The notes beneath the pieces were generated by a model. The model was not told the DNA's origin and did no database searches. It saw only the letters and a program-made list of their open reading frames with translations. From Liolophura sinensis (Eukaryota > Mollusca > Polyplacophora > Chitonida > Chitonidae): 64,000 nt of DNA. The position numbers and the translations under genes are program-made. Within the stretch, counting starts at the first letter, position 1; every line of letters starts with the position of its first letter. The stretch is taken from assembly GCF_032854445.1 (NCBI RefSeq), contig NC_088295.1, positions 6,140,501-6,204,500 of the forward strand, in the 5' to 3' direction. Below are positions 1 through 64,000 of this stretch, piece after piece.

Positions 1-436
1 ACTCCTGACCACTAGTGAGAAAACAAAACATTCTTAGGAAAGCCCTAAAACACCAATTAAGTAAATCAAAAACAAAACCAACATTTTGGGTTCAAGCATT
101 GTTGATAACGGACAGAGGGAAAGATTTATCATTCTTTTTCAATGAAATTAATGAATTATGGAGGATATGATGACAAGACTTTTTCCAAACATGACAAGTT
201 TTTAATTCCGCTTACATGTCTTGACACCGTGTCCTCACACTGACGAAATAAGACTATTGAACAGAACTCACTGGAACAAAAACACAGGATATGTTCTGCT
301 GCACATGCCCAAACAATGCACTAATGCTACTTTAAGACTTATGAAACGTGTGGAGTTGTACAACAGTTAAAAGCAGCTTGGTGAATGATGCTGAAAACTG
401 TAAAGCTGTCTCTTGACGGAAGCTTAGATTTCTTCT
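1..436. other. 3' flank of receptor module A
   Basis: This is AT-rich sequence downstream of the stop codon of the minus-strand receptor module A. It would hold its 3' UTR. I see no coding exon or repeat, and no polyadenylation signal I would trust. Confidence 0.4.
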
Positions 437-2895
437 TTAGCGATGACTCGTTGCTGTGATCTCTACGATGACAGATAGGCAGGCCAAGGCGATGATACCA
501 ACGTAAGCGAAGAACAATCCACCCACACTGTCCAGTTCCAGGTTATTAGCGGAGTCAGGAGAAGGGACACGACACTGTTTGGGTGGACTCCCCCACTTTT
601 TTCTCCACCTTTGTAGTAATCCCGACTCGTGCATCTTCTGTATTCTGTTTTATAGATTTATATGTGAACAAGAGAAGAAACTAATTATTATTAAACCTAG
701 AATTGGTAATGGTAAGGTGTTCGGTTATGATTTCTTGTTGATGTGCCGAAAGCCTTTGAATACTTATTTGTAGCTGATTGATAGAGTAAATGATATGTAC
801 TCTTGCGGTGGCCATGTGCAAAGACAAAAATTGTGACAAAGTCGGCGTGGCCATTTCTATTATTTACTGATACCTTATTTTATTTTATATTTCTTGTTTA
901 CACACTTCATAGCAGAGGGACTGACCAATTTTTCCATCCTCTTGCAAAACTAATGGACACTGCTTTTCTTACTGCTGTAAGCAAAGCTTCTTTTCTGTGC
1001 TTCTGACCTAATGCCAGTTGAACTTACAGATGATTGACGGTCCGTAAGTAGGCTGCTCCCTGTGGAAGGACAATCCCGTACCCTACAGAATCAAAACTTT
1101 CGGTAGCCACAGAAAACTGATTGCAGCTATTGGTCGCTATGTAATCATACACGGGTTTGTCTCCCAAAAGAGCGTATTTCCCCGTCTCAACCAGCTCAAT
1201 AAGCTCAGAGGTTGTCGACAGTTGAGGGGAGAGCTTTAGTCGTCTCCACATTTCCTGGTATAACTTTGACGAGGATTCCTGTAAGAGTTGTACATGAAAG
1301 TTAAAAACAATATAGGCTTCAATCCTTCAGCCGAATCATAGGCAGTTCAGCATATAAATTTCATTTGTGACAGAATAGATACATCTACCTAGAACATCTG
1401 CCCATCTGCCCAAACACGAATGTCTGGGAGTATATTGAGTTCACTCAATTCGTCACAATAGACGCTCACACGGCCGTACCTACTCCTCACATGCTCAGTT
1501 AAAAGTTCTAACAGCTATTATTGTTAGCAGGAGACAAGTGAGAATGGGTCATGCTCAAACACTTATTATTTGCTGACCTTGCACGAATTAACAATAAGAA
1601 GAATTGCTTTTTTTAGCATTGGACGTCCTTTTGGGTGGTACATCTACGCACACGTTGTAGAACCATATAAGCAATAAGTATCCGACTTTTACACTTAGCT
1701 TTGTATGAACTCATAATCACCTTGAAGACATCATCAAAGCTTGTTCCAGTCCTCACTAAAGGTTGTATTTCCTCCTGAGCCAGAAGCTCCCCCAGCGTGT
1801 TAATGGGCGGTGCTGGTAGAGATACTGTGAGGAAAGCGGCCAGGTTGGCGGTGTAGGTGGCCACCAACAGGATGGTGAACAGCCACCAAAATCCAATCAG
1901 ACAGCGGCCGGAAACGGCTTCTGGACTGTGTAGGATACCTGAAATAAGAGTAGGCATAGTGATGACCTGGATGACCTGGATATCGTGCGAAATAGAGACA
2001 TTTGTGTAGTTATTAGTGGACAACCACGAAAGAGTGTTTTCCGGACCAATGAAACGAACGAATTTATCGATATTTTTAATAAAATACAAAATCTATGGAT
2101 TTTTCCCGAGGAAACATTGACACGCCTAGGTGTGTCTAAATAAACATGTATATAATATCCACCATCCAATAGTTACTACTGGCTTGTAAAAATTGCAGTC
2201 AAACCTTGTATTGACAAATGTCTGATCTGAGGTATAAATATAGCTTTCCAGATATCAGAAAAAGAAATTGCGCGTGAGATGACTCATCCTGGCTGATAAA
2301 GGAAATACGCCCTTGTTTTAAACAGAATTATGTCCGTAGCCAACAATCTTTGTATTTACCCAAGCTAACTTTCTGGTTTCAAATTTGGAACAATGGTGAA
2401 ATATGATAAACACTCCACTGGATTTGTTTCATCTGTTAATCGTGATAAAATGTCGCAGAATATTCTGTTAAGTATACATTTTAGTGGTACCTGGATACAA
2501 TTTCTACAGACGTATGGTATTACATGTATCTCATGCCTATGTGTACCCTAGTCTATCATACCTTGCTCGGTGACTGAGCTGTACACCATCCACATATTGT
2601 CCTCGAGGCTAGACTCGTACCTTGCCCCAGAAGGATGAGTTTCCTGTTTCCTCTGGAATGGCGTAAATCTGTTAAGTAGGAAGGAGGCGACACCGACGAC
2701 AAACACGGAGCCAAGGACACAGATCCACACGGGTACGGAGTAGGGCTTTAGAATCTGGAACAGACTTTTGTTGGTCTGATAGCCCGGAGAGAGGGTGAGA
2801 ATACCTGTGCTTCCCTCTCTGAAAGGAATGGTGAAATCGATTACCTCCTCTCTTAGCGAGGTGATTGTGAAAAGAGCGACAGCCATTTCCGCTTC
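437..2895 (-). CDS. iGluR paralogue A, 3' module only (S1 end to C-terminus)
   Basis: Four exons, 2562-2895, 1721-1938, 1028-1278 and 437-644, join in frame (1011 nt, 336 codons plus stop), with AG acceptors and GT donors in the same phases as paralogues B, C and D. They encode the end of S1 ([12 protein letters not shown], with the ligand-carboxylate Arg), TM1, a pore loop ending SSVTEQG, TM3 with [12 protein letters not shown]2 with GTS and an Asp in LLGDKP, and TM4. The first exon starts phase 0 with GEAEM-type sequence. No exons for the amino-terminal domain or first half of S1 were found in the roughly 10.5 kb upstream to gene B. The Pro before the TIT motif, which contacts ligand in AMPA receptors, is Leu here. 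It could be a truncated duplicate, an alternative 3' module for gene B, or a gene with very diverged upstream exons. No stop or frameshift is seen. Confidence 0.8.
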
Positions 2896-3130
2896 CTGAA
2901 GAAAAGGGAAACAATTTGTCGATGAAATGAACAAATATTAAAAGCTATCCGGTGCATCTGTTTGACACCGTAGAGTATGAGAAACTGTGAAGGAATATAA
3001 GTTAATTAATATTGCAGAAGTAATGGTACTGGAGAAAAGTTAGAAAAACCAGAACGTGGAGTACAAAAGATATGAGCAAATATATGTTTACTACACTGAT
3101 AATTTGAGATCAGTCAAAATACTGGCTTAA

Positions 3131-3191
3131 GTGAAACTCGAACTCACGTTTTCCGGTTTCCCCACTGCTCTACCAACTGAGCTATCCCCAC
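3131..3191 (-). other. tRNA-like sequence (tRNA relic or SINE head)
   Basis: Read on the minus strand this begins GTGGGGATAGCTCAGTTGG, with an intact D-arm (GCTC...GAGC). It ends with a T-arm-like GTGAGTTCGAGTTTCAC. A-box and B-box promoter motifs are therefore present. No 3' acceptor strand complementary to the 5' GTGGGGA follows, and the anticodon arm is irregular, so a functional tRNA is unlikely. Confidence 0.5.
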
Positions 3192-4450
3192 AGAGCATGT
3201 CTATTCCATGTATTCAAATGTATGATTGCAAATAAGAGAATCTTCTGCACTAAGAAATTAAATTTTGAACTTCGCGGAAACGTAGCATTGATTTTCTTCT
3301 GAAGTAAACGTGCTTGCACATTCCACGCTGTTTCTGATGCGATGTAAGAGCATTTTCTCAGCGACTTACTGAGATGTATCATCGCATTTAGATTGCTAGA
3401 GTGTAATCAAACGTTGAATTAATTTTGTTTGTGAAGTATCAGTGTAGTTTGTGTGGTACAGAAGAGTTGACAAGGTTTAAAACAGTAAACTTTTCACAAG
3501 ATTTCCACAACCAGTTACCGACCAATTATTTTTTCCATCATTCACTTTCAGGAGAGAAATAACACTACAATTTGCGTCTGACGTGGAAGAAAGCTTGTTT
3601 GTTTTGCCAAGGGTCGTTGTGAATTGACAAACTTGGTTAGTATATGGCTTTGATTCACGGTGAGGCAACCAGGCTTGACTCTCTAGATTTGAATTTGCAT
3701 GCACAAGCCTCTAAGATAAGAAAAGCTCGATGAACACTGATGTGTTCCGTAAAACAGCAGGCCTGTTGCATCCGGTCCACGTTCCACTCGAGGATATTTG
3801 CATACATTTCACACTTTACTGGTTGTCAAATGTACTAATGTAAAACAAAATCAAGTTCTGAATGGTCTGAGTAAATATTTTCATTTTGACAAATTTCTTA
3901 TATATAACACTTTACAGTAAAAGTGATAGATTATGTTGTATTTATGTTTTAAAATGAATTGATGACCAGATTAACTGTTTGAGTTACAAAAATGATCAGT
4001 GTTTGAATCTGCCTACACAGGAAAGGCTTAACGTTGGCGTTTTCATTGATAACGATGAGTTGCATTCTTGTGATTATCAAGAAAAAACATGTAAAACTTT
4101 TTCACCTTAAGGCTACCGAATTTACAGTCACGTATCAGTCAATTTAGTTGGGAACCATTATTTTCTGACTATCTTGTGTGATCATGACGTCTCATCTGTT
4201 CATGCTTATCGGTCCACAACTGAGAGAATCAAACATCACAGGTATGCCTGACAACAGATCTTTTCTTCATCAGCACCGATCAAATGACTTGCCTGTCAAT
4301 ACACAGTTTCAATATTTTCTTAAAGAAATATCCACACTAAACGATGTTCAAAAATAATCTCTTAAAACGTGATTATGTGACTATTTATTATCTGATAGTT
4401 TTATATTTGGAAATTGAATGATCAGAAAAGGAAACAGGTGTAATCCAGAT
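3192..4450. other. Gene-free stretch
   Basis: No exon, RNA gene or repeat array is recognisable on either strand. The open frames are short and have no receptor-like motif. Confidence 0.4.
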
Positions 4451-4454
4451 AGGA

Positions 4455-4840
4455 GTAGTGACTCACAAACAGACCGACAGACTCACGGACAGACCGACAA
4501 GCTCACGAACAGACTGTCAGGCTCATGGACAAACCCACAGGCTCACGGACAGACTGACAGGCTCACGGACAGACGAACGGACCGACTTACTGACAGATCG
4601 ACATACTCACGGACAGACTGACAGGCTCACGGACAGACCGAAGGACCGACGTACTGACAAACTGATAGGGTCACGGACAAACCCACGGGCTCACGGACAG
4701 ACTGACAGGCTCACGGACAGACCGACGGACCGAATTACTGACAGACCGACAGGCTCACGGACAAACCGACAGGCTCACGGACAGACCGACAGGCTCGCGT
4801 ACAAACCTATAGGCTCACGGATTAAAAGGCTTACTGAGAG
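4455..4840 (+). repeat. Minisatellite, about 20-28 bp unit (CTCACGGACAGACCGACAGG)
   Basis: Imperfect tandem copies of a unit resembling CTCACGGACAGACCGACAGG, with short insertions of GGACCGA. The Asp/Arg/Thr-rich open frames across it in two phases are a consequence of the repeat and are not treated as genes. Confidence 0.85.
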
Positions 4841-5074
4841 TTCCATGAACGGGCTCATTACAGACCGACCAACAGACAAAGGGACTTATGGGCCCGCTAG
4901 TTGCATTTAATCAAGTACATGATTAACAGCCCTTACAAGTAGCCTACAAATGCTGCTTGATAAAGAGCAGAATGCCACTTTGTAGTCAAAGTGAACTTTG
5001 AAAACATTTTTTTCAGCAGCTACTGATAAATTTTTGCATTAAGCTATAACTCCCAAGAACTGCCCATGCTGCTC

Positions 5075-5460
5075 GCTTCAGTAGATCGGTGATCGCTCCA
5101 GTAGCTTGATGTCCGCTCCAGTAGCTTGATGCTCCCTTCAGTGGGTTTTTGCTGGCTCCAGTAGTTTAAAAGCTCACTCCAGCAGGCCGATGCTCGCTTC
5201 AGTAGGTTGATACTCGCTCCAGTAGGTCGATGCTTGCTCCAGAAGGTCCATGCTGCTCGCTCCAGTTGGTTGCTGCGACTCGTCCTTGTAGGTCGATGCT
5301 CGCTCCAGTAGGTCGATGCTTGTTCTAGTAGGTTGATGCTTGCTCTAGTAGGTCGATGCTTGTTCTAGTAGGTTGATGCTCGCACCAGTACGTCGATGCT
5401 TGCTCCAGTAGGTTGATGCTCGCTCCAGTACGTCGATGCTCGGTCATGTAGGTTGATGTA
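5075..5460 (+). repeat. Minisatellite, about 20 bp unit (GCTCCAGTAGGTCGATGCTT)
   Basis: About 18 imperfect tandem copies of a 20-bp unit near GCTCCAGTAGGTCGATGCTT, decaying at both ends. Noncoding. Confidence 0.85.
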
Positions 5461-5804
5461 GCTGAAGAGATGTCACTTTTTTAACACTAAAGTATACATT
5501 AACAACATGAATCTTGCCAGTTGTATATCCAGGCTTACGCTCCAATTTCTCTGCATTGAATAGAATATAATCTTTTTACCTGCCGTACAAAGTGCATGCA
5601 ATTTCATGACTCCGTGGTGATGTTATAAAATACTTTCTCTTCTGAACAAATCGAGGAATATTGGCGCGTTAATAAATTGATCTTAAGAAATCTTCAAAAA
5701 ATCATCCGGTGAAAGATGACAATTTACCTTGATCGCCAATAAATGTTTACTGTTAGCAGACTTGCACGCCGGACGGACAATCGTAATGTGCATGTCCCGA
5801 TATG

Positions 5805-6075
5805 ATATACATGTATGTATATACACTGCTGGACATTAACGTGTCCTCCTAGCCTGTAGTACATGTATGTATATACATTGCTGGACATTAACGTGTCCTC
5901 CTAGCCTGTAGTACATGTATGTATACACATTGCTGGACATTAACATGTCCTCCTAGCCTGTAGTACATGTATGTATATACATTGCTGGACATTAACATGT
6001 CCTCCTAGCCTGTAGTACATGTATGTGTATACACTGCTGGACATTAACATGTCCTCCTAGCCTGTAGTACATGTA
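5805..6075 (+). repeat. 52-bp minisatellite, 5 copies
   Basis: Five nearly identical units with an exact 52-bp period; GGACATTAAC recurs at 5831, 5883, 5935, 5987 and 6039. Each copy contains the palindrome GTACATGTA and TGTATGTATATACA-like alternating purine-pyrimidine sequence. Confidence 0.9.
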
Positions 6076-6454
6076 CTTAACCTTGCTACCAACAACATGC
6101 CAAGGTCAAGTCCTGTGTTGAGTGAACTTGTCCAAGAGACCGGCGGATGGATACGTGGACGAACAGTTTGTCGCGGAATATTGGAATTTAATACGGATCA
6201 TAAATGTACATGTGATGTGAATTTAAATTTTGGTCAAACTTTTAAAGGCTCTGATGTTTACACGGCTGTCATAAATTAACTTTTATGCCAGATTCAGGTA
6301 GTCGTTAGAGACGGAGCTCGTTTTGCAACATATTTTAAAGAGACAGAGAATTTCTTGGATTGGTTGATAAAAAGGTCATTTAATAAATGCCAATGCTTCA
6401 GACAAAGTGGCCATTTATAACAGCATAAGTATCTTGACAGGTAAAGCCCTGCTG

Positions 6455-6470
6455 CCCCCCCCCCCCCCCC
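6455..6470. repeat. Homopolymer C tract
   Basis: A run of C followed by CCCGCCCCTCC. Similar C or G tracts occur near 28911, 48330 and 49387. Lengths of such tracts are unreliable in assemblies. Confidence 0.7.
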
Positions 6471-6719
6471 GCCCCTCCCGCCCCTCCGTTACATAATACA
6501 AAGGCATGTCTTATTGGGATTTGGATTTACTATACTGGGACAATGAGTGTTTGCCACCATATTTGGAACGCTCATGTTTGGTTTGTGCACCCATTGATCT
6601 GGCACCTTCCAAATTTGAGAACTTTATGGCAGAAGTCATACTAGTACGGGTTGGAAGGGTGTCGTCTTTTGTTTGAATGAAATGGCTGGGTTTTGTCAGG
6701 ACTGCGTTTGGATTGGAAA

Positions 6720-6850
6720 GTGTGAAATGTAGCATTGGATTTTAGGATGCACAGTCTCCATAACTTGTCATGAACTGGGTAGGGCGCAGTTTTCGGAAAT
6801 TCTCATCATAATATCTGGCTGCACAAAAATTAAAGTTTTGATTCAGTAGA
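6720..6850 (-). pseudogene. Possible retroelement gag-like fragment
   Basis: A minus-strand frame reads YYDENFRKLRPTQF followed by a stop. From memory this resembles the gag-like region of some invertebrate retroelements, where a YD(E)xFRxLR segment precedes a Trp-rich stretch. Only about 25 residues support it. It may belong to the same decayed element as the SGNH-like fragment at 8108-8397, though the order is not the usual one. Confidence 0.2.
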
Positions 6851-8107
6851 TGTACAGTGTTGCCATACTTGATGGCTGCTGTGATCTGATTAGATTATTT
6901 GGAACAGTAGAGAGACATATATATGTGCAAAGCCTACGACCACTGTACCATTTGAAGTGACATTAAAAACTCTGCCATCTGAGGACAGTTTGATGTACCG
7001 TTCATCCTCTTTGGGGTTTAATATGGATCTAAAATCAACATTAATTCATTTGAAAAAAATTTTTCAAAGTCTTTTCCTCCAAGGGCAAAGAGGAGGGTCA
7101 TCTGGGGCTGGACAGTGAAAATAGACAGGGTCTTGTTGTTGACCCCCTGACGGCCTTGTAGAATACGAATAACTTCCTTCGCTACCTGAGTGGCAAATGG
7201 GCATACACATAGCGATTGGGGGGATTGGAGGGATGGCATGGGCTTGAGGGGCTGTTAGATTTAAGGCTGTGCTCTTTGCACGAATACGTTTGGACCTAGG
7301 ATGGGCAGATGTAAGGGTTGCGGTAACAACCTGACGCTAGTTGGCTGGCTGATCCGGAATAACAACAATGTACATGTATAGACCACTTAAAAGACTAGTT
7401 TCATTACATATATGCTTCAGCAATTATACAGATAGCCATTCAATATAACAATCGCAAAGTTGCAGCTTACACTGATGACAAAATGCAACAAATATGTTAG
7501 ATAGCCAGGCCTGACGGATGAAAACTTTTTGGATCACTGAGGGGATAGTAATTACTTGATAAATAAATTCAGCGATTCGGAAATTTTCATTTGGCAAAAA
7601 TATAATGAGGCTGGAATTAGATGCCAAGCAAATTGACGGACAGATAGATACGCTGTGAAGATATATGTGATACATAGGAGATCCATGCTAAATAAATGTC
7701 CGACAAGGTAAAATAATCTGGGGATGGAAATGAAAGGATTCAACAATGAAGATGAACAGCAGAGCGTTCGGATCACCAATGCAGACCCCCAACAGATTTG
7801 TACACCTCAAAGGCAGGCATAGGTGCAGCATCACTACCAAGGTGAATGCAAACCCAGCTGTTAAATTGATCGCTGAAAGGGCATGCGTCAATTCGTGTGG
7901 GGTTAAAGACCCCACCCGATAATGTGGACGATGAGTGTTGCTAAAAGCCGCGGTGTCAACAAAATGTAATTCTGCTTTTGCTGCTGTTCACGTGTTCAGA
8001 GTTTATTACATTGCCATTTACGCCTATGACCTTCGACATGTATGAAAAACTCATATTCCAACGGGGGAGTAGCTGGCCAATAACAACTAATTTTACATTC
8101 CCAACGT

Positions 8108-8397
8108 TCAAAAAAGATTGACTAATTGAGTTATTTCTTGTTCAAGAGCTACTGGCCCAGTTGAATGCACATCGTTTCCACCGATTTGTAAAAAGATGGC
8201 ATCGGGGCTAATGACCTCGACCAACTTCAAATGCTCACGCAAAGAATGACGACATAGGAAGACCGTTCCAACTCTCAGACCGAAGTATTCAACCTGTATT
8301 TCAGTGTCATCAAAACATGTGACCACTGATGGGACACGTAGTTGGTCTCTTGTTCCAAACGACCCACAAAAGAATGACCGAGAATGAGTATGTGGGA
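8108..8397 (-). pseudogene. Decayed SGNH-hydrolase-like domain, probably from a mobile element
   Basis: On the minus strand one frame gives ILGHSFVGRLEQET, which matches SGNH block I with the nucleophile Ser in GHS. The next frame then continues through TEIQVEYFGLRVGTV to PDAIFLQIGGNDVHS, which carries the block III GGND. Joining the two blocks would need a frameshift near 8345. The block V Asp/His is not reached before a stop near 8108. Domains of this type occur as part of transposon-encoded proteins in invertebrates (established but recalled). The frameshift and lack of flanking domains indicate a dead copy. Confidence 0.5.
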
Positions 8398-8639
8398 AGA
8401 CATATTAGTTCACTAAATAAAAACAAAAAGAACTAGAATGGATCTGCGAACAGCAGATCCTAGGCCGGGATCCCGGATCGGATCGATGACGTTTTCCACA
8501 CCCAATAATACACGGCCCTTGTAACAGCAAGTTTATGTAAATGTGCCGAATGTGGTAAATCTGCCTTAAGACATTCTTTGAAAACGTGCATGTCCTGTGT
8601 TTGTTGACACAGATCAAAAAATTTTAGCACACATAGACT

Positions 8640-9200
8640 ACATGTGTAACGCTTTGCACTCAGTGATTTTCAGCTTTACAGCTGTAACGGTTTTCTCTCA
8701 CCAGACCTCCAAATATGGTAAAAAATTGCTCATATTCGCGTTGTGATCGCAATTTGCGGCAAAACTGTACGTCGCCATCAAGAAATAAGTCCAGATTCAT
8801 GATCAGGACGTCAAACTGCGTCTGGTAGCATGCTTACAATGTTTGTGTGTTCATCCTAGTCGCAAATGCATTTAAAATGCATCATATAACATGGGGACGT
8901 CAAAGTGGCAAACATAGCCAATCGGCCTTTGGACAATTTTTCAAGCCCTGCAACTCCCACATTTATTATGACAGTTCAACGACTTTCCACACGCCTACAG
9001 TACACATATAGCCCTTTGCACAGTAATTTTCAGCTCCACAGCTGCAGCGATTTTGTGTCACGTGATCTCCAAACATGGTCTAAAATTGCACTTTTGGCAC
9101 TTTCATGGCAATTGGCGACAAAAACCGTGAGTCAGATAAAGGAAAAACCACCATATTCGTCATCAGAACATCAAACTACGCCTAGTAGCCACTTAAAACC
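8640..9200. repeat. Diverged direct duplication, two copies about 345 bp apart
   Basis: Segments near 8640-8850 and 8985-9200 share, in the same order, a CTTTGCAC...TTTTCAGCT core, then ACAGCTG, then a CTCCAAA-ATGGT block, then CATCA..ACATCAAACT(A/G)CG. Identity is patchy, so this is an old tandem duplication or two copies of one dispersed element. No coding content is evident. Confidence 0.6.
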
Positions 9201-11800
9201 TTGAAATTGACAACATTTTCATCGCCTGACAAATTGGCTAAGATGGGATCGAACTCTGACATGACTGACAGGCGTCAGCGGTAAGAGAAAAGAAAGAAAG
9301 AAGAAAAAGCAAAGTTTCTACTTTCATGTCTCAATCCACGACCTGCCATGTACAGACTCACTGCTCTACTGATATCTAGGCCGTTGTTAGAAAGTCAACA
9401 CCTGGACCACGGCACATGGCGATGTCTGTCAATCACCATGGCCTGGTTAGCGTATAGTAAAGAAGACAAGGTCTGCGCAAAACAAAGCTAACTTTTACAG
9501 GTCCACGTCGTGTGCTGTTGTAGTTAGAATTCTACGCCATCTAATAGAGTACTGTATAGCTGAATGGCAACGTACAACCGTTTCGGGAGATAACGGACAG
9601 TGTAGCCAAAAGGATCAGGTCAAACACTATAAACCCAGTCCAGTTCCCATCTAACTGCATCTTAAAGCAATAGGATTTCCATCTTTTTCTAAACAAAAAA
9701 CGGTGTTGTCATTTAAACGCTTCTAGCGAGAAAACTGTTGATCGGAGCTCAAGTCCCTTGACAAATGCACGAAAGAGCATGTTTTGGGCTACAATTTGGT
9801 GCAGGTTGCACATTTCTAGCTCCCATAGTTCTCAAGTTACAGGTCATTGAAATTACGTAACTTTTTTGAGATTTTTTGCTTATATCTCAAAAAGTTACAC
9901 AGATATGCAAAAAAAATAAAGCAGATTCGGAATCAGCAGCTCAAGATACATCAGAATACGTTGAGAACAATTGAACTTTCAGAACTTTTTGTGACGTCAC
10001 AACTTCGGCCAATGGCGAGCTTCCAGAGTTTTGACCGGAAGTGAACCATTTTTGCAAACTTTTAAGAACTCGTGACCTTCTAGCTGCATGTCAAATTTGA
10101 AAAGAATCGGTTCAGTGGTCCTTGAGAAGAAGATTTTTAAAGGTTTGGGAAGAACGGGATCCCTAAATACAGGATATAGCAATAGTTCTAGTTATGACAG
10201 AAAAATTGTATACCCGTTACAAACTGTTGTCTTCATCCACACAGAAAAAACAAAGTCGATGCTGTTGCCATAACAATCTCGCGACCCAGGCCAACCATGT
10301 GACAGTCACAAGTGAAATACACCACCCTGGTCATGGATGCAATGAACTCAACCCAATGAACTTTGAAAAGGAAGATAATTCACAGTCATAAAATAGACTA
10401 TCCTTATTACATCTGGATAGCCTCCCTTTAATGATTCCAATTACCTTGAAAAATAACCTATGCAAATCAATAGGGTTCTTTCTCATGTAAAAATGTAAGT
10501 TTAGTAAACTTGGGGTAAACTGTTCAGGATGCAGCGGAGTTGACCTCAAAGCAATCACGTCGACACGAGGCTCTTTGGTCGCGCTGCTATCCACTAGATC
10601 ACGGAAACTCGTTAGGGCAGGCTCTACGAGCGGTTTGTAAATACATCTGATTGATGTATTGACTTGACAATACATGGTATGTTTGTCATAACATCTGGTA
10701 AATAAATTACATAAAGCAAATCGATGCAATAAAACATGATATGTGCCGACAGAGATCGAGAAACCTGACTTTCTCAGGCAATGTCACGACAGGTAAGTCC
10801 TTAGCGGTGTCAAGATTAATACGTCTGTATTTGGCTTAAGTGAACGCACAAAACAACATTATGAAAATCAGAACTATGATTAAATTTATCTGGAGTGATG
10901 ATTATGATAGAATAAATCGCAGGTATTAGATTACAAAAACGGGAGGTTTGCGTATGACAAACTTAAATACATTCGTACAATAATCAAAATGTATATGGTT
11001 TAGAAAAATTAGTCTTGGGGAGGAGAAATGGCATATTCTGTTAGCTAACGATGCATACAATAAACAATTTAATGTTTTTCCTCTGTATATGAACACTGCT
11101 TTCGGCGAATACTAACAACACATTTGTATACAATCAAGTAATGTTGCTGACAAAACGATATACGTGTATATACTCCTCAAAATTTAATTACAGGAAACAG
11201 ATACACAGTCCCCGACGGAGGGGATAGGGTTTCCTGGGGAAAAACTGCAGGCTTGTAGACCTTCTGCCATACCGAAAATTTAGCTTAGCTAGAGCATAGC
11301 CTAGACTTGTCTCTTACACCAACCAATCAAAACCGATTCTATATCCCTTTATTTGAAACCAGTTTAATCAAAATCTTGTAATTTTCGAATGCATATCGAA
11401 AGAAGAACTTCGAAGGTGACTGACGAACATAAGAAGAGTAACGAAGAAAGAGACAATTGTCTGCTCTGTGTGAATTCATATTCGGTTTTTTCTTGTCTAA
11501 AGTTGGCATTCACGACTGTATGTCGTGTTTCTTGTCTGTTTCTTCTTGTTATATATGTCTTTTATAGGGCTCCTGACCAGCGTTGAACTAAACCAAGAGA
11601 CGTGAGGAATAATCTTCTTTGCACCGTGCGATTTCAGGATTACTTGTTTCTGCATGTCTGAACTATCAAAAAGTAATTTCACCTCCGACATATTGGTTGG
11701 CATGACTACTTCCGGCTGCTGAGTAGACCTTAATAACTTTGAGTACAGCCATTGTCAAACAGTGTTCGATGCCGTCATGATCATTTTTATTTTTAATACT
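9200..11800. other. Gene-free stretch
   Basis: No receptor exon, RNA gene or tandem array was recognised. Short open frames on both strands show no motif. The stretch around 9780-10150 has the texture of a dispersed noncoding element, but I cannot name it. Confidence 0.3.
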
Positions 11801-11814
11801 TCACAGCCTTGCTG

Positions 11815-12030
11815 TGTTCATGCCCATAAGCTCAAAATGACCATTAGCTCACCATGTCCATAAGCTCACCATGTCCATATGGTCACCATGCCCATAAGCG
11901 CACCATGTCCATATGGTCACCATGCCCATAAGCGCACCATGTCTATAAGTTCACCATGTACATAAACTCACAATGCCCATAAGCTCACCATGTCTATAAA
12001 CTCCCCATGTCCATAGCTCTCCATGTACAT
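11815..12030 (+). repeat. Minisatellite, 18-19 bp unit (CCATGTCCATAAGCTCA)
   Basis: About 11 imperfect copies of a unit near CATGTCCATAAGCTCACC, in which CATGCC/CATGTC and AAGCTCA/ATGGTCA variants alternate. Noncoding. Confidence 0.85.
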
Positions 12031-13416
12031 AACAAATAAAATCTGTGGCCAACAATGCTCACTCAGTCATTCTACCTGAGTTGTTTAATGTTATGAGATT
12101 CAGTAATGCAGGAATAACACAATTATTTAGTCACAGAAAGGAATAATTCGAACCCACCATTACCAAAGGATAAGCAGTGTATTGCTGTTGACATTAACGT
12201 AAACGAATAACCCACTTTTTAAGCTGAGTCAGCGGGTTTCCCAGTCTCGGGCGATGAAGTCATCACCCAGGAACGATATCTCCTTGGGGAAAGTTATTAC
12301 ACAGCGACAGCTATAACGTATCAAAGCGATGTTACCATTTAGCTACTAGAAATAGGACCTCGTCTCGTAAAACATGCAGACCAGAGGTTATGCCGTTATT
12401 ATCTGTACAAAAAGATGATTAAATTTATGGCATTAACCAATGAAAGTCGTGGAAATGTCGAGAGATCTTTGGTGCACATGAGTCAGTGTTACTCACATAG
12501 ATAGTACCTATTTCACAGTTCACCTTAGGGTACTTTTGTATGTCAACACCAACAAAAGCTCACTGAAAACAGATATCACTTGTATCTTTCGGGGTTTGCA
12601 AATCAGTTCACAAAACTGAAACAGGTTCATTAATTTTCTCCAAAGCGTTGTTTAAATGCCTTCCAGAACCTTTAAATGTTCTGCAAACAAAGCATAGAAT
12701 TTTCACTGTTGTCCTTTTCCAAACAAGTTAGCGACAAATTGTGCTGAAGAGTGACGTCAAGAGAAGGGCGGAGAGGGTAATTAGATGGGGTCATGTTCTT
12801 CTGTTTGCCGCAGAACACATACCAGTTTTGTAAAATTAAATTCACGCACACAAACCTTTATACTCGAATGAAAAAAATAGTCAATCTATATGCAAACGTT
12901 ACAAATTAAGGTATCCTGAGTCAACAGAGGATTGTTCTTATGCCTTACATGCATGTATCTCTTCTTTTGTGGATATTTCAGCTCTCTGAATTAATACGTA
13001 GTTAACGTATATGTTTGTAAAGTAGCGAAAACAAGCTGATAAATGGTACGCAGACACTATCATTAACGGACCAAGCTCATTTCATACATTCATCAATGCA
13101 TTCTAATCACTCTTTTTTGCTGTCATTGTTAATGGTATATGTTGCAAACAAACGATTTGGCTAATTAAATAACGACTAAAGTATAAAATCTAGATAGAAG
13201 AAACTCTTTTACTTGAAGTCAAGACGTATACACTGTACAATCATTTTGACGCCTTTCAGTCTTAAATTTAACTGTTCCATGCAGAGAAGTAAACACCAGG
13301 CAAATTTTATAAATGGTGGATAGGTCGCCAATGAAAACGTTTAAATATACATATTTAAACACTCTTACGAAACGTATAAGAGTAACCAAACAGCCATGTA
13401 AATGCGAAGTAAACTC
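12031..13416. other. Gene-free stretch, 3' flank of gene B
   Basis: This is sequence downstream of the stop of minus-strand gene B and would include its 3' UTR. No coding exons or repeat arrays were seen. Confidence 0.4.
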
Positions 13417-16400
13417 TTAGGAAATCTCGGCATCACATTCAACACGTGTTCTGTGGCCAAGTGTTTGAAAGGCGATTTTCAGCACCAGACAGCCGCTGGC
13501 AAGGGCGATGATACCGGCGTAAGACAGAAACAATCCGCCCAGGCTGTCCAGCCCCAGGCTGTTGACCTTGTCGTCATGAGGGTGCAGACAATGACTAGGC
13601 TGCCCCCACCACTTCTTTCTCCACTTCTCAACTAAACCAGCTTCTTGCATCTGATGTATACTGTTGAAAAAAAAAAGAGATCGAACTCGTGAATTATCCA
13701 CCACAACGGGCCCATCCAGCCTGTCCACATTCTTCACATTTCCATGCTGAGCGAAGAACATCTGCAAAACTGTTGGCTAAGCTTTTCTGTATGTTTTTTG
13801 TCTTTGGTTCAGACTTTGCCCATGCTGACGGATTGGTGTACAGCTTTTTCATTTCAGAGCGCTAGTCGACAACAATTTATGCAGGTATAGGCGCGGAGTT
13901 ACACCGTCCAGGTTTATGGATGTTTGTATGGAAGTTTTGTTCAATTCACAAAGCCATTATGAATAAATACATGAACATATTAATTTGAAATACAGTTGTG
14001 AAATACAGGTGATCGACATACAGGTAAATATAGGATTTTAGAGACAGAGTGTTACCTGGATAAACCCACGATCATATTTAGCAACTGAACCACATTGCAT
14101 TTCTGGCGAGATGTTACAATTTTAGATTGAAACATTGGTAGATTTAATACAGAGCTGAGTAACACTGACTACCGATTTAGTTTACACTAAAACGGGTAAC
14201 AGTGCCCATGTGGGATCCCAGCAAGGGGGAATTCATCACGAATGTTGGTAGGCTACTTACAAAGGGTTGACTATGTGGGCGTAGGCTGCTCCCTCGGAAA
14301 GGACAAACCCGTATCCAACAAAATCAAAACTTTCCGCCGCCACTGAGAAAGTAAAGCAGCTTTCACTGGATAAGGAATCAAGAACAGGTTTGTCTCCCAC
14401 ATACGCGTATTTCCCCGTTCTTATCAGGTTGAGCACTTCTTCCTCTAGAGAAACCCTTGGTGCTTCCTTCATACGGCTCCATGCTTTCTGGTACAGCTCG
14501 GTTCTAGATTCCTACATTCAATACACGACTAGGTTACATCGCTGTCTCAAATAAGAGAATATTTTATATAGAATTTATAAACATTCATTTATTATATATA
14601 GAACTGGGTTAAGGTATGAATACATGTAGGAAACAATAGTCTGTGAAAAGCTTTCAGTGCATTCGAAAGGTCAGATATATTAGGCAAATTGTCCGGAGTC
14701 CAAGTATAATATACAGCGCTGAATAGTGCGTTCTTTATGGTTGACGAGCTTACACTTAAAACCGACCCGTCGAACAGTCACTTTACCTTAAAGAATGTTT
14801 CAAAGCTACTCCCTGCCTCAATGAATGGCAGCATAGCATCTTGAGCAACCAGCTCCCCCATATTATTTATAGGCGGTGGGGGCAGAGAAATTGTAAGGAA
14901 GGCGGCTAGGTTGGCTGTGTAGGTGGCCACCAACAGGATGGTGAACAGCCACCAGAATCCAATCAGACAGCGGCCGGAAACGGCTCGTGGACTGTGCTGA
15001 ATGCCTGCAAATTCACACGTACATGTAAATCGGAAAGGGCAGAGCTGTGCGGATTATACTACGTGAAAACACAATGACCAGTGTGTTGCATCGAGGTAAA
15101 AAGTATATAAATTGAACAGGATGGGAACTAGGATATAGCGAAACATTAAGATATTTGATAAATAACAGTCTGACCATCATTTCTTGTGATGAGCTATTTG
15201 TTTCTTATTTGAGCGGGGCCAGGAAAAATAGTTCCTGGTCACATTCCACATTGACGAGTTTCACTCTACAGAAGACCTATGTTCAAATCAAGAGGGCATT
15301 GTAGCCCTTCGTAGTGTCCTGCTCCTTACCTTGCTCTGTTACGGAACTGTAAACCATCCACATGTTGTCCTCCAGACTAGACTCGTACTTTTGCTGAAAA
15401 GGACGCGCTTCAGGTGTCATCTGGAATGGCGTATATCGGTTAACAAGTAAAGAGACGAAACCAACGAGAAAAACAGAGCAGAGAACACTGATCCACACCT
15501 GAGCAGAGTAAGGCTTCAACGTCTGGAACAGACTCTTCTTGGCCTGATACCCAGGTGAGAGGGTCATGATACCGGTACTACCTTCTGAGAACGGAACGGT
15601 GAAGTCGATGACCTGTTCTCTAAGCGAAGTGATGGTGAATGGACCGATAGCCATTTCCGCTTCCTGGAGAAAACAGCAACACTGAATTTTGTTCATCTTC
15701 ACAGATGGGATAGTACAGGAAGCCTAACTTTGGTACGTTAGTCACTCTTGTTAAGATTTGTAGCAACTTAATTCTTGACAAAACTGACTTTAAAGCAAGA
15801 TTTGTAATAATCATCTTCAAGTATATAGCGGACTTACCCGAGCTGCTGGATGATGTGATTTTTTTTGCTGGTTAATAAAGTGTTACAAGCGACTGGTGCG
15901 TGCTGGTGAGGCTCTCTGGTGCTATCACCTGAGTTCGCTCCGTTATACTTACTTGGTCTTCTTCGTTCAGTTCAAGTCGTGATCAAACATTTGTGTGCTT
16001 GTGCTATTGTGAAGAACTGTGGATTTGGTGAAACGCTCTGGTGTTAGAAAATTGCGGTGAGTACACTAAGTGAATCTAAATTATAACCCGTAGTAAGTGT
16101 CACAAAAATGTCTGCATTCATAAAAAAAGATATAACTGTAAATCATCATTTGTCAGACTCATGCCACTAACAGCATTTGCTCCGATTGTCTTGAAATTTA
16201 CCAAACGGGCCATATACTTTTTGTCGCAAACATAGACCAAACGTTTTAATTTTTCCAATTTCGGTCAGTTTCCAGAAGAAACAGGAAATTGTGTAGATCC
16301 GAAATATAGTGACGGCGTAATTGCAGTATAGCAGAGCGTTAGACGCAGATAGCAATTTATGCATTTGGCATTATTACACACAAGGGTGTGCAATATGTCG

Positions 16401-19400
16401 CCATTCACTTCATTCAGATTCAAACAGATAGTTTCAAAAAATGAATTGTTCATGGGTGACCCATTTTTAACCATTTCATCATTACGAACTAAAAAAAAAA
16501 TAAAACAGTAGAAACTTGTTACAAGGAGTTCACATGAAAAAAGTTAAAGACAATTACGTTGATCAAGAGATATGTGTTAACCTATCAATATCTGACAGGT
16601 GTGTCCTACATATGACGTAATCAGATCTCACAAATGTGTCCTATATATGACGTCACCATATCTTACAAATGTGTCCTACATATGACGTCACCATATCTCA
16701 CAAATATGTCGTACATAAGGCGTTGCCATATCTCACAGACGTGTCCTACATATGACATTACGACACCTCACAAATATGTCCTACATATGACGTTGCCGTG
16801 TTTCACAGATGTGTCCTACATATGACCTTACCATATCTCACAGATGTGTCCTACATATAACGTTACCATATTTCACAAACGTGTCCTACATAAGGCGTTA
16901 CCATATCTCACAGATGTGCCCTACATATGATCTTACCATATCTTACAGATGTGTCGTACATGTGACCGGGGGTCTCCGTGCCTCAGTTGGTTAGCGCGCT
17001 AGCGTAGCGTAATGGCCCAGGAGCCTCTCGCCAATGCGGTCGCTGTGAGTTCAAGTCCAGTTATGCTGGCTTCCTCTCCCGCAGTACGGGGGTAGGTCTG
17101 GCAGCAACCTGGCAGATAACGGGGATGGTCTCCCCCCCCACCCCACCCTCCATAATGCTGGCCCCCCCCTAGTGTAAGTGTAATATTCTTGAGTACGTCG
17201 TAAAAACACCAATCAAATAAATAAATAAATAAATATGACCTTACCCTATCATCATAGAGGATTCCTACATATGAAGTTACCCAATCTCACGGGGCCTCCG
17301 TGGCTCAGTTGGTTAGCGAGCTAGCGCAGCGTAATGACCCAGGAGTCCCTCACCAATGCGGTCGATGTGAGTTCACGTCCAGCTCATGCTGGCTTCCTCT
17401 CCGGCTGTACGTGGGAAGATCTGTCATCAACCTGCGGATGGTCGTGGGTTTCACCCGGGCTATGCCCGGTTTCCTCCCACCATAACGCTGGCCGCCGACG
17501 TATAAGGGAAATAGTCGGCGTAAAACACCAATGAAATAAATAAATAAATAAACCATATCTCACAGATATGTCCTACACATGACGTTACCCTATCCAACAG
17601 ATGTATCCTATGTATGACCTTACCAAACCTGTGTCCTGCATATAATTCTATCATATCTCACAAATGTGTCCTACATATGACATTACCATATCAGCAAACA
17701 GACATAATATCCATTAGTCTAGTTCGGATGAGATGTGCTGAAAGTGTCACTTATTACTTTGCATGTGTTGTTTTTATGCATGGTAAATTATACCAGTGTA
17801 ATAATGCCTATACATAAAAATGTATCGTTGATAAATCTATTATTGCAATGTTTTGTACAAATATACAAATGTCAAAATTCGCTGGTATCATGTGGCCAGT
17901 CTAATTATAGAGGGTAAACGCAAGAGGGTAAAACAGCAAAACGACATGTAACTTGCCACATAATGTCCTGCAGTTAACTTACAATAATATTATTTTTAAA
18001 TTTCCGCTCACTGCATGATATAAACGATCATAGGAAAGAAGCCCAGAAAATCCACTTCCTTTTTAGACATGTAAACGTCTGGTCTGAAAAACAATCAACA
18101 CAACAATGTTGTTGTTATAGCTGTTTGAACAGTGCTTTTTGTTTCGTTGCTTGGCCATGAGCCGACTTTCTCTCTCAAACAACGGAATGTTTTACAAAAA
18201 GTGTCCTGACGAATGTACAAATTAAGACACATACAGAGAAAGTCCGTTTGGCCTCCTGAACAATGGCCCTGCATGGCACATGGGGGATGTATGGCCTCCG
18301 GAACAATGGCTCTGCATGGCATAGGGGGAAAGTATGGCCTCCTGCACAAGAGGTCTGCATGGCACAGGGGGATGTATGGCCTCCTGAACAAGGGCTCTAC
18401 ATGGCAGAGGGGGGAAGTATGGCCTCCTGAACAAGGGCTCTGCATGGCACAGGGGGGGAAGTATGGCCTCCTGCACAAGAGCTCTGCATGGCACAGGGGG
18501 ATGTATGGCCTCCTGAACAAGGGCTCTGCATGGCACAGGGGGAAGTATGGCCTCCTGAACAAGGGCTCTGCATGGCACAGGGGGGATGTATGGCCTCCTG
18601 AACAAGGGCTCTGCATGGCACCGGGGGATGTATGGCCTTCTGAACAAGGGTCCTGTATGGCACAGGGGGGAAGTATGGCCTCCTGCACAAGGGCTCTGCA
18701 TGGCAAAGGGGGATGTATGGCCTCCTTAACAAGGGGTCTGCATGCCACAGGAGGGATGTATGGCCTCCTGAACAAGGCCTCTGCGTGGCACAGGGGGTAT
18801 GATGTTTCTAATAAAATATATTAAAACCTGTGAATATTACAAACAAAGCATATAGAAATGTTAAAACAGACATTGCTGAACACAACGTAGGCGTAGTGTA
18901 CTTTCAATACTGCATACGTGTGTACTTTCATACGACCCAGATTGCTGGGTTTCTTGAAACTGTACCTGTTAAGCTGATGGTGATGCTACTTTTGTTAATG
19001 AGGTGTGTGTGGAGGGATTTATCTGATTGCTTGTCGTTTCCATACTTCAACAACCATTATGCGGAGATGTTATGACGACAATGAGAGCTCTGGTTTGACG
19101 CACAATCTGTAGATCATTCTTTCCTAGCGCAAAGCCAATATCTACAACACAGCACACCCAATGCCTCCAAATCGAAGTAAACCATGTGCACTCTCTAACA
19201 CTCCACAACTTTCCACAAACACAGCAGTGACACTGCGCCGTGTCTACGCAGGGATGCATAGAGTATCTGTCGAGGACCAGCCTCAGTACCTACTGCACCC
19301 CACTCGTTGTCACCTATGCGATTTCACCGCATTGTCCAAACTAAAACATACACTACATGCCTGGACATTCAGGACACTTGTACTGAGCCAATATAAAAAC

Positions 19401-22400
19401 GGATCAAGCCATACAGCAATCGTAAGATAACTTTATTTTTCTGAGCTACTTACTTACATGTTTTCATATAGATCGGTAACCACTGTTAAAACAATATGAC
19501 CAACCGGAATTGTCAGTCACAACGCCAGATCAGCCAAGGAAATATAAAATGTGATTGTACGTGCTGGCGATAGTGCACGCCGGTGCGATTCTAATCGAGC
19601 TACAAACGTCTGCTTTAAATTGTATGTGTTGGCGATAGTGCACGCCGGTGCGGTTCTAATGGCGTGACAAACATCTTTTTCAGATTGTATGTGTTGAAGA
19701 TTGTGCACGCCGGTGGGGATCTAATCACGATACAAACGTGTGTTTTAGATTGCACATGTTGACGACAGTGCACGGCTGTGAGGTTCGCGAGACAAACGCC
19801 TGTTTTAGATAGTGGGTGTTGATAGTGCACGGCTGTGAGGTTCCCGGGACAAACGTCTGTTTTAGATTGTGGGTGTTGATGACAGTGCACGGCTGTGAGG
19901 TTCTAATCGCGACAAAGGTCTGTTTTAGATTGTACGTATTGACGATAGTGCACGGCTGTGCGGTTCTAATCACGCGACATTCAGAAGCCGTGCCTAACAG
20001 AAAGGTTGCACGGCGTTATATGTGATACTGTGGGTTGTACCAAAATGACAGGTGTCGTGAGTTCAGCAGCACAAAATCATAATCCTGCAGACACATCACG
20101 CCGCAATTATATACTCTGATGTACATATGACAAAGCAAATCCTGTTGAGAAGTGATGCCCACCCAGCCGTATTGCTTTCCTCTGTACAGTCGTTCCTTAC
20201 CCCTCTCTGGACCATGCCAATCATACCGTTCCAGCTGCCATTGCCAATTGGAGCGCCGTAAAAAGTATCCATTGGCTCTACGATGGTGTAGCTAAAGGAA
20301 AAATTTGGGAATGGAAACATAAAAATATGAAATGGACAAGTTTTCGAATTTCACTAACATTATAATGTAAAAAATACAAAAACCTGGCTTTAAAATGTAC
20401 ATATCACCCGTTTATCTCAGTGGGATTTTGTTACAAGTACACATCAGCTGGTCATCAGGGGGCACCATGAGAGTTTTGTAAGGAGCAAAATGTTTATTTC
20501 AGAAGGCGAAGGAATGTCAGTCATGGTTGTGTTAAGATTCTGAAAAATACCAATTACCAAAACATGAAAAAGCGTCGACTTCATTCACTTACTTGAATCC
20601 CATACGGTCAGCCAGTTCATCTAAGATATCGATACAGAACCCCACATAGCTGTGACGATTTCCTTTCAGCACTTTCATCACAAATGGTGCTGTCTAAAAC
20701 AAGAATCATCAACGCAAACCTGAAAGTTTCTAATATTTTCACTAAGAGTTTGAGTGATAACTGAAGCTTAGTTTCTAATTCACGAGATTTAACTCTGTAC
20801 GGGATATGAGCGCATTGTAGATGGTAGCATAATAAGTTAGGATGTCAGGCCAGTGTGGAGTGAGGTGAGGTCTTCAAAAAAGGTATATTCATTCACTTTA
20901 TATCATTTGATGGTTATGCCACACACAAGAATGTTTCACTTGTAAGGCTGTTGTCCGGCTTATGGGGAACGAAAGCATGGGATGCATAAACAATAATCGC
21001 ACTCTTTCACAAGCCTTATTGCGGAAGGAAAGCGTGGAGTGCACGGAGAAAATCATCAGACTCTACCAGGTCCCTGACTTCATGGGTAAAGGAAGAAGTG
21101 AAGTACACGTAAACAACCATCCCACCCTACTAGACTCCTGACCTTATGGTTTTAGGAAAGCGTGGACTACACGTAAACAACCATCCCAACCTACTAGACT
21201 CCTGACCTTATGGTTTTAGAAAAGCGTGGAGTACACGTAAACAACCATCCCAACCCACTAGACTCCTGACCTTATGGTTTTAGGAAAGCGTAGGGTACAC
21301 ATAAACAACCATCCCACCCTACTAGACTCCTGACCTTATGGTTTTAGGAAAGCGTAGGGTACACATAAACAACCATCCCACCCTACTAGACTCCTGACCT
21401 TATGGCTTTAGGAAAGCGTGGAGTACACGTAAACAACCATCCCACCCTACTAGACTCCTGACCTTATGGTTTTAGGAAGTGTGGAGTACACGTAAACAGC
21501 TATCCCAACCTACTAGACTCCTGACCTTATGGTTTTAGGAAAGTGTGGAGTACACGTAAACAACCATCCCACCCTACTAGACTCCTGACGGAGATGGAGT
21601 ACACGGGGACAACCATCACACTTTTGCAGGCACCTCACCATATGGCGCAAAGAAAGCATGGAGTTCAGGGAGACAACAATTGCACTCTGATACGCATTTG
21701 CGGCCACTTTTGGCAAAGCCGCGTGCGACATTTTTAATCGTACATTTGTTGTACGATATTTTTCGTCACTATTGACGTACCATTGTCCAATATGTGCGAT
21801 ATCGAACCAGTACGACGACATCTTTGTGAAAGTGACACCTATCAGGGAAACTGACATACGGAGTTCAGTACAACTTGTTATGGATAAAAGGTAAACAAAG
21901 CATACGACTCATACTACTATATTCCATACAATGGATTCCACTAACTCGGGATAGAGCTCGTGGTGTAATGATTATTCCGAAAAGCATATGTTACACTCTT
22001 CCTACCTCCAACGAGGCCACTAGGATGGTTTTCCCGAAGTCGTAAAACGTGTTTAGGAAGAGGTTTCTCTTGTCGGTCACCAAGCCGTGTGCCTCACTCC
22101 AATTCCCGCTGTGAACAACGGTGACATCTCCACTTCTGTCAGAGGAGCTGGCTATCTCATACTCCATCGGAGTTGTGTGCTCTTCACTCAGATCTATCGA
22201 GAATTGCCTCTGCAACAATGAATTACAATATTCGACACATTACAAAAGACTGTATACAGAACTCAGGGTAGTATATGCCTTCGTGTAATGGAAGTAAATG
22301 TAAAAGCCACATGCATTTTGGAATGTGTAGTGTTTAAACTTGAACTCGTTGTTTTGAGTAATGTTGTTATGGATCTCAAAGGAAGTGAATCTGGTCTATC

Positions 22401-25400
22401 TGGCAGCCGTCATCCATCTCTTCCCTCCTCCTGCAAGAGACCACCGGATTAGACAACGCGACCTTACTGGTTTGGTTCAACTCATCACTTATTACAAAGG
22501 GTATAATAATTTTCTTTGGAAATGTTTTGAGACCATTTCGGCTCATGATGTTGTGACGGGTCCTCTTCAGTTTAACTGATGATCAATGGTACATAAATAT
22601 CGGATATCAATGCATTGTTTACAATAGATTTTAAAAAATACGTATATTAAACTGAAGGTTACCAATAGTGCCTTTAGCCGGTCGTGATGGGACAATAGAC
22701 TTGGTTTGAACACACTACATGGAGATTCGGAGGAGTTATAAGGTGTGATGTAACTTGTCAGTGTGTTGAATAAAAACGCCAACGAATCGTGTAACAGTTT
22801 ATCCAGTGCCTGAAACATGGAAGAAATGCACACGAATAAATAAAACGGCAGATATTAATATCCAATGTAACCCATGTTATCCAATTTACACAGCAGCAAA
22901 GCCAGACAGAGGACCATGGAGGTCGCAACAGCATGCTAAAACGTGATTTACTTCCTAGCTAAGGTTAAGGAAATGGAAGATATACGAGTTTTCTCTCCAT
23001 GCCTCACTGCAGTTTAGGCTAGGTAGGATAACTTACAGTTATACTGTCACGTGTCATCACATGACTGGTTTCCACCCGTTCCCGCCATGACTCCTCCATA
23101 CAGCCGCTCCACTTCTCCGTCACAAACACCACATTAGCGTGGACATCCGCCTTAAGTGATCTCAATGCCTCCTGTGACGTCACATCCGAGATCACAATCC
23201 ACAAGTAACCATCACTCAAAAGATCGATTTCCTGTAGACACAAATATCAAGATATCAAACATTCCTTCGATTAAAAGTTATTTCGTGTTTGATTTTACTG
23301 AAATAACATGTTAATGTTGGTTACGAATTTTACCGACAGCCTATACATGATAATCCGTCACATTTCCAAACAGCCGGAAACATCAGTACTTATTACAGCG
23401 GATACAAATGTTCATGGTTTGTACTGTGCAATACAGAGTCTTATTATAAAGATATATCTGTAGTCCAGTGAAATCAGTCCTGCACTTGGAGTGATACTGC
23501 GTGCCTGAGAGACATATTATTTTTCATATTGTATGGTAGCATTTAAGGGGGATAACTGTATACGCTGAAGCATTTAAGGTGTGTATTGTATCTCCACGTT
23601 TCTGCAAACATTGATGAGGTTGAAATGCTGACGGAGTAATACATTTTATTATTTGTAGATTTCCAAATTTCACAAAGTAATACAGCGAAGATCAAAAGCA
23701 ACCTGTTGCCTTTCGTCCAATACAGATTTTCAACACAACATGGCTCGTATAATACAACTCCATAATATACAAAACTGTTCACAGCAACCTTATAAAATTT
23801 GGGAAATCATGATTTACAGCAATAACGCGTTCTTAATAGCTCGAGAAAAGGGAACATAACTTGTTGAGATCTTACAATTCCTTATTCCTGTATGGATTAT
23901 TTGTATGCTGCATAGGTATAAAGGGCGTGGCGGAAGGGATTAGCACGTCAGCGGGGGGTAATCTCACCATTGTGTTCTCTGTGAGTTCAAGTCCAGCCCA
24001 TGCTGTCTTCATCTCCGGCCGACATGGGGATGGTCATGGATTTCCCCTGGGCTCTGCCCAGTTTCCACCCACCATAATATTGGCCGCCGTCATGTAAGTG
24101 AAATAGTCTCGAGTACGCCGTAAAACACCAATCAAATAAATGAATAAATAATAAGTATAAAGGAAACAGGTGTTACGGCAGATGGCAAGAAGAATTTAAA
24201 CGCTACAGGATAGAGCTACTCATTAACACCATGTACATTATACACACTGAGGTTTCCTGATAAAAAAAGTTGAAGGAAATAGCACTTAACTGTGTAAAAC
24301 ATACGCGGTTTTGAATCCAAAGCCACACTATCAATTTCAAAAGTGGCACCTCTCTTGTGACTTTACCTCAGTTACGGTTTTATTTCAGCTGTTTCATTCA
24401 GTGTTACTTTATGATTTATCGGAAGTATAATTCAACGGATATCTATAACGTACCTTTGCATTATTTTTCAAATTCTGCCATTAAATGTAATAACAGCACA
24501 GCATTTTGAGTAATTCTAAACCAATGACGTCTAATAAATTGGAATGGATAGCCCTGAACTTTCCCCGCTTAATTCTGTTTAAGCCATGATTATAGGATGT
24601 GTGTGAGAGTTACATTTACACGAGCAGTTGGAATAAAAACCTTAAATGAGGCACATGCAAATTGAAGAGGCCGTATTTAACTGGCTACGTGTGACCATTT
24701 ACCAGCTCTCACACTGCCATCGCTGATCTGGTTTTACTCTCTGTGCTGTGTGTCTATCACATTGTCGTCGCTGATCTGGTTTTACTCTCTATGCTGTACA
24801 GCTATCACACTGTCGTCGCTAATCTGGTTTTACTCTCTATGCTGTACACCTATCACATTGTCGTCGCTGATCAGGTTTTACTCTGTATGCTGTACAGCTA
24901 TCACACTGTCGTCGCTGATCTGGTTTTACTCTCTATGCTGTACAGCTATCACACTGTCGTCGCTGATCTGGTTATACTCTCTATGCTGTACAGCTATCAC
25001 ACTGTCGTCGCTAATCTGGTTTTACTCTCTATGCTGTACAGCTATCACACTGTCGTTGCTGATCTGGTTTTACTCTCTATGCTGTACAGCTATCACACTG
25101 TCGTCGCTGATCTGGTTTTACTCTCTATGCTGTACAGCTATCACACTGTCGTCGCTGATCTGGTTTTACTCTCTATGCTGTACAGCTATCACACCGTCGT
25201 CGCTAATCTGGTTTTACTCTCTATGCTGTACAGCTATCACACTGTCGTCGCGGATCTGGTTTTACTCTCTATGCTGTACAGCTATCACACTGTCGTCGCT
25301 GATCTGGTTTACTCTCTATGCTGTATAGCTATCACACTGTCGTCGCTAATCTGGTTTTACTCTCTATGCTGTACAGCTATCACACTGTCGTCGCTGATCT

Positions 25401-28400
25401 GGTTTTACTCTCTATGCTGTACAGCTATCACACTGTCGTCGCTAATCTGGTTTTACTCTCTATGCTGTACAGCTATCACACTGTCGTCGCTGATCTGGTT
25501 TTACTCTCTATGCTGTACAGCTATCACACTGCCGTCGCTGATCTGGTTTTACTCTCTATGCTGTACAGCTATCACACTGTCGTCGCTAATCTGGTTTTAC
25601 TCTCTATGCTGTACAGCTATCACACTGTCGTCTCTGATCTGGTTTTACTCTCTATGCTGTACAGCTATCACACTGTCGTCGCTAATCTGGTTTTACTCTC
25701 TATGCTGTACAGCTATCACACTGTCGTTGCTGATCTGGTTTTACTCTCTGTGCTGTACAGCTATCACACTGTCGTCGCTGATCTGGTTTTACTCTCTATG
25801 CTGTACAGCTATCACACTGTCGTCGCTGATCTGGTTTTACTCTCTATGCTGTACAGCTATCACACTGTCGTCGCTGATCTGGTTTTACTCTCTATGCTGT
25901 ACAGCTATCACACTGTCGTCGCTAATCTGGTTTTACTCTCTATGCTGTACAGCTATCACACTGTCGTCGCTGATCTGGTTTTACTCTCTATGCTGTACAG
26001 CTATCACACTGTCGTCGCTGATCTGGTTTTACTCTCTATGCTGTACAGCTATCACACTGTCGTCGCTAATCTGGTTTTACTCTCTATGCTGTACAGCTAT
26101 CACACTGTCGTCTCTGATCTGGTTTTACTCTCTATTCTGTACAGCTATCACACTGTCGTCGCTAATCTGGTTTTACTCTCTATGCTGTACACCTATCACA
26201 CTGTCGTTGCTGATCTGGTTTTACTCTCTGTGCTGTACAGCTATCACACTGTCGTCGCTGATCTGGTTTTACTCTCTATGCTGTACAGCTATCACACTGT
26301 CGTCGCTGATCTGGTTTTACTCTCTATGCTGTACAGCTATGACACTGTCGTCGCTAATCTGGTTTTACTCTCTATGCTGTACAGCTATCACACTGTCGTC
26401 GCTGATCTGGTTTTACTCTCTATGCTGTACAGCTATCACACTGTCGTCGCTGATCTGGTTTTACTCTCTATGCTGTACAGCTATGACACCGTCGTCTCTG
26501 ATCAGGTTTTACTCTCTGTGCTGTGTGTCTATCACATTGTCGTCGCTGATCTGGTTTTACTCTCTATGCTGTGCAGCTATCACACTGTCGTCGCTAATCT
26601 GGTTTTACTCTCTATGCTGTACAGCTATCACACTGTCGTCTCTGGTCAGGTTTTACTCTCTGTGCTGTAATCTGTCATAAAGGACATACAGGAGAACTTC
26701 ATTGAACTGCCTCTCATCTACGTGTTGTTGGCAGCTTTATTTGCTAATTGTATATTATTTCAGGCCTATTCTTTTGGGAAGTGGTGTTTTAAGCTGTTTT
26801 GGAAATGTGTCTTGCGATTATCGACTTGGAACGCCTATTCATACTCGACGAGTGGTATGTGGATGTCGGAGTTAACGCTTAGATTGTAAATCACGTTAAA
26901 ACTTTTATACAGCCTCATGCATCTATTTGACTCATGTAGGTAAAACTCTACCTGCGTAACAAACTTCCTCCATTTATCTCCTCGTCCAAGATAAATTAGG
27001 TGTCGACTGGGTCTTGGGAAGATTGGAGAAGGCGGGCTTACCCGGAGGTAGTTTCCAGAGGTCATTGCCAGGGAGAAGACGCGCGTGTTTATTTGCTGCT
27101 GTTGTAACAATCGTCGTAACTCATAACGCTGTAGCAAATCTATTAACAAAACACATGAAACTGCCCATCACTTATCATTCCCTTTGCAATTATTGCTTTT
27201 TATTACATATGAAATACAGTTCACATAATCTAAATGAATAAATTTATTGATTTAATATAGTAGTATATAACAAAAGGGACTAAGAAATAAAATATTAAAG
27301 TAAAAGAAAGCTGAAATAAGAAGTACGGCTCATCTTACAAACAGCTGAAAACTATACGTAAACCGTAAAGCCCACCTTAGAATTCAAATGTTTGAGGGCC
27401 TATAACTCTTTTCACAAAAGCTAAAGAAATAGATGAAATGATCTTTATGTATAGTTTTGAGTAGTCTATTTAGTGATGCCTACTTCGAGTTTGGAGGTCT
27501 TTTCCTTTAAATATTGCGGCCTTACGGAAATGGCACTTGTACATTATAAGTAGTATAAAGCTACCAGTTACTTCTCACCAATGACGTCATCAAAGATGAG
27601 AGTGGCTGTTGTCCAACCGACAGCAGACAGGATGTCTTTGACCATGTGACTGTTGATGGCGGGTGATGGATTAAGCTGGACAGAGAAGTCTTTCCTCAGT
27701 GGTGACCGGAAAGGCCGCAGGTCAATCACCAAGTTGGGAAGGTGGAGAGCCTCAGCCTGTGAGATGACCATCGTCTGTTGTGTGTGAGGGAGGACTGTGA
27801 TTAGGCCCCGGACACCCGCATCCAAAAGATCACATACTATAAGCCAGAGAAACGACAGTACGTTAACAGAATGTTGGAGGCAGGTACTGCGACAAAATAG
27901 AGTGCCTTTAGTTATGAGACTGCCTCGTTTTTCTTCTACAGTAGTATGTAAAATATTGTCGACTGCATGGCACCCTATTCTCATCACAATCTCGCAAAGT
28001 TTCTTAAATCTCGTTATAACCCCGTGTTTTTGTCATGATATCACTATCTCCAAGTGGAGATTCAAGTTAAACATGCAGAGTAAATTATCTCTTGGAGACC
28101 GGATTATCCTAACGAGATTAAATGGAGAATAATGCTATGCGCAAGATTTGGTCGCGATTCAGACGAAATCTGGTCGACAAATGTGCGTGAAAGTGAAATT
28201 CGAAAGAGGGCGAGACATTCTGTCGACATGTTCTGACACAGGAGTGAGATGGTCGGCCGAATATTGTCGGTGTCTCTTTGGAATTTCCCCAGAATGTCGC
28301 CTTGTCACCATAATCTCCACTGAATATCGGCTAAATTCCGCAGATCACATGTCGCTATTCCTGGTTTGGTTTCAATGTCTGAGCTTCCAAAACTATGGGG

Positions 28401-30278
28401 TCCGGTTTTCTCTGTGTGTTCACGACGTCTGCGCTGAAGAGAACAAAGAACATGTAGACTACATGAAAACCAAATCTTCGTGTTTTAAGATGTTAAGGAC
28501 GGCGTTAAATTGTGATCGATATGTGCCTTCAAGTTCCACGGAGGCATCTGAAGAGCGTTGTTTGGTCAATTTTATTGCCTACTGCATGCTGGCAACAACG
28601 GTGTTAAAACCCTCATTAAAACCGTCTTGTCAGATTTAAAACGTATGCACTGTGATAATTTCTGCTCCCTACTGGACCTGCTTGAATATCCCGATAAGGC
28701 AGATGCGCAGGGCATTTTATGTCAGAAAACTGAACTGCATAATTACATACGTATTATTATGAACTCCGGGTCTCAGCCATCATGGGAGGTACGTTGCATT
28801 GCCAGAGATTCTAGTGTCTATTGCACGCAAACTACATCAATAACTGTGTTCTAAATCTATTGATTTTTATACATGTAAAGCTTAGGATGCCAAAAACACA
28901 CAGAAAAGACCCCCCCCCCCCCGCAAAGAAAAGGTATATAGTTGGATATCACGAAGCAATTGTCAATTACCAGCTAAAGTCAATGGTGCATGGCAATGCG
29001 TGTGAAGCAGTTAAGGGCAATTTACAAACGTAACATATAAATAAAGGCGTGATACGTACGCGGTAAGAGCGGGGAAATAACTGAACTTGAGGATGATCGA
29101 GGCTGCTATCTTGTAATTCACTACGCACCTGAGACGATTACCACGGTATTTCTCTCCATGATTAGTTGTACATTACTACCCCCTCTGTACTAGTATTTCT
29201 ACCCCCTCTTATCATAACTGATATGCCAGTTTAGCTTGTTAATTGAAATATATGAACGGTTAATTTGGATATCAATTGCTTAATCTGTTGACTGTTTTCC
29301 CTACATAACTGAAAACTGATCACAGCTTTTCCCATATATGCCGCCAGCTTTATTTACTATTTATATAATTACTTCTTACACAGTACTTAGAGAATTGGTG
29401 TTTTAAGTAGCCTTGGAAAGAGGTTTTCTTATTATCGAATTTGAAGGTCGCTTCCTGATTTATGAATTCTATGCGAATGTCAGTCTTGACGCTTTGATTG
29501 AAATATCAAGATGTGAAAATACAACCTGCTGCTTGTAGTTTTTGTAAAATCCAGGCGTTAGACCATCCAACAAATGAAAGATTCTGGTGACTAACATCGG
29601 TACAAGAATAGCAATTTGACCATTGCGAAAGTTGGGAACTCCAATTAATTTAAATAAGATGACCGACACGCTGGAGAGATGCTGCCGGCAATATGTAAGT
29701 ATTTCAGACATTCTTTCTTCCTCTGTGATGTACCCCATCTTAAACTGTGTGATGACTGAGTCGACATTTAGATAAGAGTCCATGATACACAATCATGTAC
29801 ACATTCATACCCATAACTTTTCAAGCTACATGCACCTAAAGCATATGACAAATACTTTTCTGAGTGGGTTGCTTTACAATTACTTTATAGACTTACCATC
29901 TCTGGCTACCAGGACAGAGCTGGTGTGGTTCACCTCCCACCACAAAATATCCAATCTTGAATGATCTGCAGCAGGGAGCAGGGTGGACCGGATATCCTTC
30001 TCGGTAAAGCACGGCTTTGTAGCGCTGGTGTGTAAGACTCCTAATGTTTGGGGACAACAGACATGAAACAAAGCTTATTGGCCAGTATTTAGTACGGCCT
30101 TTGGTGTGTTCCATTCTGTAAATCAAAATCTCATTGAATACAACTGTTGTAAAATTTGACGAGTTGAAATTGAGATTAACTTACCTACGATAGCTTCTCT
30201 CTCTGGAAACAGTCCATTCGTGATGCAATGTGAGAACATAGCCATGAGAATTAAGCGCAGATGTGTGCGTGGCTTCAT
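13417..30278 (-). CDS. iGluR paralogue B, complete 13-exon gene
   Basis: Glutamate-receptor-type ligand-gated cation channel subunit of the plasma membrane. Exons, 5' to 3' on the minus strand: 30185-30278, 29897-30040, 27579-27836, 26952-27139, 23037-23231, 22663-22809, 22006-22209, 20593-20693, 20201-20291, 15330-15663, 14787-15004, 14261-14511, 13417-13660. They total 2469 nt (822 residues plus stop), and every junction has AG/GT and compatible phase. I chose the Met at 30278 because it directly precedes a basic-then-hydrophobic signal peptide (MKPRTHLRLILMAMF); an in-frame Met lies 13 codons upstream. Order: signal peptide, amino-terminal domain (to about residue 410), S1, TM1, pore loop, TM3, S2, TM4, short tail. 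Its introns carry most of the repeats and two SINEs. The subclass (AMPA/kainate-like, delta-like or the invertebrate epsilon-type) is not settled by motifs alone. Confidence 0.88.
14520..14786. other. Short introns between exons 10 and 13 of gene B
   Basis: Intron 11 (14512-14786) and its neighbours at 13661-14260 and 15005-15329 hold no repeat array or second gene that I can see. The channel half of the gene is compact apart from intron 9. Confidence 0.4.
16968..17235 (+). mobile_element. tRNA-derived SINE, full length
   Basis: It starts GGGGTCTCCGTGCCTCAGTTGG with a tRNA A-box. The B-box is GAGTTCAAGTCC. It ends with the family 3' motif (TTCTTGAGTACGTCGTAAAA) and an AATAAATAAAT tail. Inserted within the 35-bp satellite. 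The central region is diverged and C-rich. Confidence 0.85.
17291..17552 (+). mobile_element. tRNA-derived SINE, full length
   Basis: Second copy of the same family, 5' GGGGCCTCCGTGGCTCAGTT to an AAATAAATAAATAAATAAA tail. The left flank ends ATCTCAC, and a similar CATATCTCAC follows on the right. This fits a target-site duplication, but the satellite itself contains that word, so it is not proof. Confidence 0.88.
18240..18800 (+). repeat. Minisatellite, about 42-45 bp unit (gene B intron 9)
   Basis: About 13 copies of a unit beginning TATGGCCTCCTGAACAAGGG, separated by a G-rich GGCACAGGGGG run of variable length. Several frames on both strands stay open across it, giving Cys/Pro-rich or Gly/Trp-rich reads up to about 226 codons. 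These are repeat artefacts. Confidence 0.88.
19555..19980 (+). repeat. Minisatellite, 56-66 bp unit, 7 copies (gene B intron 9)
   Basis: GTGCACG recurs at about 19573, 19639, 19703, 19769, 19825, 19885 and 19949, each followed by a CTGTGAGGTTCTAATC-like segment and ACAAACGTCTGTTTTAGATT. Noncoding, just downstream of exon 9 on the minus strand. Confidence 0.85.
20930..21600 (+). repeat. 64-bp minisatellite (gene B intron 7)
   Basis: Units with CTTATGGTTTTAGGAAAGCG and TACACGTAAACAACCATCCC repeat with an exact 64-bp period from about 21120 to 21595 (TAGACTCC at 21131, 21195, 21259 and so on). More diverged copies extend back to about 20930. It sits between exons 7 and 8. Confidence 0.88.
23932..24151 (+). 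mobile_element. tRNA-derived SINE, diverged (gene B intron 4)
   Basis: The head is diverged (GGGCGTGGCGGAAGGGATTAGC). GTGAGTTCAAGTCCAGCCCATGC is recognisable, as are the internal GGGCTCTGCCCAGTTTCC, CCACCATAATATTGGCCGCC and the 3' GAGTACGCCGTAAAACACCAATC plus AAATAAATGAATAAATA tail. Partial loss of the 5' tRNA-like region. Confidence 0.8.
24715..26685 (+). repeat. 48-bp satellite, about 41 copies (gene B intron 4)
   Basis: About 41 copies of a 48-bp unit beginning CTATCACACTGTCGTCGCTG, followed by ATCTGGTTTTACTCTCTATG and CTGTACAG, with very few substitutions. The unit is a multiple of three and lacks stops in two plus-strand frames. Frames of about 645 and 450 codons therefore run through it, reading as 16-residue hydrophobic repeats. 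No start context, signal or flanking coding exon supports translation, and the array lies inside an intron of gene B on the other strand. Confidence 0.92.
28148..28854 (+). other. Unrecognised open frames in gene B intron 2
   Basis: Two overlapping plus-strand frames (163 codons at 28148-28639 and 98 codons at 28558-28854) lie antisense to gene B between exons 2 and 3. The first is Cys-rich (about 13 Cys) with no signal peptide and no motif I know. The overlap could be one frame broken by a frameshift. Neither splice signals nor a family match supports a gene; a transposon remnant is equally likely. Confidence 0.15.
29526..29755 (-). other. Orphan copy of receptor exon 4 (amino-terminal domain)
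   Basis: A minus-strand open segment bounded by CTCAG and CAG|GTTGTA reads VITQFKMGYITEEERMSE, then a region ending HLLDGLTPGFYKNYKQQ. It aligns with the exon-4 positions of B (RHLIYLGRGDKWRKFVTQ) and D (DKYQFTDLIFSLSERL). Its intronic flank (29340-29525) matches the flank of true exon 4 (26770-26951) in several blocks, including TCGATAAT and CTTAAAACACCA. Phases are 1 in and 0 out, the same as exon 4, so it cannot sit between exons 2 and 3 without breaking frame. It could only join exon 2 to exon 5. It is probably a duplicated exon; 76 codons against 62. Confidence 0.55.
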
Positions 30279-31354
30279 GGTGGTTTCGGTTCTTACGAGT
30301 TTGTGTGTGCGCCTCAAAACTCGTACACAACTTGTAGGTTTGTATAACCACTTCTGTAGTGGTTGCTTTCTATGTCTCTATTTGCAGTTATCCTACAAGG
30401 ACATCGGCAACCACAATTCCACCGATTTCAGGGGCGTGCCCCCTCCCCCCGCCCCCACCACCACACCCCTGAAGTGACACGAGTACAACTTGCCCTTCAA
30501 AAACGTTATTGTGAGTGACACATGAGCCTTTTCGTACGGTGTAAATGATTATGCATTCGGTCTCGTGTCTCTTCGTATATCTGATAAAACAAATATACCG
30601 AAGATAGTACACACGCGCATTAGTGTGCCGCCCTCCAGGCAAACAGCATTTAATCTCGTATAGCCGTAAAGGTTCTACTAACAAAGTACCCTAATAGAGA
30701 AGTCTGGGTGTTTAATTTGACAAAGGCCGATGGTCTGGAGATATAGTTTCAGTCACACAACCATCACTGCATAACAATGGTTTATTTATACATATATCTA
30801 CCTGAAAACCTAATGTCTTGATGCATGTATTTACGATGCGGTCCTTGCATACACCTCCTTCTGTGGCTGTCAGTCTCATATTAGACGCCTCTTATGTTTT
30901 TCTTTATTATCTGACCACTTTACAAAACCATTAAGTGCCAAACTTACTGCCTGTAGTCAAGGGGAATTTGATTTTGTCAGCGTTAAAATTATGATAAAAG
31001 GGAAAATAAAGGAAAGGTTCCTCCGAGTGGGGTACACATGTTTCTCCTTGTAGCATGTAGACTATATATGACCGATATGCAGTTTTATCCGTTGAGAATC
31101 CCATTGTTCATAACATATGTTATCATGGCGCGAAAGGTAGTGTATTTGCCACCAACATAAGGCTTAATTATCATAAAAAAGATAACGTAAGTTTTAGTAA
31201 AAACAATTGCTTTTTGTTAAGGTAGGAGAAGAGAAAAGGCGGATGATGGCAGCGATGTGAAATCCTCATATTCACCATTCCTTATCTATTTTCTCTTATC
31301 TGTTATCAAAGCTCCATGATACACAAAAAAAGGTGTTTCTGTGAAAGGAAGATT
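30279..31354. other. Upstream region of gene B
   Basis: About 1.1 kb between the B start and the 40-bp satellite. It would hold the minus-strand promoter of gene B. A C-rich tract lies at 30440-30472. No convincing TATA box or initiator was identified and no coding exon was seen. Confidence 0.3.
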
Positions 31355-34300
31355 TGACCAATTTATGCCACCACCTTGTCTGCGCATGGTGTATGTCAGT
31401 AGTCTCACATATGTCTTGTCTGTCCATGGTGTATGTCAGTAGTCTCCCACATGCCTTCTCTGTCTATGGTGTATGTCAGCAGTCTCCCATATGCCTTATC
31501 TGTGCACGGTATATGACAAGCAGTCTCCCATATGCCTTGTCTGTGCATGGTGTATGTTAGTAGCCTGCCAAATGCTTTATCTGTGCATGGTGTATGTCAG
31601 TAGTCTCCCATATGCCTTCTCTGTGCATGGCGTATGTCAGTAGTCTGCTTATTCCTTATCTGTGCACGGTGTATGTCAGCAGTCTCCCCTATACCTTGTC
31701 TGTGCATGGTGTATGTTGGTAGCCTGCCAAATGCCTTGTCGGTAAAAAGAGTATGTCAGCAGTCTCCCATACGCCTTGTCTGTGCATGGTGTATGTTGGT
31801 AGTCTGCCATATGCCTTGTCTGTGCATGGTGTATGTTGGTAGTCTCCCATATGCCTTGATTGTGCATGCTGTATGTCAGTAGTCTGCCATATGCCTTGTC
31901 TGTGCATGGTGTATGTCAGTAGTCTCCCACATGCCTTGTCTGTGCATGGTGTATTTTAGTAGTCTGTTATATGCCTTATCTGTGCATGGTGTATGTCAGT
32001 GGTCTGCATTAGGTCTTGTCTGTGCATGGTGTATGTTAGTAGTCTCTTATATGCCTTGTCTCTGCATGGTGTAAGTCAGTAGTCTGCCATAGGCCTTCTC
32101 TGTGCATGGTGTATGTCAGTAGTCTGCATTATGTCCTGTCTGTGCATGGTGTATGTTAGTAGTCTCTTATATGCCTTGTCTGTGCAAGGTGTATGTCCGT
32201 AGTCTCCCATATGCCTTCTCTGTGCATGGTGTATGTCAGTAGTCTCCCATATGCCTTCTCTGTGGATGGTGGGTGTTAGCAGTCTCCCATATGCCTTGTC
32301 TGTGCATGGTGTATGTTAGTAGTCTGTTATATGCCTTATCTGTGCATGGTGTACTTTAGTAGTCTGTTATATGCCTTATCTGTGCATGGTGTATGTCAGT
32401 GGTCTGCATTAGGTCTTGTCTGTGCATGGTGTATGTTAGTAGTCTCTTATATGCTTTGTCTGTGCATGGTGTAAGTCAGTAGTCTGCCATATGCCTTCTC
32501 TGTGCATGGTGTATGTCAGTAGTCTTTCACATGTCTTGTTTGTGCATGGTGGCTGTTAGCAGTCTGCCATATGCCCTCTCTGTGCATGGTGTAAGTCAGT
32601 AGTCTCCCACATGCTTTCTCTGTACATGTGTATGTCAAGCAGTCTGCCATATGCATTGTCTGTGCGTGGTGTATGTCAGCAGTCTCCCATATGCCTTGTC
32701 TGTGCATGGTGTATGTCAGTAGTCTCCCATATGCCTTGTGTGTGCGTGGTGTATATCAGCAGTCTCCCATATGCCTCCTCTGTGTGTGGTGTATGTTAGT
32801 AGTCTCGCATATGCTTTGTCTGTGCATGGTGTAAGTCAGTAGTCTCCCATATGCCTTGTCTGTGCATACTGGATGTTAGCAGTTTCTCACATGCCTTCTC
32901 TGTGCATGGTGTATGTCAGTAGTCTCCCATATGCCTTGTCTGTGCAAGGTGTATGTCAGTAGTCTGCCATATGCCTTGTCTGTGCATGGTGTATGTTAGT
33001 AGTCTTTGACATGTCTTGTTTGTGCATGGTGGCTGTTAGTACTCTGCTATATGCCTTGCCTGTGCATGGTGTATGTCAGTAGTCTCCCACATGCCTTGTC
33101 TGTGCATGGTGTATTTTAGTAGTCTGTTATATGCCTTATCTGTGCATGGTGTATGTCAGTGGTCTGCATTAGGTCTTGTCTGTGCATGGTGTATGTTAGT
33201 AGTCTCTTATATGCCTTGTCTCTGCATGGTGTAAGTCAGTAGTCTGCCATATGCCTTGTCTGTGCATGGTGTATGTCAGTAGTCTGCATTATGTCCTGTC
33301 TGTGCATGGTGTATGTTAGTAGTCTCTTATATGCCTTGTCTGTGCAAGGTGTATGTCCGTAGTCTCCCATATGCCTTCTCTGTGCATGGTGTATGTCAGT
33401 AGTCTCCCATATGCCTTCTCTGTGGATGGTGGGTGTTAGCAGTCTCCCATATGCCTTGTCTGTGCATGGTGTATGTTAGTAGTCTGTTATATGCCTTATC
33501 TGTGCATGGTGTATTTTAGAAGTCTGTTATATGCCTTATCTGTGCATGGTGTATGTCAGTGGTCTGCATTAGGTCTTGTCTGTGCATGGTGTATGTTAGT
33601 AGTCTCTTATATGCTTTGTCTGTGCATGGTGTAAGTCAGTAGTCTGCCATATGCCTTCTCTGTGCATGGTGTATGTCAGTAGTCTTTCACATGTCTTGTT
33701 TGTGCATGGTGGCTGTTAGCAGTCTGCCATATGCCCTCTCTGTGCATGGTGTAAGTCAGTAGTCTCCCACATGCTTTCTCTGTACATGTGTATGTCAAGC
33801 AGTCTGCCATATGCATTGTCTGTGCGTGGTGTATGTCAGCAGTCTCCCATATGCCTTGTCTGTGCATGGTGTATGTCAGTAGTCTCCCATATGCCTTGTG
33901 TGTGCGTGGTGTATATCAGCAGTCTCCCATATGCCTCCTCTGTGTGTAGTGTATGTTAGTAGTCTCGCATATGCTTTGTCTGTGCATGGTGTAAGTCAGT
34001 AGTCTCCCATATGCCTTGTCTGTGCAAGGTGTATGTCAGTAGTCTGCCATATGCCTTGTCTGTGCATGGTGTATGTTAGTAGTCTTTGACATGTCTTGTT
34101 TGTGCATGGTGGCTGTTAGTACTCTGCTATATGCCTTGCCTGTGCGTGGTGTATGTCAGTAGTCTCCCATATGCCTTGTCTGTGTGTGGTGTATGTCAGT
34201 AGTCTCCCATATGCCTTGTCTGTGTGTGGTGTATGTCAGTAGTCTCCCATATGCCTTGTCTGTGCATGGTGTATGTTAGTAGTCTCCCATATGCCTTGTC

Positions 34301-36912
34301 TGTGCATGGTGTATGTTAGTAGTCTCCCATATGCCTTGTGTGTGCATGGTGGATGTCAATAGTCTCACACATGCCTTCTCTGTGTATGGTGTATGCCCGA
34401 TGTCTCCCATATGCCTTCTCTGTGCATGGTGTATGCCAGTAGTCTCCCATATGCCTTGTGTGTGCATGGTGTATGCCAGTAGTCTCCCATATGCCTTCTC
34501 TGTGTATGGTGTATGCCAGTAGTCTCCCATATGCCTTGTGTGTGCATGGTGTATGCCAGTAGTCTCCCATATGCCTTCTCTGTGTATGGTGTATGCCAGT
34601 AGTCTCCCATATGCCTTGTGTGTGCATGGTGGATGTCAATAGTCTCACACATGCCTTCTCTGTGCATGGTGTAAGTCAGTAGTCTCCCATATGTCTTCTC
34701 TGTGCATGGTGTATGCCAGTAGTCTCCCATATGCCTTGTGTGTGCATGGTGTATGCCAGTAGTCTCCCATATGCCTTGTGTGTGCATGGTGTATGCCAGT
34801 AGTCTCCCATATGCCTTGTCTGTGCATGGTGTATGTCAGTAGTCTCCCATATGCCTTGTGTGTGCGTGGTGTATATCAGCAGTCTCCCATATGCCTCCTC
34901 TGTGTGTGGTGTATGTTAGTAGTCTCGCATATGCTTTGTCTGTGCATGGTGTAAGTCAGTAGTCTCCCATATGCCTTGTCTGTGCATACTGGATGTTAGC
35001 AGTTTCTCACATGCCTTCTCTGTGCATGGTGTATGTCAGTAGTCTGCCATATGCCTTCTCTGTGCATGGTGTATGTCAGTAGTCTGCATTATGTCCTGTC
35101 TGTGCATGGTATATGTTAGTAGTCTCTTATATGCCTTCTCTGTGCAAGGTGTATGTCCGTAGTCTCCCATATGCCTTCTCTGTGCATGGTGTATGTCAGT
35201 AGTCTCCCATATGCCTTCTCTGTGGATGGTGGGTGTTAGCAGTCTGCCATATGCCTTGTCTGTGCATGGTGTATGTTAGTAGTCTTTGACATGTTTTGTT
35301 TGTGCATGGTGTATGTTAGTAGTCTCTTATATGCCTTGTCTGTGCATGGTGTAAGTCAGTAGTCTGCCATATGAATTCTCTGTGCATGGCATATGTCACT
35401 AGTCTCCCATATGCCTTGTCTGTGCATGGTGTATGTTAGTAGTCTCGCATATGCTTTGTCTGTGCATGGTGTAAGTCAGTAGTCTCCCAAATGACTTACC
35501 TGTGCAAGGTGTATGTCAGTAGTCTGCCATATGCCTTGTCTGTGCATGGTGTATGTTAGTAGTCTTTGACATGTCTTGTTTGTGCATGGTGGCTGTTAGT
35601 ACTCTGCTATATGCCTTGCCTGTGCGTGGTGTATGTCAGTAGTCTCCCATATGCCTTGTCTGTGTGTGGTGTATGTCAGTAGTCTCCCATATGCCTTGTC
35701 TGTGTGTGGTGTATGTTAGTAGTCTCGCATATGCTTTGTCTGTGCATGGTGTATGTTAGTAGTCTCGCATATGTCTTCTCTGTGCATGGTGTATGCCATT
35801 AGTCTCCCATATGCCTTGTCTGTGTGTGGTGTATGCCAGTAGTCTCCCATATGCCTTGTCTGTGTGTGGTGTATGCCAGTAGTCTCCCATATGCCTTGTC
35901 TGTGTGTGGTGTATGCCAGTAGTCTCCCATATGCCTTGTCTGTGTGTGGTGTATGCCAGTAGTCTCCCATATGCCTTGTCTGTGTGTGGTGTATGCTAGT
36001 AGTCTCCCATATGCCTTGTGTGTGCATGGTGGATGTCAATAGTCTCCCACATGCCTTCTCTGTGTATGGTGTATGCCAGTAGTCTTTCACATGCCTTGTC
36101 TGTGCATACTGGATGTTAGCAGTTTCTCACATGCCTTCTCTGTGCAAGGTGTATGTCAGTAGTCTCCCATATGCCTTGTCTGTGCGTGGTGTATATCAGC
36201 AGTCTCCCATATGCCTTCTCTGTGCGTGGTGTATGTTAGTAGTCTCGCATATGCTTTGTCTGTGCATGGTGTAAGTCAGAAGTCTCCCATATGCCTTGTC
36301 TGTGCATACTGGATGTTAGCAGTTTCTCACATGCCTTCTCTGTGCATGGTGTATGTCAGTAGTCTCCCATATGCCTTGTCTGTGCAACGTGTATGTCAGT
36401 AGTCTGCCATATGCCTTGTCTGTGCATGGTGTATGTTAGTAGTCTTTGACATGTCTTGTTTGTGCATGGTGGCTGTTAGTACTCTGCTATATGCCATGCC
36501 TGTGCGTGGTGTATGTCAGTAGTCTCCCATATGCCTTGTCTGTGTGTGGTCTATGTCAGTAGTCTGCCATTTGCCTTGTCTGTGCATGGTGTATGTTAGT
36601 AGTCTCGCATATGCTTTGTCTGTGCATGGTGTAAGTCAGCAGTCTCCCATATGTCTTCTCTGTGCATGGTGTATGCCAGTAGTCTCCCATATGCCTTGTG
36701 TGTGCATGGTGGATGTCAATAGTCTCACACATGCCCTCTCTGTGTATGGTGTATGCCAGTAGTCTTTCACATGCCTTGTCTGTGCATACTGGATGTTAGC
36801 AGTTTCTCACATGCCTTCTCTGTGCAAGGTGTATGTCAGTAGTCTGCCATATGCCTTGTCTGTGCGTGGTGTATGTCAGTAGTCTCCCATATGCCTTCTC
36901 TGTGCACGGTGT
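31355..36912 (+). repeat. 40-bp satellite array, about 139 copies, with higher-order duplication
   Basis: A 5.56-kb array of a 40-bp unit whose halves are AGTCTCCCATATGCCTTGTC and TGTGCATGGTGTATGTCAGT, between the 5' end of gene B and the 3' end of gene C. Period is strictly 40 bp. A block at 31921-33080 is repeated from 33081 with a 1160-bp offset (29 units), except that 80 bp (two units, 32861-32940) are missing from the second copy. Later parts re-use the same variant series, for example 34841-35000. CATATG occurs in most units. Short open frames across it on both strands are artefacts. Confidence 0.95.
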
Positions 36913-37695
36913 ATTCGCTGGTTTTACATCTTTACATTTAAAAACAAATCCTCTGACAGCTGAGTTAGATTTATAAGTGAATTCATAACGTGCCGATTCG
37001 TGGTTTGACCTATTACAGTGTACGTGCAGGATGATCATTGATTTTTTTTGTTTTTTGCTAGGTTAACTCGGTTGTTCCTTTGTCCTTATTCTTATTTGTT
37101 GGAATAATTGCTTCCATAAACATGAAGCTATATACAGAAACTCCCTCGTCCACTGGTGAACTGGATTTCTTCACTGGATTCAGGCGTCAAAACACACATT
37201 TACCCACCACTCAGCAACCTTAAAAGACATCCCCGAGTCACTGTGCGTTAGGGCTATACATGCGCATCAGGTGACTAACAAAACCCCACCAACGACTGGA
37301 CTAGATAACACAGTGGTTATGATGTATTGCTGATCATAGGAAAGTAAAATTCGTTAATACCACGATGTATGCAAAAATATGAGACAATTTCGATACAACC
37401 GAAGGATTCTACAAGATAAAGATAATGTAGGTTAATCGAATGAAGTTCCGATTTTGCAGTTTTCTGACATCAGTTTGTTTTACTAGCATAGATTTTAGGA
37501 GATAATCGTTCAAACAAAATGTGGGGAGAAAACAAGAGAGCACATGGTTCAGAATCGCTTTGTTCAAGACATGAAGAACTTCCAGAATTCAAGTAGGGGC
37601 TGACCGATTACTCTCTGAGACTCCAGTTCACTTTTTGTTCTCGAAATCTTACATCACACAGACGTGGATCTGCTGTCTTCTCACTGGTGCTCCTT
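36913..37695. other. 3' flank of gene C
   Basis: Unique sequence between the 40-bp array and the stop codon of gene C. It presumably contains the 3' UTR of C. No coding exon or repeat is recognised. Confidence 0.4.
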
Positions 37696-40600
37696 TCAGT
37701 GATTACCACTTGGCAAGTAATGCTTGTGTTCACAATGCTTCCTGAAAATGATGTGCAGAGGACAGCAAAGCAGTGCAAGTAGAACAGTGCCTAAGTACAA
37801 AAGGAAGAGGCCTCCTAAACTGTCCAGATCCAGATGACTCTGCAGGGTTTGGGGAGATTCCCTGCACGAACTGTTGGACGACCACCAATGATGGCGCCAT
37901 TTCTCCATCAATCCAGCCTCCTGCATCCTCACAATTCTGAAGTTCAAAACACAAAATCTGGTAACAGCGTGTTAAATCATAGCGTCTTATTTCAACAAGA
38001 TCTATGAAGTATTCTAGAACGATCGCTTTTTGAAAAAGTATGAGTTGACGGTCACAACACAATGGTTTTGTTCAAATATCTGGAGGCGGAGTTGGATGTA
38101 CTAGTACATCTTAACATGGAAGCAATCAAGTGGTCAGTTTGCTACTTATATGCATAGAAAGGGCATTTCTAATGAACTGGAATTACTTGAAGAATAAGAT
38201 ACAGATTAACAAAATATTCACAGCACAGGAAGACAAAGTTTGGCAGGAACTTACAAGCGGTTTATGATTTTTCCGTAAGCGGCGTCCTGGGGTAGAACCA
38301 TTCCGTAGCCAACCACATCAAAACTTTCTTCAGCCACGGAGTAAGTCCTGCATTCCTGACCAGCAAGGTAGTCCAACACGGGGCGGTCCGATATGTAAGC
38401 GTATTGACCCGCCTTCACAAGGTCCAGTATGCTGGCTTCGTGGGAAATCTTTGGTGAATTTTGAAGTCTGCTCCAGGTTCTTTTGTAAAGGTCGGAATGA
38501 GAATTCTGAAACAGAGTACAACTTCCTTTGTTAAAAAAATAATGTCCTCCCCAGTCGATATCATACGTGGACAAACTATTTATCTCCAGTATAACAACTG
38601 TTAATCGACAATGTGTGGCGAAAGGAATAGGCTACAGCTTGCGGAGGCATTTCAGGTGAAGATATATTACGTCAACTGTTTAGATACCCTGAACATCGTC
38701 TCAAAGCTCGTTCCCGCCTGGACGATTGGTTGTATTTTGTCCTGAGCCAGAAGCTCCCCCAACGTGTTTATAGGCGGTGGCGGCAGAGATATGGTGAGGA
38801 AGGCGGCCAGGTTGGCTGTGTAGGTGGCCACCAACAGGATGGTGAACAGCCACCAAAATCCAATCAAACAGCGGCCGGAAACGGCTTCTGGACTATGCTG
38901 AATACCTTTGAGAAAAAAGAATAAATCAGGGATTTACTGCAATGATTAAATAAATCGTAAGGCATAGGGATATCCTGGCCCGAATTTGTGAAAATCATTC
39001 TGGCTTGTTATTTGAAATGTGGAGAATGGTAGCTTCTACGAAATTTACGACATGGTGTCGTTCCCCAACCGATGATTAATTTGTATACAACGTGAGGAAA
39101 TGAAGTGGGCAGAGTATTTGTTAACAGAATTAACGGAAAAGCATTTAAATAAGAATCACAAATCTTCGGTGCTCACTCTGTACAAACAGATAGAAATTTG
39201 ATTTGATGTCAATAGCTCGTGTTCTGACCTTGTTCTGTCACTGAACTGTATACCATCCACAGGTTGTCTCTCAAGCTTGTTTCGTACTTGGCCTGTAAAG
39301 GACGATCTTCGGTTTTACGCCCGAATGGCGTGAATCGGTTGACCAATAAGGACATGCAGCCGACAATAACAATAGCTGCCACGATGGATAACCACACTTG
39401 GACGGAGTAAGGCTTTAGCGTCTGGAACAAACTTTTGTTAGCTTCATAGCCCGGTGAGAGGGTCATGATACCAGTACTACCTTCTGAGAACGGAACGGTG
39501 AAGTCGATGACCTGTTCTCTCAGCAAAGTGATGGTGAACGGACCGATGGCCATTTCCGCTTCCTGTTTATAGAAAATCTGCCATAACAATGTTTTCAAAG
39601 CTGTAAGCTTCATCACGGATGCACTAGTCTACGCAATACTTCTACATCATGTATTGATATACTTCTAAAGATAAGAAAAATAACTCTGATTCCTGGGATT
39701 ACTCTTACCATAACAGATTTCCTTCTATATACACCACTCCAGCAAACTAAGTTTCCTTATCCCTCTGTAAAACATAAAAGACTTCCTTCTACATAGACCA
39801 CTCCAGCAAACTAAGTTTCCTTACCCCTCTGTAAACCACAAAAGATTTCCTTCTACATAGACCACTCCAGCAAACTAAGTTTCCTTACCCCTCTGTAAAA
39901 CATAAAAGACTTCCTTCTACATAGACCACTCCAGCAAACTAAGTTTCCTTACCCCTCTGTAAACCATAAAAGGCTTCCTTCTACATGTAACACTCCAGCA
40001 AACTAAGTTTCCTTACCCCTCTGTAAACCATAAAAGGCTTCCTTCTACATGTAACACTCCAGCAAACTAAGTTTCCTTACCCCTCTGTAAACCATAAAAG
40101 GCTTCCTTCTACATGTAACACTCCAGCAAACTAAGTTTCCTTACCCCTCTGTAAACCATAAAAGGCTTCCTTCTACATGTAACACTCCAGCAAACTAAGT
40201 TTCCTTACCCCTCTGTAAACCATAAAAGGCTTCCTTCTACATGTAACACTCCAGCAAACTAAGTTTCCTTACCCCTCTGTAAACCATAAAAGGCTTCCTT
40301 CTACATGTAACACTCCAGCAAACTAAGTTTCCTTACCCCTCTGTAAACCATAAAAGGCTTCCTTCTACATGTAACACTCCAGCAAACTAAGTTTCCTTAC
40401 CCCTCTGTAAACCATAAAAGGCTTCCTTCTACATGTAACACTCCAGCAAACTAAGTTTCCTTACCCCTCTGTAAACCATAAAAGGCTTCCTTCTACATGT
40501 AACACTCCAGCAAACTAAGTTTCCTTACCCCTCTGTAAACCATAAAAGGCTTCCTTCTACATGTAACACTCCAGCAAACTAAGTTTCCTTACCCCTCTGT

Positions 40601-43600
40601 AAACCATAAAAGGCTTCCTTCTACATGTAACACTCCAGCAAACTAAGTTTCCTTACCCCTCTGTAAACCATAAAAGGCTTCCTTCTACATGTAACACTCC
40701 AGCAAACTAAGTTCCCTTACCCCTCTGTAAACCATAAAAGGCTTCCTTCTACATGTAACACTCCAGCAAACTAAGTTCCCTTACCCCTCTGTAAACCACA
40801 AAAGGCTTCCTTCTACATGTAACACTCCAGCAAACTAAGTTTCCTTACCCCTCTGTAAACCATTCCAACCATGCCGTTCCATGTCCCATTTTCGTCAGGG
40901 GCACCGTAAAAGTTGTCAGGCGGTTCTATTATAGTGTAGCTGTAATGAAAATCATGACATCATTTTGGGACATTAACAAAAGACCAGTGGCAAATTCGAC
41001 AATTGACTTAAATGTTTATAAATGGCCCTCTTTGTCTCTGACGGTTGTAGTGTTGACTCGTCATCTGGGCATTAGAGTTTTTGCTTTTAGCTGTGGGTTT
41101 TAGCCAAGATTTTTTTGTTTCGGTGACTGGACAGTGGTTGTCTCAGGGATTTCGGGATTCCTCCATCAATTAACCTGACGGTCATTGTACAGGCAAAATA
41201 ATTCTAAAGAACGGCGTTAAACACAAACAATCATCATAGTTTTAAAAACTAAGGATATATCATCAGTCAAAAAATGCAGGCAAGATATGGGAGAGTGCGG
41301 ATTTGTTTAATTTTATGACGCTGTTTAAAATGATGTACATTATGTTGACTCCCCTAATTCATCTTCGCACCCTATGTCCTGTGAAAATGCGTAAATTAAG
41401 GCTAGATAAATGTGAAAAATGTGATGCCGACACATCTTAGACTCGCCTCGTGGTTCAAAGTGTACTTACTTAAAATGCAGATGCCTTGCAAGCTCATCTA
41501 AAATGTCTATGGAAAAGCCGGTGTATCTGAGGCTTCCATTAATCCCCTCACGGATCAGAAAAGGAAGAGCCTGCACAAACAGAACATCAGTCACGGCACA
41601 ATAAAGCAAGAAGGCGCAAAATACTGATACTGATGCAGTATTTGCATGCGTAATCCACCGTCCCTGTTGGTGACGTGTATAATATTTACACGTGTAATCC
41701 ACCGTCCCTGTTGGTGACGTGTATAATATTTACACGTGTAATCCACTGTCCCTGTTGCTGACGTGTGTGATATTTACACGTGTAATCCACTGTCCCTGTT
41801 GCTGACGTGTGTGATATTTATATGTGTAATCCACTGCCCCTATTGGTGACGTGTGTGATATTTGTACGTGTTATCCACTGTCCTTCTTGGTGATGTGTGT
41901 GATATTTACATATGCAATCCACTGTCTCTTTTGGTGACGTGTTTGACATTTACAGGTGTAATCCACTGTCTCTTTTGGTGACGTGTGTGATATTTACAGG
42001 TGTAATCCACTGCCCCTTTTGATGGCGTGTGCGATATTTATACGTGTAATCCACTGTCCCTGTTGCTGACGTATGTGATATATACAAATGTAATCCACTG
42101 TCCCTGTTGCTAACGTGTGTGATATTTACACGTGTAATCCACTGTCCCTGTTGATGACGTGTGTGATATTTACACGTGTGATCCATTGTCCCTGTTGCTG
42201 ACGTGTGTGATATTTACACGTGTAATCCACTGTCCCTGTTGATGACGTGTGTGATATTTACATGTGTAATCCACTGTCTCTGTTGCTGACGTATGTGATA
42301 TTTACATGTGTAATCCACTGTCTCTTTTGGTGACGTGTGTGATATTTACAGTTGTAATCCACTGCCCCTTTTGATGGCGTGTGTGATATTTATACGTGTA
42401 ATCCACTGTCCCTGTTGCTGACGTATGTGATATATACAAATGTAATCCACTGTCCCTGTTGGTGACGTGTCATATTTACACGTGTAATCCACTGCCCTTT
42501 TTGCTGACGTGTGTGATATTTATATGTGTAATCTTCTGTCTCTTTTGATGACGTGTTTGATATTTGTACGTGTAATCCACTGTCCCTGTTGATGACATGT
42601 TTGATATTTACACGTGAAATCCACTGTCCAGTTGGGGAAACGTGATATTTACACGTGTGATCCATTGTCCCTGTTGCTGACGTGTGTGATGTTTACACGT
42701 GTAATCCACTGCCCCATTTGGTGACGTGTGTGATATTTACACGTGTAATCCACAAGCTGTGATGGTGACGTGTGTGATATTTACACGTGTAATCCTATCC
42801 CAATGTTTGTTAGAAGCAGCACGATGAAAAACGCTCTATTCATGGCTGTTTTTTCACAGATTTACAAGCTTTTCGGAAGTACTTGTAACTTGTATGAGCA
42901 ACAGCACACTGATATATCATAACAGTACAAGTACATTTCTCACAGTTCCACTATCTTCACTGTGAGTTTTACTGTGAGTGAATGAATCTTTACTTATTCC
43001 CCTGAACAAACCCTCTCTCCATGACATGATTTCCACAGCACTATTGGCCTTATTCAATACTTACAGGTGTCACGCCGTGCATATTTCCCTGTAATTACAC
43101 CTGTTCGTAATTAATCTTTTAAACACCTGTACTGTTTTCTGCATCAATGTTCTGTTGTTCTTAAATATGCGTATATATAAATCATTACTTTGTATATAGC
43201 CCTACGTATCATGGACGACTTTGATGGAAGCAGTTACATCCGAACTTTTGTAAAACAACCAGGTACAGAGCCTTTTTTATCGCGTTGTTTCTGAAAAACA
43301 TTGTGAAACCAATCCATTTCATTCACTCTCTTTGTTGGTGGCCTGTATGATATATACATCTTTTTGCTGACGCCACTACGCCTTGATGAGTAACGTAACC
43401 CTGACATTCGGATGCCCAGTTTCCAGCCACCATAATGCTGGCCTCTGTAGTATACGTCAAATATTCTTGAGTACGGCGTAAAACACCAAATAAATACGTA
43501 AATAAATAGCTCACCTCTGTCGCGGCAATCAGAATAGGTTCCTCACCAAAGTCGTGGAAATGGTTCAGGAAAAGGTTTCTCTTGTGTGCCAGCAAGCCGT

Positions 43601-46600
43601 TTGCTACACTCCACACCCCGCTGAGGACTAATGTTGTCTTGGTGTCATGGATAGTACTGTAGATATCATATTCCGTTATAAATGGATCACCCATATCTTT
43701 CTGATGTAAATTCGAATCCTACAGAGAGAGTTCAACGCATAAAATCGATTTGAAACAACAAAACTCGACTTTATAAAACTATCAAGTATATATTCAGAGT
43801 GATACTTTGCATCTGTCGCTGATGGTTAAAGGTCTTTCTCACCCTGACCATTTGGCTCAGATCCAGTCCACCAGCTGTCAATGGGGTCGGGTGAAACACG
43901 CTGCAGGTTGTCCATGTGTGGTTATCTGGATAACTGATCAACGGCGAGGCTCGAGATAAAAACTCCATGGCTTCCATCAACTGATAGTCCAAATACTGCA
44001 ATATACAAAAGCATATACGTGTTTGTGGATTTAAGCATTTTTTAATAAAAAACCGTAACAAGTTTATTCATTAAACAGAAAAAAATAAAGTTTCCAAGCA
44101 GATACCATATAGCGATAAAAGGGAAAGTTAAAATGAAGTGAACTGTTAAATCTTTACAAGCCATAAGATATGTGAAATGACATGACGGTGTACTGAATGT
44201 ATAATGAGGGATAGAAACTCACTGCGTCAGTTGGTGAACGAATGTCTTCATAAGAGCTGCTATAATCTTTCGTTGAAAAGTAACTGTTCATACAACTCTT
44301 CCATTTTTCCCATACAAATAAGACATTTGCATTTGGGCTTGTACAAAGAATCACTTGAGAGTTCTGTGACGCCACGTCAGATATTACAATCCAGGAATAT
44401 TCTTCCTCCAGCAAGAGCCTTCTCTAAAGCCGAAGAAAACCCAAACATATCTCAGTAAACATATCTGGTAGTCAGGGAAACCCTATTTGCTTAGGGAATT
44501 TGAGTATATTTGACAGGAGATGGCTTGTGCAAAAAATAAGGAGAATTACTGCTCTGTTCAAACTTACACAGAAAGTTGTTTACCCATTGAATCTTTTCGT
44601 CTTAACATTGACTTTCTCTAGTCTCTACATGTACTAGGCTTTCACCTCCCCCCTCACCATCTGTTATCTAGTAAATGAATAGTTAAATAAAATGTTTGTT
44701 ACATTTTCTTGATGACTCGTCCTCTTTGAATTACCTGATGGATGAACTGGCTCCACACAACACCTCGTCCAAAATATATGAAGTTCCGATACGGGTAACG
44801 GAAGACCGGGACATTTGGTGTTACACGTATGTACTTTACCGAGATGACCTCTAGGAGGACAACATGCAACTGTGCCAACATGGGGGATAACTCCTGTTGG
44901 ATGCTCTCACGTTGATCTATGCCTGACACGTCACACACAATGACAAGACATTGAGATAATCATGCAATAAACATAGTTATTCTTGGAATACAAAGAGAAA
45001 GATATATCTCCATATTGATTCAGAAAGAGTGATTGAAGTAGGGAGATGAAATTTAACTCATGTAAGCTTTAGTATTTGCAATGTATAACGTACTGCATGA
45101 AATAGATAACATTATATGGGGTCCCACACTCTCCAAACCTAAGATTTATTCTGAAAGTTAATTTTACCATGCAATTTCACTTTATATTTTCGTTGTGATA
45201 CTGTCGTGACTTCTTACCAATGACATCATCGAAAACGATAGCCGCTTTTGTCCAGCCAACAGCAAACAGGATGTCTTTGACCATTTGAATGTTGATGGCG
45301 GATGATGGATTAAGCTGGACAGAGAAGTCTTTCCTCAGTGGTGACCGGAAAGGCCGCAGGTCAATCACCAAGTTGGGAAGGTGGAGAGCCTCAGCCTGTG
45401 AGACGACCATCGTCTGTTGTGTGTGAGGGAGGACTGTGATCAGGCCCCGGACACCCGCCTCCACAAGGTCACACACTGCCAAAAATATAGCACTATCACA
45501 TGACATATGCTAAATAACGTTGAAATTTGTTTTTAGCTTTTGAACAGATTGAACTGTCTATTATTGCATATAATGTCGAAAATGTTGGTAAAGTTATGTT
45601 ATCTGGTAGCGTTTTATTACATTGTGTCCATGTTTGAACCTTGGACATTGTGTCCTTGTGAAAACGTAAAGCCTTATCTCTCAGTTATGATCATTTTCCA
45701 GCCATATTAAATTACAAACTAATTTGGCCAAGATACGATATCTCATGGCCTTCCTCTTTATTTTAAGTTTTCAAGCAGCACACCCTAGTTCTTCTAATTT
45801 TTGGGACACCTGATCTGCTCATTTTAGCCAATACATGCATGTATGTAATTCTAGCAGGAATACTGAGTTTCCTTTTTATTCGCCACGTTAGATCATCCAA
45901 TGAACAACATACTCATATCTTCCAAAATGTAGGTAAAGAAATGTAATATTCTACTTTCAACACAACTAATATCTGAACCTGTGAATGGTTGTGGGTTTCT
46001 TCAGTGCTCTGCCCGATTTCCTCCCACCATAATGCTGGCCGCCGTCGTATAAGTGAAATATCCTTGGGTACGGTGTAAACCACCAATCAAATAAATAAAT
46101 ACTAATATCTGGCCAAAAATTTTACAACAATAGAGGATAAAAACTTTATATGTAGATTTGCGTCCAGAATTTCCTTCGTTCTTTTCGTGGTTGTATTTCA
46201 GCTTATTAAGTCTGCTATTAGAGTCTATACATGTATAAATATATGTGATCCTTGCTTACATGATCAATATATAGAGTAAATGTAACAAACTCACCATCCC
46301 TGGTAACCAACACAGAGCTGGTGTGGTTCACCTCCCGCCACAGAACCTCCAAACTAGGGCCGTCCACGACCGGGAAGAGTGTGGATCTAATACTATCATT
46401 GGGGTAACATGACCGTGTGGCGCCGCTGTACAGCACGCCTACAGTTTTGGTTAAAGAAATATTCGAAAGGCGATACTCAATAAGTCAATCAAGTACATGT
46501 AGATGTGAGTGCAGAGCGAAACTCATTGGATGAAGACAGACGTAATTTGTTTTAAATTTAACCGACTTAATTCAGAAATGACATCTGTTTGATTTTTCTT

Positions 46601-46958
46601 AACGGCATTATTTTTTGTACGAAACCTTGTCACACTAGATCATATTTCAGTTCTCGAGAAATAAGTAAGAATGTCTTGTAGCAACCTGCGGATGGTCGTG
46701 GGTTCCTCCGGGCTCTGCCCGGTTTCCTCCCACCGTAATGCTGGCCGCCGTCGTATAAGTGAAATATTCTTGAGTACGGCGTAAAACACCTATCAAGTAA
46801 ATAAATAAATGAATTCTCGAGAACTTACCAATTCTAGTTGTATGTGTGCCCTGTTGATAGCCTGATGTTCCCTCGCATTGGCAGTTCGGTGTTAACATAA
46901 TGGAGACCAAAGCTGTATAATAAACTGATTTTAACATCTTCCAGCTATACCAGAGCAT
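37696..46958 (-). CDS. iGluR paralogue C, complete 13-exon gene
   Basis: Ligand-gated cation channel subunit of the iGluR family. Exons, 5' to 3' on the minus strand: 46829-46958, 46295-46438, 45218-45475, 44735-44922, 44223-44423, 43843-43995, 43515-43718, 41470-41570, 40849-40939, 39229-39562, 38688-38905, 38255-38505, 37696-37936. The total is 2514 nt (837 residues plus stop). Exon lengths match gene B exactly for exons 2, 3, 4 and 7-12, and all phases agree. The start at 46958 (MLWYSWKMLKSVYYTALV) gives a hydrophobic signal peptide ending near NCQC; the Met seven codons in is an alternative. The gene lies head-to-tail between D and B, 9.3 kb long. Introns 8 and 9 are swollen by 44- and 64-bp satellites, and SINE tails abut two donors. 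Confidence 0.9.
39725..40848 (-). repeat. 64-bp satellite built from the exon-9 5' splice site (gene C intron 9)
   Basis: Seventeen copies of an exact 64-bp unit abut the donor of exon 9. On the minus strand each begins with the last 15 nt of the exon (ATGGTTTACAGAGGG, codons MVYRG) and its donor GTAAGG, then AAACTTAGTTTGCTGGAG and a filler. Sixteen of the 17 keep GGG|GTAAGG; the outermost (near 39761) has GGGATAAGG. The copies next to the exon are almost identical, and the distal four have a variant filler (CATAGACCA). A transcript not using the first donor would meet TAG 12 codons later. Confidence 0.93.
41070..41232 (+). mobile_element. Possible diverged SINE fragment (gene C intron 8)
   Basis: It ends in AAAGAACGGCGTTAAACACAAAC, similar to the 3' end of the SINE family here (GAGTACGGCGTAAAACACC). 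Upstream there are weak matches to GTGGGTTTTAGCC. No tail or target-site duplication is clear. Confidence 0.3.
41640..42800 (+). repeat. 44-bp satellite, about 26 copies (gene C intron 7)
   Basis: Units near GTAATCCACTGTCCCTGTTG followed by CTGACGTGTGTGATATTTAC and ACGT repeat at about 44 bp between exons 7 and 8, with moderate divergence. Isolated degenerate copies occur near 43325-43375. The minus-strand open frames across it are artefacts. Confidence 0.9.
43412..43508 (+). mobile_element. SINE 3' fragment abutting exon 7 donor of gene C
   Basis: It contains GCCCAGTTTCCAGCCACCAT, TTCTTGAGTACGGCGTAAAA and an A/T-rich tail ending AATAAATA. The tail stops about 6 bp before the exon boundary at 43515. 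The tRNA-like 5' part is missing. Confidence 0.75.
45981..46100 (+). mobile_element. SINE 3' fragment (gene C intron 2)
   Basis: It matches the family 3' half: GTGCTCTGCCCGATTTCC, CCACCATAATGCTGGCCGCC, GGGTACGGTGTAAACCACC and an AAATAAATAAAT tail. The 5' half is absent. Confidence 0.8.
46678..46811 (+). mobile_element. SINE 3' fragment next to gene C exon 1 donor
   Basis: It starts at GCAACCTGCGGATGGTCGTG and runs through the family core to TTGAGTACGGCGTAAAACAC and an A/T-rich tail. The tail ends about 18 bp from the exon 1 boundary at 46829. Confidence 0.83.
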
Positions 46959-49900
46959 GGTGACAATCAGCCGGATTTGTGTAGATTGATGTTAAACTAA
47001 TAAGAGGAATGATTTTATAATGCATTCGCAAAGCATAAATATTGTTAACAGCTCTTCTAAAGATACTATGTTTTATAACAGTAAAGCCATATCTGTCAAC
47101 AGTATATCACATTGTTGCTCATTAGGTTAAAAATCGACAACTTCTTAATTGCTATGTATAACTTAGAAATATATGAGAGTAGGAAGGAGCGATATTATTG
47201 TCAGTTTATTGCGCATGTTGGTACTTTATCACATTTACAGGCATCTGGGAGAAGCCAGGTTTATTTAAAATTCCTCATGTTACATTTGGAAACACAATCT
47301 TTCATCAATCTCATTTTCTCCCAGACCCACAACCTCTTAAACATTTTTTAAAAATCTCTGTTACGGCTTTCTTTAAATACCAACATGCTCCTTGTGCATA
47401 GTGATCCAGGAAGGCAAACAAGTTAAGGTTTTATGATGTTTAGTACTCATTCCGCATTTCCCCCGGACAATTTAAAAAAGAACGTCTTTGATGTTGTGTA
47501 AAGCTATTGGTCCTGTTATCTTACTCCAGGGAATAAGACGGTTAATTATTGCTACGTGAAAGAGTGCAAGTGCATTGAATGTAAGACGTGTTTTATCTAC
47601 GTACCACGGCAATTATTAGCTTAGCATGGAATCAATAATGCATGCAGAAAATCCTGATCATATTGTATTAATGATTTTGTTGTCACGACATTGCTTTTTG
47701 GCTTTCGCTTTGTTTTCTCAAGTAAACAGTTTATGTGCATATTATAAGGGCTTGCTATGAAAAGCATTTGTCCGTTTTTTCTGTATTTTGGGGGGAGGGG
47801 AGGAATTAGGTGAAACATTGATTAACATATTTAACAGATAAACAAGTGAGCAACGGCTAATTCAGTTTCAAATTAAGCCATTCCTTGAGGCTGGCAGGAT
47901 TTTGGTCCCTGAAATTTTTACATCGTTTTTACCGCAAGGCACTAAATCTAGAAAAGAATGCAGTATTTCGTTATTTCGCATTACATAGAACATTCTCCGA
48001 ATTTACAGTAAAAACTCCAGTAAGCCAATGAATAAACCATAAGCTACACCATTGCTAAAAAGTGTGGGTCAATAGCCGAATACCAACCAACGTTTCCAAA
48101 TCAGTGTTCAGCTTATCCACCCGAAAATAGCCGTGTCGAAAATCAACATTCCCACAAAGTTTCAGTGAAAATATAGCTTCTCCAACTTAACACCAAGCTA
48201 AGCTGTTTTCTTGTCCTGAAAAGCTGTCAGCTCAACGGTCGAAAAAGTGCTATGAGGCAACAGATGACAAATGTATATTTGCCCTCATTTTTGCACAGAC
48301 AGAGTTGTGCTATTTGGTTTATTTAATTTAAGGGGGGGGGGGCTTAATTCATCATTCTACTATCTCATCTCATCCGGCCGGTCAAATTAGCTACCACATG
48401 TTTACGACCTTTACACTACGGTGCACACATTTATGTCCATCACACCGTGCAGCACACAGGTTAATGTCCATCACACGGTGGAGCAGATGTTCTAGCTAAT
48501 CGTGAATCAGACGCTCATGTCCCCCACTCAGAGAACCACATGTGCAATGCAATGACAGGGTGAGGGTATCCATCAGTGAGTATTCTTCATCTCGCAGATC
48601 TAGACATTCCAGACCGCTTTCTCATCGTATACAGGTAACAAACCAGGAGGCACATGCACGAACTAGCTGGTGCCGGACCTGGAAGCGTTGTTACAACTGT
48701 TCTTCACTGCTAGTAATTATACACTTTCCAAATTTGTGCACCTGTTTTGCTGAAGTCACCCACCATGACTTTCAACATTTACCTGCACAGAAGTAATTTT
48801 GTATGAATGGATAACTGCTGTAAGGCACTGCTCCATGCGTTTTAAAATTTGCCAGTTCAGTAAATGCCTGTCCCTACAGACGCAAGCTATTACACTACAT
48901 TAAAGGCACAAAGTTTCCCTGTTTCACCTCAGTGAAGACCATATTAACCATAACAGCTTGAAAACTTTCTATCGTCCTATTATTTTGTCATATTAAGTTC
49001 GGCACAGAAGATTAAGACGTGACTCAAGTGGTTATAACGGAGTTGGTTCCAATCGGTCATGTGCACACATGCAGACTCCCAACCATTGGACTATATACAC
49101 GTAGTCTCGTCTTTAGTTACCAATAGCTCGCTCGGCATACAATAGAACCCAGACCCAATTCGCGTCTTCAGCATTTGTGTATGCCGAGCTTAAAGCCCCG
49201 TTTCCACCTAGACGAATGCTGTGCCGAACCCTTACGACATAAGATTCGTGTTGCAAACACAATTAAATCGTAACGATTCGGCTAATAATTCGCATAAGTG
49301 GGAACAGGACTTAAAAGAGACAAACGACAAATTTACATTTTACGACCGGTACTTCAAGATCTTAGTACTTGTACTTCTGTCCCAACCCCCCCCCCCTCCC
49401 ACTCAAACATCCTGTTTGGGGATGAAGAACTAATTTTGTATTATTGTGATTTGTTTTAACATTGTTTGTCCGAGTGCTTCGGCTGACACATGCCGGGACG
49501 GAACTAGCCCTAAGGCTAAGAGAATATCGAGTAATTCGCTATCAACGATATATGGAAAAATGGAAATACATTTATGAAATGAGCCTTGTCCTCAGTCGCC
49601 CGGATGAACCCAATTTGCAAGTTAGTCAATCATTTGTGTAAACTGTACATAAGCTTGTTTGCATTACTGTGGCTCTAAAAAAACAACCAGTTTAAAATGT
49701 AATCCTTTTGTAGGTAGTTGATTAATTTACCCTAAAGCAATGCCATTAAATTGTTCTGCTTTTATATACTGATCATACCAACGTAGCATACATAGCAACC
49801 AGTCGCAGAACTCCCTCTGGTTTGTTTTCCCAGGAGTCTAGATAACCAGCATTAAGGTAGCGTGATTGAACTTTGACTGAATTACCTGCAGTCTTGAATC

Positions 49901-50694
49901 ACGATATGTGGACAGTAGGGCTCCATGTACAAGGTGGCCAACGTTCCCAGGCATGTTCTGGCGGCAGGTATCTTGTTCTTACTTCTGTCGTCTGACCGTG
50001 TGCCATTGTGCTAGTACAGAAGCCAAAATAATCACAACTTGGTAAAACAACTTTTTTCCTTGAAAGAGAAAGTCGGTAAGCTACCCAAAAAATCTGATGC
50101 AGTTTTCTGGTCTTTTACAAGACGGCAACGTCAATCATATATCCGGGCCCTGAGAGATCACCCTGAGTCGACGATCGAAAATATACCCCAGCCCTCCCCT
50201 CTAATCCTGTAAGTCATCTGAAAATCTTCTTCCAGAATGAGCAGGGGCTAAGATCAAAATTCCATCATATTTAGCCTACTTACATTTTGCTGCTAAATGA
50301 CCAGTACGTGATGGAACAGAGTAGATTCTCCTGCCACTAAACTTTACGAGCGGTGCTGGAGTAATCCATGGTTGTTTTTTAAACTGATGGTGAGAAACTA
50401 TGGGTGGAAGAACATCTTTCTGATGTGAAACTCTTTACTGGCTGTATACACTACCCGAGGAAAACACAGAAAACAAAAATAGTTTTGTAACAAAAATGTG
50501 CTGACGCAGTGGGGACCATATCCCGCCTAAAGATATCTTTCGTAAGTTTGTAAAATGTAAAAAATTCTCTGCTATTATGCTTTACAAGCATAACTGTTAT
50601 AGAATAGAACAGACGAGTATATCGCTTGGACTGACTTGTTCAAGGCGCCTTATGTTCCACATCGTTCACTCTCCATAGGACTCTATCATACAGT
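46959..50694. other. Upstream region of gene C, no genes seen
   Basis: Mostly unique AT-rich sequence that should include the minus-strand promoter of gene C. A G tract lies near 48330 and a C tract near 49387. Open frames are short and featureless. I see no exon, RNA gene or array. Confidence 0.35.
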
Positions 50695-50928
50695 TTGTCT
50701 ACAGAGACAAATTATCACAGTTCACATGCTAGCATGGTACACGATTTGAATGCTGATTCACACATTCGCCTTGAACATACCGTGCGTCTCTCCAACGAAA
50801 TTCTGATTCTGCCTGATTTTGTCCTAATTTCGTACTTTATGTACTTAATTTTTTGGTGGTTTGTGTTAAACGTCGTTTTGGGAAATGGCCTTGTGATTAT
50901 TGCCCTTGAAAACTTTCCCTTGTCGTAA
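50695..50928 (+). other. Short frame with GPCR TM1-like end (uncertain)
   Basis: A 77-codon plus-strand frame ends with a hydrophobic segment YLIFWWFVLNVVLGNGLVII. This resembles rhodopsin-family TM1 with its GN(x)LV signature. A stop follows directly, and no TM2-like sequence was found downstream in any frame. It may be a fragment of a dead receptor or chance. Confidence 0.2.
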
Positions 50929-51844
50929 TTTTTGTAAGTCTATTTCAACACAACCGCGTTTGGATCCCACCATGCATCAGTCGTTTCTCAAACGTTAGCT
51001 GCGCAACAGACAGAAGAAAAGTACATGGCTGTGCAGATACGCCACACAATGTGTTAGAGATGGAGGGACAGTGTAAAAGGGCGGGGAGACTAGCTATAGG
51101 GAAGTTGCATACTTCTAAGTAATGAACTTGTGATCCAACGAATTTCCGAAAAGTTTAAATTTAAAACTTCTTCACAACGCTCAGTCTTTGTTACTGGAAG
51201 TTGAAATTTAGATACATTTATCTTAAGATAACATTGATTGATAACACAAGTTTGACAAAATTTTAATTTTAGAGAAAAATAAGCTATAAGATCGCATTCC
51301 AAATTCTGACCTTGAGTCAGAAATTGTTTTGTGGAATGGGCTCCAGATCCCTGAGTGCCGTAGGTAGTTAATAACGTTTCCTTGCACTCGACAGCAGTTA
51401 CTTCTGGCAAAAGTCGTCATGCTCCCTGTATATTTCAGTACGATCTTATTTTCTTGCATTGTTATTTCTTTCACTACAAAACGTTACCTCTTCCTGCTAG
51501 AAACGTTGGACGTGTAAACAAAATTAATTTAAAGAATTAGATGTTTTCTTTCATGGCTCATTTCATTACTAAGCTGATGCATCCTATATTGTATAGGGGG
51601 TGAAGGATTTGCGCCATTTGTTTTGACAAACAAACCTGTCGAAATTTTATAAATGTTGAAATCCTGCGGTAAAATTGTACGGTCTCCATGCCAAAAGCAG
51701 TATCATAGCTCGGTAACGCTAGACATTAATAATTTGCTTGAAGCGATGCTCTAGTATTCCCAGAAGGTGTTTTGTAAACATTGATAACTATACTTGGTAC
51801 TTCGTGAGTCATTACACACTTTTCTGTTATATGGAAAAGAGAAC

Positions 51845-51972
51845 GCCATTGATTATTGAACTCGTCATTGATTACTGAATGAGTTCGTCATTGATTGCTG
51901 AATAAATTCGTAATTGCTTGCTGAATGAATTCGTCACTGATTGCTGAATGAATTCGTCATTGATTGCTGAAA
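51845..51972 (+). repeat. Short minisatellite, about 23-24 bp, 5 copies
   Basis: GAATTCGTCATTGATTGCT-type units repeat five times with small changes. Noncoding. Confidence 0.8.
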
Positions 51973-52543
51973 GAAAGGGCGGACATTTACCGTGCAAATT
52001 TATCTTATCATCGTTAAAAGTGACAAATTTCTATGTAAGATTAATTTGTACTGTTTTAAATGGTTGTTAGATGACCACATTTTTGGACTGTAAGTTATCG
52101 CTGCTGCTTCTGTAGATACGCCTTGTTCCACTGAAAAACTCAGCATGTAGTTGTTAAAAACACCAGTGTTTATTTGTTGTTTTATGCAGGGGTTATAGAA
52201 GTTTACAAGGGCGGTCAGCACTATGCTTGGGGGAAAGTGGATAGTCCAGAGGAAACCAGCACACATAGTCAGATACGTGACAAAAAAAACATTAAGGAAC
52301 TGTAAAAGAACAACACCTAGTCATTCACTTGACAAGATCCATAAGTTAACTCTAAAGAACTACAGCTAGTCTGGTAATCGACCGATAAAAGAACCCAACA
52401 AAAACTTCAAAACCACCACACAGAGCCAGGTACCTGACAAAGAACCACAAAGGGAACTCAATTTGGGAACCCAAAGAACCAATGGGCGCTTGAGTATTAT
52501 TGGGATGTTGTAGTATATAACATCGATTTTCATCCAATCAACA

Positions 52544-52765
52544 GGGGCCTCCGTGGCTCAGTCGGTTAGCGCGCTAGCGCAGCCTAATGACCCAGGAGCC
52601 TCTCACCAATGCGGTCGCCTGAGTTCAAGTCCAGCTCATGCTGGCTTCCTCTCCGGCCGGATGTGGGAAGTGGGTTTCCACCCACCATAATGCTGGCCGC
52701 CGTCGTATAAGTGAAATATTCTTGAGTACGGCGTAAAACACCAATCAAATAAATAAATAAATAAA
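52544..52765 (+). mobile_element. tRNA-derived SINE with internal deletion
   Basis: It starts GGGGCCTCCGTGGCTCAGTC and ends in AATCAAATAAATAAATAAATAAA. About 45 bp between the GGAAG and the CCACCATAATG segments are missing compared with the copy at 17291. It lies in the spacer between genes C and D. Confidence 0.88.
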
Positions 52766-52789
52766 ATCATACAACAGAGGGCTGATCAT

Positions 52790-52893
52790 GAATATTGTAA
52801 GCAAGGATATAGAATTGAACAGAGCTCAAAGGGGTAAATATTGTAAGCAAGGATATAGAATTGAACAGAGCTCAAAGGGGTAAATATTCTCAT
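52790..52893 (+). repeat. Two-copy direct repeat, about 46 bp
   Basis: AATATTGTAAGCAAGGATAT followed by AGAATTGAACAGAGCTCAAA and GGGGT occurs twice in tandem without change. Confidence 0.85.
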
Positions 52894-53329
52894 CTACAAA
52901 ACAATCCAACCCGTACTACAAAATCCTCGTAAATTTTGCTGCTTCTCTACATAAATGACATATCATACCAACAATGTTGTGACGTTATACTCTTTGCCGA
53001 TGAGACAAGACCGACAATAATACAGTGTCACAAGGTGTAGGACTACACACAGAAAGCAGAAAATATTTTATCATTTGACACTAGAAAGATTAAAAATATG
53101 ATAATTTTATTTTATCAAATAAAAAGTTTTTCCAATGGCAATATGTACAAGTTTTTTGGAATATCTTGAATTACTCACATGAAATATACACGCAAGTTAG
53201 TCTTTACCTTTTGTCAACTAAAGACATTAAAATAGTGAAAAGATCACATATGATAAAACAAAAATCTAAATGTTTCATGTGCTACAGCTGTATAAACTGT
53301 GATTTAAAACATTCCTCTTTTTTGAAGAT

Positions 53330-53445
53330 TTGAGATCTCCGTATATAAGATAAAGGTTTGGGACCTTCGTATATAAGAGAAGGTTTGAGACCTACGTATA
53401 TAAGAGAAAGGTTTGAGACCTCCGTATATAAGAGAAAGGTTAAAC
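53330..53445 (+). repeat. About 29-bp minisatellite containing TATATAAGAG
   Basis: Four copies of a unit with CGTATATAAGAGAAAGGTTTGAGACCT-like sequence (shown in parts: GTATATAAGAGA, GGTTTGAGACCT). Each copy contains a TATA-box-like TATATAAG. Confidence 0.85.
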
Positions 53446-53524
53446 CATATTTAAGGCTTGTCCAGTGAGTCAATTTATATATTGTGGCTTACAACGTGGC
53501 TTTTGTAATGTTAATGTTTTGTAA

Positions 53525-53700
53525 AGTGTGTAAGAATGACTATCCACGAAGGAAGTAATCACCAAAGTGTATAGGAATAATTATCCACGGAGGAAGTAAT
53601 CACCAAAGTGTATAGGAATAATTATCCACGGAGGAAGTAATCGCCGAACTGTGTGGGAATGTTATTCATAGAGGAAGTAATCACCAAAGTGTTTTGCTTT
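53525..53700 (+). repeat. About 43-bp minisatellite, 4 copies
   Basis: TTATCCACGGAGGAAGTAAT and CACCAAAGTGTATAGGAATAA recur four times, just downstream of the stop of gene D. Confidence 0.85.
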
Positions 53701-53813
53701 TACATTTGTGCAGAGAGTGACAAAAGACCAACGTGAGAAAACTATACAAATCTATGAGAGTTTTCCATTAACTAAGCCATTAGTTGGTGAACAATGTATG
53801 TCAGCATGTTATG

Positions 53814-56800
53814 TTATGAAGCTTCTGTTTTACAGTGTCGTTTGCAAAGCATTTCTGTCAGACAGAAAAAACATGCGAGGACCACAGTGCCTATGTAGAG
53901 AAGGAAGAGGCCGCCTAAACTGCCCAGTCCCAGGCGACTCTGCACGGTTTGGAATGAGTCCTTACAAGAGGTGTCTGTCGACCACCAGCGGCGGCGCCAT
54001 TTCTCCATCAGTCCGGCTTCCTGCATCTTCACTATCCTGTTAAGTAAGAACAAAACATTAAAGATAATATCCAATGGCCAATACTCACCCGTACGATTAA
54101 GAACATATTCATAACTTCGTAACCTTCATGTTAAAGACTATAACTCATCCACCCCACATTCAAAACAAATGAAGACCCAATGAGATTCCCGCCATCGTAG
54201 AGCTCAGGACAATACCAGATGCTGAACATCTTTCTTGGACAGAGAAACAAGGAAGAAAGTACAACAGTGTTTACAATGAGATCAGTAGACGGTGACTTCT
54301 GTCTGTTAAATAGCTCTGCAATCGCGTGAACATGTCACAAAGGTTTTAAGTATCCAATATGGTCAATCTAGACATTTGCATACCAGGTGAGTTTTCGCGA
54401 GACCAATTCCCAATACAACGTTCAACACGAACCGCCAAGCACTGGGAGATTACATATATACAAGAAGAAAACAGGGCGGGAGGATTTATCCAAAGAAAAG
54501 CAGTCAACATTCCAGGTTACCATGTTAATTTATAAGATAGAATATATATCCCAGCTGCACTTTGATCGCAACTGTTCATCTGGTGAATATGTTTTAGTAT
54601 TCAAAACAATCCATATACATCCAAAAGTATTAGGTTCAGCAAAATTTGACACAACAGAAAGCCAGCGCCAGAAATTGTGAACACTCGATGAAATTTTACG
54701 CACAAGAGAGTTGTACTCATTGTAAAATTGTGGAAAATTATAGTGGAAGGGTTGGTTGGAATATCCTTAAAACACTTTTTTTTAAAGAATTTTATTAAAT
54801 AATTTTTATTATTAACATTACACGTTGATTGAAACATAAATGTTACATGACTAGATATGGATACACCGTAGATCCCCAAATGTGACGTACTTACAGTCTG
54901 TTCATGGAGTTGGCGTATGGCACGCCCTCTGGTATGACTATCCCGTACCCCACCACGTCAAAGCTCTCCTCAGCCACGGAGAATGCCTGGCACTCCCTGC
55001 TGGCCCTGTAGTCTAGGATCGGTTTATCGGCAATGTAACCGTAACCTCCATGCTTGACCATTTCCAGAATAGCCGGTTCCTGGGCAACTTTTGGTGCTTT
55101 CTTCAATCTCTCCCATGTCTCTTTGTAAAGCTCTGACTCGGAATTCTGAAAGCTGAAAAATGCTTTTAACAGTCCTCGTGCGTTTATGATTACTTTGGTA
55201 ATAACATACCTTTAGCATATCTATGGTTTGTCCCTGACCAGAAATGTTCATGGTCAGGCGCCCAGTGGTAGTATTAAAGGTCACATAGCAATATTTATGC
55301 ACTTTCTTGAGTTTCAAGAATTAAATCGATGACTGAGTGGCGTCATGGCTCGAATATATTCAAATTATTTTGAAATGAATGGAATAAGATTTGATTTATT
55401 TATTTGATTGGTGTTTTTACGCCCTACTCAAGAATATTTCACTTATATGACGGTGACTAGCATTATGGTGGGAGGAAACCGGGCAAAGCGCGGGAGAAAC
55501 CCACGTTCATCCGCAAGTTGCTGCAAGACCTTCCCACATACGGACGGAAAGGAAGCCAGCATGAGCTGAATGGAATAAGAAACTAAATATTACCGTCTAG
55601 AATGTCACTAATTCGGAGAAATGTAGACTACCACAATACTAGTTACACAAGCTTTAGACGTTGTATCCTTCTGAATCATAAGCAGTTATAATAAAATATC
55701 AACAGCTATAAATCTCATTCAACTCCTTCATAATCTGCGTCTGGTTTGAAGTTAACTCTGCTAAGAGTTTCGGCACCTTAGTCAGCCATATTAATATAAC
55801 GGTTGAAGGATAATTTATGAAATGTAACATCATATTTTAACGGATTGTTAAAGTTATATTTGCTTTTAATGGTGACATAAAGCAGAGCAGCATATTCAAG
55901 CACCTGAAAAAGTGTTTCAAAACTGGAACCAGCCAAGACAATGGGTTGAATGTCGTCCTGAGCCAGAAGCTGCCGGAGAGAGCTGATTGGCGAGGGTGGA
56001 ATGACGACTGTTAGAACAGCTGTCAGATTAGCTGTGTACGCGGCTACAAGCACAATGGTGAACACCCACCAGAACCCTAGAATACAGCGTCCAGACGTGG
56101 AACTGGGGTGAGCATCAATGCCTGTATTCGACAAAAAGGCAATCGGGCAATATGCTTGCAGTGAACGTTTACAAAACATCCTATCCGAATGATCAGCTTG
56201 TAAATATCTAGTCACTTGTAGGCCCTACATGCACCTGGATGGCTCGGATGCTTTGTGTGAAAATCATTTACACTTTGCGGACTTATTTATACAAAGGGTG
56301 AGGTAATAATGAATCGTAAACCTACCAACAGTGATATAATAATCTGCACGCGTTGCATTTTATAATAATATAAAAGATCACATCAATGAGAGTAAACCAG
56401 ATCTGCGACGACAGTGAAGTAGTTGGCAAAAGGCCACACGTAACCGGTAAAACCCAGCCTCTTTTTCCATTTACATCTGTTTGGGTTTTATTCTACCAGT
56501 ATCAGTTAATACTAAGCTATCCTATCACACCAGAATAAGTCTGTGTTACCTTGCTCTGTAATAGAGGCATAAATTATCCAGAAGTTTCCCTTGAAGGACG
56601 TCATTTCCTCTTCCTCTGGAAACTGACAATAGCGTGTCTTGTAGGGTGTGTAGTTGTTCACAAAGTATGACACAATCGACACGACAACAATGGCAGCGCA
56701 TATACTTAGCCAGACTGCTGTGGAGAACGGTTTGAGGGTTTGAAGCAAGCTTTTGCCAGCAGCATACCCTGGGGATCTCATGATAATACCGGTGCTGCCC

Positions 56801-59800
56801 TCTGTGATGGGCGTTGTGAAGTCTATGACCTGTTCCCGTAGAGAGGTAATCGTGACGGGGCCTGTAGCCATCTCCACTTCCTGACAAAAGTTGGAAAGAC
56901 GTTGTAAGTTATAGATTTGTCACGGGTGTGGCCACATCGGTTATTACTACGGTACCTCGTATTGGAAGTTAAAGGCCTCTGGCATTTTCTTACTTTTGAC
57001 GTTATATTTAACACGCAAAAACGCGAAAGGGCAGATGACGAAACTGCAAAGGTAGAAAACACGAAAGTGCAAGAAGAAATAAGAAAATAAAAGCACAATA
57101 CCCAATAATACAGTTTGTTCAGCTTTGCTATCGCCTTTTCATGCTTTTTGCCTTTTTAACAAACGCATTTTCATGGTTTTCAACTTTTTAACCATCGCCT
57201 TTTCATGCTTTTTGTCTTGGGTGAAAACCCAAGGAAGAAAGAGTAGAAAGAGAAAACACAAAAGTGCGAAGATTTATCAGTTTCACATTTTCGGGTTTTG
57301 CTCACAGTTTCAGGCTTCCGCCTCTCACTCTCGTGCTAGCGATCTTCACAGTTTCGGGCTTTCGGCTCGCACTCTCGTGTTAACGATGTTCACAGTTTCG
57401 TATATTATAAAGATCAAAAGTAAGAATAATGCGAATGGCTACAACCAGTTTCCATACGTCACACGACTTCCTCCTGCTACCGTCGTGGTATAGCCGAAAT
57501 ATTATTTGAAGCGACGCTAAATCCCAATCAAGCAAACAAACAAACCCCTTAATCCGCACAAAATGTGGTTGTCTCCATAGCTGTGCACACCAATGGTTCT
57601 GTATTTTCTTATGTACATCATATAACAGAAATTTTCTTTACCATTTGAGTTCTCCTTACCCCTGTGCTAACGGCATGTAACGTAAATTCTCCTTATCCCT
57701 CTGTACAGTGTGTATACCTGTGCTAACGACATGTAATGTGAATTCTCCTGACCCCTATCTACATTGTGTATACCTGTGCTAACGGTATGTAGCGTGAATT
57801 CTCCTCATCCCTCTGTACGCCATACAACTGGAATTCTCCGTACCGTGAATTCTCCTCGTCCCTCTGCAAGCCATTTAACATAAATTCTCCTTACCGGTGT
57901 GTTAACGGCATGTAACGTGAATTCTCCTTACCCCTCTGTACACCATGCCCACCATGCCATTCCATGTTCCATCCATGTTCAGGGCACCGAAATATCCGTC
58001 TGGGGGTTCTACTATTGTGTAACTACAACCACCGAATGAGAACTGGCCATTTACGGATTAGTATACGATTAATCGATCTTAGTATCCACATAGGAAAAAG
58101 ATCAGAGAACCGTGTCCGTTTGAGAATTATCAGAAGCTGGTTTATTTCTCTAGACAAATCTTTCCAGATTTAAACGGAAAAGTTAATGTTGGCTCAACAT
58201 TCCTTGGCATTTACTTTCAGAGCCATACTTCCAGGCTCTGTCCGGTTTGACAGGCGCATGGCAAAGACCGGGCATAAATCTATCCACCCTAGTATAAGTA
58301 TACAATTTAGTCAACATTTGTAAGATGGCATTACACATTAGATATCGCCGTACTCACCTAAAACCCATTTTAGAGGCCAGCTCGTTCATGACATCAACAC
58401 AGAAGCCAGTGAATCTTGTGGCTCCCCCTATCTGAGTCTTTATGATGAATGGAGGAGACTATTAAACAGACAGTATCATTGTAACGTCAAACCTGCTCTT
58501 ATTAAATCATCAGGCCTCTAACCTGGATATAGATCTATATTATTTAAACTATGACATTTACATTAAAATTGCGTCCCAACAAGTCAAACGATATACAGCT
58601 GAAACATAATAAATGTACGTAATAGTAAAGTCATACTGTATTATTTGAGATATTGTTTGGTTAAATTTAATAAATTTATGTCGAACTTCTGAGCATTTCC
58701 ACATAATAATACACAGTGGAGGTACTCAGAAGTTCGTTCTTAGTTAAATCAGGAAAGTAATACACAAACTGAAGTACAACCTCAATTGCTGCTACATAGA
58801 CTGTCTCATTTCCAAAGTCGTGCCATACATTTTGGAACAGAAAGTCTTGTTGAATATCGAGACCCGAGTCCTTGTTCCATTCTCCGATTTTTGTCCCAGT
58901 TTTTCGGCGAAATGAACCGCCACGTCTCCTCCATACATTCTCAAAACTGTGAATCTCGTACATCGGTGAGAACGGGAATGGTAGCACCCTGTCGTTGACG
59001 GCCATCTGCAATAATCAGCCAGCAAGGAATAATTACAGTATCCACTACTGAAAGACATTTTACTTCTCAGCACAAGGCCATACAACAGGTGAGCTTTCTT
59101 TCCGATCTTGCTAACAAGATCCATATGGTACATGAATGTTCATTGTACTTTCCCTTTTCAACACAGCTAACCAGAGGTATACATTATGCTTACATCAGGC
59201 ATAAAGAATGTTCACACAACTCAGAAGCATTCAAATCCCTAGTCCTAAATCAAGGACTCAAAGCAACAAATAAGGGGATATTTTTACATACCACTACAAC
59301 CTGCATCCTCATATCGGCTAGCATTTTGTTGCTCCCACCACTTACTAATACATACCACCATAACCTGCATCCGCATATCAGCTCGCTTACTGTTGCTCCC
59401 ATCACTTACTAATACATACCATCATAACCTGCCTCCTCATATCAGCTCGTCAATTGTTGCTCCCACCACTTACTAATACATACCACCATAACCTGCATCC
59501 GCATATCAGCTCGTCTATTGTTGCTTCCATCACTTACTAATACATACCATTTTAACCTGCCCCCTCATATCAGCTCGACTATTGTTGCTTCCATCACTTA
59601 CTAATACATACCACCACAGCCTGCCTCCTATCAGCTCGCATATTATTGCTTCCATCACTTACTAATACCACCACAGCCTGCCTCCTTATATCAGCTCGCT
59701 TACTGTTGCTCCCATCACTTACTAATACATACCATCATAACCTGCCTCCTCATATCAGCTCGTCAATTGTTGCTCCCATCACTTACTAATACATACCACC

Positions 59801-62760
59801 ATAACCTGCCCCCTCATATCAGCTCGCCTATTGTTGCTCCCATCACTTACTGATACATACCACCACAACCTGCCTCCTGATATTAGCTCGCCTATTGTTG
59901 CTCTCATGACTTACTAATACATACCACCATAACCTGCCCCCTCATATCAGCTCGCCTATTGTTGCTCCCATCACTTACTAATACATACCATTATAACCTA
60001 TCTCCTCATATCAGCTCGTCAATTGTTGCTCCCACCACTTACTAATATATACCATCATAACCTGCCTCCTCATATCAGCTCGCCTATTGTTGCTCCCACC
60101 ACTTATTAATACATACCACCATAACCTGCCTCCTCATATCAGCTCGCCTATTGTTGCTCCCATGACTTACTAATGCATGCTGTCACTTGTGCATGCTTCT
60201 TGCACCGCGAGTATTTTCATGAGTTAATGTCAGAACCGCTTACTGTCATTGTTACTATAACCAGACCTATTCACCAAAGAACATGGATTCCTTGTCTCTT
60301 TCCACTTATTTTACACTGTATTATACCTAGTCCTTTGTTTATGACCGTGCGTACTTAAGTCTGTAAATAACAATCAGGTTCAGATTTTCTGACGATAGCT
60401 GCAAACTAAGCCGAAATATAGAATACCTCCAGAAGTCGACATAATTGGCTTTCCAGCTACTGACGAGCGGCATAAGGTATACTACAATTATCCAGAAGCC
60501 AGAACAGTCTGCTTCCCATTTCTTATGCCGACAACAGGCATAAAGTATACTTACATCTCTCCAAAAGTCAGCACAGGTCGCTTTCCATTTCTCCGCACAC
60601 CCTGAACAGTTATCAGCCCCTGTTCGGTTGTCTGTGGTGTTAGTTTTGTACACAGCTTCGTGCAACACTAACAAAGATCGAGCAAGCAAGTCCTCCTGTA
60701 ACTAAATTTTCAGACTCCCATAACGCAACCGAACGGATTATAACCGAGAGTTTTCTTATTAAATTGCAAAAGGATGTCATTATAATGCTCTGTAATTTTT
60801 ATCTTCGGCAGAATTTCTTTGATCGAGTCTTTGCACCAGAAAGGTGAAGAACACATAGAATCTTGGACGTACTTACAGTTACACTTAAGTAGGTATCTTC
60901 TCCTTTGTACATCGAGCTACCATCGCATATGTAAGTGTCCTTCCATGTGCGCTTCACAAAAACTATACCCCCTTTGACCTTTTGAGCGAAGAAGTGTGTA
61001 ATTTCAGCTGCGGTCATCTCCTCAGACACAACAAGCCACAACGTGTCCGAGGTAAGAGAGGTTCCTTCCAGCTACAGAATAAGAGAACACCTATCAAGTT
61101 AACATAGACGAGAAAGCACTTTCCTTTACAAAGCGCATTCTGAAACAAAATTCATTTTTCGACAAGGGGAGTTAAGAATCTAATTGTGGTTTGTGATAAA
61201 GAAAATATGATACAAGCGGTGTCAATGCTGGCTGAAATTATTCATTTACCACTGCATGTATCACCTCTCCCTGTGAAACATACCTGTTCGTAAAGTCTGT
61301 AAAATTGATCAGGAGTCCCGATAAACAGTACCCGGTTTGGCACGGCTGACCAGTGTTTCCTCGGTCCAGAGAAGACCTTGGGATCAATCAATGTCACTTG
61401 TACCAAGCGCTCAGACAACGAGAAGATCAAATCTGTAAACTGATATTTATCTACAACAGAAATGGTTTCAAGTAAGTAACATAAGCTACCAGTTCTACGA
61501 CTTTAAAAAGATATGGATGTACATTAAAGTGCTTTTCTTACCTATATGGGTATGATGAAAAATCCCCACGGCTTTCCAGTGGAAGTAATGCAATAGATCT
61601 TGAACAAGTTGGTTCTGAGTTGAAGAAATTTTATTGAATCCTTTTCTGTACACCGGGATAGCGGATTGAGCGGCAATAGACATATGAGGTAAGCACAGGT
61701 CGTCCGCTGTATAGAGGGGAAAGTCTTTCGTTTTCTTGGGTAAGATGGACACGACCCCAAGGGCGCCGTCCTCCAGCATCTCGCAAACTGTAAAATCCAA
61801 GATGTGAACTTTCATAAAATATATGTTTGAATTTTTGTAAAACAACCACCTATCATTCTGACTCATCACTTATAAGTGAAATTTATTTATTTTATTTATT
61901 TATTTTTTGGTGGATGTTTTCCACTGTACTCAAGAATATTTCCCTTATACGCCATTTCCATTTCCCTTATTACCCATGGAAACCCATGACCATCCGCATG
62001 TTGTTGCAGACCATCGCACGTATTATCGGAGAGAAAGCCAGCAAGGGAAATGCGACATGGAATACGGCGTTAGGCACAAATCAAATAACACGCAGATATT
62101 TGATATCTGATAGGTTTTCGTATCTGTTTTATGTTATTATTATGACCGCTATACATGACTCAAGGTAGCTTTGACACACTTCTGATATTCACTATGCTAC
62201 TGATATTTCTTGTGCATTTCTGAAGTTTACATCTCTTGATTAGGGTAGTCTTCAATTAATTCTTGTGCGTGTTTTCTGAAAACATTGCCGATGGTGTATT
62301 TTACAATCCCAAGTTATGCTGAGCGACCAATATGGTGTGTTTAACCCTAAGTAAACGAACCCGAACATTGCATGCGTGGACGGGAACGATAATTCAAGAG
62401 TAAGAACAAATGCGCTTTGTCTGTACACGCAATTATCTGTTTTACTGCAATCTTTACAGAAGCACACAATCAATAGTCTATGTGAAGATATCTCTTATCC
62501 CTTAAACACGACTCGAAGAAGCATGAATCAGATAATACTCGGTCATACTTGGACAGACACTTTTTCGTGCTATACATTTGTCTCGCATGACCTTGACTTA
62601 CCTTGGATGTGCAATGACCCAAGGTCATCAGTGTCCTTTTGATCCCACACAATCCGTATCTGAACGTCTACCTGGTTTGTATCTGATTGAAGCATTTCAT
62701 TGACCACATGCTCCACTGTGTGCCGACGAAACTGGCTGACGTTGCCTGTGTATAGCACAC
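53814..62760 (-). CDS. iGluR paralogue D, 12 exons visible, signal-peptide exon missing
   Basis: Exons, 5' to 3' on the minus strand: 62602-62760, 61542-61787, 61284-61450, 60877-61071, 60555-60701, 58781-59005, 58358-58458, 57932-58022, 56550-56880, 55904-56121, 54895-55145, 53814-54036. They join in frame for 783 residues plus stop. They correspond to exons 2-13 of B and C; the first begins in phase 1, so a short signal-peptide exon is expected upstream. I found no convincing candidate before 64000. D is the most diverged member, with lengths differing by whole codons in exons 2-4, 7 and 10. The donor after exon 7 is a weak GAG|GTTGTA. The expected role is the same as B and C, but see the TM3 motif. 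Confidence 0.85.
55376..55580 (-). mobile_element. SINE 3' fragment, minus strand, with target-site duplication (gene D intron 11)
   Basis: The element (55390-55566) is the reverse complement of the family 3' half, 5'-truncated within the GCTCATGCTGGCTTCC region. It is flanked by an exact 14-bp direct repeat, TGAATGGAATAAGA, at 55376-55389 and 55567-55580. This is the mark of LINE-mediated integration. Confidence 0.9.
57000..57427. other. Simple, partly self-complementary repeat-like region (gene D intron 9)
   Basis: TTTTCATGCTTTTTG occurs twice, and CACAGTTTCGGGCTTTCGGC-like words recur. A perfect hairpin CTTGGGTGAAAACCCAAG lies near 57216. It looks like a decayed noncoding element; I cannot name it. 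Confidence 0.3.
57428..57545 (+). mobile_element. SINE-like 3' end of a second family (gene D intron 9)
   Basis: It ends AGCGACGCTAAATCCCAATC plus AAGCAAACAAACAAAC, preceded by CCGTCGTGGTATAGCCGAAA. The layout matches the other SINEs here, but with a CAAA tail and a different core. Confidence 0.55.
57655..57931 (-). repeat. Degenerate satellite derived from exon-9 5' splice site (gene D intron 9)
   Basis: On the minus strand, after the exon 9 end (GTGTACAGAGGG) and donor GTAAGG, degenerate copies of TACAGAGGG(G/A)TAAGGAGAATT plus CACGTTACATGCCGTTA follow with irregular 30-70 bp spacing. At least three copies retain TACAGAGGG or close variants, and two keep GGTAAGG. The arrangement parallels the regular array in gene C. 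Confidence 0.75.
59283..60175 (+). repeat. 64-bp minisatellite, about 14 copies (gene D intron 6-7)
   Basis: Units with ACCATAACCTGCCTCCTCAT, ATCAGCTCGCCTATTGTTGC and CTTACTAATACATACC repeat with an exact 64-bp period (CTTACT at 59341, 59405, 59469). It lies between exons 6 and 7. The sequence is unrelated to the other 64-bp arrays. Confidence 0.9.
60424..60600 (-). repeat. Triplicated exon-6 end and donor region (gene D)
   Basis: On the minus strand the exon 6 end codes EKWKATCADFWRD. The following intron continues in the same open frame with KKWEADCSGFW and SSWKANYVDFW, at spacings of 69 and 63 bp. The real donor is GAT|GTAAGT; the equivalent points in the two copies read ATTGTAGTA and AGGTATTC. 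The frame stays open to a stop at 60339. Confidence 0.75.
61882..62043 (-). mobile_element. Diverged SINE fragment (gene D intron 2)
   Basis: The reverse complement shows CGTATAAGGGAAATATTCTT, GAGTACAGTGGAAAACATCC and an AATAAATAAAATAAATAAA tail at the low-coordinate end. Upstream there is a matching GCGGATGGTCATGGGTTTCC. The 5' tRNA part is lost. Confidence 0.75.
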
Positions 62761-62762
62761 CT

Positions 62763-63149
62763 ATCAGTAGAGTTAAATGGGGTAAACCATTAGCATTCAA
62801 AAGGAACGGTGATAACCGGTGTACAACTTTTGTCACTGTGCAACATGAACTACATGCAACTACCTTATCGCCCTGATATATATATTAAGTGGAAACACAG
62901 CCCAAATTTCCCGTCATATGCGCTGTCAAAAATGTGGTGCTAGTACCATAAAATACTGTTACTATACAAAATGAGATATAGGTCTTTATCTAGAAATTTC
63001 TGTTTACCTGTTTAATATTTAATTGATGTTTAAGGCTCAGAATTCAGAATTTTTTTCTTTGCAAGATGGTAGTCACTAGAAGTAACCGAAGTTCCTGGGA
63101 TAAACCACCCACATTGTGAGAGTTACTGACAAACTTCCCCGCGTGTAAG
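62763..63149. other. Upstream of gene D exon 2, no exon found
   Basis: I looked here for the signal-peptide exon of gene D on the minus strand. The only GT donors of the right phase lack an upstream Met with a hydrophobic stretch. The exon is probably beyond 64000. Confidence 0.35.
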
Positions 63150-64000
63150 ACACAGATTTGGACGCCACGCAGGTGTAAGACTTTCGTATAAGAGTGCCAG
63201 TGCCTATAATCTGCGTTCCGCACAGGATCTTAGGGGGGGCGTATGAGCTTTGTGCTTCGTTTAAGATTTTCCAAGGCAGTGTCTGTGATTTGCGTTCCGC
63301 ATAGGATCTTAGGTGGGAGTATTAGAGCTTTGTGCTTCGTACAAGATCCTCAGTGGCTGTGATCTGCGCTCCGCATAGGATCCCAAGTAAGAGTATTTGT
63401 GATCTGCGCTCCGCATAGGACCCTAAGTGGGGGTATTTGTGATCTGCGCTCCGCATAAGATCCTAAGTGGGAGTATTTGTGATCTGCGCTCCGCATAGGA
63501 CCCTAAGTGGGAGTATTTGTGATCTGCGCTCCGCATAAGATCCTAAGAGGTAATATCAGAGCTTTGTGCTTCGTGCAGGATACTCAGAGGCAGTGTCTGT
63601 GATCTGTGTTCCGCATAGAATCCTAGGTGGGAGTATCAGAGCTTTGTGCTTCGTACAAGATCCTCAGTGGCTGTGATCTGCGCTCCGCATAGGATCCCAA
63701 GTACGAGTATTTGTGATCTGTGGAGGATCCTCAGTGGCACTGTCCGTGATATGCGTTCCTCATAGGATCCTAAGTGGGAGTATCAGAGATTTGTACTTCG
63801 TAAAAGATCCTCAGTGACAGTGTCTGTGATATGCGCTCCATATAGGCCCCTAAGTGGGAGTATCAGAGCTTTGTGCTTCGTACAAGATCCTCAGTGGCAG
63901 TATATGTGATCTGTGTTCCGCATAGGATCCTCTAAGTAGGAGTACGTGTGATGTGTGCTCTGTATAGACTTCTCAGTGTGGGTAGTAGAGCTGTTTGCTC
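63150..64000 (+). repeat. Satellite with two alternating 40-42 bp monomers, runs off the window
   Basis: Type a units carry GATCTGCGCTCCGCATAGGA and TCCTAAGTGGGAGTATTTGT. Type b units carry GAGCTTTGTGCTTCGTACAA and GATCCTCAGTGGCAGTGTCT. They are homologous to each other and mixed along the array. The array continues past the window end. Confidence 0.9.

Follow-up and report, generated by a model that had tools for sequence, protein, structure and literature searches.

A minisatellite carrying a 5' splice site in a putative ionotropic glutamate receptor gene of the chiton Liolophura sinensis is probably a tolerated 'mirage' born at the exon-intron junction

Most of intron 9 of gene C, a putative ionotropic glutamate receptor (iGluR) gene of Liolophura sinensis, was found to be a tandem array whose units reproduce the end of exon 9 together with the 5' splice site that follows it. 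We consider it likely that this array is a tolerated minisatellite of the 'mirage' type, born at the junction, of which the exon is the protein-constrained edge copy. Mirages are described from amphioxus as minisatellite-like duplications of intron-exon boundaries (PMC3087553). The window referred to below is the whole stretch of DNA that was analysed (64,000 nucleotides, positions 6,140,501 to 6,204,500 of contig NC_088295.1, assembly GCF_032854445.1), and feature coordinates are positions in this window. The species of the assembly was published as Liolophura japonica and has been corrected to L. sinensis (PMC12441733).

Gene C lies on the minus strand. Its array consisted of 18 head-to-tail units of exactly 64 bp each, running from 40863 down to 39712 (39712-40863), as established by TRF and by unit alignment; TRF reported 39707-40863, a period of 64, 18.1 copies, and 98% matches. 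Unit 1 was the genuine end of exon 9 with its donor, and the remaining 17 units were intronic, which confirmed the 17 tandem copies claimed in the first-pass annotation. The coordinates given there, 39725-40939, cover the array but omit its last 13 bases and take in all of exon 9. This exon (40849-40939, minus strand, 91 nt, iGluR-like ligand-binding region) was placed by tblastn among paralogs, its acceptor and donor being read from the sequence, and its last 15 bases open unit 1. It ends with ATG GTT TAC AGA GGG, the last base being 40849, and is followed from 40848 by the 5' splice site GTAAGG (40843-40848, minus strand). Intron 9 (39563-40848, minus strand) was delimited by the edges of exons 9 and 10, and its position and phase 0 were the same across 22 placed paralog junctions. 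The matched part of exon 10 (39227-39562, minus strand) covers the pore region (Pfam PF00060, E 2e-7). PF00060 was above the cut-off for the gene C exons near the array; exons 8, 9, and 10, each searched on its own, matched PF10613 just or well under the cut-off (for the 30-aa piece of exon 9 alone, E 6e-5, under the curated cut-off). Gene C is an ionotropic-glutamate-receptor-like gene. The exon numbers follow the first-pass annotation, and the gene model was read from the genomic sequence.

The unit spans the exon-intron boundary and is contiguous with the exon, and the splice signal is retained in the copies. The 15 coding bases ATGGTTTACAGAGGG (MVYRG) stood at the start of every unit, as had been noted before, but units 2, 16, 17, and 18 each differed from the exon by one base within them. 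Reading of each unit bore out that GGG/GTAAGG is intact in 16 of the 17 intronic units; the exception was the exon-distal unit, with GGG/ATAAGG. Units 4-14 matched unit 1 at all 64 bases, units 2 and 3 differed from it by 2 bases and 1 base, respectively, and the four exon-distal units differed by 4, 6, 5, and 9 bases. Such high identity among units indicates recency and is silent on selection. When the junction 35-mer was compared with the rest of the intron, its score was 70, and the best of 100 dinucleotide shuffles reached 28. Reading through from exon 9, the twelfth codon was TAG, as had been predicted, and this stop ended at +36. The first donor is probably the one used, as judged from reading frame and homology.

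The same junction was then followed in the paralogs of gene C. A search with exon 10 gave 36 genome matches (E of 1e-6 or lower), and twelve of these lay between 6.07 and 6.31 Mb on contig C1. The paralog sample comprised 24 of the 36, namely 20 outside the window and four inside it (W_A, W_B, W_C, and W_D), and the other 12 were left out. Exon 9 with its donor was placed in 22 of the 24; W_A, in which no exon 9 was found, and L018, with a weak exon 9 match, dropped out. Each junction was compared with its following intron and with 100 shuffles. Ladders of the gene's own junction were detected at six of the 22 junctions (L001, L002, L003, L004, W_C, and W_D), each beating all 100 shuffles, and the other 16 showed no ladder. 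The nearest negatives, scored as such, were L015, whose score was reached by 3 of 100 shuffles, and L016, with 7 of 100.

TRF arrays lay over the junction in L001 (35 bp), L002 (82 bp), L003 (37 bp), L004 (35 bp), and W_C (64 bp). In paralog D, whose matched part of exon 9 was placed at 57932-58021 (minus strand) by tblastn among paralogs, TRF gave 51- and 56-bp arrays beginning 36 bases into the intron, and diverged units ran back to the junction. The shuffle test and the alignment of copies revealed here an older, decayed ladder (57640-57946, minus strand) with six further copies, several with an altered GT. A unit of approximately 35 bp (15 exon and 20 intron bases) was shared by L001, L003, L004, and W_D, and was also contained in the 82-bp unit of L002, which is this unit plus one of 47 bp. 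In L004, the entire 317-base intron was made up of about nine diverged 35-bp units; at its end the acceptor stretch ATGGCGTTTTCCAG, followed by GAAGCG, directly adjoined the last repeat unit and may derive from one. The ladder of L003 was broken by longer inserts at offsets of approximately 72-275 and 396-777 from the donor, one of which ended in 25 A. These inserts resemble a dispersed element also found in the window, which may be akin to molluscan SINEs.

Repeats of other kinds were also present. The window held many minisatellites (42 TRF rows), including a 5.5-kb array between genes B and C (31374-36914; 40-bp unit, 138 copies, 83% matches). Within paralog D, a further intron held a 64-bp, 14-copy array (59285-60178) with TTAGTAAGT in the sense of the gene, and no contact of this array with an exon was seen. 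A 129-bp query from gene C gave 15 genome matches, all inside the gene C array, and the matches of a 115-bp query were limited to the ladders of L003, W_D, L004, and L001; the search skips very common words, so that these results are no proof of absence elsewhere. Since both queries, within the reach of this search, matched ladder genes alone, a dispersed repeat or transposable element was rejected as the source of the ladders.

When the 24 exon 10 proteins were placed in a tree, all six ladder genes fell within a clade of eight (support 97/92), in which W_D was the first to branch. Six of the seven testable members of this clade carried junction repeats. The exception was W_B, which showed no ladder of its junction in the shuffle test. 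No recognisable exon 8 or 9 was found upstream of paralog A (exons 10-12 at 1027-2895) in the searched part of the window (1027-14000), and paralog A may be a truncated copy. With W_A and W_B scored as lacking the ladder, three changes of the trait were needed on the tree, and the starred branches forced only one of them. A single origin of the ladders may thus be compatible with the tree, as may independent origins.

Traces of shared descent and of renewal were both apparent. L003 and W_D have in common an odd second unit beginning GCCGTTAACA, suggesting descent in register. The junction-type copies of L002 bore the CACCGA variant of their own exon (CCCCGA in one copy), and the gene C copies bore the GTT of theirs. 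Exon ends were closer to their own ladders than to relabelled ones, with 12 of 720 relabelings equally good; this likeness appears moderate, with gene C and L002 contributing most of it. It suggests that the exon side may have been the source from which these ladders were amplified anew. When the 64-bp unit of gene C was compared by eye with the 35-bp unit, the likeness was clear in the first ~22 bases alone and weak beyond them, so that the gene C ladder could possibly have originated independently at this position.

As a control, 80 exons of two unrelated families, kinases and kinesins, were chosen blind to their flanks. The kinase set was 40 of 135 matches (short ones, hand-picked; 10 contained an internal stop and 30 did not), and the kinesin set was 40 of 118 (the first 40 in list order without an inside stop and of at most 300 bases), some of the kinesin exons coming from one gene with common flanks. 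Thirty larger kinase loci (L021-L050), in which most matches lay in long open frames, were scanned with TRF and kept out of the rate. Arrays over the exon's own junction were observed in six of the 80 exons (7.5%, roughly 3.5-15%, Wilson interval by hand). Three covered a 5' splice site, namely L079 (67 bp), L084 (65 bp), and L111 (125 bp, copies with altered GT). The other three covered a 3' splice site: L073 (37 bp), L074 (80 bp), and L115 (64 bp), with six decoy acceptors in L074 and four in L115 that match the true acceptor at each of 14 bases. L090, L120, and L149, with an array near the exon edge but off it, and L112, with a faint likeness, were scored as non-spanning. Under a model of random seeding outside the interiors of exons, 2.4 of 21 arrays would be expected to cover a junction; six were observed, with a rough P (6 or more) of 0.02, match edges being taken as exon edges so that arrays at farther edges may be missed. 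Junction-spanning arrays are therefore not depleted relative to random seeding and may be enriched.

The fate of the decoy donors was examined in the four older ladders (L001, L003, L004, and W_D). The donor GT was intact in 20 of 30 copies, and other adjacent dinucleotides were intact in 11 to 24 of the same 30; copies were selected by their match, without gaps, to a 35-base reference, so that shifted copies count as losses and copies with fewer than 19 of 35 matches are missed. The decoy donors in these ladders showed neither more upkeep nor more purging than the other positions of the unit. Nine 5' arrays together held 46 GT sites that agreed with the true donor at no fewer than 7 of 9 bases, some of them without being the unit's own donor and none of them in L111. 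Use of these 46 sites was predicted to give a stop in 45 cases and a frameshift in one. Because ordinary intron sequence would give about the same, stop-producing decoys are no sign of design.

These results bear first on the possibility of a regulated decoy ladder. In such a ladder, U1 snRNP would be captured by the donors, some of the transcripts would end up in forms that contain a stop, are degraded or are retained, and receptor output would depend on the number of copies. In favour of it, 16 decoys in gene C have the same 9 bases as the true donor and would each bring in a stop, and the number of 38-bp repeats in human TERT intron 6 is described as steering splicing (PMC3948165). The chiton array resembles that case as a minisatellite inside an intron. 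However, the TERT repeats lie more than 1 kb from the junctions and reportedly act by RNA pairing (PMC3948165), whereas the chiton unit holds the splice site itself and predicted structure did not consistently favour the first donor. In gene C, the predicted unpaired chance of the donor 9-mer was 0.006 or 0.002 at the first donor (two settings), 0.004 and 0.0006 at the second, and about 0.007-0.035 at donors 3-17. In L002, the first donor was the most unpaired at one setting (0.030 versus 0.003-0.018) and not at the other. The hiding of decoys by RNA structure was therefore rejected. The predicted fold of gene C units 1-4 had a z of -2.16. Conservation of decoys beyond their surroundings, which would mark regulated sites, was not seen in the four older ladders, where donors decay like other positions; moreover, W_B lacks a ladder, comparable arrays occur at control exons, and stops are expected in any intron. 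A regulated decoy ladder is thus improbable.

U1 is known generally to block premature polyadenylation and to hold transcripts in the nucleus. The many U1 sites might accordingly act uncut, guarding the intron against premature polyadenylation or retaining the transcript, and the dense intact donors of gene C would suit such a role. This reading leaves unexplained why the control yielded equal numbers of 3' and 5' ladders (three and three of 80 exons), and it is opposed by the same decay of donors in older ladders; we regard it as more doubtful still. That spare donors buffer the site, rescuing splicing upon loss of the first, is highly implausible, since use of the spare donors, identical as they are, would introduce a stop no later than the splice and so would rescue no protein. 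An assembly artefact is equally implausible, for although tandem arrays are prone to assembly errors, the assembly is described as built from HiFi reads (14x) whose mean length of 8,347 bp far exceeds the 1.15-kb array (PMC11068029), the unit variants are ordered with the four exon-distal units most changed, and the arrays of paralogs and control exons consist of diverged copies.

The first-pass annotation had offered a splicing sink or nonsense-mediated switch, a mutational buffer, and a neutral by-product of slippage. The last fits best, being supported by the decaying donors, by unit length and copy number that vary among paralogs, by W_B, and by the control exons; a dedicated switch is unsupported and the buffer is countered. 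For a tolerated junction minisatellite, the following history may be proposed. The 35-bp ladder would have arisen once in the ancestor of the iGluR clade, would have been lost in W_B, and in gene C and L002 would have been amplified again starting from the exon, with its coding end as the copy that protein selection holds intact.

In exon definition, the spliceosome pairs splice sites across the exon. Decoy donors would be tolerated if the acceptor of exon 9 were paired in this way with the nearest good donor, and rare misuse would be removed by nonsense-mediated decay. The copy running into homologous coding sequence was the first transcribed in 5' ladders and the last in 3' ladders. If the coding-side copy is the one used, transcription order alone fails and pairing across the exon fits; nearest-site pairing could account for both kinds of ladder.

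Among known systems, the closest are the amphioxus mirages of the globins BflGb6 and BflGb9, Adh3, TnC, and PGBD5, in which tandem repeats are likewise described over the boundary, at 5' or 3' sites, with the splice signal in many copies (PMC3087553, PMC3902484). For Adh3 and the globins, PMC3087553 reports regular splicing by RT-PCR and unstable length; PGBD5 and troponin C are further cases described in PMC3902484. By its structure, as read from genome sequence, the chiton array would qualify as a mirage, the splicing and instability data being those of amphioxus. Unlike the amphioxus cases, it occurs in a mollusc and has 17 intronic copies, 16 with an intact donor; its relatives sit at the same junction in other genes of one clade and differ in unit length, and arrays of this kind were present at six of 80 sampled exons. 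Among the matches listed in the open-licence literature, no mirage outside amphioxus was found, and a word search of PMC12005716 did not find tandem repeat, minisatellite, or satellite; none of this is proof of absence. In the Rogers model, as discussed in PMC3087553, introns are gained via tandem duplication of exon sequence bearing AG/GT. The chiton duplication similarly carries an exon end and a donor, but its intron is not new: all 16 ladder-free placed paralog junctions have an intron at the same place and phase, and making of the intron from the repeat was ruled out.

The gene C array is a striking example of a class already known; it is of interest because the class is apparently common in the genome and because splice-site choice could be tested directly with RNA data that already exist. 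The usual way to study how the spliceosome chooses the true site when its neighbours are identical is with constructed minigenes. If approximately 7% of exons harbour repeats of the splice site, 5' or 3', at their own edge, as the sample of 80 suggests, existing RNA-seq from the species could be used to address this choice in many natural cases. Mirages would then be no peculiarity of lancelets, and a coding exon edge could evolve jointly with an intronic satellite. It is conceivable, rather than probable, that junctions are a major birthplace of minisatellites in the chiton, with several percent of exons bearing own-site ladders, the protein-constrained exon edge serving as an enduring master from which the array is seeded again, coding ends and satellites evolving in concert, and the spliceosome picking the exon-side site in thousands of introns.
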